Below, piece by piece: positions 1-43,849 of a DNA stretch of 43,849 nucleotides. The stretch is from Pirellula staleyi DSM 6068. Its GTDB lineage: Bacteria; Planctomycetota; Planctomycetia; Pirellulales; Pirellulaceae. The DNA is taken from the NCBI GenBank assembly GCA_945900945.1, contig CAMDKL010000032.1, forward strand, positions 1-43,849. The letters are read 5' to 3'. The position numbers and the translations under genes are program-made. How positions within the stretch are numbered: position 1 is the stretch's first letter; the number at the start of each line of letters is the position of its first letter. Below the pieces are notes generated by a model, which did not search any database, was not told the DNA's origin, and worked only from the letters and a program-made list of their open reading frames with translations.

Positions 1-5
1 GGCAA

Positions 6-109
6 TCTGGGTAGGACAGTCGATTCACGCGAGAAAACTAAGCGTCAAATCATTCTTATGAGTGGCAGCCATCAAGAAACTTCCGCGTGAACCGACTGTC
101 CCACCCAGA
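6..109. repeat. 26-base inverted repeat around the start of the lexA-like remnant
   Basis: Positions 6-31 and 84-109 are reverse complements of each other with two mismatches, separated by 52 bases. The core reads GGACAGTCG followed by TTCACGCG after one variable base. The right arm lies inside the first codons of the LexA-like frame and the left arm is upstream of it, so transcript across the start could form a long hairpin. It could also be a pair of ends from a small mobile element or an operator. No second copy of the arm was noticed elsewhere in the window. Confidence 0.75.
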
Positions 110-519
110 AGTGGGTTCGTTGGTACGTTTTTATTGGCCGGTTGCCTTAAAGACAACAAGTGCTCGCCAACAATCGATGAACTGACAGCCAAACTGACAA
201 CCAGCAAGTTCTATGTCCAAGAGCAAATCAAACAGTTGATTGCGATGAATCTTCTCCGCAAAACCTACCGCAAAGCTCGAAGCCTTGAGCTTGTATCGAG
301 ACTAATCCTTAAATTGAAGTTCGATCAGTCCGACTTGTGGGAGTTGCCGCTGCGGGCGATCGGATCAATTCGATTGAAACCCCAATGGGCTTCATTTGCG
401 TTGACGTCAAGATCATTGGAAATACGGATTGCCGATCCCGGCTGAAGAAATTGGCTCCCAATTCTTGCCGCTCCGACCTGAAGACCAGCTGCTATCGCGA
501 AGTAGATACGCGGTTGTGA
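62..519 (+). pseudogene. LexA-like repressor remnant, frameshifted
   Basis: From a GTG at 62 the frame encodes a winged-helix segment (residues about 34-80, with SPTIDELTAKL and a closing KARSLELV) that resembles the N-terminal DNA-binding domain of LexA, where a KARSL-type sequence ends the wing in many planctomycete members. The original frame then loses similarity. In the next frame, from about 337, VGVAAAG and SIETP resemble the start of the LexA core domain (usually VGxIAAG), so a frameshift near 330 is likely. The S24 peptidase Ser (GDSM) and Lys motifs are not found downstream, so self-cleavage should be lost. A repressor of another family with a LexA-type wing is possible. No partner gene is visible; the next gene is convergent. 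Confidence 0.45.
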
Positions 520-651
520 GATAGCCGTATTCTCCCTACAAGAAATGAATTCCGCAATGCTAACGGATTGAAAGTTGCGAGTGAGAACATCCATGCAAAA
601 TGGGCTAAGTCCGCTCGAAGATTTTTCGGAACAAATTGTACCGACTAGTGC

Positions 652-1752
652 CTACGTCTTTTTTCCCAACCGGAAAAGCACGATTGGCGAATTATTCCCG
701 GGGTATTCGCCGCTTTTGTTTAGCATGCGACCATTTCCGTTGCTATTGCGGTTGGTGGTTACGATCGCCAATCGTTTGGTTTGGGCAAGCATGCTGATGC
801 TCAAACAGTTCGGCATTTTGGTCGTTTCGAAAAAGGGCTTCTCGTCTTCGATCCGACGCATGACAAGCTTGCCAGCGCCAGGAGTTCCACTCGTAACACA
901 CATCAATACCCCGTCATCCGTCCAATGAACATCGTGCAAAAAACAATCATTGGCGACACCCAAGGTCAACGTCGCTTTCAATTCGGAGGATTCGGTATCG
1001 AACACGAGCAATGTCGGTTCGCCTTGAACCGTACCGCCGCTCGAAGGCTTGACCCCGCCGCAAGCCACTTGTGTGCCATCCGGTTTGAAACGAATCAGAC
1101 GAACGCCGCCGACATCTTGAAGTCGATGCAAGAGCCACAGGGGGCCAGCGTCAAATTCACGGATGAGCCTTTTTGTACCGACCTCCCAAAGCTTGACTTT
1201 GCCCTTCGCGTCCCCAGTTGCCAAGTGCTTGCCATTCGGATGAAATCTCAATGATTGAATATCATCGTCGTGGCCATTCCATTCCGCAATGAGCGATCCA
1301 TCTTCGGTCGACCAAATGCAAATGCGGCGATCAGGTGCGCAGCTCGCCAAAATCTTTCCGTCGTTGCTGACATCAATTTGACGAATCCATCCATCGTGAG
1401 CTTGATTGCGATGCCAAACTTCTAGTGGGATTTCGTCTTTCAAGCGGCTGGCTCGAAGTTGTCCCCAGGAGTCCGATGAATAGAGGACATCTTCCGTCGG
1501 ATGAAAAACAACCGAGTGGACCCAACCGTTGTGTCCAGAAATTGCAGTCAGTTCCGTCGGCTTCTCATCGCTAACATTCCACAGACGGACTCGGGCATCA
1601 AATCCTGTAGCGGCCAAAAAGCGTCCGCATGGACTGAACCTCGCTTCCGTTACTTGTGGTTCAGCGACGATTTGCCCCGTTTCCAAAGGTTCGTAGCGTT
1701 CTAGCAATGATTCGGTTGTTTCGTTCATGGCAATTTCTCTTTGAGAAGGCAT
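652..1752 (-). CDS. WD40 repeat protein, third gene of DUF1549-DUF1501 operon 1
   Basis: A beta-propeller of about six or seven WD40-type blades fills this 366-residue protein; clear blades end in VRLWNV, ICIWST and VKLWEV, and GH or AH dipeptides open several. No enzymatic domain is seen. The start codon overlaps the stop of the upstream DUF1501 gene (ATGA), which suggests translational coupling; a second ATG eight codons in (1728) follows AAAGAGAA and could be the real start. No signal peptide is visible from either start, although both operon partners carry export signals. WD40 propellers act as interaction scaffolds, so it may bind the DUF1501/DUF1549 proteins or regulate them, but no partner is proven. 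A paralogous gene holds the same operon position at 9507-10523. Confidence 0.85.
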   Translation of the reverse strand: MPSQREIAMNETTESLLERYEPLETGQIVAEPQVTEARFSPCGRFLAATGFDARVRLWNVSDEKPTELTAISGHNGWVHSVVFHPTEDVLYSSDSWGQLRASRLKDEIPLEVWHRNQAHDGWIRQIDVSNDGKILASCAPDRRICIWSTEDGSLIAEWNGHDDDIQSLRFHPNGKHLATGDAKGKVKLWEVGTKRLIREFDAGPLWLLHRLQDVGGVRLIRFKPDGTQVACGGVKPSSGGTVQGEPTLLVFDTESSELKATLTLGVANDCFLHDVHWTDDGVLMCVTSGTPGAGKLVMRRIEDEKPFFETTKMPNCLSISMLAQTKRLAIVTTNRNSNGNGRMLNKSGEYPGNNSPIVLFRLGKKT

Positions 1753-3050
1753 CAGGCTAAAACTTCTTCACAAGCGTGATGGTCATCGTGCGCTATCGGC
1801 AGAGGTTGCCCCGCGTTCGAATATTCCGTCTTCTTCGGGTCGATACCGATGGCGCGGAACCACGTGTGAAACATGTGGCCAATATCCAAGGGTTCGCTAT
1901 CGACAGAAGTGCCCTTTTCATTGGTCTTGCCAACGACGACGCCATGCTTCACACCACAGCCCGCCATCGCTAACGACCAAGACTCGGGCCAATGATCCCG
2001 GCCGATGTGGCCATTGATTCGCGGGGTCCGTCCAAACTCGCTCATGGCGATGACCAAAACATGATCGAGCATCCCGTTTGCGGAAAGGTCCTCGATAACA
2101 GCCGAAAAAGCTTGATCAAACTTCGGCATGAGGCTCAAGTGACCGTTGAAGTTATCGCCGTGGGTATCCCATCCATACGAGTTTACCTTAACGAATCGAA
2201 CTCCCGCCTCTAACATCTTGCGGCCAATCAGCATATGGCGCCCAAACTCATGAGTACCGTATCGCTCTCGATCTCGCTCAGTGAAAGCGGCTTCATCAAA
2301 AAGCTCGCGGCGTTGCATCAAGGTTCTAGCGGTATCAAAAACATATTTATTGGCCTCACTCACCAGCGGTCGTCGGCGGTTAGCATAACGAGCGTTCATG
2401 ATCTCACGCAATTGGTGCCTCGCTTCGTCCTCCGACTCACTTATCGATTCTGGCCGCAACATGTTCTCCGGTGGTTTACCATCGCCAAAAGCTAAGGCAC
2501 CGTATTTGGGACCGAGAAAGCCAGCGTCATCATGAATGAATCCGCCACTGCCTGGTTTGATCCAGACATACGATGGGAGTTTGCTGGAGCCAGGGCCAAG
2601 CAAATTCGAAATAGCGGACCCGAAATACGGATACGTAACGCCTCGATTTTTCGGATCCCCGCGCTGAATGCGAGCCACACCGGCCGAATGCGAATTGTCT
2701 TGCGTACAAAGACTGCGAACAATGGCCAAATGATGCATCTGTTTGGCCGTTTGCGGCATAAGTTCGCTGATATGAATTCCTGTTACGGACGTCGGTATCG
2801 CGCGAAAGGGACCACCAAAGAGCGTGTTCGGTTTCGGGTCCCAACTCTCGAATTGGCTCATTCCGCCATCGATCCAGATGAACAAAACCTGCTTGTCTTT
2901 CTTGGCGAGTTCTTCGGCAATCGAAGGCTGCAACAGTCCGCCGAGACCAAGCGTACCGGCGGCGACACCTGCCCTAGCAGCCGTGCCGAGCAATCGGCGT
3001 CGAGAAAATCGATGTTCGTTCGGTGTACAAAGCGAGCGAAATGGATTCAT
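1752..3050 (-). CDS. DUF1501 protein, Tat-exported
   Basis: This 432-residue protein belongs to DUF1501, a planctomycete-rich family of unknown function with an alkaline-phosphatase-superfamily look. The N-terminus has a twin-arginine signal (FSRRRLLG followed by an Ala/Gly-rich hydrophobic stretch). Family motifs are present: DGGMSQFESWDPKP early on, GWDTHGDN in the middle and SEFGRTPRINGHIGRDHWP toward the end, which supply His and Asp residues suited to metal binding. I chose the ATG at 3050 because GGAG lies eight bases upstream; an in-frame start at 3095 would put extra residues before the signal. It follows the DUF1549/1553 gene by 54 bases and overlaps the WD40 gene by four. The likely location is periplasmic. 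No substrate can be inferred. Confidence 0.9.
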   Translation of the reverse strand: MNPFRSLCTPNEHRFSRRRLLGTAARAGVAAGTLGLGGLLQPSIAEELAKKDKQVLFIWIDGGMSQFESWDPKPNTLFGGPFRAIPTSVTGIHISELMPQTAKQMHHLAIVRSLCTQDNSHSAGVARIQRGDPKNRGVTYPYFGSAISNLLGPGSSKLPSYVWIKPGSGGFIHDDAGFLGPKYGALAFGDGKPPENMLRPESISESEDEARHQLREIMNARYANRRRPLVSEANKYVFDTARTLMQRRELFDEAAFTERDRERYGTHEFGRHMLIGRKMLEAGVRFVKVNSYGWDTHGDNFNGHLSLMPKFDQAFSAVIEDLSANGMLDHVLVIAMSEFGRTPRINGHIGRDHWPESWSLAMAGCGVKHGVVVGKTNEKGTSVDSEPLDIGHMFHTWFRAIGIDPKKTEYSNAGQPLPIAHDDHHACEEVLA

Positions 3051-3104
3051 ATGCAAATCTCCAGCGTACTCAAATTGCAGATGATAAGTCAGCAATTCAT
3101 CTAG

Positions 3105-4724
3105 TTAATGGTTTACGAAAAACTCGGTCGACGCGGCTAGAGCCCATGTCATTTGACCAATCGCTTTCTCACGCGTTCCCTTGGACTGTGTAAGGAATTG
3201 CTCGACGACCGTTCGCTCCTCTTCGGTTGGCATTCGGGTCAACAAACTGAGGTAGGCTTCATCGATCATGGCCGATTGGTTTTCTTCCTTGCAGAGGCGA
3301 TCGACAAGGTTTCCTTTTTGTCGTTCAAACCAAGACAGGACGACTCGATCATTGGACAAAAAGAGGGCCGCTTTGACTGTCGGCGCAACACTTATCTCAG
3401 GCTCTTTCGGTGGATTGGCAAAGACTTTGTCAAAACGATCTTTCCACTCGGTCAGCGTTTTTGCCTCAATGGTGCTGCCCCCTGTCGCTTCGCGAAGGGT
3501 CGTAAACCACTGTTCGGCTGAAAGCGGTCGCTCGAGAGCGGTTCGATACGAAACGGGGAGCGGAGGATCGACGGCATCTGCAGGCTGAATGCCACTTCGC
3601 TGGTAGGTCTCGGTCAACGTAAGTTCACGAAGCATCCACTTAATGTCGAATTTATGTTCGACCAATTCTCGAGCAAGCAGATCGAGCAATTCCGGATGCG
3701 AGGCTGGGTTTCCTGAATGATGCAAATCGAGCGGATCGACCAAACCACGGCCCATCATCATCCACCAAAGTCGGTTTGCGATGTTTCGAGAAAACTCCGG
3801 TCTATCGCTTCGTGTCAGCGACTCGGAAAGTTCACGAATGGGACTGAATTTCAAGATACCAGGAGACTTCGTTTTTTTATCCGGCGGGATCGAATACTCC
3901 TCACCTTTCTTTTGTTCCGGAATCTCGATCTCGAGTCCAAAGGGGAGCCTGGGGCCGGTCATTTTTTCTTCCTCTTCGAAAACCGACTTGAAGGCAACTT
4001 TCTTGAGCAATGGATTTTCGCCGATGGCTGGAAATTTGACGTCTTGCCTCAGCACTGTATTTCCCACGAATGCATACAGCCCTTGATAGTCAACTTGTTT
4101 GTAATCCTCTACAAATAAATGATCGTGGCACTGGGCGCATTGGACATCGACACCGAGGAACATTCGACCAACGTCGCGCACCAAACCAGGCACGTCTGGA
4201 GGATTCTGACCATAATGTTCGAGCCTTGAAGTATAGAAAAAAGCAGCGCCTCGATCCGCTTCATTGTCAGCATCTGGCGAGAGTATTTCTCGAACGATCG
4301 TATCCCAAGGTTTGTTCGACACAAACGACGATCGCAAAAATTTAAGCCACTCTTCGTGCTTGCTGCGGCGTTCGATCAGCATGATGTTGAATGCGTCGGT
4401 CATTCGGAGGGCATAGCGTTCATCGGCGAGCAAACGATCGATCAGCATAGAACGCTTATCGGCTTTCGCATCTTCGAAAAAAGCTCTGGCTTCGTTCGCA
4501 GTTGGTAAGCCGCCGCTGAGATCCAGAGAGATGCGGCGAAGGAATTCGGCATCGGACGATCGTTCCGAGACGCTGCCGCCAGTTCGATCCGAGATCATTG
4601 GATCGATCCGAACATGCAGCGGCTCTTGGCTATAGGCAAAGGACGAATCGATTACGATGAGCCATAGGCAGCAAAAAAGCAACGGGATTAATCCAAGATG
4701 GACTTTCATGAGGAAAGCATCCAT
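3105..4724 (-). CDS. DUF1549/DUF1553 protein, exported, first gene of operon 1
   Basis: The 539-residue product has an N-terminal hydrophobic signal segment (about residues 8-30), then a DUF1549 domain with SLDLSGGLP and a haem-like CAQCH motif at about residues 196-200, then a DUF1553 domain ending in STEFFVNH, the usual C-terminus of this family. It lacks the N-terminal cytochrome-like PSCyt1 domain that many planctomycete members, including the one at 17970, carry. The CxxCH in CAQCHDH is conserved family-wide; whether it binds haem is not established. ATG 4724 is the longest start; the ATG at 4709 (MKVHLG) is an alternative that keeps the signal. It heads an operon with DUF1501 and WD40 genes. 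Role unknown, probably a periplasmic partner of DUF1501. Confidence 0.9.
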   Translation of the reverse strand: MDAFLMKVHLGLIPLLFCCLWLIVIDSSFAYSQEPLHVRIDPMISDRTGGSVSERSSDAEFLRRISLDLSGGLPTANEARAFFEDAKADKRSMLIDRLLADERYALRMTDAFNIMLIERRSKHEEWLKFLRSSFVSNKPWDTIVREILSPDADNEADRGAAFFYTSRLEHYGQNPPDVPGLVRDVGRMFLGVDVQCAQCHDHLFVEDYKQVDYQGLYAFVGNTVLRQDVKFPAIGENPLLKKVAFKSVFEEEEKMTGPRLPFGLEIEIPEQKKGEEYSIPPDKKTKSPGILKFSPIRELSESLTRSDRPEFSRNIANRLWWMMMGRGLVDPLDLHHSGNPASHPELLDLLARELVEHKFDIKWMLRELTLTETYQRSGIQPADAVDPPLPVSYRTALERPLSAEQWFTTLREATGGSTIEAKTLTEWKDRFDKVFANPPKEPEISVAPTVKAALFLSNDRVVLSWFERQKGNLVDRLCKEENQSAMIDEAYLSLLTRMPTEEERTVVEQFLTQSKGTREKAIGQMTWALAASTEFFVNH

Positions 4725-4827
4725 TGGGATGGGTGGGAGGGATCTTCAAAAACGACGCGGGACATAGTTACCATAGCACGACTCGCATGCTCGCGGGTCG
4801 TACAATAGGGTTTGTTTCGGCCGTTTT

Positions 4828-6174
4828 TCAGTCTTCGATCGGTTGTTTACGGTAAAGCTGCCAACAGATGCCGCCGGTAAACAACACGCAAACGTAGATG
4901 GCAAACATCGGGTCCCATTGTTCTCGTCCTGAAAGTCCGCGGCTTACTTGCCAATCGGCGAAAACGCCTACAAACCACTGCGAAGTCAAAGCGCCAACGG
5001 TTCCCATCATATTCATTAACCCGAAGAGCGGACCAACGTGCTTGCCACTCTGTTCAATCGCTGACGACCACCAAGTCGGTAGTGTTAGCTGGACAAAGAA
5101 ACAAGAGAGAGCCGCTAAGCATGATAGGCCCAGCACGGAATCAGCTCGGACAGCTGAAAATAGGGAAACAGCACTCGCGAGAAATGCTCCCGAGCAAAAT
5201 AGGCGTCTGCTGCGAACAATGGAGAGCGAGCCTCGCATCATTCGATCCGAAATAACCCCTCCCAACAAAACCCCCAAAGCTGCTCCGAACAAGGCCAATG
5301 AGGTGAGAAGTCCCGATTTTGCGTTGCCGATACCGTGTGCTGATTCCAGATAGGAAGAAAACCAAGTGAAGTAAAAATACGAATTGAAAGAACTGCACAT
5401 AATAATCATGCTGAGGATGAAAATCCCTGGATTCGATAGTACTCGGCGCCACGGCACTGCCGAGTGTGTGGTCGGAGCGACTGTTGCACCACCGGAGCGA
5501 ATCAAGTTCAATTCGGCCAAATTCACTCGCGGATGTTTGTCTGGCGTGTCGCGAAACCAAGTCCAGAACCCCGCCGCCCAGATGCCGCCCAATGACCCGA
5601 ACAAAACGAAGGTCCAACGCCAACCCACCGCATCGATCAATACGGCGGCCAGCGTAGGAGCGATCGCACCTCCAAACAACGAAACACTCAGCATGATTCC
5701 TTGCACGCGTCCACGTTCATGTACTGGAAACCATCGCGTTAGGACTCGCGCGGCATTCGGATAAGCACCCGCCTCTCCGATACCGAAAAAGAATCGTATG
5801 ATCAGCAGTGAAACAAACCCTAATCCCGCGCCTGTCATCGCAGTAAAAATGGACCACCAAATCGTTATTCTAGTCAACACGCGGCGGGCACCGATCAACT
5901 CTCCCCAGCGTCCGGTCGGGATCTCGAATAGACCATATGCGAGTGTAAAAGCCATTGCCAAATAGGACAATTGCGTATTCGTCAGATTGAACTCCGCCTT
6001 GATAGATGGAGCCGCTTTGGACCAACAGATTCGATCCAAGTACAAAATCGCAGCCATCGAGCAAAGCCAGAAAGCAACGACCATGCGTGATCGCGTCGGT
6101 CGCCCATGATCGCAACCATCCTCGGGCTGTCGATCCGTATGCGGTTCATATCCCTGGTCGGAATTGGAATTCAT
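4828..6174 (-). CDS. MFS transporter, anion:cation symporter type
   Basis: This 448-residue protein is a 12-helix major facilitator. It has the family loop after helix 2 (GRWGELIGARRVL) and, after helix 4, GEAGAYPNAARVL with RWFPVHERGR, typical of the ACS family that imports hexuronates, glucarate, galactonate and similar organic anions. A hydrophilic tail of about 30 residues precedes helix 1. I start it at ATG 6174; the frame stays open to 6366, but that extension is Cys-rich, not transporter-like, and overlaps the divergent gene. It is transcribed away from the 6302-9010 gene pair, with about 127 bases between starts, suggesting a shared control region. The substrate is probably an organic acid used by those enzymes. 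Confidence 0.9.
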   Translation of the reverse strand: MNSNSDQGYEPHTDRQPEDGCDHGRPTRSRMVVAFWLCSMAAILYLDRICWSKAAPSIKAEFNLTNTQLSYLAMAFTLAYGLFEIPTGRWGELIGARRVLTRITIWWSIFTAMTGAGLGFVSLLIIRFFFGIGEAGAYPNAARVLTRWFPVHERGRVQGIMLSVSLFGGAIAPTLAAVLIDAVGWRWTFVLFGSLGGIWAAGFWTWFRDTPDKHPRVNLAELNLIRSGGATVAPTTHSAVPWRRVLSNPGIFILSMIIMCSSFNSYFYFTWFSSYLESAHGIGNAKSGLLTSLALFGAALGVLLGGVISDRMMRGSLSIVRSRRLFCSGAFLASAVSLFSAVRADSVLGLSCLAALSCFFVQLTLPTWWSSAIEQSGKHVGPLFGLMNMMGTVGALTSQWFVGVFADWQVSRGLSGREQWDPMFAIYVCVLFTGGICWQLYRKQPIED

Positions 6175-6301
6175 AGTTCTATTTTTTGGGAAAGTGTTGC
6201 CGAATTCTAGCCGATTCCAAACGAGAACGTACAGCATCTTGTAAATTCTATTGCAAACCAATTTTGTTATGGATCCACACGAACCAAAGGAAACGACTCC
6301 G

Positions 6302-7894
6302 ATGTTGATTGGATATGTCAGCGACCAACAGTATGTTGCTCTCGCAGACGTTTGCCTCGAATTCATTGACAGCTCGGGCCGAAGTTGGGAAACCCACTCC
6401 CGAGCTAGCGGCTCTGTCCACCTGGATCTACCCGCAGGTTCCTACCGTGTCGTACTTCAGAAACCGGGTTTCGGTGCCAAATTTTCTGAGGTTACAGTAC
6501 CACCAGCTTCACCACATGCGTTCCGCTTGTTGGCTGATGGATTGCTGGGTTACGCTTGGCCGAAATGGGTCCGCTCGGGCGAGGAATCCGAATTCCGTGT
6601 CCATGCCGTTGAGCAGTATCATTTGGAGTTGTGGCGTTACGGATTGGAGCCTGAGTTTGTTCGTGGATTGGGCTGGCATGACGAACACGGTCCTAGAGCA
6701 ACCATGCAGGTCACCCCCGACGGCGACTATTCGCGAACCGGAGTCGAATGGAACAAAGTGGGTTACTCTGGATCCGTACACAAACAATTCGTAAAAGCGC
6801 CCTCGCAAAGTGGTCTGTATTATTTCCGTGCAAATACCCATTCAGGCTTGAATTTTTCTTTTCCCTGGATCGTGGCTCCTGCCACGCCAACCTCGCAGAT
6901 TGCGGTTCTGGCGTCCAACATGACTTGGAATGCATACAATCCATTCGGAGGCCGCAGCAACTATATTCACGCGGACCAATTGCCACCGACGCCCACTGTA
7001 AATTCGCGCTGCGAACTACGACGCTATCTCGACGCCGGTCATGGTACTTGGGGCTTCCCGAGTTACGCTCCCCTTTCGTTCGAGCGACCTGAGCCCTTCA
7101 ATCATATCGATTTTGACTCGCGAATCTCAGATCCGATCGAAAGCCGCCAAGCCTGCCATTTGGCTCCTGCTGAGTGGCGGTTGCTGGGCTGGATGGAGCA
7201 GCATGGATTTGCATACGACTACTATGCCGAGACTCAACTTCACGCCGGCATACTTGATTTAACCGCTTACCGCATTCTGGTTACTGCAGTGCATCCGGAG
7301 TACTGGACTCGACCCATGTACGATCGCGTCAAACAATGGGTCTTTGCACAGGGCGGCCGTTTGATTTACTTGGGCGGTAATGGTTTGAATTGTGAGGTCG
7401 AGTTCGATTCGTCCGGTGCGATGACTTGTCTGAACACTGCAATTACCAGTTTGTGGCGGAGCGGGATGAACGGTCACGATAGTCGATTTGCGTTGCGACA
7501 CGAGTCCGAAGCCAGCCTTTTAGGCGTAGTCTTCACGCCCACGGGTGCGATGACCGGAGCCCCCTATCGCGTAGTGAATGCATCTCACTGGGTATTCGCG
7601 GGGACCGACTTGAAGAACGGCGAAAGTTTCGGGGAACAAAGTCTTCATCGTCGTTGTCCCGGTGGCGCCTCGGGGCACGAAACAGATAAAGTTTCCGAAT
7701 CCTCGCCCCCAAATGTAGTTCATTTGGCTAAAGGAATGAACGTCGATGATGGTGGCGCTGAAATGGTGATGTTTGATACTCCGAGCGGCGGACAAGTCTT
7801 TTCAGTTGGATCAATCAATTATTGCGCTTCGTTGCCCATAGACCTAAATGTTTCCAGAATTACCCACAATGTTTTTACTCGTTTCTTGGAGTAG
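6302..7894 (+). CDS. N,N-dimethylformamidase beta subunit-like protein with N-terminal Ig-like domain
   Basis: The first 75 or so residues look like a carboxypeptidase-regulatory or PEGA-type beta domain (AGSYRVVLQKPGF). The remaining roughly 450 residues match the large-subunit C-terminal domain of N,N-dimethylformamidase: SNMTWNAYNPFGGRSNY, a HLAPAEWRLLGWMEQHGF segment, a YDYYAETQLH segment and VHPEYWTRPMYDRV, a glutamine-amidotransferase-like fold. Planctomycetes have many such proteins with unknown substrates; amide hydrolysis is inferred only from the family. I prefer ATG 6302 because AAAGGA lies ten bases upstream; TTG 6251 and ATG 6269 are in-frame alternatives. No signal peptide is seen, so it is probably cytoplasmic. 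It is followed after three bases by an enolase-superfamily gene and is divergent from an ACS-type transporter. Confidence 0.75.
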   Translation: MLIGYVSDQQYVALADVCLEFIDSSGRSWETHSRASGSVHLDLPAGSYRVVLQKPGFGAKFSEVTVPPASPHAFRLLADGLLGYAWPKWVRSGEESEFRVHAVEQYHLELWRYGLEPEFVRGLGWHDEHGPRATMQVTPDGDYSRTGVEWNKVGYSGSVHKQFVKAPSQSGLYYFRANTHSGLNFSFPWIVAPATPTSQIAVLASNMTWNAYNPFGGRSNYIHADQLPPTPTVNSRCELRRYLDAGHGTWGFPSYAPLSFERPEPFNHIDFDSRISDPIESRQACHLAPAEWRLLGWMEQHGFAYDYYAETQLHAGILDLTAYRILVTAVHPEYWTRPMYDRVKQWVFAQGGRLIYLGGNGLNCEVEFDSSGAMTCLNTAITSLWRSGMNGHDSRFALRHESEASLLGVVFTPTGAMTGAPYRVVNASHWVFAGTDLKNGESFGEQSLHRRCPGGASGHETDKVSESSPPNVVHLAKGMNVDDGGAEMVMFDTPSGGQVFSVGSINYCASLPIDLNVSRITHNVFTRFLE

Positions 7895-7897
7895 CGG

Positions 7898-9010
7898 ATG
7901 AAGATCACTCGCGTCGAACCGATGCCCGTTTGTGTACCGTTGAAGAAAGGGATGACCGCCAAGACCGCGCACGGTGAACACGTGACCAGTCCGTATGTCA
8001 TCGTCCGCGTTCACACAGACGAGGGAATCGTAGGGCTCGGCGAAGCCACCATATCGTGCTTGTGGTCTGGCGAATCTCAAGCTGGAACAGTCGCAGCAAT
8101 CCAGGACTACATTGCACCAGCAATTATCGGCAAGGATCCCCGAGACATCTCGTCGATTCGACGTGCGATGGACTTCATGATCAAACTGAATCCATTCACG
8201 AAAGCCGCAGTGGAGATGGCCATGTGGGATATCTCCGGCAAGGCTGTTGGTTTACCGGTGTACCAGCTTCTCGGTGGCAAGGTTCGCGACTCCGTTCGCA
8301 TTAAGCTTGTCATTTGGGCACGCGATGTCGCTGGCTCACGGGCAATGGCCGAACAGCACTTGGCACTCAATGTCTCTTGCCTAAAAGTAAAAACCGGACT
8401 CGATCCCAAAACGGATATCGAGCGAGTACGAGCGGTACGCGATGTGGCAGGCCCGGATATGCAAATGACGATCGACTCGAATTGCGGCTGGACGATTCAG
8501 CAAGCCAAGTACTGCTTGCGAGAACTGGAAGGGGTGAATCTGCTATTGGCTGAGCAGCCGATCCCGCCGGGAGATCCGGTGGCGATGGCGGAACTGCGTC
8601 GCGACACACTTGCACCCATTATGGCGGATGAGAGCCTGTTCACCCTGCAAGACGCTTGGCAGCTTAGCTTGCACCGGGCTGCGGATATCTTCAGCATCTA
8701 TCCTGGAAAACACGGAGGCATTGCTGCAACCGCTGAGATTATCGCCGTGGCAAAAGCGGCGGGACTACGCTGCACGATGGGCAGCAACTTGGAATTGGGA
8801 ATCGGAACCGCTGCGATGCTGCACATTGCAGCAGCATTCCCAGAAGTCGACACCGATTGCTTTCCAGCCGACACAATCGGACCTTTTTACCACGATTCCG
8901 ATTTGATCACCGAACCACTTGATCTTGGCCCGCCCTCAGCAAAAATTCCAACCGGTCCAGGGCTTGGAGTTGAATTAGACGAAGCGCAGCTTGCGCGCTG
9001 GCGAGTGTAA
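7898..9010 (+). CDS. Mandelate racemase/muconate lactonizing enzyme family protein (MLE subgroup)
   Basis: A complete 370-residue enolase-superfamily enzyme. It has the capping domain, then a barrel with the KxK pair at Lys163/Lys165, metal ligands Asp193 (IDSNCGW), Glu219 (AEQP) and Asp244 (ADES), and the opposing Lys271 (PGKHGG). Lysines on both faces place it in the muconate-lactonizing (MLE) subgroup, which includes cycloisomerases, o-succinylbenzoate synthases, dipeptide epimerases and other racemases; the exact reaction cannot be read from sequence. GGAG overlaps the stop of the upstream gene and lies seven bases before this ATG, so translation is probably coupled. The neighbouring amidase-like protein and acid transporter suggest a cytoplasmic catabolic step on an imported carboxylate. 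Confidence 0.88.
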   Translation: MKITRVEPMPVCVPLKKGMTAKTAHGEHVTSPYVIVRVHTDEGIVGLGEATISCLWSGESQAGTVAAIQDYIAPAIIGKDPRDISSIRRAMDFMIKLNPFTKAAVEMAMWDISGKAVGLPVYQLLGGKVRDSVRIKLVIWARDVAGSRAMAEQHLALNVSCLKVKTGLDPKTDIERVRAVRDVAGPDMQMTIDSNCGWTIQQAKYCLRELEGVNLLLAEQPIPPGDPVAMAELRRDTLAPIMADESLFTLQDAWQLSLHRAADIFSIYPGKHGGIAATAEIIAVAKAAGLRCTMGSNLELGIGTAAMLHIAAAFPEVDTDCFPADTIGPFYHDSDLITEPLDLGPPSAKIPTGPGLGVELDEAQLARWRV

Positions 9011-9016
9011 CAGCTA

Positions 9017-9208
9017 TCAACGTAACTCGTAATAAATATCCGGTGGCGTGCCAAATTTAGCAGGCAAAGGTATGTTTGACCAAGACTCATTATCCCCAAG
9101 TCGCAATTGCCATCGCCCTTTCGCCCGTCTCGCTCTAAATTGACGGTGTAATCTGCTATACCTGAGCGACCATTCAAGACCTTGCCCCGGATTCGACGAC
9201 CCAGACAT
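9017..9208 (-). pseudogene. Possible 3' remnant of an unknown gene
   Basis: A 63-residue frame ends in a segment with a protein-like look (GDNESWSNIPLPAKF and a PPDIYYEL tail). It has no convincing start or ribosome binding site and would have to continue into the hicB gene on the other strand. I do not recognise the family. It may be the tail of a gene cut by arrival of hicBA, or chance. The 207 bases between 9010 and 9218 otherwise hold nothing I can name. Confidence 0.2.
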
Positions 9209-9217
9209 CGGTTCGAA

Positions 9218-9442
9218 ATGGAGAACTGGATTTCGATTGGATTCACTGCCGTAACTCGTCGAGATGGACTTTGGTGGATTGGCTGGATCGAAGAAGTCCG
9301 AGGAGTGAACTCTCAGGGCGAAACACGCGAAGAGCTGATATCGAATCTACGTGAAGCGTTGTCCGAAGCGATTGAAATGAATCGTGAGGATGCGCGTAAA
9401 GCGGCAGGAGAATTGTTCGAGGAGGTCAGGATTCATCCGTGA
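9218..9442 (+). CDS. hicB: HicB-type antitoxin
   Basis: The 74-residue product is a short HicB-family antitoxin: an antiparallel beta start (WISIGFTAVTRRDGLWW), the VRGVNSQGETREELISNLREAL segment (split here as VRGVNSQGET and REELISNLREAL) that is the family signature, and a charged C-terminal helix. HicB antitoxins bind and block the HicA mRNA interferase. I chose ATG 9218 because the open frame upstream starts only with TTG and shows no family similarity. The stop codon overlaps the start of the hicA remnant (GTGA), the normal hicBA arrangement in this direction. Since the toxin is cut short, the antitoxin has probably lost its local partner. It might still serve against a HicA elsewhere. 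Confidence 0.85.
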   Translation: MENWISIGFTAVTRRDGLWWIGWIEEVRGVNSQGETREELISNLREALSEAIEMNREDARKAAGELFEEVRIHP

Positions 9443-9564
9443 AACGTCGTGATCTCATTCGCCATTTGATGGATCAAGGTTGCGAATTGGTTCGGGAAGG
9501 CGGCAATCATTCGTGCACCGCACTGACAGTCCACCTGGCAATCTTTCCATGCCCAACTGCATAG
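9439..9564 (+). pseudogene. hicA: HicA toxin, truncated after about 25 codons
   Basis: Starting at a GTG that overlaps the hicB stop, the frame reads MKRRDLIRHLMDQGCELVRE and then GGNHS, a good match to the HicA N-terminus including the catalytic His of the G-x-H region. Immediately after HS the similarity stops and the frame runs 16 unrelated codons to TAG at 9562. That tail is antisense to the last codons of the WD40 gene 9507-10523, so a recombination joint lies at about 9508-9515. HicA normally has about 60-80 residues; the missing half holds the rest of the double-stranded-RNA-binding-like fold, so the toxin should be inactive. Confidence 0.8.
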
Positions 9565-10523
9565 ATCGAGTCGCCCGATTCATTGACGGCAACGCTGTGG
9601 ATGTGCATGGGTGCCTTTTCGTCGCGGAACGATTTCTTGTTATCAGCAAGGTCAAAGAACATCAGGAACCCGCTGTTATCTCCCCCGGCGGCTACAAGCC
9701 ATTCGCCATTGGGATGAAATGCAAGTGACTCGACTAGCCCCTTGAAGCTATTGTCACCATAGGAATGTGTCCTTTCCCCATCCTGCCACGCGAATATCTC
9801 GACACGTGCCTTGCCGTCGAGATGATCGATGTTTCCGACTTGCCCCATACCGCCAACAGCCAGGTGACGACCGTCGGGCGAGAAAGCAACACTTCGGATT
9901 CCTCCGATCGAATGACGTCGCTGCTTTGCATCCCAAGTGTACATTTCGGAGGCTTCTAACTTAGCGACCTGTCGACCGTCTTCGGATCGCCAAATGAGAA
10001 TCGTTCCAATGCGATCGACAGTGGCAATATGTTGGCTATCGGGAGAAACAGCGCACGCGTAGAGCATGGAGGGATAGTGATGGGGCGTCTCAGTCGGATG
10101 GCCATGAAGCTCGTATCGCAATTTCCCAGATGAACTTTCCCAAACCCGTGCGATCATGTCGTCGCCGACGCTTACGATCCATTTACCATCTGGACTCGCT
10201 TGAACATCGCGAATGAATCGCGGATGCGCGTTATCGACCGTTCGGATTGGCTTGCCAGATTCCATACTCCACCATACGAGTCGCTGGTCGTAACTGGATG
10301 TTACTAGAAATGCTTCAGTTCGAGCGACACCAGTTACATAACTATCGTGTGCTAGGCCCTCTGCAATAGGTTCGCTCTTTTCGTTTGAGAGATCAAAACC
10401 GTAGAGCTTGAAGTCGCTGCTACCAACCTGGAGAAGTTCTGAATTTGGCATTCGAACCATCGAAAAAAGGATATCCCGTCGCGAGATTTCCTTCGTGATT
10501 TTTAGTTCGATCTTTTTTTCCAT
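9507..10523 (-). CDS. WD40 repeat protein, third gene of operon 2
   Basis: A 338-residue beta-propeller with WD40-type blades, for example IRDVQASPDGKWIVSVGDD with IARVWES, an ILIWRSEDG blade and IRSVAFSPDGRHLAVGG. Like its paralogue at 652-1752 it has no signal peptide, transmembrane segment or enzyme domain. It starts 32 bases after the DUF1501 stop; no strong ribosome binding site is visible. Its last codons lie antisense to the hicA remnant, and the natural C-terminus may have been altered when those sequences were joined. A scaffold or sensor role for the DUF1501/DUF1549 pair is inference from its repeated position. Confidence 0.85.
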   Translation of the reverse strand: MEKKIELKITKEISRRDILFSMVRMPNSELLQVGSSDFKLYGFDLSNEKSEPIAEGLAHDSYVTGVARTEAFLVTSSYDQRLVWWSMESGKPIRTVDNAHPRFIRDVQASPDGKWIVSVGDDMIARVWESSSGKLRYELHGHPTETPHHYPSMLYACAVSPDSQHIATVDRIGTILIWRSEDGRQVAKLEASEMYTWDAKQRRHSIGGIRSVAFSPDGRHLAVGGMGQVGNIDHLDGKARVEIFAWQDGERTHSYGDNSFKGLVESLAFHPNGEWLVAAGGDNSGFLMFFDLADNKKSFRDEKAPMHIHSVAVNESGDSIYAVGHGKIARWTVSAVHE

Positions 10524-10555
10524 TTGTGACTCGCTAAAAACAAAATTAGGGCGGA

Positions 10556-11872
10556 CTATCCCAAAATATCGGTGATGATCCGTGTCCCTGGATCGGCAAG
10601 TGGAATAGGACGCGCTCCGTACTGATATTCCTGATGAGGATCAATACCGACGGCTTTAAAAATCGTCGCGAACAAATCGCCTGCCCCCATTTCTCCTTCG
10701 GTTACGGTCTTTCCATCGGGGTCGGTCTTTCCGTAAACGGCGCCCGGACGGATTCCGCATCCCGAAAGAGAACAACTCCAAGCGGTGGCGAAATGGTCTC
10801 TTCCAAGGCTCGCATTAATCTGAGGTGTCCGCCCAAATTCTCCGACAGTGATGACCAACGTATCTTCCAAAAGCCCACGCTCTTGCAGGTCATCGAGGAG
10901 AACACTCATCACATGGTCCAGTTCGGTAACCAGTTCGAGATGCGTCTCGAAGTTCTGACCATGGCTATCCCACCAAGCTCGGGCGACACGGACAAAAGGT
11001 ACACCCGCTTCGACCAATCGTCGTGCGACGAGGCACTGCTCGCCAAATTGAGTAGGTCCATAACGATCGCGTACACTCTGTGATTCGTTATCTATATTGA
11101 ACAGATACTCACTAGACATCAATCCCTTCACGCGTTCATAAGCCGTGTTGTGGCTTTGAACGGTGCTCGCGGTATGGTTGCGAAGAAAGCGTTGGCTGAG
11201 TAGTCTTCGCAAATTTTCACGATCTTGATGATCACCCTCCGCAACTTCATCGAGCCGCCGAAGATCTTGAGGAATGGGATCCTCAAACAGTTGAATCGGT
11301 GCGTAGCGGCTGCCAAGGAAACCCGGACCTCCCAGCGTATTACCGCGTCCCTCCGTCTCCGAATAGAACGCCACAAAGTCGGGCACTTTACTGTCGGCTC
11401 GACCGAGCTCACGCGCAATCATCGCTCCAAGGTCGGGATAAGGAACGGAAGCGTCGGTGCGACGTCCTTTGAGCATCAGTTCGGCTGCCCCGCCATGGTC
11501 ACCGTTGCGTGTATTGAGCGACCGAATAATGGCCGTATGTTGATGCAGTCGCTTTGCCATCTTGGGCATCAGTTCGGAGATATGCACGCCGGGTACCGAA
11601 GTCGGGATGGCTCGAAAAGGCCCACCCGTGTCACGACCTGGTTTTGGGTCCCAAGTTTCCAACTGACTCGCACCACCTGCAAGCCAAAGTAGAATCACTC
11701 TTTTCTGTTCCTGTTTGAGCTGATCCGCAAAAACCGGCTGTGCAAAGCATTCCAGGCCGCTCATGTCGGCACTAAAAGCTCCCGCCGTAATCGCCGACCC
11801 GCCAAGAAATGCTCGCCGACTCAATCCGAGATGATCGGATGAACCACAGTAAGATCGTTTGAATGGTTGCAT
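10556..11872 (-). CDS. DUF1501 protein, Tat-exported, operon 2
   Basis: The 438-residue product shows a twin-arginine signal (LSRRAFLGGSAI), then GGASQLETWDPKP, WWDSHGQN and GEFGRTPQINASLGRDHF, the same landmarks as the DUF1501 protein of operon 1. I start it at ATG 11872 (MQPFKRSY); the frame is open to 11998, but the extra 42 residues have no family similarity and would bury the Tat signal. This leaves 164 bases to the upstream DUF1549/1553 gene. It is expected in the periplasm with that partner; the reaction is unknown. The last residues lie 32 bases upstream of the WD40 start. Confidence 0.9.
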   Translation of the reverse strand: MQPFKRSYCGSSDHLGLSRRAFLGGSAITAGAFSADMSGLECFAQPVFADQLKQEQKRVILLWLAGGASQLETWDPKPGRDTGGPFRAIPTSVPGVHISELMPKMAKRLHQHTAIIRSLNTRNGDHGGAAELMLKGRRTDASVPYPDLGAMIARELGRADSKVPDFVAFYSETEGRGNTLGGPGFLGSRYAPIQLFEDPIPQDLRRLDEVAEGDHQDRENLRRLLSQRFLRNHTASTVQSHNTAYERVKGLMSSEYLFNIDNESQSVRDRYGPTQFGEQCLVARRLVEAGVPFVRVARAWWDSHGQNFETHLELVTELDHVMSVLLDDLQERGLLEDTLVITVGEFGRTPQINASLGRDHFATAWSCSLSGCGIRPGAVYGKTDPDGKTVTEGEMGAGDLFATIFKAVGIDPHQEYQYGARPIPLADPGTRIITDILG

Positions 11873-12036
11873 TTTCAATATCTTTCTAACTTCGGAGCCG
11901 TAGGCACTAGAGTCGGGCAAGGAATCCGGCGATTCGCCAGCGAATTCAGGCCCGGGGCTCGCGCCCACCGGTTCACGAAATCGCACAGTGAGTGCCAATT
12001 CGCAATCGCCGTCGGTTTAAATTGCAAAAGCGTATT

Positions 12037-13671
12037 CTAGTGGTTAAATCGAAACTCTGTACTTGCCAACAAGGACCATACCATTTGCTGGCAGGCTTGC
12101 AGGCGTCGTTCGGAACGGTTTTGTAGGTAACTCAAAATCGCTTTACGTTCAACCGAGTCGGGTGGACGCTGGAGCACCGATTGAAATGCGAGCTCAATAG
12201 CGTTCCCGTCATCCGCGATATGCACAAGACGATCGACTAGCCCTCGCCCGAGCAACTCACTCGTCAATTCCCGATTGTTGTTGAGATAGAGCGCCTCGCT
12301 AACGCTCAGCTGAAGATCTTCACGTGGCATTTCAAACCGCGAACTTAGTCCGCGTCCAGAGTGAGCCGAGTCCTCCAGACGCTTGTTCCGATCTACCAGC
12401 GCGACGTTGTTTCCGATCGATTCCGGATCCAAGGTGGCCACCCTCAAGGAAGCTCCCAGTTGCAATGGAGTGAGCATACGAACGCGACCGATCGCAAACA
12501 GGCTCGCCTCGGGCTTGGTCCCATGACCCTCCCAAGAAGTGTCACGTGAATAGGTTCGACTCATCACTAACCCACGAATCAATCGTCTCAAATCAAAGTC
12601 ATGGGCGATGAGGTCCTCTGCCAGCCGCTCGAGCAGTTCCGGGTGACTAGCAGGATTCTCGCTGTGCATTTGATCCACTGGCATGACGAGTCCATAACCG
12701 AGCAGTCGATACCAGACACGATTCACGATTGATCGAGCAAGCCACGTTCGGCCAACGGGGCTGAGTCCAGATTCAATGATCCTATTTCGGCGGCTATAAA
12801 TTGGCTGTGGAGGTGCCTTCTTTTCTTTTCGCAACTCTTCAAGCTGCTTTTTTTCAGCCTGCTTTTCTTGATCGCTTGGCTCGAGCTGTTCTGGTTCGTC
12901 GAGAACCTCGCCCGTCAAGAAGACGAGTCGGGCGCGACGTTGCTCTCCTTTGGTGGTTACGTAATCTACCGTGCCATACTGACGCTCCGCTACGAATCCA
13001 CCACTTTCAAACGTCCTCGCGAAGAAAGATTTCATTCCGTAGTATTGATCCTGTTTCCAATCGTTGACCAACGGATGATCGTGGCATTGAGCGCAACTGA
13101 TGTTGACGCCAAAGAACCGAACACTGACTTCGTTGGTCATCTTGTCGACATCATTCAACCGCGCCCTGACAAACGAGCCTGCGCCCGCATTTGGATCGTC
13201 GCCTTGTTCCGCCAACATTAAGTCTTTAAAAATCTGGTCCCAAGGGCGATTCTCTGTAACCGCCTTCTTTAGATAATCCCTTAGATTGCCGCGATCAGGG
13301 TACATCAAGAGTGATTCGAGTTCATCCACTTGATGACGCACAAATCCTTCGCTTCCCATTAGACCGTCTACCAACTCCGCCCGCTTGGATTCAGAAACGG
13401 ATGCAAGAAACTCTTGCGTTTCGCATGGGCTGGGAAGCCGACCAATCAAGTCGAGCGTCAGTCGGCGAATCAAGCTGGAATCGATTGCCTGGAAAGCAGG
13501 CTCGACCATGGCTTCTCGAAGACGGACATCGACATAGTGATCGACGACGGTTTCCACCGATGCATCGATTGCAAACTGTCCAAACAAGCTCGTCTGGAAT
13601 ATCCCCCCGGCCAGAAAGACAGCGTGAATGGTCGCCCACCTAACTGAGTTATGCACTCGTTGCATCATCAT
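12037..13671 (-). CDS. DUF1549/DUF1553 protein, first gene of operon 2
   Basis: A 544-residue exported protein: hydrophobic signal segment at about residues 11-31, DUF1549 with LTLDLIGRLP and CAQCHDHP (CAQCH at about 193-197), a Glu/Lys-rich linker around residues 255-290 likely to be helical, and DUF1553 ending in STEFRFNH. As in operon 1, there is no PSCyt1 cytochrome-like domain ahead of DUF1549. Three consecutive ATG codons open the frame, so the exact start is uncertain by two residues. It precedes DUF1501 and WD40 genes on the same strand. The function is unknown; a periplasmic complex with DUF1501 is the usual assumption from gene pairing. Confidence 0.9.
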   Translation of the reverse strand: MMMQRVHNSVRWATIHAVFLAGGIFQTSLFGQFAIDASVETVVDHYVDVRLREAMVEPAFQAIDSSLIRRLTLDLIGRLPSPCETQEFLASVSESKRAELVDGLMGSEGFVRHQVDELESLLMYPDRGNLRDYLKKAVTENRPWDQIFKDLMLAEQGDDPNAGAGSFVRARLNDVDKMTNEVSVRFFGVNISCAQCHDHPLVNDWKQDQYYGMKSFFARTFESGGFVAERQYGTVDYVTTKGEQRRARLVFLTGEVLDEPEQLEPSDQEKQAEKKQLEELRKEKKAPPQPIYSRRNRIIESGLSPVGRTWLARSIVNRVWYRLLGYGLVMPVDQMHSENPASHPELLERLAEDLIAHDFDLRRLIRGLVMSRTYSRDTSWEGHGTKPEASLFAIGRVRMLTPLQLGASLRVATLDPESIGNNVALVDRNKRLEDSAHSGRGLSSRFEMPREDLQLSVSEALYLNNNRELTSELLGRGLVDRLVHIADDGNAIELAFQSVLQRPPDSVERKAILSYLQNRSERRLQACQQMVWSLLASTEFRFNH

Positions 13672-14194
13672 GAGCCTTAGGGCATCCTCAACTTTTTATG
13701 ATCGGAAGGATCGCATTCGATCACGGTTTAAGTGATCAGCGATGTTGGCAGGCATCACAACTCATTCTATTTTATTCAAAGATTACATTGCAAGTGAAAC
13801 CCAGCCGTTTTCGCAAACTAATCGCGATTATTTGCGTCTTTCCCAGTGAAGAAAGCCAAGAGTTTTTTAAATTGCAGCTAGAACAGTGAATTCCGTCTTC
13901 TCGCCGTTTGCGGAGTTGAAGCAACAGGCTGAAGCGATGGCAGCGTACGCCAGTACGATGGACCGCGACTACGATGGAGCTGAAGGGATCTCGTTTCCGC
14001 TTTCAACACCAAAACTCAAAAACATACGACTCGACGGGAATCGCTCGGTAAATTGCGGATCGTTGCGCCCATTCTCAAATTCCATTAGTGTATATTAGAA
14101 AATTCACTGGCAGGAACTCCACGTGTTCAATGGAACTTTCGGACAATCTCCCGAACTTGCGAACGTCGTTCCTGGGAACTTTTGGAGGTAGAAC
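13672..14194. other. Divergent intergenic region between operon 2 and the plus-strand operon
   Basis: This 523-base gap separates the start of the minus-strand DUF1549/1553 gene from the plus-strand DUF1501 gene and must hold promoters for both directions. A short inverted pair GATCAC/GTGATC lies near 13720-13737. A frame of about 70 codons at 13886-14098 has no ribosome binding site or family similarity. I see no RNA gene or repeat with confidence. Confidence 0.5.
14184..14188 (+). promoter_or_regulatory. Strong ribosome binding site GGAGG for the DUF1501 gene
   Basis: GGAGG lies six bases before ATG 14195, the best Shine-Dalgarno match among the genes in this window, and it fixes that start. 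Most neighbours have only weak or partial matches. Confidence 0.8.
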
Positions 14195-15577
14195 ATGGGT
14201 CGATTGCAGCGACGAAGTTTCCTGGGGTTGGGAGTCGCCGGAGGACTTAATTTGTTTCCCGTTCATCCAGATGCTGCATTGGGGTCGGTTGGGAATGGGC
14301 GCGCAAAAAATGTATTGGTGATCTTGGAGCAGGGTGGTTTGTCGCATATGGACACATGGGATCCAAAGCCTGATGCGCCTGCCGATCATAGAAGTATCTA
14401 CAAACCCATATCAACCAACGTTGCGGGAATGCAGTTTACGGAACTGCTTTCTAAAACGGCTAAGGTTGCGGACAAACTGACTGTGATTCGATCAATGCAC
14501 CACAAAGTCAGCAACGCCAACGGTCATCCACAAGGCACGCGTTATGCCCTGTCCGGGGAAGTCCCGGGAGGTCCACTTGAAATGCCAGATATCGGTTCCG
14601 TTGTCGCTCACAACATAGGTTCCAGCTGTAACTATCTTCCGCCGTACATTATGATTCCGGGAAATCATGAACAGGCCAAAGAGACGAGTCAAGGATTCCT
14701 GCGGGCATCGACCAAAGTCTTCAAGACTGGCGGTAAAAATTTGGCAGACCCGAATTGGACTGTCCACAATCTGGGGCTGATGGCTGGAATCGATCAATCG
14801 CGTTTTAATGATCGTCGCGACTTGCTGAGCAATCTAAATTTAGGGATGGCCGCTGAACAAAACACGACAGCGTATGCCCTCCAGCAGCTCGGTACTCAAG
14901 CTGCCGATTTGCTCACAAATCCCAGAACACAAAAAGCGTTTCGGCTCAACGACGAACCCGATTCGATTCGTGATAAATATGGTCGGGGCCATCGCGGGCA
15001 GTGCTATCTTCTCGGCCGACGAATGATTGAAGCGGGTGTACGTTTCGTTACGGTCGACGTTCGCGAACCTGAAACCGATCAGACGCCGGGTGGTTCGAAT
15101 ATGAATTGGGATCACCACGATTACATCTACGCAAACGGTTCCTGTGGTACGATTCGCAACGGTGCTGGGGGAGAAGGTCGCTTCGGTATTGGACACTGGG
15201 TTATGATGGGTAGTACCGATCAGGCCTTTGCCGCACTGATTCAGGACCTCGATGAACGTGGGATGCTGGATGAGACTCTCGTCTGTTTCGTAACCGAATT
15301 CGGTCGGACGCCTAGAATGAATTTCTTTCAAGGACGGGACCATTGGACTCACGGTTATTCCATTGTGATGGCCGGTGCAGGTGTCCCCGGAGGGCAAGTA
15401 GTTGGATCGACCGATCGCGAGGGTGGATATGTTCAAGATCGCCCTTACACGCCTGAAGATTATGCGGCTACGATTTATGAAAAGCTTGGTATCGATCGAT
15501 CAAAGCCGCTCTTCACACCAAGCAATCGCCCTGTTTTCGTCGCTCACCACGCTACCCCCATTTCGGAAGTTTTCTAG
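14195..15577 (+). CDS. DUF1501 protein, Tat-exported, first gene of operon 3
   Basis: This 460-residue protein has a twin-arginine-type start (LQRRSFLGLGVAGG) and DUF1501 landmarks EQGGLSHMDTWDPKP and TEFGRTPRMNFFQGRDHW. It differs from the two minus-strand copies: the middle motif reads NWDHHDYIYANG instead of WDTHGxN, and there is a longer region before it, so it belongs to another DUF1501 subgroup. It heads a different gene order: DUF1501, a PPC-domain protein, a long DUF1549/1553 protein. The next start is 11 bases downstream. Expected location is the periplasm; function unknown. Confidence 0.92.
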   Translation: MGRLQRRSFLGLGVAGGLNLFPVHPDAALGSVGNGRAKNVLVILEQGGLSHMDTWDPKPDAPADHRSIYKPISTNVAGMQFTELLSKTAKVADKLTVIRSMHHKVSNANGHPQGTRYALSGEVPGGPLEMPDIGSVVAHNIGSSCNYLPPYIMIPGNHEQAKETSQGFLRASTKVFKTGGKNLADPNWTVHNLGLMAGIDQSRFNDRRDLLSNLNLGMAAEQNTTAYALQQLGTQAADLLTNPRTQKAFRLNDEPDSIRDKYGRGHRGQCYLLGRRMIEAGVRFVTVDVREPETDQTPGGSNMNWDHHDYIYANGSCGTIRNGAGGEGRFGIGHWVMMGSTDQAFAALIQDLDERGMLDETLVCFVTEFGRTPRMNFFQGRDHWTHGYSIVMAGAGVPGGQVVGSTDREGGYVQDRPYTPEDYAATIYEKLGIDRSKPLFTPSNRPVFVAHHATPISEVF

Positions 15578-15587
15578 TGCGTATGCC

Positions 15588-17963
15588 ATGAATCCAATGA
15601 CCTCCAATTACCGTTGGTCGATCGTGATTGCCTTAGTGATGTACAGCACAGGGCTCTCGAATCCTCCTGAGATAACCTTTACCTCTCCGTTGGCAGTGGC
15701 GCCGGGACAGACCACCGTTCTCCATTTTTATGGCAAAAACCTTGATGGCGCTACACACGCTTGGACCGGTTTCCCCGCAGAAACAACGTTCCTTTCTCCG
15801 GAGGAGGCGTCGGATAACAAATCCACACGTGCCTCGGTAGGAGTCGCAGGCGACGTTCCTGTCGGTATCTATGCGGCTCGTATAGCCACCTCCGAAGGGG
15901 TCTCCCAAGCGATTCTAATGATGGTTGACGACCTGCCTAGTATCGGTGAAGAGCCTCAAAATCATAGTCGTAAAATGGCACAACCTGTTCATCCTCCCAT
16001 TTCAGTCGACGGCGCGGGCGACGGCGACAAAATCGATTGTTTTTGTGTAGATGCGTCTGCTGGCCAATGGCTAACCATCGAAGTTGTATCATCACGTCTG
16101 GGCTATTCGCTCGATGCTTTTCTTCGAGTGTTTGACGAAAGCGGAGAAGAAATTGCAACCGTTGATGATACTCCTGGTTTAAGCGGGGATTGTCGCGTTC
16201 GTTTTCAATCGCCGCTCAAACAGCGTATATTCATCGAGGTCTGCGATTCGTCTTATTCGAGCAGTGCTCGACATCAGTACCGATTGCGAATCGGCGATTT
16301 TCCGAGTGTAACGACTACGTTTCCTCTCGCCTGTACCATTGGCGAGAAAGGAAGTTCGTCTTTTGAAAAAATCGATTTTAAGCTTGGGTTCTGTAGCGAT
16401 GATGGTGCAATTGTCCCGCCAACGAGCCTTAAGGTCGCCGGACTTGCTGAGTCTTTATCGATTCCCATTGCAGCCCGATTCAGCGACCGAGGTGGAGCGG
16501 CAATAGTGAGGCATGCGGTCAGTTCGTTGCCAAATCTAAACTTGGAGGGATCCGAACCCAATGATTGCAAGGAACGAGCGTGGGTCCTCAAAGCGCCTGT
16601 TGCCATCGACGGTGTTATCCTCGGCGCTAGCGACACGTTTTACTATCGAATCCCATTGACGGCTGGTTCTCGCCGAACAATCCGCAGCATTACGCGGAGC
16701 TTGGGCTCGCCTTCCGACTTATTGATGAAGGTGTACGCACCCGACGGAACTCTCCTTGCAACGTACGACGACTCTGGGTTGGACGATGCGACTTTTGAAC
16801 TGGATGCGAAAATCGATGGGGACTACCTGCTAACCGTTCACGAAATCAACAGACAATATGGTCCTGGATATTCGTTCCGATTCGAAGTTAGTTCATCACA
16901 GGACGGATTTGAATTATCTGCGAAGGAGGAGAGAGTGAATATCGGGAAAGGAGGCGTCGGACTGCTTCCCATTGTCTGCAAGCGGAAAGGATTCAAGGGG
17001 CCAATTGAATTGCGAATCGATGACCCTGACACGCCCTTTCGATTAGAAAATAACGTAATCAACGCAGCAGAAAATGAGACGTTGCTAAAACTTTTTTCTC
17101 GCGTGGATTTGCCCTTGGGAAGTTTGAACACCATTCAAATTACAGGCTATGGCGGCAACGATGGAACGATAGTCATGGGGAAAGTCAGCGTCGTGGATAA
17201 AATCCGCACTCAATTCCCATCCATGGCATATCCGCCGGTGGAATTGTGGAATCAAATCGCTGTGGCCATAGCACAACCTCTTCCCGATTTTTTTGGGCTG
17301 CGATTGGCCAGTGACGAAGCCCTCTTCCCGCGTGTTGTGGGCGAGATGTATTTCACTGTGTACTGCGTCAACCGTATCGAAGGCTACACGGCTGCGATCC
17401 ATGTCGAGGCAATGAATCTTCCGAACGGCTTCCGTACATCCGGCCAAGATAAACCTGTTGGGAATAGCAAGAACAATGAATACCGCTTTGAACTTCGCGG
17501 TCCTGCTGACGCCCCAATTGGCCAGCACAAGATCTCAGTACGCGCGATTGGCGATTTTCGAGGCCAGGCAAAAGAGGTAGTAATCAGCGATGTTCCATTT
17601 CTTGTGGTGGATCCGCTCAAGGTCTCGTTGGAGTCATCAACCGAAGACTCGAAGCGAAGCGAGGTTTCTGTTCGCGTCCATGCAAAGCGTTATTTGAGTC
17701 GTGCTGGTGGCGACCAAAAAGAGATACATTGCCGCTGGAAAGAACGCCCGGATTGGCTTGTCTGCCCCGATTCTTTCGTGATTGATGCGGGCAAGAAAGA
17801 AGCGACCATTCGAATGTCTGTGACTGAGAACATTGACTTGCCTGCTCAGATCGGAAAACTTGTACTAATAGCCGAAACATCGATCCTGGGAAAAACGGTC
17901 CAAGTGGAGAGCGACGCTTTTGAAGTTCGATATCCGGTTCCAGACAAATCGCAAAAGGATTAG
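15588..17963 (+). CDS. Large exported protein with pre-peptidase C-terminal (PPC) domains
   Basis: From ATG 15588 (or 15597) the product is about 790 residues with a signal peptide (WSIVIALVMYSTGLS). After a beta-rich region, two segments look like bacterial pre-peptidase C-terminal domains: one beginning VDGAGDGDKIDCFCVDASAG with DAFLRVFDESG, and a second beginning EPNDCKERAW with LLMKVYAPDGTLLATYDDSG. The remainder is beta-sandwich-like with no catalytic motif. Planctomycetes often place such proteins between DUF1501 and PSCyt1-DUF1549 genes. An in-frame open stretch runs back to 15402 inside the DUF1501 gene but is simply unblocked sequence. The next gene starts six bases after the stop. 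It is probably a periplasmic or surface binding partner; no substrate is evident. Confidence 0.8.
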   Translation: MNPMTSNYRWSIVIALVMYSTGLSNPPEITFTSPLAVAPGQTTVLHFYGKNLDGATHAWTGFPAETTFLSPEEASDNKSTRASVGVAGDVPVGIYAARIATSEGVSQAILMMVDDLPSIGEEPQNHSRKMAQPVHPPISVDGAGDGDKIDCFCVDASAGQWLTIEVVSSRLGYSLDAFLRVFDESGEEIATVDDTPGLSGDCRVRFQSPLKQRIFIEVCDSSYSSSARHQYRLRIGDFPSVTTTFPLACTIGEKGSSSFEKIDFKLGFCSDDGAIVPPTSLKVAGLAESLSIPIAARFSDRGGAAIVRHAVSSLPNLNLEGSEPNDCKERAWVLKAPVAIDGVILGASDTFYYRIPLTAGSRRTIRSITRSLGSPSDLLMKVYAPDGTLLATYDDSGLDDATFELDAKIDGDYLLTVHEINRQYGPGYSFRFEVSSSQDGFELSAKEERVNIGKGGVGLLPIVCKRKGFKGPIELRIDDPDTPFRLENNVINAAENETLLKLFSRVDLPLGSLNTIQITGYGGNDGTIVMGKVSVVDKIRTQFPSMAYPPVELWNQIAVAIAQPLPDFFGLRLASDEALFPRVVGEMYFTVYCVNRIEGYTAAIHVEAMNLPNGFRTSGQDKPVGNSKNNEYRFELRGPADAPIGQHKISVRAIGDFRGQAKEVVISDVPFLVVDPLKVSLESSTEDSKRSEVSVRVHAKRYLSRAGGDQKEIHCRWKERPDWLVCPDSFVIDAGKKEATIRMSVTENIDLPAQIGKLVLIAETSILGKTVQVESDAFEVRYPVPDKSQKD

Positions 17964-17969
17964 TCATTC

Positions 17970-20204
17970 ATGAATCTCTCTCTATCTCGTTTCAATGTTG
18001 GTTCCAAGCTGCGTTTGGTCTCTGACTGCAGATTGCTCTTCACCGGGTTGCTCTTGGTTTTTCCAGGCCGATCGCTAGTGACTGCCGATGAGTCTGCCCC
18101 GGTCTCTCTGGATGCAGGACCTTCGTTTTACCACGAAATTATTCCCGCGCTTTCCAGGTTGGGTTGTAGTTCCGGTGCCTGCCACGGCTCGCCCAATGGT
18201 AAGAATGGGTTCCGACTGAGCCTACGCGGATACGATGCCAAAGCAGATATCCAATCGATCGTCCGAGATGAGTTGGGACGACGGGTGAATGTCATGTCGC
18301 CGGAAATTAGTCTCTTATTGAGTAAGCCCATGATGCATATTCATCATGGCGGCGGTAAAAAACTTAGACTATCGGATCCAGAATACGAAATCCTCAGAAA
18401 CTGGCTTTCCCGAGGGTGCCAGGTTGCAGAGCCTGCTTCGGCGTGTACCGGTATTCGTTTCGGACCATCGGATCAGTTGTTGCTATCACCAGAAAACAGT
18501 CAGCAGAAATTGACCGTATGGGCTGTTTTCGCTGATGGAACCCAGAAGGATGTCTCGACGCTGGCCGTGTATTCCAGTTCGGATTTGTTGGTGGCAACCG
18601 TCAACGATCACGGTTGCGTAGAAGGGGTTGGCCGAGGCCAAGCAGGTATTAGCGCTCGATTTCTCGAACACTGGAGCACGCTCTTCGTCACCTATGCCCC
18701 GGGTGAGAAAACACCGTTCAAACCTAGGTTGCAACAACAAAACGTCGTGGACGAATTAGTCGGCCAGCAGTTGGAACAACTCCATTTCGAACCCTCCATT
18801 CTATGCAGCGATGAACAATTCGTTCGGCGCGTTTATTTGGATGTCATCGGTCTGTTGCCAACAGTCCTAGAGGTCCATTCCTTTCTTACCGACCAAGATG
18901 CCCACAAACGGGAAAAACTGATCAACTCGCTGATCGATCGTCCAGAATTCGGGCGGTTTTGGGCTCTGAAATGGGGGGATCTGTTGCGAATCAATAAGCA
19001 ACAAGTTAGTTCAACTGGCGTGCAAAAATATAACCGCTGGCTAGTGAAGGCTATTGACGAAAATATGCCGTATGACAAATTCGTCAAAGAGCTTTTGTTA
19101 TCGCAGGGAAGCACTTTCGAAAATCCACCTGCCAACTATTACCGCACTGCAAACAACCTCAACGATGCGACCGAAACGACTGCACAGATCTTTTCAGGAG
19201 CGAGATTGGAATGTTGTAAGTGCCACAATCATCCGTTTGAGAAGTGGACACAAGACAACTATTACGGATTTGCGGCTTTCTTCAATCGGATGCAGCGTAA
19301 GCCGACTCGACGTGTCGATGAGATGGTAATTTGGAACTCTGATGAGGGTGAGGTCGTTCACCCTCGGACAAATCAGCAAATGCACCCCTGGTTGCCAGGC
19401 GTTGGAATCGTGAACGACGAATCGTCAGGTAACCGTCGGATAACGCTAGTGAATTGGTTGACTTCGAAGGACAACGAACTGTTTGCATCTGTCGAAGTCA
19501 ATCGGATTTGGAGTCACGTCATGGGGCGAGGGATCGTCGAGCCAGTAGATGATTTCCGAGACTCCAATCCACCAAGCAATCCCAAGTTACTTGCGACTCT
19601 TGCTGCGGATTTTCGCGAACACGAATTCGATCGCAAACGAACTCTGCGACTAATCTTGAACAGCCAAACCTATCAGTCCAGCTCTACTGCGACGGATGGA
19701 AACCGAAACGACGATAAGTACTTCTCGCATTATCGTCCCCGTCTACTGACAGCGGAGCAGTTGTTGGATGCCGTAGGTGCCATCACCGAGCAGCCTGAGC
19801 AATTCCGTGGGTTGCCTGCGGGAACACGAGCCACACAGCTCCCAAGTCCCGATCTAAGCAGCGAGTTCCTGGAAGTCTTCGGGCAACCAAAGCGGGATAC
19901 TGTCTGTCAATGCGAGCGAGTCACCGAGGTCACCCTGTCGCAAGCCTTGCAAATCGCGAACGGCAAGTTGCTGCAGGAAAAATTAACTTCACCAGACAGC
20001 CGGTTGCAACGATTTCTCAAATCCGAATACACTGACCGACAGATCATCGATGAGTTGTTTCTAGCGGCCTACGCTCGAAATCCCAGCGAACAGGAGTATC
20101 TAGCCATCTCCTCCCATTTTGCGAAACGGAACGATCGAGAATTAGCGCTGCAGGATTTGACCTGGGCTCTCATCAATTCGAATGAGTTCTTGATGCAGCA
20201 CTAG
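17970..20204 (+). CDS. PSCyt1-like/Big2/DUF1549/DUF1553 protein
   Basis: The 744-residue protein has a signal segment (about residues 20-38), then a cytochrome-like N-terminal domain with GCSSGACHGSPNGKNGF, where the spacing is C-x4-CH rather than the usual C-x2-CH. A bacterial Ig-like (Big2) domain follows at about 178-232 (LTVWAVFADGTQKDVS, ATVNDHGCVEGVGRGQA). DUF1549 has VYLDVIGLLP and CCKCHNHPFEKW at 415 onward, and DUF1553 ends in SNEFLMQH. It starts six bases after the PPC gene and is clearly co-transcribed with it and DUF1501. The two other family members in the window lack the first two domains. The role in electron transfer or polymer binding is unproven. Confidence 0.9.
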   Translation: MNLSLSRFNVGSKLRLVSDCRLLFTGLLLVFPGRSLVTADESAPVSLDAGPSFYHEIIPALSRLGCSSGACHGSPNGKNGFRLSLRGYDAKADIQSIVRDELGRRVNVMSPEISLLLSKPMMHIHHGGGKKLRLSDPEYEILRNWLSRGCQVAEPASACTGIRFGPSDQLLLSPENSQQKLTVWAVFADGTQKDVSTLAVYSSSDLLVATVNDHGCVEGVGRGQAGISARFLEHWSTLFVTYAPGEKTPFKPRLQQQNVVDELVGQQLEQLHFEPSILCSDEQFVRRVYLDVIGLLPTVLEVHSFLTDQDAHKREKLINSLIDRPEFGRFWALKWGDLLRINKQQVSSTGVQKYNRWLVKAIDENMPYDKFVKELLLSQGSTFENPPANYYRTANNLNDATETTAQIFSGARLECCKCHNHPFEKWTQDNYYGFAAFFNRMQRKPTRRVDEMVIWNSDEGEVVHPRTNQQMHPWLPGVGIVNDESSGNRRITLVNWLTSKDNELFASVEVNRIWSHVMGRGIVEPVDDFRDSNPPSNPKLLATLAADFREHEFDRKRTLRLILNSQTYQSSSTATDGNRNDDKYFSHYRPRLLTAEQLLDAVGAITEQPEQFRGLPAGTRATQLPSPDLSSEFLEVFGQPKRDTVCQCERVTEVTLSQALQIANGKLLQEKLTSPDSRLQRFLKSEYTDRQIIDELFLAAYARNPSEQEYLAISSHFAKRNDRELALQDLTWALINSNEFLMQH

Positions 20205-20429
20205 CAGTCACTCTTGAACATCAGTCGAGGCAGTCTGGGGAATTGAGAGAAACTGCGCATCTTTCGAGATTTGGGTTGCCTGTTGAATTCAAAAACGACC
20301 GATAACGAATCGGCGAGCTTGAATCTTTCGGCAGGAAGCCGATTCTAGGTTCGTGATGCGGTTCGAATGCCAAAGACAATTTGAAGTGCATGCATTTCGA
20401 TAATTGTGATGCGAAGGGAATCTCATCCA

Positions 20430-21900
20430 ATGAAAAGGGTCGCTCTACCTACATTGCTGATTTGTTCGCTCAGTAGTGTTTTCGGATGTGAATCCTCGTC
20501 TCCGTATCGGGTCAGTCTCGCTCCGTATGCACCGGATGCAGGCCACCACGGTCTCTACCTGTTTCGCATTCCAGTCTCTGTGCTACCTGGCCGAGAAATC
20601 ACCGAAGAGTACAGCGCCGTGCCCATTCTGTTACAGCGCCGTGCCCCCCCTGCGAGCCCAGTTACAAGTCGACCAGGCTCATCTGCCAAGCACATTTCCC
20701 AAGATGCTCATCGCCGATCTAGTCGAGGCTCTAACACCGAGAATCCTAGCTGATTGGAACGACGCAAAAGAGCAACGCAAAACGATTGCAAAACTCGTCA
20801 AAGATCAAGGTGGAGTAGAAAAACTTTCGGCGACGCAACTGAGAGCATTGGCAGCCTCCTCGTATTCAAAAAAATTGCTATTCTAAAAGCTGGAAACCCT
20901 TTAAAGCGAATTAAGGCGTCGAGCAATGCCACGCGTTCAATCGCTTCGATACCATCTTCGGTCCCTTAGGTTTCCCACTCTAATATCTATGGTGATGACG
21001 CCATCGCACGCTTGTGGACAATGCAATTGAGCAGTTCGAGTCATTGCCGACAGCCTTTGTGCTGGATCAGCCCAAGGCGGAGGAGATCAGGCAGTTCTTG
21101 TTCGCAACCCTTGAACAAACCCATAACTCGCTTCAAGAGAATCAAATCTACGACACGAACATCCATACGATTGCAAGCGCCGCAGATAGCTTTGGGAAAC
21201 GATCATCCGCCAAACGTTTCCGCTGCAAGTTTTCAATTTGGAACCAATCGCCGAACAACAGATCGCAGGCAAGAACTTCCACCCAACTCTGACCCACGTC
21301 GTAGTTGGAGGCACCGAACAGCACCTTAGCATAACAAACGAGCCAGCCATCGACGTCATCAGTCGAGAGTTGATCCGCGTTCGCGTTGGGAAGCTGAACG
21401 AATCGCTTTCGGATCCGGGGCACTTTGAGGTACGGGTTGCAACCCCAGTCGGTATGTCCAATCCGCTGGTGATCGACAAGCGAATCGCCATCAAGTCAAG
21501 CTATCCCTATGTCCAAACCGACGGGTATGCTACATTCACACTCGAACGCCAGAGAACGGATGCTAACAAAATAATAACTACTGAGTCGCTTGGGACAACG
21601 CCGTCGAAGATACCGTTCAGGGGTCTGCGGCTGGACATCGCGGATTTCACCAATGCCATTCGGCCTTTGATCGAAGTCCGAAACGACTTCCAAGCTGGCG
21701 ACATTATCGTGGCGAAAGGAAGCCTCGAGTTCATCAATCCGTCGCAACCGCGAGTCGACATGACGACGACCGTCAAGATCAGGGTGGATATAAATCGGTG
21801 CGCAACCGTTCGCTTGCCCCAAGGAAGAGCCAATGAACCCACAAAATCTAACTTCCTTGATTGTCTGCATTGCCTTTTTTTTCGCGAGCATTTCCGTTGA
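20430..21900 (+). pseudogene. Broken lipoprotein gene with several frame breaks
   Basis: The frame begins MKRVALPTLLICSLSSVFGC, a lipoprotein signal with a VFGC lipobox. Coding sense then continues across at least four frames: to about 20610 in the first; RILADWNDAKEQRKTIAKL to 20886 in the second; LPTAFVLDQPKAEEIRQFLF from 21014 in a third; and IAEQQIAGKNFHPTL to about 21830 again in the second. The last part contains an Ig-like (IPT/TIG-type) segment with GHFEVRVATPVGMSNPLVI. The first break equals a 22-base tandem duplication; others look like single-base indels near 20990-21010 and 21190. The protein is not one I recognise. It lies between the DUF1549/1553 gene and the CRTAC1-like gene, so it was probably an operon member. 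The 225 bases before it (20205-20429) hold no gene. Confidence 0.65.
20610..20646 (+). repeat. 22-base tandem duplication that shifts the reading frame
   Basis: TACAGCGCCGTGCCC occurs at 20610-20624 and again at 20632-20646, an offset of 22 bases. Because 22 is not a multiple of three, one extra copy moves the frame by one. Removing it joins the lipoprotein start directly to the downstream frame as EEYSAVPPLRAQLQVDQ without a stop, so this is the likely inactivating event. Confidence 0.8.
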
Positions 21901-23521
21901 GGCGCAAACGCCGCTTACCTTCGTCGACACAGCGAAAGACGTTGGCATCGTGTCTCAGCACTTCGATGGTGGCGGTTCGAAAAATTACTTGCCACAATTG
22001 ATGATGACAGGATTGGCTCTCTTTGATTTCGACGGCGATGGCTGGACGGATATCTATTTGCTAAATGGACACGAGCTATCGCCCCAGACGGATTTTCAGG
22101 CACCAAAAACCAATCGGCCAGGGAACACGTTGTATCGGAACAATCATGACGGCACTTTCGGCGACGTGACAGACGCTGCCGGAGTTAGAAGCGGCAGTTT
22201 TGCTATGGGGGCTGTGGCTGCCGATTTGGACAACGATGGCGACCAGGATTTGATGACGAGTAATTTCGGTGCATTAGAATTATTGGTAAACAATGGAGAC
22301 GGTACATTTGCGATTGAGACCGATTCTGTTGGGATCGGTAATACACCCCGATTTGGTTCAGGCATTGGGTGCTTAGACATCGATAACGATGGACTTCTCG
22401 ACTTGTTCGCAAGCAACTACGTTGAGTTTTCTTTTGACCAATATGGTGAGGCTCCACGATCATCGCCTTATCCGCCTGGCCCGAAGGATTTTCCGCCGGC
22501 CGCAGATTGTTTGTACCGAAATCTCGGAGACGGAACGTTTGAAGACGTTAGTATCTCATCGGGAATCGCAGCGGCAGCAGGTCCCAGTATGGGCATCGTA
22601 TGTGGAGATTTTGATGGCGACAACGATGCCGATATCTTTGTGTGTAGTGACGCAGCCCCGAATCAATTTTTCGTTAATGATGGATTCGGACATTTCGTCG
22701 ATTCTGCGTTGCTCTCTGGCTTGGCGTTTGATTTGGGAGGGAATGCCAACGGCAGCATGGGGGTTGATGCGGGAGATTATGACAACGACGGGCGAATCGA
22801 TCTTCTGATTACGAACTACACTGGGCAAATGCCAGTGCTGTATCGGAATTTAGGTGACGGGCTATTCGAAGATGTCAGTCGCGTGTCTCGCGTTGGACGC
22901 TCAGTCATTGCGCACACGAATTGGGGAGTTGGACTGGTCGATTTCGATAATGATCGCGATCTGGATGTCTTTTTTGCGAACGGCCATTTTTTGAAAAATA
23001 TTGAGTTGATCGACGATCGCACGACTTATCGCGTGCCGAATACACTGATGCTCAATGACGGTCGAGGCGGCTTCAGCGATGTTTCGAAGTCCGCTGGGCC
23101 GGGACTTGAAATTTCAGAAAGTAGTCGTGGGGCTGGATTTGAAGATTTGGATCGCGATGGCGACATCGATTGTATTATTCTCAACGCCAACTCACGGCCG
23201 ACCTACTTGGAAAATCGTACTCGAGGCTTGGGAAATTGGATTGGTATTCGATTGATAGGCACATCGGTCAACCGCAATGCAATCGGGGCTAGCGTTCAAA
23301 TTACAGCCGACGGAATCAAACAAGTAGCGATGGTCCATGCAGGGCGCGGTTATCAAAGTCATTATGGGACCGAACTCCATTTTGGATTAGGAAAAGCAAC
23401 TCGAATCGATCCGATTCTTGTCACGTGGCCAGGAGGGGAACAGGAGACGTTTTTATGTGACAATATTCTTCGGACAGTTCAGTTGGCACAAGGGCGAGGC
23501 AAGCCTGTACCGAGCAAATAG
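21833..23521 (+). CDS. CRTAC1-like FG-GAP/VCBS repeat protein with ASPIC/UnbV C-terminus
   Basis: A 562-residue exported protein with a signal peptide ending near VEAQ. It carries a series of FG-GAP/VCBS blades with calcium-binding DxDxDG loops (DFDGDGWTD, DLDNDGDQD, DIDNDGLLD, DFDGDNDAD, DYDNDGRID, DRDGDIDC), forming an integrin-like propeller, followed by a C-terminal ASPIC/UnbV domain (RNAIGASVQI, HAGRGYQSHYGTELHFGLG). AAGGAAG precedes the ATG by about six bases. CRTAC1-type proteins are secreted or surface proteins, frequent in planctomycetes, usually of unknown ligand. It overlaps the end of the broken lipoprotein frame and is the last gene of operon 3. Confidence 0.9.
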   Translation: MNPQNLTSLIVCIAFFFASISVEAQTPLTFVDTAKDVGIVSQHFDGGGSKNYLPQLMMTGLALFDFDGDGWTDIYLLNGHELSPQTDFQAPKTNRPGNTLYRNNHDGTFGDVTDAAGVRSGSFAMGAVAADLDNDGDQDLMTSNFGALELLVNNGDGTFAIETDSVGIGNTPRFGSGIGCLDIDNDGLLDLFASNYVEFSFDQYGEAPRSSPYPPGPKDFPPAADCLYRNLGDGTFEDVSISSGIAAAAGPSMGIVCGDFDGDNDADIFVCSDAAPNQFFVNDGFGHFVDSALLSGLAFDLGGNANGSMGVDAGDYDNDGRIDLLITNYTGQMPVLYRNLGDGLFEDVSRVSRVGRSVIAHTNWGVGLVDFDNDRDLDVFFANGHFLKNIELIDDRTTYRVPNTLMLNDGRGGFSDVSKSAGPGLEISESSRGAGFEDLDRDGDIDCIILNANSRPTYLENRTRGLGNWIGIRLIGTSVNRNAIGASVQITADGIKQVAMVHAGRGYQSHYGTELHFGLGKATRIDPILVTWPGGEQETFLCDNILRTVQLAQGRGKPVPSK

Positions 23522-23918
23522 TTCTCGAAGTCACAGCGATTCTGGAGAGCGATCGTTCTGCTGCATCAGTTGGAGAAACTGGAAACTAAGAAGAATCTAC
23601 AGGGAACTGAAGAGATCGATGGCTACGTTAAGGGCACTCGCGCTTCGTTGGTCGACGCAAAGGAAAAGAGCAAGTAGCTTCGGACAGCCGTTGGCGGACA
23701 TCCCGCAGAATCCGGCTATGCGGTCTTTTGTACTGTGTTATTGTTGCGATCGGCCACAGGAAGGCATCGAAACACGCCTTTGCGCCATGCGACAAAAAAC
23801 CGTATAAATTCTAGAAAACACCGACGAAATTTTTATTTTTGAAATCTTGGCAAAGCTAATTGTCGGAATGGGTTTTATCGTGATCCATTAGATTGCGTCG
23901 CTGCATGCGACCCCAAAA
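23522..23918. other. Intergenic region between convergent operons
   Basis: The 397 bases separate the plus-strand CRTAC1-like gene from the minus-strand MFS gene. Directly after the CRTAC1-like stop the same frame stays open for 51 codons to 23677 and encodes a charged peptide (with TEEIDGYVKGTRASL), but it has no start codon of its own and no family I recognise. AT-rich runs (TTTTTATTTTT) lie near 23829-23841. No clear terminator hairpin or RNA gene was seen. Confidence 0.5.
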
Positions 23919-25226
23919 TCATCGGTTTGGGTCTGTATCGCTGACAGCCAGGCGCGAGGTATGCTGAGCATTCGGGATTACCAAGATCCAGCAGATCGCA
24001 CCCGCTAGATAAATGCCAGAAAACAAGAGCAGCACAAGGTTCCAGTTTTCGGTCACTTGAAACAATTTGCCCACGAGCACCGGGCAAGCTGCGGCGGCAA
24101 AGTTTCCGCACATATTCATCAACCCGAAAACCTGTGGTACTCTTGGGCCAGCAATGTCAATCGTAGTCGCAACAGCGGACGGACCGGCTAGCGCTGCAAA
24201 AAACGCGCCGAAGGTTAGCAAGACTACAGCCAGGGTAACGCTTTCAACAAACCATGCGCCCAATATCAGTAACGAACAAGCACCTAACGATGCTGCTCCC
24301 ACTCCACTGCGACTGAGGCGAAGACTGCGAGTTCGTCGCCAGATCCAGTCCGTGATCATCCCGCCGAAGATGCTGCCGATTAGCGTCCCAGTAAGTACCA
24401 AGCCTTGAACGTATCCTGATTCTTTCACCGAAACGCCGCGGGTTTCCTGGAGGAACGTCGGAAACCAACTGGCAAAGAACATATAACCAGCAGCACGACA
24501 AACTTGCTGACCACAGAGCCACAACATCACCGAACTAAATACGATAACTCGCAACGGAATCAATTCGCTTGCACCAGTATGCTGCTCCGATGTGTCGTTC
24601 TCGCGGCCCAAAGCAATCAATCCCAGTTCGCTAGAGTTCACAGCGGGGACCTGCGTGGGACGATCTCGAAACCAGAGGTAAAAGCCAATTGTCCACAAGA
24701 TGCTAGGCAAGGCAAAGACTACGAATACCCAACGCCATCCCATTGGAGTCAACAACTGACCGGTTAGGCCGCTGGCACAGATTGCGCCCAGTTGCATACC
24801 CGCTGCAAGGATTCCGCATGCCAAGGAGCGTCGCGCCAACGGCATCCAATGCCCGATCGAGTTGCACGAAGCAGGAAAGATTCCCGCTTGTGCCGCTCCC
24901 ATCACTAGCTGAGCAGCGATCAACAGCCAGAATCCCGGGGCGATTCCAATGCAGATCATGGCAAATGACCAGCCGAGAGCAAGGACACTCAAGGCGACGC
25001 GAGTCCCTCGACGCTCTGCAAACCATCCGCTCGGCATTTGCAAGATCGCATAAGTCCAGAAAAAGGCACCCATGAACCAGCCTGATTGCTCGAGCGACAA
25101 TCCCAAGTCTTCGCGAATCGTACTCTCTGCGACGCTGACTGAATTCCGGCAAAGATAAGACAGCGCAGCCGCGAGTGTGAGCCACGAAAGTGCCTGGTAA
25201 CGAATGGTTGTGGCGCGGTCTACCAT
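23919..25226 (-). CDS. MFS transporter, ACS type, last gene of sugar-acid operon
   Basis: A 435-residue, 12-helix major facilitator with the ACS-family pattern: LCRNSVSVAESTIREDLGLS in and after helix 1, GWFAERRGTRVAL after helix 2 and GAAQAGIFPASCNSI near helix 4. Members import hexuronates, galactonate, glucarate and similar anions by proton symport. Its ATG directly abuts the TAG of the DHDPS-family gene, with no gap, so it is translationally linked to the operon 28701-23919. The operon enzymes suggest an acidic sugar as substrate. It is a paralogue, not a near-identical copy, of the transporter at 4828-6174. Confidence 0.9.
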   Translation of the reverse strand: MVDRATTIRYQALSWLTLAAALSYLCRNSVSVAESTIREDLGLSLEQSGWFMGAFFWTYAILQMPSGWFAERRGTRVALSVLALGWSFAMICIGIAPGFWLLIAAQLVMGAAQAGIFPASCNSIGHWMPLARRSLACGILAAGMQLGAICASGLTGQLLTPMGWRWVFVVFALPSILWTIGFYLWFRDRPTQVPAVNSSELGLIALGRENDTSEQHTGASELIPLRVIVFSSVMLWLCGQQVCRAAGYMFFASWFPTFLQETRGVSVKESGYVQGLVLTGTLIGSIFGGMITDWIWRRTRSLRLSRSGVGAASLGACSLLILGAWFVESVTLAVVLLTFGAFFAALAGPSAVATTIDIAGPRVPQVFGLMNMCGNFAAAACPVLVGKLFQVTENWNLVLLLFSGIYLAGAICWILVIPNAQHTSRLAVSDTDPNR

Positions 25227-26144
25227 CTAGATCACCGCCTGAAGTCTGGCAAAAAGTCGGTCGACTTCCGCCTGCGTTTCAGGATCAAGTTGCCAGCCAA
25301 CCGGCTGCCTCTGCAATGTGTTGTTAAAAAGGCCACGTTTCTTGAGAAGGTATTTTTCGATCGCCAAAAATCCATCGAGACCGCCCTGAAGCTGCAATGC
25401 AACGAGAGCGCAGATCGGAAGTGAGAGCCGATAAGTTCGGTCTTCATCGCCAGCAGCCAGTGCTCTCCAGAGCGCAATAATACCATCCAGCAGGTCTGTG
25501 CCAGGCATCGTTCCAATGATCCCGCGTCGGTAACAGTCGACGAGGTTAATGCCTCCTGAACCCTCAAAGATACGAGCTTTTCCATCGGTCGCATCGCGAA
25601 GTTTCGAAAGGTTTGGACCAAGCGGACTGGCTTCCGGTTTGAATAAAATGCGTTCGGGGCCGAACTGTTCCAGCAGACTCAAATAGACACTTAAGTCGAT
25701 CGCCGCACCGATGTAATTGGAAGCGTCCTGAATCACTAGCGGAATCGAAATGCCGCCAACAATCGTTGCAAAGTATCCTCGAGTGGCCGAACTGCTCAGC
25801 GCCGTGGCAACGGGTGGGATCGCCATGACGGCACTGGCTCCTAGCCCCTCGGCGTGTTTTGCAAACTCCACTGCTTCGATGGTACTTTCTGCGCCGACGC
25901 TAATGACGGAGAATCCACGTCCCCGTACACCTTGGCACACCAGACCGGCCAACTCCCGCCTACCGTGGTAGCCCAACCGCAGTACCTCGCTGACCATCGC
26001 GACCACCACTCCGTCTGCACCAATCTCAAACGCCCAGTCGATCTCGCGCTGCAGTACAGCGTTATCGATCGCACCACCATCGGCGAATGGCGTATGTAGA
26101 ACGGGAAGTACTCCGTGAAGTTGTTTGTTAGAGTGCGATGGCAT
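25227..26144 (-). CDS. Dihydrodipicolinate synthase/N-acetylneuraminate lyase family protein
   Basis: A 305-residue class I aldolase-type barrel. The Schiff-base lysine is Lys169 in RILFKPEAS. The tyrosine that in E. coli DapA lies in the LYNVP segment is replaced by Gln139 (VIQDASNY), and the usual GTTGE loop reads AMVSE, so it is not a lysine-biosynthetic DapA. Enzymes of this family with such changes act on 2-keto-3-deoxy sugar acids or related pyruvate-derived compounds, as aldolases or dehydratases. Its first codons overlap the end of the ceramidase-like gene by 17 bases, and its stop touches the MFS start. The galactonate-dehydratase-like enzyme in the same operon would supply a 2-keto-3-deoxy acid, its likely substrate type. 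Confidence 0.82.
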
Positions 26145-27519
26145 TACGAATCGCTTGTGTCATGGTTTCAAGGGTTAGTTCAAGACTGCCACGGTCGAAG
26201 GGCGTTTGCCATACAGGATAGACTTCAGTGTCGTAGAGGTCTGCCGGCGGCAGGTAGCCGATCGAGCCGTTGATCAAGTTCATGCAAATGACGGTGTGAT
26301 CAGGAAACCGGCGCCGCAGTTCTTGCTGAAGAACGGAGTAGGGTTCACAGCAACAACCGACGAGCACTGCGTCGCCGATTCGCCATGCGGTGATAGGCAG
26401 ACTAAATGTTGAGCCGTCCCCAATTCCGAGACGAATATCGCGTTTGCGACGTAACCGTTCTTCCAGAGCCCGATCGGTACTGGCCAAACGCTGCTGTTCC
26501 AACTCGTCCGCCGAGGGCCAGCCCTTCAGTGGAAGATCGACCGTTGTTTGGTTGGCTTTCAATTGTTGAGAAAGCTCGCGAGATTCGTGTTTCCAAACAG
26601 CCAGTGGTGCGCCCGATTCAACGGTTCCAGAAAAAGCCAACCGAGTTCCCGGCGGTTCCATACCTTGCAATGTTGAAAGGGCGGAAAACGCCAGTTGCCG
26701 GCCATGACCGTCCGCGATATTGGGGTCACCCACGTACTGATAGCGAGGTGCTAGATCGCCGCACGCACCGAGCATGAACAAGGCCGGCGCATGAGTGACT
26801 TGTTCCATGGTTTCTCGCATGGCCCCGACGTAGTCCGGAGAAATCGCCGTGTTTTCCCAAGCCAATGTAGTCGGATGGCAGGCGTAGTTTGTTAATGTTG
26901 CGACGATTCGACCTGATGAATCCGTAATCCGTCCGACAATCAAAGTGTCGTCGGGCTCTCCGCCAGGATGGAAACCACAGATGACGCGAGACTTTCCTAG
27001 ATCCGGGTCAGGAAGATCGCGGACGGTCGCTAGGCTACATCGACCGGTGTGCCAGTCGAGCGTAGCTTCGATTTGGTTTTTCAGCGCTTGACGCACCGCG
27101 AAAACAGTCGATTCGAATACCTGTTCCATCCAGGTTCGCAATAGCTCACTGCCGGGCAAGGAATCGTCAGCGTCCATCAACGGCGGGCCAGCGTGGGTGT
27201 GGCTGAGCGCAAAGATCAAGTTTGCAGGCTCGAGCTTTAGCGTTTCAAGCAATCGAGCCGAAAACTTCTTATAAGTCAGAGGCGTTTTCCACCAACCGAG
27301 ATCCGCGTCCACGAACACCATTAGCTGACCGCCATTCAATGCAGTCAATGTTAGCACAGAGAGCGTTAAGTGGCGGTGAATGGTGCAAGCCACATCGTGC
27401 TTTGCTGCGCCCCAGTTCCGAGCGTAAATTCCAATAGGGGGTGTGATGTCGGTACGAGCGATGCCGATGCGACCGTGAAACGACGGTTGCCGAAAGTCTG
27501 GCGGGTTATTCGATTGCAT
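26128..27519 (-). CDS. Neutral/alkaline ceramidase-like protein
   Basis: The 463-residue product resembles the N-terminal domain of neutral/alkaline non-lysosomal ceramidases: [15 protein letters not shown] near the start, ALSHTHAGP at 104-112 and NYACHPTTL around His215, which provide zinc-type histidines. The GDxSP motif that carries the nucleophilic Ser in true ceramidases reads GDLAP at 254-258, so Ser is replaced by Ala. No signal peptide is seen and the ceramidase C-terminal domain is absent, so ceramide hydrolysis is unlikely; a zinc-dependent amidase or esterase acting on a sugar derivative fits better. It starts three bases after the galactonate-dehydratase-like gene and overlaps the DHDPS-family gene by 17. 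Confidence 0.75.
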
Positions 27520-27522
27520 GGT

Positions 27523-28701
27523 TTACCAATCACCTACTGCTCCATCGCGGTAAAAGACTCGCTGCGGAAGCTCTTGTTGGAAAGGATGTTTTAGGACTTC
27601 GCTTTCGTTGATGGTAACACCCAGGCCGGGCTTCGTGTTGGGGGTCACCGACTGCGTCGTTTTGTCTATGGTATATCCTTCTTCGACAACATCCTGCCGC
27701 CAAGGCACATCGCAATGCACCGTCTCGCAAATAATGTAACTCGGCTGCGAGAACCCAAACTCCAGTGAAGCAGCGGTACTGACCGGCCCTTGAGGGTTAT
27801 GCGGAGCCAACGCAATGCGATAAGCGTCAGCCAAGGCAGCGATCCGACGCGCCTCCGTGAAACCGCCACAATGCGTAATATCGACTTGACAGATCTCGCA
27901 GCCTCGCATGGAAAACAAGTCTCGAAAAGCTGCCAAGTGTGTGATTCGTTCGCCCGTTGCGATGGGTGTCGTGACGGCCGCGTTAATCGCGGCGAGGCTC
28001 TCGATACTCTCTGGCCAACACGGCTCTTCAAGAAAATAGAGACCGAAAGGATCCAACGCTTTAGCAAACTGCATTCCCATGGCTGGAGATGGCCGAGCAT
28101 GACAGTCCACCATGATATCGATGTCGTCACCCACTGCTTCTCGCATGGCTGCGACGCAGGCAACGGCAGCCTTGATCGGCTTGAGACCTTCGATCGGCAT
28201 CGTTGGAGGAACCGCCATGGATTTGAACGCCGTAAATCCCTCGGCAACGGCTTGGCGAGCGAGCTCGGCGAACTGTTTCGCGTTATCCACCGGCGTCTCA
28301 TAGAAACTTTCGAGGTTGCCACCGCCAAGATGGCAATACAGCCGGATCGAGTCGCGAACCGGTCCTCCCCACAGTTTGTGGCACGGAACTCCGTGAATTT
28401 TACCGACGATGTCCCACAGCGCGAGATCGATCCCAGCGATAGCGGTTGAACGCGTGACTCCGTTACCGTGCCAGAAGTGTTGCCGCCACATCATCTGCCA
28501 TAAGTGTTCGACACGCGTAGGATCCTCGCCGAGGAGCAAGTGCGATAAATCTTCCACAGCACCAACGATGCTACGCGTATGCCATTCCAAAGTTGCTTCG
28601 CCCCAACCGAAGAGTCCCGGCTGGTCGGTAACGACCTTTACAAAAACCCAGTTTCGCATGCGGGCATGACAAACGAGCGTTTCGATCCCTGTGATTTTCA
28701 T
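27523..28701 (-). CDS. Galactonate dehydratase-like enolase-superfamily protein
   Basis: A 392-residue enzyme with full enolase-superfamily architecture. Barrel residues match the galactonate/mannonate dehydratase pattern: Asp199 and His201 (VDCHAR), Glu225/226 (EEP), Glu251 (GER), Asp274 ([10 protein letters not shown]) and His301 (APHNPQGP). This is the acid-sugar dehydratase chemistry, giving a 2-keto-3-deoxy acid. The specific sugar acid cannot be read from sequence. It opens a four-gene minus-strand operon with the ceramidase-like, DHDPS-family and MFS genes. The region just upstream holds a small inverted-repeat element (28737-28875), which may have displaced or supplied its promoter. 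Confidence 0.88.
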
Positions 28702-28736
28702 ATACTTCCAAGCTTTCAGATTCTAACCCATCGCGA

Positions 28737-28875
28737 AAAAGGTGTCCGGTACCGTTATTGGGGCTCCGCCCCATATCAGCGGTCTCGCATAGGAAAGAGC
28801 ACATCGGACGCATCAGCGACGGAGTATACCGCCACCAAACCTCCAAGTAATTCAAATCGGTACCGGACACCTTTT
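28737..28875. mobile_element. Small element with perfect 18-base inverted ends
   Basis: AAAAGGTGTCCGGTACCG at 28737-28754 is repeated as its exact reverse complement at 28858-28875. The 139-base unit has no coding capacity; just inside the left arm, GGGGC-TCC-GCCCC (28760-28772) makes a second hairpin. The shape suits a MITE or a REP-type pair moved by a transposase elsewhere. It lies 36 bases upstream of the galactonate-dehydratase-like gene. No target duplication was seen and no transposase is adjacent. Confidence 0.7.
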
Positions 28876-28910
28876 ATTCTTACAATCTAGCCGATCCCGC
28901 ACGCGTACGC

Positions 28911-29004
28911 TACATCCACATATTGATGTGAAGCTTGCGGGCTAGGAAAGCCGCTAGGTTACTGGCTAGGTCGATCCGGCAGGAGTACGACGCTTTCCAC
29001 AGTT
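28911..29004 (+). repeat. Dispersed ~93-base repeat, copy A
   Basis: This stretch aligns over its full length with 33600-33691 on the same strand. The best part shares CTGGCTAGG, CGATCC, GCAGGAGTACGACGCT and CCACAGTT. It begins 36 bases after the inverted-repeat element and codes for nothing recognisable. The 235 bases that follow, to 29240, hold only an unsupported frame at 29014-29244. Confidence 0.75.
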
Positions 29005-29240
29005 GAGCAAGCCATGAATCCTGGCGAATTCGTCAAGCTAGCAGCTAGGCACAACCTTGTGGAAATCGCAGAAGCGCATTGGAGGGAATCGGACGTTGGC
29101 GCAATGGATAGAACCACAACGCAGTATTCAATCCTTCAAGTGATCTGCATTCATTTCTTTCGTTCGCTGCGATTCGACCGTTGTAAAATTTCTTGGCGCA
29201 AGTCATCGCTCGCCCTCCACCGGCCGCCATGGAAACCATT

Positions 29241-29681
29241 TTAGAAGAGGATCGTGTTCTTTAATTGCTTGACCAGTTCCAATACAGTCTTCTCATCGAT
29301 TCTGCGTGTTGCAGTAAAGTCTAGATCAATGCACTTTGACAGCGTTTTATCAATATCTTCGGCAATTGGCACATTCTTCAAGTAAGGAATCAGACCCATG
29401 ACATCCGCCGGTTGCAATTGCGAATTCTGGAAAACAAAACGTGACGTGTAAGTATGGTGTGCGACACCGCCCGCTTGTTTAATAGCGCGGCGAGCGACCG
29501 CGAAAGGCGAGACCCAAGAATATAAAACACGAATTGACGATTGCAACGAGTATGGGATGCCAATTTTCTCTAGTTCGATCGAAAGAACCTTCTCATAAAC
29601 AGACTCCAGGAAGCCAAACCCCAGTTGATTGTGTGCCTTGAATGCCGCGCCGATCACCAGTTCGGTGAGTTTGTCGTCCAT
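29241..29681 (-). CDS. GxxExxY protein N-terminus joined to an unrelated C-terminus
   Basis: Residues 1-55 are a typical GxxExxY-family start: LTELVIGAAFKAHNQLG, then GFLESVYEKVL, which holds the naming motif (GFLESVY). The family normally continues with a nuclease-like core that has FRADLLV and ELKA segments in about 125 residues. Here the frame instead turns after SIRVLY into a different sequence (AVARRAIKQAGGVAHHTYTS, LIPYLKNVPIAEDIDKT, FTATRRIDEKTVLEL) that reads like the C-terminal part of another folded protein, which I cannot name. So the ORF looks like an in-frame fusion of two gene fragments. GxxExxY function is not settled in any case. It is isolated, with debris on the right and a 153-base gap on the left side of the next gene. 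Confidence 0.6.
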   Translation of the reverse strand: MDDKLTELVIGAAFKAHNQLGFGFLESVYEKVLSIELEKIGIPYSLQSSIRVLYSWVSPFAVARRAIKQAGGVAHHTYTSRFVFQNSQLQPADVMGLIPYLKNVPIAEDIDKTLSKCIDLDFTATRRIDEKTVLELVKQLKNTILF

Positions 29682-29834
29682 TTTTTCACTCCAATTTAAT
29701 TCGGCTGCCTATTTTCAACGCAATTCTCGACCGAGCCGCCGACCTTAGGTAGAAGCCCGCAAAATCGGCAAATCAGGTAGATTGTTGGAGCAAAATGACT
29801 TTTGGACAAATACTAGACAACGAGACCCACAGCA

Positions 29835-30824
29835 ATGATTCGACTCGCATTGATCGGCGGCGGATGGCAGGCAGCGCATCAACTAGCGCAAGCGATACTG
29901 CGATTTCGAGAACTTTCAATAACGGCCATTGTTCCTGAACATGGAGATACGGAAGGCGAAGAAATAGTTCGAGCGTCCGACGGTAGTATTGTAGTTTCAA
30001 CGCTCGATACATTGCTCGCTGAGTACAGCGATACTTTTGACGCAGCGATCGTCCGGTCTCACTTGTCTCGTCGAGTTTCGGTCGCTTGCCTAGTCGCACG
30101 TGCAGGCAAGCACGTCTTGGTCCAGTCTCCTATGGCGAGTTCTTCGGAAGAAGCGACTCGATTACTGAATGCTTGCAACTCTGCGGGGGTCAAGTTAATG
30201 GTCGGCTGCTCTTGGCGATTCCGTCCCTCGATTGTTGCGGTCAAGCGAGCATTGGAAAGCGGTAAGTTGGGTCGACCTATTTTTTTGAGAATCCATGCAT
30301 GGATGCCGCAGGTGGTTTCAACGTCCACAACTTTCTTGCCTGAGCTCGTTGAGTTGTTGGATCTTTCGCTTTGGATATATGGAGAGCTACCTAACGAAAT
30401 ATTTGGGATGGCGGGGCCGGGATATGACATGCCTGGAAAACAAACTAGTGACCTTCATTCGCATTTAGCATTCCCTTCCGAAGGCATGGCACTCGTATCG
30501 TTGACACATTCGCTGTGTTCGAGTTCCGGCTACAATTGTTTAACCCTCATTGGATCCTCCGGTGCAGCATACGCAGACGATCACAACCAGTCTCAATTGC
30601 TATACAAAGGAGGACAGCCTGCAGCGATCAAAACCGGAGAAGAGTTGCAAGAGTTGATTGGCTTGTTGCGAGAGTTCACTGAATCGATAGTGCAAGATCG
30701 ATTGTCGTCACTTACTAGTACGGAGGGGAAAGACGCACTTGTTCTGGCAGAATGGGTCTTAAAATCGGCTACCGAAAGACATCCGATCCGCCGCATAGGA
30801 GATCTCTATGAACCTCGACTCTAG
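29835..30824 (+). CDS. Gfo/Idh/MocA family oxidoreductase (atypical EKP motif)
   Basis: A 329-residue protein with an N-terminal Rossmann fold (MIRLALIGGGWQAAHQLAQ) and the Gfo/Idh/MocA substrate domain. The family EKP motif that carries the catalytic Lys reads VQSPM here, so the lysine is missing and dehydrogenase activity is doubtful; the region after it (KLMVGCSWRFRP) is otherwise normal. No signal peptide is present. The gene overlaps the next Gfo/Idh/MocA gene by 17 bases, so they form a two-gene unit and may work as a pair on a sugar or cyclitol derivative. Its upstream gap is 153 bases with no clear promoter. Confidence 0.85.
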   Translation: MIRLALIGGGWQAAHQLAQAILRFRELSITAIVPEHGDTEGEEIVRASDGSIVVSTLDTLLAEYSDTFDAAIVRSHLSRRVSVACLVARAGKHVLVQSPMASSSEEATRLLNACNSAGVKLMVGCSWRFRPSIVAVKRALESGKLGRPIFLRIHAWMPQVVSTSTTFLPELVELLDLSLWIYGELPNEIFGMAGPGYDMPGKQTSDLHSHLAFPSEGMALVSLTHSLCSSSGYNCLTLIGSSGAAYADDHNQSQLLYKGGQPAAIKTGEELQELIGLLREFTESIVQDRLSSLTSTEGKDALVLAEWVLKSATERHPIRRIGDLYEPRL

Positions 30825-31959
30825 CGTATCGATCGAGAATGCAAAAGTTCGCGATGCGGATAAAAAGTGCGTGTTTCGTGTTGCTGTACTGAGTGTCATT
30901 AAACACGACTATGTGGCTCGGGGCGTAGCGAGCCACCCACGCTTTGAATTGGTGGTAGTCGCCGACGATCCAGGAGTACAAGATTGGGTTCACGAGCGAA
31001 ATCAACTGTTTGCAGAGGAAAAGAAAATCCCCTATGTTCGCAATGTGGAGCAGGCACTCAAGGATTACGCAATTGACGTGGCGGTTATCAGCACGGAAGC
31101 AGAGCGGCATTGCGATTTGAGTATTCGCGCTGCAAACTTGGGAGTCCATGTTGTTCAGGACAAGCCGATGTCGAATCGATTGTCGGAATGCGATCTATTG
31201 GTCGAAGCGGTGCAGAGAAATGGCGTTCGATTCATGATGTGGAGTCGCAATATGCTTCCAGCAATTCTACAAGCTACGGAGATAATACGATCAGGACAGA
31301 TTGGCTCTCCGAACTCCATCCACGTTGATTTTTATTTTTCGAAGGATGCGGGACCTCCGAAAGGGAGTAGAAAAGCTGGCGACCCACCGATCCCTTGGTT
31401 GGATTTTCAGCGAGCGGCTCATATCGATGGTTCGGATGGCGCGATCGGGACGCAACCTATGGGCGAACTTCAAAACGAGGGTGTTTACGCGCTGGCGTAT
31501 ATAAAGCAAATAATGGACTGCGAGTTCCTTAGAGTCTTTGCAAGGACCACCGCAGCATTTCATCAAGTTAACGTGGATAACGGCGTTGAAGATTTCGCGA
31601 CGGTATCGCTTGAATTGAGCGATGGGATGATCGCGACGATGGCGGTGGGTCGGATCGGTGCTGCAAGTCACCCGGATATTGGCGAAATCAAACTCTTGAT
31701 CACGGGGACTGAAGGAGCCCTAGTTGTCGCGGAATCGCGTCCGGAAGTTGGCGTCTATTATCGAGGGCAACCTGGAAAGGAATTTCGTCATCAGCGAGTT
31801 GCTATAGACAATGACTTTTTACTCATGGACAACTTCGCGAGAGCGATCGATGATGGTGGTACGACATTGCTAGACGTCCATGCATCGCGCATGATTACCG
31901 CAACCATCCTAGCTGCGCTTCGGTCAGCTCGATCCGGGCGGTTTGAAGCCATTGATTAA
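30808..31959 (+). CDS. Gfo/Idh/MocA family oxidoreductase
   Basis: The 383-residue protein has a Rossmann-type start (VFRVAVLSVIKHDYVARGVA), in which the glycine-rich loop is poorly conserved, and a usable catalytic motif VQDKPM. The C-terminal domain has GVEDFATVSLELSDGMIATM and TEGALVVAESRP, as expected for the family. No export signal is visible. Its start overlaps the previous oxidoreductase gene by 17 bases, which suggests coupled translation. The absence of the EKP lysine in the upstream gene raises the idea of one active and one inactive subunit. A debris region begins 13 bases after its stop. Confidence 0.85.
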   Translation: MNLDSSVSIENAKVRDADKKCVFRVAVLSVIKHDYVARGVASHPRFELVVVADDPGVQDWVHERNQLFAEEKKIPYVRNVEQALKDYAIDVAVISTEAERHCDLSIRAANLGVHVVQDKPMSNRLSECDLLVEAVQRNGVRFMMWSRNMLPAILQATEIIRSGQIGSPNSIHVDFYFSKDAGPPKGSRKAGDPPIPWLDFQRAAHIDGSDGAIGTQPMGELQNEGVYALAYIKQIMDCEFLRVFARTTAAFHQVNVDNGVEDFATVSLELSDGMIATMAVGRIGAASHPDIGEIKLLITGTEGALVVAESRPEVGVYYRGQPGKEFRHQRVAIDNDFLLMDNFARAIDDGGTTLLDVHASRMITATILAALRSARSGRFEAID

Positions 31960-31972
31960 TGGGGCAGACTGA

Positions 31973-32221
31973 ATCACCAATAATTCGACCTTAAATCCGA
32001 TAGGAAAGATCCAAAAGGATGGCTGTTTCGTGCTTACAACCCATTGCGTTTCTGGCAGGTGTTCATTGTGTGAGCCCTGTGCGCCTGTTGGCGAGTATAC
32101 TTTCACTGTAAAGGTCGATTATGGAGTCGAACTGCCCACGGTATTTACATGCTACATTGTTACCTAGAAATACTCCGTGAAGGAAGGGGAATACACATTG
32201 ACAGTCGAGGTCGGAAAATAG
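31973..32221 (+). pseudogene. Remnant of a small planctomycete lipoprotein gene, copy 1
   Basis: The frame reads GKIQKDGCFVLTTHCVS, CAPVGEYTFTVKVDYG and, after an internal TAG at about 32165, KYSVKEGEYTLTVEVGK. This matches the C-terminal two thirds of the copy on the other strand at 33805-34164 (GEIQKDGSFSLTTHYVS, GAPAGEYSVTV, KFTVKEGDNSFVVEAD). The family is the short carboxypeptidase-regulatory-like lipoprotein common in planctomycetes. The 5' part, signal and lipobox are gone. Confidence 0.7.
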
Positions 32222-32462
32222 TGCTTCATCCAAATGCAATGCAATTTCGAGCACATAATGCGCACGTCGGTTGGAGCAACATCCCTGCCGTGGTAAATCG
32301 CGGCCGATTGCTCGGGGCGAGTCTCTTCTTGGTGCTAGTCGTTTGTACATCACAAGAGTCACAGGCACAAAATGGTCCAACCTCTCCATCCAAGACTGCC
32401 GTGGAAATGGCAGTCAAAAAGGGAGCCAGCGCGGCAGCCAAAAAGGGGGGCAGGTACTTGGA

Positions 32463-32723
32463 AAAGGAGAGGGAGGCAGCCATGAAGCACCACACGTCCA
32501 AAACTTTATCGATTGCATCAAGTCGCGTGAGAAGCCTTACTGCGACCTAGAGACGGTTGGGCATCCTGTATCGGTTCTTTGTCACGCTGGCAATATCGCC
32601 CCGCGAGTTGGTCGCAAGCTGACCTTAGAGTCGTCCACCGAGACCTTCGTCGGCGATGCCGAGGCAAACGCTCTTCGGGGACGTCCTGAGTATCGCAAAC
32701 CTTGGATCTTGCCCGAAGTTTGA
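32463..32723 (+). pseudogene. C-terminal fragment of a Gfo/Idh/MocA oxidoreductase
   Basis: The frame encodes HVQNFIDCIKSREKPYCDLE, GHPVSVLCHAGNIAPRVGRK, VGDAEANALRGRPEYRKPW and ends at TGA. This is the characteristic tail of planctomycete Gfo/Idh/MocA oxidoreductases, about 85 of some 430 residues. The open frame continues upstream to 32271 but with repetitive Lys/Gly-rich sequence unrelated to the family. No other part of the gene was found nearby. Confidence 0.8.
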
Positions 32724-33149
32724 TCGACGAAACATAGTTTGTCCATTTGGCGAGCGCAAGGCAATAACTTAGCATCCTGCGGTTTTTTATTGTCGTCTTT
32801 CGCTGCTAGGTAGTGTTTTGTGTCAAGGGTAGTCGGGACAAATATTGGTAAATTTTCCGTCGTACGCCGCAAGCTGCTATTCGATCTTACGAGGGTTAGT
32901 CCTTAGATCAGTAAGTTCGTTCGCGTGTAACGCGGATTGAATCGGAGAATCGGAATAGTCTCCGCCGACTCGCTTCAACGGAGGATAGATCTCTGGTGGG
33001 AACCAACTCGAGCACCGTTAAAGTCGAGAAGCAAGCCAGGGGTTGCTAAGGTAGCCCCTGACTTCGTTTTCTAATGGTTTGCTTTTCGTGTAATGCGGTG
33101 AATCCCGGGGTTTGGGTTTGGCCCCAAGGAGCACTGTCGGACCTCTTCA
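32724..33149. other. Non-coding debris region
   Basis: No gene is supported in these 426 bases. They hold the hairpin at 33037-33060 and a pair of similar 18-20 base direct repeats (CGTGTAACGCGG at 32924 and CGTGTAATGCGG at 33087, each followed by a TGAATC), which could be ends or targets of a lost element. Confidence 0.5.
33037..33060 (+). terminator. Terminator-like hairpin
   Basis: CAGGGGTTGC pairs with GTAGCCCCTG (two G-T pairs) around a TAAG loop, followed by ACTTCGTTTT. Stem strength and trailing T residues suit a rho-independent terminator on the plus strand, but it lies over 300 bases from the nearest coding remnant, so it may belong to a lost gene or element. Confidence 0.4.
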
Positions 33150-33323
33150 TTAAGCCGCCTTTTTGGAGGGCGTTTTGGCGATCGGACTACCGCCATGGGG
33201 ACCTTCTCGCCCAATTCCTAAACCAGAAGCCTCGTAGACGAAGAGGATCCGTTTGGATTTATGCTTTTTGGCAAATTCTTGTAATTCGAGAATCATTTTG
33301 AGACGCCCTTTAACATCGTTAAC
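33150..33323 (-). pseudogene. IS110-type transposase fragment
   Basis: In the frame from 33323, KGRLKMILELQEFAKKHKSK and RILFVYEASGLG resemble the segment of the IS110-family DEDD transposase around its first catalytic region, where FVYEASGLG-type sequence is typical. Similarity ends after GLG; the last 21 codons to TAA at 33150 are unrelated. A stop lies just before 33323, so only about 36 codons of the transposase remain. No terminal repeats are expected for this family and none were seen. Confidence 0.5.
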
Positions 33324-33380
33324 CTAGGTTGCTTGGAGTGGGTGCCGGATTTTTTCTTGAAACTCAGCCCTACATAGCTT

Positions 33381-33417
33381 CTCCGCGAAAGAATGGAAAA
33401 ACGCAACTTTCGCGGAG
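33381..33417. repeat. Perfect 11-base hairpin
   Basis: CTCCGCGAAAG at 33381-33391 and CTTTCGCGGAG at 33407-33417 are exact reverse complements around a 15-base loop. There is no T-run on either side, so it is less like a terminator and more like a structured intergenic element. Confidence 0.65.
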
Positions 33418-33599
33418 CGAAAGGCGACACTTATTTGCCGCACGATGCTAACCTATTTCGACACGAAGATTTGAAATTCACTGTTTTCAAAGAGTAGCTG
33501 GATTCGCAAGTGGGTAGATTCCATCTGCCGTCCGCTTTAACACTCATACAGGACCATCCTATGACCAACTTGTGTAGGCGGCCGATGGCTGGATTGTGT

Positions 33600-33691
33600 T
33601 ACGTCCACATTTGGATGGGAAGCTGGCGGTTTTCGGAAGTGGCCTGTTGCTGGCTAGGCCGATCCTGCAGGAGTACGACGCTCCCACAGTT
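33600..33691 (+). repeat. Dispersed ~93-base repeat, copy B
   Basis: Second copy of the unit at 28911-29004, same strand, about 4.6 kb away, with scattered substitutions and short indels. It keeps CTGGCTAGG, GCAGGAGTACGACGCT and CCACAGTT. It is non-coding. Confidence 0.75.
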
Positions 33692-33804
33692 TTTTCCACC
33701 CCACACACCTGAACTATAGCCAACTAGCGGCGGGGAGGGTGAAGTGCAAGATACATTTATTGCTCAGCCGTATAAGAATGGAGCTCAATTTTGGTTTAAC
33801 ACGA

Positions 33805-34164
33805 TCAATCAGCTTCGACGACAAAGGAGTTGTCGCCTTCTTTGACGGTAAACTTCTTGGAAACGGAATTGCCCTTAATCACGCTAGGCAACTCATTTCC
33901 GTAGGATGGTTCAACGGTCACAGAATATTCGCCAGCGGGAGCACCTGGCTTGCTTGCGTCACTGTTGCGTGAAACATAGTGCGTCGTCAGTGAAAAGCTG
34001 CCATCTTTTTGAATCTCTCCCGTTGCCTTAAGCGTAGGATCTTGATCAAGTTGAAATATAATAATGCCGCCCGACCAAGCCTTTCCGCCTTTCTTGACTA
34101 CTTTTCCAGATACAGGATGAGTAGTCGGCGAATATCCACAGCTGAATTCGTTGACTCGCGTGTC
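33805..34164 (-). pseudogene. Small carboxypeptidase-regulatory-like lipoprotein, 5' end lost, copy 2
   Basis: From Cys (codon ending at 34140) the frame reads CGYSPTTHPVSGKVVKKGGK, SGGIIIFQLDQDP, GEIQKDGSFSLTTHYVS, APAGEYSVTVEPSYG and a C-terminal KKFTVKEGDNSFVVEAD, about 111 residues. This is the common planctomycete lipoprotein of the form GC-x-PVSGKV. The residues before the Cys (RVNEFS) are not a signal peptide, and an in-frame TAG lies at 34165-34167 with no start codon between. So the mature part is intact but the export signal and start have been lost. Copy 1 lies 1.6 kb away in the opposite orientation. Confidence 0.75.
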
Positions 34165-34244
34165 CTAGAAGTCTATGCTAACGAAACCTTCCAGTACCCC
34201 ACCTAGTTCGATCAACTAAAGCCTATCCCACCGAGGCCTAATCG

Positions 34245-35249
34245 ATGAAACAAATCGCTATCTTCTTGCTGGCTATTCTCATGCATAATAATTCTGCGTT
34301 TTGCCAAGACGAACCGAAGCTTATGCGATTAGGAATCGTGGGGCTAGATACGTCGCATGTTCCAGCATTTACGAATTTGTTCAACAATCCAAAAGCCGTC
34401 GGGGATCTCGCGGGGTTCAAAGTTGTTGCCGGTTACCCGGGAGGAACAGACATGCCCGCCAGTCGTGACCGCGTTGCAAAGTTCACGGAAACAATTCGGG
34501 ACATGGGCGTTGAGATCGTCAATACGATTCCGGAGTTGCTTGATCGTGTCGATATGGTGTTGCTTGAAAGCGTTGACGGTCGAATTCATCTACAAGAGGC
34601 TCGCGAGATCTTCAAGTCTGGCAAGCCTGTCTTTATTGACAAGCCGGTTGCAGGCACTCTGGCGGAAGCCATCGCAATTTTTGAATTGGCGAAGCGACAC
34701 AATATTCGCTGCTTCTCAAGTTCGTCGTTGCGTTTTGGTGACAATATTCGCGAACTGGTTGGAAATCCTGCGGCGGGTGAAACGCTGGGAGTAACGACTT
34801 GGGGACCTTGCTCGTATCAGAGTGGCACGCCAGATTTATTTTTCTACGGTATCCATGGTATCGAAGCCTTGTTCACTTTGATGGGCACTGGATGCGATAC
34901 GGTCGTGCGAACGAAAGGCCCAAAGCACGATCAAGTGACAGGAGTCTGGAAGGACGGACGAATCGGCACGTATCGAGGTATCGTCCAAGGTAATTCAGAC
35001 TCAGGAGCCGTAGTTTACGGAAGTAAGTCGATTCTTCAAAGTGAAAAGAAAGGTGGCTACGAACCACTTTGTCGCGAAATCGCTCGGTTTTTTCGAACCG
35101 GTGTCGTGCCGGTAAGCGCCGAAGAAACGATCGAAATTTTTGCTTTTATGGAAGCAGCCGACGAAAGCCAGCGTCAGGGCGGTAAGCCTGTGAGCTTAGC
35201 CGACGTATTGGCAAAAGCTAAGGCGGAATCGACTCAAATCCTTAGGTGA
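34245..35249 (+). CDS. Exported Gfo/Idh/MocA family oxidoreductase
   Basis: A 334-residue protein with a Sec-type signal (QIAIFLLAILMHNNSAFC), in which the cysteine near the cleavage region may be a lipidation site. The mature part begins with a Rossmann-like LGIVGLDTSHVPAF and keeps the catalytic-type motif FIDKPVAG. The rest follows the Gfo/Idh/MocA fold. Planctomycetes have many exported members of this normally cytoplasmic family, and how they obtain NAD(P) outside the cytoplasm is unresolved, unless a tightly bound cofactor travels with the folded protein. It is followed after 106 bases by another exported member on the same strand. Confidence 0.85.
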   Translation: MKQIAIFLLAILMHNNSAFCQDEPKLMRLGIVGLDTSHVPAFTNLFNNPKAVGDLAGFKVVAGYPGGTDMPASRDRVAKFTETIRDMGVEIVNTIPELLDRVDMVLLESVDGRIHLQEAREIFKSGKPVFIDKPVAGTLAEAIAIFELAKRHNIRCFSSSSLRFGDNIRELVGNPAAGETLGVTTWGPCSYQSGTPDLFFYGIHGIEALFTLMGTGCDTVVRTKGPKHDQVTGVWKDGRIGTYRGIVQGNSDSGAVVYGSKSILQSEKKGGYEPLCREIARFFRTGVVPVSAEETIEIFAFMEAADESQRQGGKPVSLADVLAKAKAESTQILR

Positions 35250-35355
35250 TCATTTTAGAACGATTGCTTCCAATTGACTTGGAGTAATAAGAGGCGATGA
35301 ACAACTGAGGACAATTGTTCTACACTTACGTGAAACTATCCTGCAAAGGCACGCT

Positions 35356-36792
35356 ATGAATACTTTAAATCGACGACGCTTTTTCGAAGACTCAATTATG
35401 GCTGCAGCAGCAGTCAGTTTGCCTGTGGCGCGGGTGGCCTCAGCAGACGCTTCGGTAAGCGCGAATGAGAAGCTTACTGCAGCAATCATTGGTTGCGGTA
35501 TTCGCGGCAAAGCTCATGCGCAAGAACTGGCCAAACTAACAGACTGCGAGATTGCCTATGTGTGCGATCCTGATTTGGATCGAGCCGATGAAGTCGGTGC
35601 GTTGCTCGTAAAAATGAATCGCCCGATGCCAAAAAAGGTGCAGGATTTGCGATTGGTATACGATGACAAGTCGGTCGATGTCATATTCGTCGCGACTCCG
35701 AATCATTGGCATGCGCTTGCAACCATTTGGGCCATGCAAGCTGGCAAAGATGTCTATTGCGAGAAGCCGGTCAGCCATAACGTCAGTGAGGGGCGTCGCA
35801 TGGTGCAAGCAGCTCGCAAGTACGGTCGCATTTGTCAGGCGGGAACGCAAAATCGATCGCGAGGCGCATTAGCCGAGGCTGTCAAATACATGCAGGATGG
35901 AAAATTGGGAGATGTGAAACTCGCACGCAGTATTGTCTACGGAGGCCGTGACTCGATTGGAGGGCCCTCGCCATGTGCAATGCCCCCTCGCTGCGATTAC
36001 AATCTGTGGGCTGGTCCGGCGCCGCGGACAGAACTCATGCGGCCCAAGTTTCATTATGATTGGCATTGGTTTTGGGATACGGGAAACGGCGAGATCGGCA
36101 ACAATAACATTCATTCGTTGGATATTTGTCGTTGGGGGCTAGGTGTAACCGGGTTGGGCCACAGTGTGATCAGCTATGGAGGGCGACTGGGATATGTTGA
36201 TGCGGCGGAAACACCCAATACCCAAGTTGCGGTTTTCGATTTCGGCTCGAAGACGATTGTGTCCGAAACTCGCGGATTGAAGACGGTTCCGTTCCATCCA
36301 ACGATCAAGTCCTCATGGTTCTTTTACGGCACCGAAGGCATCATCGCGGAAACCGATCTTTATGATCTCGAGGGCAAGCGCGTACGCGCCTTTGAGGGCA
36401 AGTCTGGGAATCACTTCACGAACTTTCTCCAGGCTGTTCGCAGCCGGAAGCAAACCGATCTTGCTGCCGATATCTTGGAGGGACACCAATCAACTGCGCT
36501 GTGTCATATAGCCAATATATCCTTTCACCTAGGGAGCGTGACATCTTTGTCGGACGTGCCGAGCCGATTGAGTCAGGTCAAGAATCAGGGAGAGGTCCTA
36601 GAAACCTTCGCTCGCACCAAACAACATCTTGCCGATGCTGGAGTGATTATTGATGACGTGAAATTGACGGTGGGAGAGCACTTGCGAATCGACGGCGAAA
36701 AAGAACAGTTCCTCGACAATCCGAACGCGGACCGTTTGCTGACATGCGTCTATCGCAATCCCTTTACTGTTCCGAAGGAATCCGAGATCTAA
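35356..36792 (+). CDS. Tat-exported Gfo/Idh/MocA family oxidoreductase
   Basis: A 478-residue protein with a twin-arginine signal (NRRRFFEDSIMAAAAVSLPV), a Rossmann fold with LTAAIIGCGIRGKAHAQEL, VIFVATPNHWHAL and the EKPVSHN motif carrying the catalytic Lys, and a substrate domain with WAGPAPRTE and FHYDWHWFWDTGNGEIGNN. These are hallmarks of the planctomycete/Bacteroidota exported clade. Tat export of the folded enzyme would allow its NAD(P) to stay bound. The C-terminus has the HxxNF region (GNHFTNFLQAVRSRKQTDL) also seen in the fragment at 32463-32723. It probably acts on a glycan-derived sugar. Confidence 0.9.
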   Translation: MNTLNRRRFFEDSIMAAAAVSLPVARVASADASVSANEKLTAAIIGCGIRGKAHAQELAKLTDCEIAYVCDPDLDRADEVGALLVKMNRPMPKKVQDLRLVYDDKSVDVIFVATPNHWHALATIWAMQAGKDVYCEKPVSHNVSEGRRMVQAARKYGRICQAGTQNRSRGALAEAVKYMQDGKLGDVKLARSIVYGGRDSIGGPSPCAMPPRCDYNLWAGPAPRTELMRPKFHYDWHWFWDTGNGEIGNNNIHSLDICRWGLGVTGLGHSVISYGGRLGYVDAAETPNTQVAVFDFGSKTIVSETRGLKTVPFHPTIKSSWFFYGTEGIIAETDLYDLEGKRVRAFEGKSGNHFTNFLQAVRSRKQTDLAADILEGHQSTALCHIANISFHLGSVTSLSDVPSRLSQVKNQGEVLETFARTKQHLADAGVIIDDVKLTVGEHLRIDGEKEQFLDNPNADRLLTCVYRNPFTVPKESEI

Positions 36793-36842
36793 TCGCTTGG
36801 ATAACTTCGTTGGGGTCAAACTCGGGATTCGGGATTCAGTAT

Positions 36843-37097
36843 ATGATACAAAAAGTCGAACTACGGGTTGACGAAGGAGCAAGCAGTTTACCTGGATGGG
36901 ACAACGCTGCCGACATGCTTCGCCATCGGATGGAAGCCAAGGGGGTGTCTCAGATGCAATTTAGCCGGGACACGGGGCTGCCCAAGTCCAAGATTTCTGA
37001 AGTGCTTGCCGGAAACAAGCCGTTCAGTCGAAAGATGATCCACACACTGGCTGACTATTTCCATGTGAATGTGGGTGTGCTGGCGGCGAACATCTAA
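36843..37097 (+). CDS. XRE-family regulator, HigA-like, possibly N-terminally shortened
   Basis: The 84-residue frame from ATG 36843 contains a helix-turn-helix at about residues 25-80 (MLRHRMEAKGVSQMQFSRDT, KSKISEVLAGNKPFSRKMIH, LADYFHVNVGVLA) that matches HigA/YddM-type antitoxins. Typical members have about 50 more residues before this domain. The open frame extends upstream to 36744 only through the end of the previous gene. No HigB-type toxin is adjacent. It may be an orphan antitoxin or transcription regulator, or a remnant. Confidence 0.65.
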   Translation: MIQKVELRVDEGASSLPGWDNAADMLRHRMEAKGVSQMQFSRDTGLPKSKISEVLAGNKPFSRKMIHTLADYFHVNVGVLAANI

Positions 37098-37284
37098 GAC
37101 CTGTGCTGCGACTTTTCAGTAGCTCGACCGCTTTGAGGAATTCGAAGTTGATCCTGCGTTGGCATCCAGTTTGTGCGGAAACCGTCTTTCCCGGCTTGTA
37201 AATGAACGCCAGCCACGGGATAATGATGCATTCCCTTTTCACGCATTGGCCTTGATCGCCGTCTCTTTACGGCAAAGCCGGAAT

Positions 37285-38778
37285 ATGGCCGTCCCCCTCG
37301 ACAAATTCGCGAAGCAGCTTGAAGACAGCGGGATTCTCGCTGGCGACACGATCAAGGACTTTATCCCGCCTAACGTGACGAAAGATGCTACTGCGATTGC
37401 CCGCTTTGAACGAGAGGTCACGGCAGCCGCCAAACTGCGTCATCCTAATAGCGTTGCCGCCGATGACGCCGACTGTGCCAATGGCGTCCAGTTCCTCGTC
37501 ATGGAAATGGTCGAAGGAAGTGCCCCATCCGCATTGGTCAAGAGGAACGGCCCGTTCTACGTAGAGGAGGCCGTCAACTACGTTCTGCAAGCGTCCAAGG
37601 GATTGGAATTCGCTCACAAGAAGGGCGTCGTCCATCGAGACATTAAACCAGCCAATCTGCTGCTGGATACAGAGGGGACGGTCGATTACATGGCCCCTGA
37701 GCAAGCCCTGAATACCAAAACGATGACGGAAGTGATTGCTGAACTTGAGCGATGTACGGCGGGTCCGACCACGGCTATGAGCTTCCAGCAATCGGCAACC
37801 ACTGCCTCAAACGAACGCACATTGGTCTTTCCCACGCAATCGCTTGAAGTGCCGACCATTCCGGTCGATCCCGGCAAGCATCGGCTCAAGGTCGAGAAAG
37901 AAGGCTTCACCATTTTCGGGCAGGACTTCGAGATGAAGTCTGGTGACAAGACGCCGATCAAGGCGAAACTCGTGCCGCTGGAAGAGAAGCCAGCGATGGT
38001 GGAGACGAGGCCTGCTCCGGTGGTTGACGGCGTGATCGAGCCCAGGACCGGCTGGCAGGGCTGGCCCACCGACGCCCCGCCACCCGCCATCGCCCCCTTC
38101 GATGCCGCGCAGGCGAAGAAACATCAGGAAGCCTGGGCCAGGCACCTGGGTGTGCCAGTCGAGTACACCAACAGCATCGGGATGAAGTTCATGCTCATCT
38201 CGACGGGCGAGTTCACGATGGGAAGCACGTCGGCCGAGATCGAAGCGGCTCTCGTCGTCACCGCTGGAGACGAGTACTGGAACGAGCGCATTCGCAGTGC
38301 CGCCCCACAGCACAAGTTGATTCTGTCGCAACCGATCTATTTCGGTGTCCATGAAGTCACGCAAAGGGACTACGAGGCCATGATGGGGAAGAATCCGTCT
38401 CACTTTGCCCCGATGGGCACCGGCTATCGGATGCCGACCGAAGCGGAATGGGAGTACGCCTGCAGGGCGGGAACGACAACGAAATACTGGCTTGGCGACA
38501 AAGATGATCAACTCATTACGGTCTACTGGTCCGCCTTGAACTCGGGGGGACGCACGCACGCAGTGGGAGCGTTAAAGGAGAATCCATTTGGACTCTTTGA
38601 CATCCACGGCAACGTGTGGGAATGGGTGCAGGATTGGTGGGAACCGAATTCCTACACACGGTTTCAGGGGAAGCCCGCTTTAGCCGAAATTCTCCCGCCC
38701 CTGACCCCTGAAAATCCCCTTGCGACTCCTCACTCTCCTCCTCTCGCCATTGAAAAACGACAGCACTCGTTTTCCTAA
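37285..38778 (+). pseudogene. Ser/Thr kinase-PEGA-FGE gene reduced by several in-frame deletions
   Basis: The 497-codon frame is open, but each domain is incomplete compared with full-length planctomycete proteins of this type. After MAVPLDKFAKQLEDSG the frame jumps at DFIPP (37366-37371) to NVTKDATAIARFEREV, losing the Gly-rich loop and VAIK. HRDIKPANLLLDTEGTV (37675-37683) joins directly to DYMAPEQ, losing DFG. NTKT (37717-37722) joins to MTEVIAELERC, losing the C-lobe. The transmembrane part before IPVDPGKHRLKVEKEG (PEGA-like) is absent. The FGE domain begins NSIGMKFMLISTGEFTMGS, skips its middle at MGTGYRMPTEAEW (38416-38424) and stops after VWEWVQDWWEP. No catalytic centre is complete. 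The open frame starts earlier (37159) but the family start is ATG 37285. It may be transcribed with the sulfatase two bases downstream. Confidence 0.7.
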
Positions 38779-38779
38779 A

Positions 38780-40081
38780 ATGACATCATCTGTACTGCAG
38801 CTCACGATCAGCGCCGCAATGACCTTTGCCATTGCTTCCGCCCAAAGCGCCGAACCCGCGCAGCGGCCACCCAATATCATCGTCATTCTGGCAGACGATC
38901 TCGGTTGCGGAGACCTGAGCCTTTACAAGGGCTGGGTCAAGACCCCGCGGATCGATCGGATGGCCATGGAAGGAATGACATTTACCGACTTTCACTCCAA
39001 CTCGTCGGTGTGCAGTCCCACGCGCACCGCCTTCCTCACCGGGCGCTATCAACAACGCGTTGGCATTGTCGATGTGATCGTGGGCAGGAACGAACCTGAT
39101 ACGGGGATTCCCCCGGCGACGCCGACCCTTTCGCGGGTCTTCCAAAAAAGCGGATACGCGACCGCCCTGTTCGGCAAATGGCATTGCGGTTACGAGCCAA
39201 GGTTCAATCCTCGCCATCTCGGTTTCGATGAATTCGTGGGCTTCCTGCATGGCGGCGGTGGTTACCACAGTCCCAATTTCTGGCGTGATGGGCTGCAGCC
39301 TCTTTCTTTGCAGGGCTATTCAACGGACATTATCACTGATCGAAGCCTCGACTTCATCAGGCGACACCAAGACAAGCCGTTCTTTCTCTACGTAGCACAT
39401 CAGGCGGTTCACAATCCCTATCAGACCCGTGATGATACGCCGGACGAGCGTGAGCCGGGATGGAATCAAAACGCGGTGAACGATGTCAACCGGCCTCGCT
39501 ACAAGAAGATCGTCGAGGATTTGGACCAAAGTGTCGGCAGAATCCTCGACACCGTCAGCGAGTTGGGACTCGCGCAAGACACACTGGTGTTCTTCTGGTC
39601 GGACAATGGCGACGTGCGGATGTGCCCAGATGAAGTGCGGCCGTATCGCGGCGGCAAGTTTAGCCACTTCGAGGGCGGGCACCGGGTGCCGGCCGTGGCC
39701 TGGTGGCCGGGCAAGATCAAGGCGGGCGCGCAGTCGGATGCCTTGCTCGCCGGGTTCGATCTATTCCCAACACTGACCGATCTCGCCGGCATCTCAAAGG
39801 ACAACCCAGCCAACCTCGATGGCAGCAGCGCCAAGGATCACTTTCTCCAGCAGAAACCCATGGCAGATCGTGACCTCTTCTTCGGCTACGAACCCAAACT
39901 AGGCACCGCAATGCGTCGTGGCCATTGGAAAATGATCATCAAGGGCGACGACCTACAGCTTTACAGCCTGAAGAATGATCTAAAGGAAACCACCAATGTC
40001 GCCGCTCAAAACCCCGAGATCACCGCCCCCATGCGACGCGCCATCGAACAATTCAAACAGACGGTGATCCCGGGCTCATAA
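38780..40081 (+). CDS. Arylsulfatase-type sulfatase
   Basis: The 433-residue protein has a signal peptide (LTISAAMTFAIASAQSAEP) and a complete sulfatase core: NIIVILADDLG with metal-binding Asp39/40, the formylglycine signature CSPTRTAFLTGR with Cys78, GKWHCGYEP, FFLYVAHQAVHNP and FFWSDNGD. Cys78 must be oxidised to formylglycine by an FGE enzyme before the protein is active. I chose ATG 38780, one base after the kinase-FGE stop; an in-frame ATG at 38720 overlaps that gene. It lies next to an FGE-domain gene that is itself defective, so maturation would depend on an FGE elsewhere. The substrate is unknown; such enzymes remove sulfate from algal polysaccharides in planctomycetes. Confidence 0.9.
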   Translation: MTSSVLQLTISAAMTFAIASAQSAEPAQRPPNIIVILADDLGCGDLSLYKGWVKTPRIDRMAMEGMTFTDFHSNSSVCSPTRTAFLTGRYQQRVGIVDVIVGRNEPDTGIPPATPTLSRVFQKSGYATALFGKWHCGYEPRFNPRHLGFDEFVGFLHGGGGYHSPNFWRDGLQPLSLQGYSTDIITDRSLDFIRRHQDKPFFLYVAHQAVHNPYQTRDDTPDEREPGWNQNAVNDVNRPRYKKIVEDLDQSVGRILDTVSELGLAQDTLVFFWSDNGDVRMCPDEVRPYRGGKFSHFEGGHRVPAVAWWPGKIKAGAQSDALLAGFDLFPTLTDLAGISKDNPANLDGSSAKDHFLQQKPMADRDLFFGYEPKLGTAMRRGHWKMIIKGDDLQLYSLKNDLKETTNVAAQNPEITAPMRRAIEQFKQTVIPGS

Positions 40082-40142
40082 TGCGACTTGGATGTGGCAA
40101 CATCGGCGCCAAACCGGAAACCTTCCTGGCAAACAAGCAACT

Positions 40143-41335
40143 ATGAAAACGCTCTCACTGGTTCTCCATTTGTCGTTCATCATTTTGGTTTCGTCAGCGT
40201 CGGCGAAGCCGAACGTCCTCTTCATCATCTCCGATGATCTGACAGACACCGCACTCGGCTGCTACGGCAACAAGGTCTCCCAGACACCGAACATCGACCG
40301 CCGGGCCTCACGCGGGATGCGTTTCACGCGGGCGTATTGCCAGGCCAGCTACTGCGGGCCGTCGAGGGCCTCATTCCTTTCCGGCTACTATCCCCATGCG
40401 ACGGGTGTGCAGGGTTACATCAGCCCACGTGCGGCGATTGGTGATCGTGCGACATGGCCGCAGCATTTCAAAAACGCGGGCTATTACTCTGCTCGCGTGA
40501 GCAAAATCTTCCACATGGGAGTGCCCGGCGGCATTGAGAATGGTGGCGACGGGACGTTCGTGTCGGCGAACGACATGCAAGCCAATCGTTGCTTCCTCTA
40601 CCACTTGATTGGCAACGGCACAGGACAATGGCGCGTGCCGCAGGGCGGAATGGGAGCGCTGGTCAGAGAGCTGTATCGCATCGCCACGCTCCACGGTGTG
40701 GAGATTAAAACCCAATCCAAAGTCTCCGTGTTGGAAAGTGGTCCGGCTGGTGTTCGCCTCGAAACGGAATCCGGCGAGACCTACACCGCCAAGGATCTCC
40801 TCTTTGCTGCCGCGCCGCAGCTTCTGGCTCGCTTGCTCGGGCGGGCCGTTCCGGAGTCTCTTGAGGTAGCACAATTGAAAATCAACATGCTCCTGTCCCG
40901 ACTGCCGCGTCTGAAGTCAGGCGTTGACCCGCGGCTCGCCTTTGCCGGCACCTTTCATATCAATGAAAGCTATATCCAATGGGAAGCCGCCTACGCTCGG
41001 GCTCGCGGCGGCGAGATGCCACAGCCGTTGCCGTTGGAGATGTATTGTCACACTCTGACCGATCCCTCGATTTTGTCAGCGGAGTTGATCGCCAAGGGTT
41101 TTCATACCCTCACGATCTGGAAAAAGACATCTCCCTACCGCGTGGAAACATTTTCCACCGTTACTTGGATTTCCCGTTCCTGGACGACCACGACAGTGGA
41201 GCGAGTCCGCAACTCTGGGTCGATGAAACCGATGATCCGCATATTTACCTCGCCGGCGCAGGAGCCCGACGCGGTGGCGGAGTCAGCGGCATCGCTGGGC
41301 ACAATTCCGCTATGGCACTTTTAACAAAGGAATAA
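40143..41335 (+). pseudogene. Chimera: 5' sulfatase fragment fused to PYROXD2-like oxidoreductase 3' part
   Basis: Codons 1-138 are an iduronate-sulfatase-like start: signal peptide, PNVLFIISDDLTDTALGCYG and YCGPSRASFLSGYYPHATG with the CxPSR signature. At about 40548-40556 (codons for Asp-Gly-Thr) the frame passes into FVSANDMQANRCFLYHLIG, WRVPQGGMGALVRELYRIA and later sequence typical of the C-terminal half of phytoene-desaturase-like/PYROXD2 FAD oxidoreductases. That part breaks again near 41105-41120: HTLTIW is followed, one frame over, by DLEKDISLPRGNIFHRYLDF and AGAGARRGGGVSGIAGHNS, ending at 41335, while the fusion frame itself ends at 41324. Both parent genes are incomplete (no sulfatase C-terminus, no FAD-binding N-terminus), so neither activity should remain. 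A CDS caller would report a single 393-residue sulfatase-like protein. Confidence 0.75.
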
Positions 41336-41343
41336 TCTGGTCT

Positions 41344-43695
41344 ATGAAAAACACACTCATTGTTTTTGCACTCACCGTCGTTTTTGCGGTGCAATGGTCA
41401 AGCTTGGCCGCAGGCGCTGAGCACGACTGGAATCTCGGTCCCACGGGCCTGCGGGGCTGGATTCGCTGTGACAAGATGGTCACCTCCGATGCCCGCCAGA
41501 TCACGATCAAGAAAGTGGAGAGGGGTTCTCCCGCTGACGGCGTTCTCGCGGTCGGCGATGTGATTCTGGGCGTCGGCGGCAAGCCGTTTTCCTATGACCC
41601 GCGCACCGAAATGGGCAAGGCCCTCACCCTTGCCGAATCGGAAGCGGGCCAAGGCAATCTCACCCTGACTCGGTTGCGCGCAGGTAGCTCGGCGGAAGTC
41701 GTGGTGAAGCTGCCGGTGCTCGGAACTTACAGCGACACGGCTCCCTTCAATTGCCCGAAGTCCAAACGCATTCTCGAACGAGGGTGCAAGGATCTCGCCA
41801 AGCGAATGGCGAAACCTTCCTATGCCAAAGAGTTGGATCCCATTCCTCGATCGCTCAATGCACTCGCGCTGTTAGCCAGCGGCGATCCGAGCTACCTCCC
41901 GCTGATCAAGAAGGAAACCGAGTGGGCCGCGAACTACAGAACCGAAGGAATGGCAACCTGGTATTACGGCTACGTCATGATGTTCCTGGCCGAATACAGG
42001 ATCGCAACGGGCGATGATTCGGTCATGCCGGGCTTCACGCGGCTGTCGCTCGAAGCCGCTCATGGTCAAACCGCGGTCGGCTCGTGGGGCCACGGGTTCG
42101 CTCGGCCCGACGGCCGTCTCGGTGGCTACGGCATGATGAACTCCCCCGGTTTGCCTCTGACGATTTCGCTGGTGATGGCGCGTGAGGCCGGCGTGAAAGA
42201 CCCGGCGTTGGATCTGGCGATCGAGCGCAGTGCCAAGCTGCTGCGATTTTACATCGGCAAAGGCGCGATTCCTTATGGCGACCATCATCCTTGGATTGAG
42301 AACCACGAGGACAACGGCAAGTGTGGAATGGCCGCCGTGTTGTTCAACTTGCTCGGTGAAACGAAAGGCGCGGAGTTCTTCTCGCGCATGAGCGTCGCTT
42401 CTCACGGAGCGGAACGGGACACGGGGCACACCGGCAATTTCTTCAACATGCTTTGGGCGATGCCAGGCGTCGCGCAGTCCGGCTCGAATGCGACCGGCGC
42501 ATGGATGAGTGAGTTTGGAAGTTGGTATTTCGACCTTGCGCGGCGTTGGGATAACAGTTACCTCCATCAAGGTCCGCCGGAACCTGAAGAAGATAGCTAC
42601 GCAGGCTGGGACAGCACCGGCGGCTATCTGCTGGCCTACGCCATGCCGCTGAAGAAGCTTTATCTCACTGGCAAAAAGCCTGACGCAGTGCCGCAACTCG
42701 ATGCCGCCGCCGCCCAATCACTCATCGTCGACGGGCGTGGCTGGAACAATAAAGATCGCAACAGTTTCTACGATGCGCTGAGTGACGAACAGATCCTCGA
42801 GCGCCTTGGCAATTGGTCGCCCGTCGTGCGCGAGCGAGCGGCGATGGTATTGGGACGCCGCAAGAACGCTCCCGTGACATCTTTGATCGAGATGCTCGAT
42901 TCTCCCAGCCTCGATGCTCGCTATGGTGCCTGCCAGGGTTTGATCTTCCTTCGCGGACGTGGAGCGCCTGCCGTGGATGCCCTGCAGAAGACGCTGTCGC
43001 ACGAAGACCTCTGGCTCCGCATCAAAGCGGCTGAAGCACTCGCAGCCATCGGCGAGCCGGCCACGAAGGTGGTGCCGCAACTGCTCGAACTGCTGGCTCG
43101 GGTGGATGTGAAGAACGACCCGCGCGGCATGCAGCAGCGCTATCTTTCCTTCGCTCTGTTTGATGGTAATGGGATGCTTGGCCGCTCGCTGGAAGGTGTG
43201 GATCGCCCCGCGCTCTACAAGGCCGTGCGGGCCGGACTGAAGAACGAGGACGGTCGTGCTCGCGGCAGCATCGGTTCCGTTTATCGCCGTCTCTCGCTCG
43301 AAGAGATCAAGCCCCTGCTGCCCGCCATCCACGAGGCGATCGTCCATCCCGCGCCGAGCGGCGAGATGTTCGCCGACGGGATTCGCGTGGAGGGCCTGCG
43401 TCTCCTGTCGCAGCACCACATCGAGGAAGGCATGAACGCTCTGGTGATTTACACCCGCGATCAAAATCCCTGGGAGAGCCAAATTCGCACTCCAGAGCTG
43501 ATGAAGATCCTCCTCACCTACGGCACCCACGCCAAGGCGGCTATTCCGGAACTGACCAAGATCGCGAACTACTTCGAGAAGGATGAGAAAGACTTCCCAC
43601 CGCACCTGATGCGCATGAAGGCCAAGAGCGTCCGCGAAACGATCACTGCGATTGAAGCCTCGAAGGACTCCCCGGAACTTGTCCGACTCAAATAG
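41344..43695 (+). CDS. Exported PDZ-DUF6288-HEAT repeat protein
   Basis: A 783-residue protein with a signal peptide (TLIVFALTVVFAVQWSSLAAG). A PDZ-like segment follows (IKKVERGSPADGVLAVGDVI, GVGGKPFSYDP), then a long helical region (about residues 130-450) typical of DUF6288, with WAANYRTEGMATWYYGYVMM and GHGFARPDGRLGGYGMMNS, an alpha/alpha-barrel-like fold. The C-terminal third has HEAT-type repeats (RERAAMVLGRRKNAPVTSL, LRIKAAEALAAIGEPATKVV). AAAGGA precedes the ATG. The family is common in planctomycetes and Verrucomicrobia; its function is unknown, and no protease or glycosidase centre is evident. It begins eight bases after the chimera. Base composition here is visibly richer in G and C than in the left half of the window. 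Confidence 0.8.
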   Translation: MKNTLIVFALTVVFAVQWSSLAAGAEHDWNLGPTGLRGWIRCDKMVTSDARQITIKKVERGSPADGVLAVGDVILGVGGKPFSYDPRTEMGKALTLAESEAGQGNLTLTRLRAGSSAEVVVKLPVLGTYSDTAPFNCPKSKRILERGCKDLAKRMAKPSYAKELDPIPRSLNALALLASGDPSYLPLIKKETEWAANYRTEGMATWYYGYVMMFLAEYRIATGDDSVMPGFTRLSLEAAHGQTAVGSWGHGFARPDGRLGGYGMMNSPGLPLTISLVMAREAGVKDPALDLAIERSAKLLRFYIGKGAIPYGDHHPWIENHEDNGKCGMAAVLFNLLGETKGAEFFSRMSVASHGAERDTGHTGNFFNMLWAMPGVAQSGSNATGAWMSEFGSWYFDLARRWDNSYLHQGPPEPEEDSYAGWDSTGGYLLAYAMPLKKLYLTGKKPDAVPQLDAAAAQSLIVDGRGWNNKDRNSFYDALSDEQILERLGNWSPVVRERAAMVLGRRKNAPVTSLIEMLDSPSLDARYGACQGLIFLRGRGAPAVDALQKTLSHEDLWLRIKAAEALAAIGEPATKVVPQLLELLARVDVKNDPRGMQQRYLSFALFDGNGMLGRSLEGVDRPALYKAVRAGLKNEDGRARGSIGSVYRRLSLEEIKPLLPAIHEAIVHPAPSGEMFADGIRVEGLRLLSQHHIEEGMNALVIYTRDQNPWESQIRTPELMKILLTYGTHAKAAIPELTKIANYFEKDEKDFPPHLMRMKAKSVRETITAIEASKDSPELVRLK

Positions 43696-43757
43696 GGCAA
43701 GAGTCCCAAGTGAAAATCAGAACCACCGAGCAAAACAAACACAAACAAGGAACAACG

Positions 43758-43849
43758 ATGAAACAGAACACCTTCAGGCACATCAAAATGAAATACATCG
43801 CCACATTACTCATCACGACACTCTTTGCCGCCACCGGCGTGGAAGCGAA
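43758..43849 (+). CDS. Start of an exported protein, cut by the window edge
   Basis: From ATG 43758, preceded by AAGGA seven bases upstream, the frame encodes MKQNTFRHIKMKYIATLLIT and then a hydrophobic stretch ending in an Ala-rich VEA, a Sec signal peptide. Thirty codons are present. No mature sequence is visible, so the function cannot be given. It follows the DUF6288 gene by 62 bases and may share its operon. Confidence 0.6.
   Translation, partial: MKQNTFRHIKMKYIATLLITTLFAATGVEA

Follow-up and report, generated by a model that had tools for sequence, protein, structure and literature searches.

A probable young deletion pseudogene derived from a kinase-PEGA-FGE gene, with five internal deletions that keep the reading frame, in Pirellula staleyi DSM 6068

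The closest described counterparts of the locus analysed here are planctomycete Ser/Thr kinase-PEGA-FGE proteins (L017, L018 and L020), in which the same pieces occur in the same order. Compared with the full-length proteins, the locus lacks the Gly loop, the VAIK motif, the DFG-equivalent and the C-lobe of the kinase, the membrane helix, the first part of the PEGA domain and the middle and end of the FGE domain, and its remaining pieces are approximately 40-65% identical to L017, L018, L020 and L050. A second point of comparison is the decay of bacterial pseudogenes. In the portion of the Salmonella survey on which we draw, 346 of 378 pseudogenes carry one inactivating lesion and short deletions form the largest class among these single-lesion cases (141 of 346); the decay described consists mainly of single lesions, short deletions and stops (Kuo and Ochman, 2010; PMC2916853). 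The locus resembles the pseudogenes described in that portion in that an inactive gene shrinks mainly by deletion, and differs from them in having at least six larger lesions, the internal five of which are all in frame.

The remnant and its joints

The window, a 43,849-nt stretch of contig CAMDKL010000032.1, contains on its plus strand an open reading frame that starts with ATG at 37285 and ends with TAA at 38776-38778. As an earlier note on this DNA had read from the sequence, the frame 37285-38778 is open over 497 codons without a stop. The note had also taken the parent to be a full-length kinase-PEGA-FGE gene shortened by deletion, and this was borne out by tblastn, which placed the pieces of the remnant in full-length order with the joints as gaps between them (95 loci, including 79 from named genomes; reading frames were displayed for 16 of these loci). 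The features are collected in Table 1.

Table 1. Features of the remnant and its surroundings (positions in the window)
Feature	Position	Strand	Evidence or content
Retained 5' leader of the former kinase gene	37147-37284	+	Alignable to the upstream region of the L036 homologue from 37147
N-terminal pre-kinase piece, residues 1-29	37285-37371	+	tblastn, 44-77% vs L036, L046, L047 and others
Joint 1 (PP)	37366-37371	+	~222 nt absent, including Gly loop and VAIK
Kinase piece, residues 30-133, through and beyond the catalytic loop	37372-37683	+	Pfam Pkinase 42-136/263, 63.8 bits
Joint 2 (GTV)	37675-37683	+	~96 nt absent, including the DFG-equivalent DMGLAR
Joint 3 (K/T)	37717-37722	+	~219 nt absent: kinase C-lobe
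Joint 4 (T-I)	37855-37860	+	~237-249 nt absent: membrane helix and first part of PEGA; L049 and L017 only
Second part of PEGA domain	37864-37977	+	Pfam PEGA 29-69/71, below cut-off
N-terminal FGE piece, ~residues 265-380	38077-38424	+	tblastn, L050 63% and others
Joint 5 (GTG)	38416-38424	+	~159 nt absent: FGE middle
FGE piece	38425-38678	+	Profile positions 109-197/255, the best stretch
Joint 6 and tail	38679-38778	+	FGE C-terminus absent; ORF continues out of phase into the sulfatase leader
Sulfatase 1, intact and immediately following the remnant	38720-40081	+	Start TTG 38720 or ATG 38780
Second remnant	40143-41323	+	Sulfatase 2 N-terminus and middle of CrtO-like oxidoreductase, joined in frame near 40550

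The Hanks-type kinase domain (PF00069) lost its Gly-rich loop and VAIK lysine at joint 1 and, at joints 2 and 3, its metal-binding DFG motif and its C-lobe; the HRD catalytic loop is kept (VHRDIKPAN). The FGE-sulfatase domain (PF03781) scores above its cut-off but is incomplete, with its middle and end absent, and the PEGA domain (PF08308) reaches 17.4 bits against a cut-off of 20.8. The list of lost motifs in the earlier note was thus correct for the Gly loop, VAIK, the DFG-equivalent, the C-lobe, the membrane helix and the FGE core, while the HRDIKPAN of the catalytic loop is still present. A product without kinase or FGE core, and hence non-catalytic, had been proposed, and the motifs concerned do fall in the gaps.

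All five internal joints had been placed correctly (P28-P29, G131-V133, K145/T146, T191-I192 and G378-G380), and the corresponding gaps of approximately 222, 96, 219, 237 and 159 nt were in frame, as claimed. Compared with intact homologues, approximately 930 nt are absent over the five gaps, in addition to the 3' end. In a first count of gaps of 20-1500 nt in plus-strand matches, which included overlapping loci and own-genome paralogues, the missing length was 219-222 nt at joint 1 (12 loci), 75-144 nt at joint 2 (75 loci, a multiple of three in 74), 219-267 nt at joint 3 (6 loci), 237 and 249 nt at joint 4 (2 loci) and 27-900 nt at joint 5 (40 loci, with 159 nt as the commonest value). A stricter recount on both strands, with duplicates removed and near-zero gaps permitted, found a real gap in 13 of 14, 82 of 86, 4 of 7, 2 of 5 and 45 of 54 loci for joints 1 to 5, respectively, with gaps of 57 nt or more at joint 5. 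Inspection of 19 of the 20 remaining cases revealed shifted or gapped alignments rather than the joints of the window, L070 excepted. A sixth lesion, absent from the earlier note, removed the C-terminal end of the FGE domain: homology to FGE extends to about 38678 (38695 in one relative), and the last ~20 codons of the frame are the sulfatase leader read in another frame.

Whether short homologies lie at the joints was analyzed per relative by comparing the two sites to be joined with equally spaced sites elsewhere in that gene, overlapping loci included. The best 9-nt agreement was 6.64 against a control value of 3.56 at joint 2 (median p 0.026, top 25 of 74 loci), 5.75 against 3.66 at joint 1 (median p 0.11, 12 loci) and 5.50 against 3.34 at joint 4 (p 0.10, 2 loci). 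Agreement was not above control at joint 3 (4.33 against 3.76, p 0.44, 6 loci) or joint 5 (4.60 against 3.84, p 0.59, top 25 of 37 loci), and repeat use at all five joints was therefore rejected. The shared stretches are 9 nt or less. The proposal that the same residues flank the joints accordingly holds clearly for GTV at joint 2 and fairly well for PP at joint 1 and I/CCATT at joint 4, and is not above control for GTG at joint 5; of the KT named for joint 3 the T is shared and the K is not. Taken together, direct repeats are well supported at one joint, plausible at two and not shown at two.

Upstream of the remnant, leader DNA from 37169 shows 85% identity with the region 5' of the L036 homologue. 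Over 37169-37375, the leader and first codons, the same DNA identity with L036, another planctomycete MAG, was observed, and the kinase pieces are only 62% identical to L036 at the protein level. From the sequence comparison, this contrast makes a mosaic origin possible. A promoter-like site at 37196-37224 in the leader is no better than chance.

Neighbouring genes and the phase of repeats

Sulfatase 1, behind the remnant, shares 84% DNA identity with its counterpart in the same-genus genome G025, matches the Pfam Sulfatase domain over its full length (1-301/301) and is constrained (Ka/Ks 0.11 versus G025). From 38720 onwards the homology to G025 is clear, at 6.6 sd above shuffles, and the 120 nt before 38720 show no clear homology to G025 (1.4 sd), making the former upstream region unrecognisable. 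The ends of reading frames and the next starts almost abut (38778/38780, 40081/40092 and 41324/41344). Two promoter-like sites were found against 2.3 expected, which is at chance level.

The frame of the second remnant spans 40092-41324, with a likely start at 40143. Its N-terminal part matches sulfatase 2 of G025, in which sulfatases 1 and 2 are both intact and adjacent, and from approximately 40550 it corresponds to residues 213 to ~405 of a CrtO-like oxidoreductase. At the cut-offs used, none of the other 26 genomes of the genus gave a match to this oxidoreductase, and 24 of 239 other genomes of the family did. Near 41110-41140 the second remnant bears a 175-nt out-of-frame deletion relative to all four references, and it is open to its end even past this frameshift. 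Because of this deletion, the frame is not always kept here, and deletions of such size are not confined to multiples of three.

With a naive chance of 1/3 per deletion, five in-frame deletions would be expected in 0.4% of cases (1 in 243). This expectation changes when the phase of direct repeats is considered. Among 18 stretches from relatives, with the leucine-rich part left out, the in-frame share of direct repeats 60-300 nt apart was 49.7% for a minimum length of 5 bp (n = 7832), 53.1% for 6 bp, 59.6% for 7 bp, 62.1% for 8 bp and 70.0% for 9 bp (n = 50); it was 43-53% in 11 other genes of the window and 43-56% within the remnant itself (5 to 8 bp). For a remnant that was picked for having stayed open, the probability that five of five deletions keep the frame is then ~0.03-0.17 with the repeat phase of the relatives and 0.015-0.04 with ordinary window-gene values. 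When both remnants were pooled, six of seven joints kept the frame, an outcome that, or a better one, has p 0.06-0.33 at 0.5-0.7 per joint. The suggestion that a special deletion process with selection was needed to keep the frame is not supported by these results, since codon-phased repeats raise the chance to ~3-17% and a deletion in the adjacent remnant breaks the frame. At joints 3 and 5, where repeats are not above control, the phase argument leans on the assumed mechanism.

Relatives, age and predicted product

The short layout was not found in 26 other genomes of the genus or in 240 other genomes of the family (6 candidates scored per genome); 4 and 10 of these, respectively, matched, with parts of the query inside long reading frames. 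Joint 5 is spanned by 11 of the 13 family loci L148-L160, and all 11 carry 10-53 extra residues there. A probe of 60 residues across joints 2 and 3 (at most 16 candidates scored per genome, overlapping samples) matched in 20 of 395 other genomes of the order and 1 of 391 other genomes of the phylum. In the six probe matches examined (the five that extend beyond residue 34 of the probe, and a sixth) the short joint 2 was absent, all having 30-32 extra residues; none of the other listed matches extends beyond residue 34. A separate family for which the short layout is the normal form, raised as an alternative in the earlier note, was thus not encountered among the genus, family, order and phylum genomes searched, and was rejected, with all examined probe matches being full length at joint 2. 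A viral copy was likewise rejected after a scan of viral contigs gave no match.

A kinase-FGE gene with a different in-frame internal FGE deletion inside an open frame was found in another planctomycete MAG (L070; REEF01001063, 940-2592). Judged from its sequence, such a deletion is not unique to the gene in the window, although L070 shows a single one, which may have arisen in the assembly of that MAG. In the genome of the window, further short FGE and kinase fragments were observed on contigs C158, C41, C189 and C53 (G000; L171, L172, L173 and L169), and two of the three FGE fragments hold a stop. In the homologue at L181 (G280, contig C58) the N-terminal and kinase pieces lie in different frames, and this gene may also be decaying. 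Elsewhere in the window, 32487-32705 holds a C-terminal Gfo/Idh/MocA oxidoreductase fragment (PF19051, 182-252/254) with its N-terminal part absent, and 34000-34140 and 20228-20500 are repeated DNA, with a 95% match on C53 and an 88% match on C248 of the same genome. Region 600-20500 has few matches in the genus, so that deletions there were judged by domain completeness only.

Since the kinase remnant has no close relative for Ka/Ks, its age was taken from the sulfatase-2 core of its neighbour (114 codons, synonymous sites saturated). The pN of this core was 0.117 versus G025 and 0.123 versus G019 (G009 gave the same values), compared with 0.129 between the intact genes of G025 and G019; for the whole sulfatase-2 fragment pN was 0.149 versus G025. 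Sulfatase 2 was therefore probably functional until recently, and a recent loss would explain the absence of stops in the kinase remnant: in simulations, 477 codons stayed free of stops in 63-38% of cases at 0.01-0.02 neutral substitutions per site and in 9% at 5%.

Conservation was assessed at near-invariant columns, with the window's own copy left out. In the kinase piece, 3 of 35 columns conserved at 95% are changed (D80A, L81P and A104S), a score reached by none of 67 homologues, and so are 4 of 44 columns at the 90% level, reached by 2 of 67. With looser relatives 2 of 33 columns were changed, 19 of 87 homologues were as high and the signal was gone. Two of 21 conserved columns were changed in the N-terminal FGE piece, which is not extreme (12 of 61 homologues as high), and none of 14 near-invariant columns in the C-terminal one. 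These counts hint at lost constraint in the kinase piece and not in the FGE pieces.

AlphaFold models made with the same 19-sequence alignment had a mean pLDDT of 49.4 for the remnant and 73.1 for the full-length control L018, with 282 of 497 and 180 of 843 residues under 50, respectively. The kinase part of the remnant is mostly below 60, compared with mostly 80-95 for the kinase lobes of L018, and residues ~191-230 and 261-350 (the PEGA and N-terminal FGE parts) reach 63-85. According to these models, the PEGA and N-terminal FGE pieces may fold locally and the kinase and C-terminal FGE pieces appear to regain no confident fold; the product, if made, should form neither a kinase nor a complete FGE domain.

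Origin of the open remnant

We consider the remnant to be a young deletion pseudogene, with a probability of roughly two in three. A large kinase-PEGA-FGE gene was probably acquired from outside, because the search of the other genus genomes revealed no such gene close by. Its function would have been lost first, before the deletions, after which at least five internal segments of ~0.1-0.24 kb and the 3' end would have been deleted, partly between short direct repeats and presumably by slippage or end joining. For the kinase gene itself, recency is something we infer. The frame would have survived because the repeats are mostly codon-phased, the deletions were few and the time was too short for stops. 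Five large deletions unaccompanied by any small frameshift or nonsense mutation are tidier than the Salmonella pseudogene decay described in the portion of the survey cited above, which speaks against this reading, as does the 1.5-4% chance of five in-frame deletions if the bias of ordinary genes applies. A selected non-catalytic mini-protein built from the surviving pieces would account for the 497 open codons, the 14 of 14 unchanged near-invariant columns of the C-terminal FGE piece and the moderate confidence with which the PEGA and N-terminal FGE pieces are modelled. We regard it as very improbable, given that the short form was not found in the genomes searched, that more than half of the residues (282 of 497) fall below a pLDDT of 50, that conserved kinase positions are changed and that the tail of the frame reads the leader of another gene.

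Selection might instead have acted on translation through the remnant and not on its product, with frame-breaking deletions purged and the protein itself useless, which we think unlikely. Sulfatase 1 would then be transcribed from the kept kinase leader, stops would cause Rho-type polarity and only in-frame deletions would survive, a scheme to which we give little credence; in a similarly doubtful extension, both remnants would serve as read-through, linking a captured promoter to genes further downstream whose own promoters were lost. The retained leader is consistent with such a scheme, as are the constrained sulfatase 1 (Ka/Ks 0.11) that adjoins the remnant and whose own former upstream region is unrecognisable, the nearly abutting reading frames and the second remnant being open past its frameshift. 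However, the scheme is itself one that we infer, with promoter-like sites at chance level; a promoter for sulfatase 1 may lie within the remnant, one of the gaps may be ~60 nt if the second remnant starts at 40143 instead of 40092, and short stretches of coding sequence with such a composition can lack stops by chance. Improbable to a like degree is an artefact of assembly or gap closing, in which a real full-length gene had short stretches dropped at short overlaps. The genome is a draft of 313 contigs, and the internal deletions of both remnants lie in a narrow range (~96-240 nt), as a gap closer might leave. On the other hand, alignment to genus relatives gives a single match for each of four neighbouring genes, and most other genes of the window have complete Pfam domains, the partial ones being two PSD1 domains and one ceramidase match. 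There is also no near-identical copy to merge, since the 37 other matches in the own genome are all at or below 56% protein identity; the FGE end and the sulfatase-2/CrtO joint are not simple dropped gaps, and the stretches shared at the joints are only 9 nt or less.

If maintenance of translation through the remnant proved to be true, the locus would offer a natural test of whether operon polarity shapes the decay of pseudogenes. As a young deletion pseudogene, the remnant is of an ordinary kind, a gene that decayed recently, and its set of in-frame deletions, though unusually tidy, can be explained by repeat phase, chance and youth. Because the direct repeats that could guide deletions in these codon-biased genes are in frame in half to two thirds of cases, reading frames that stay open across multiple deletions should not be taken for selected proteins.
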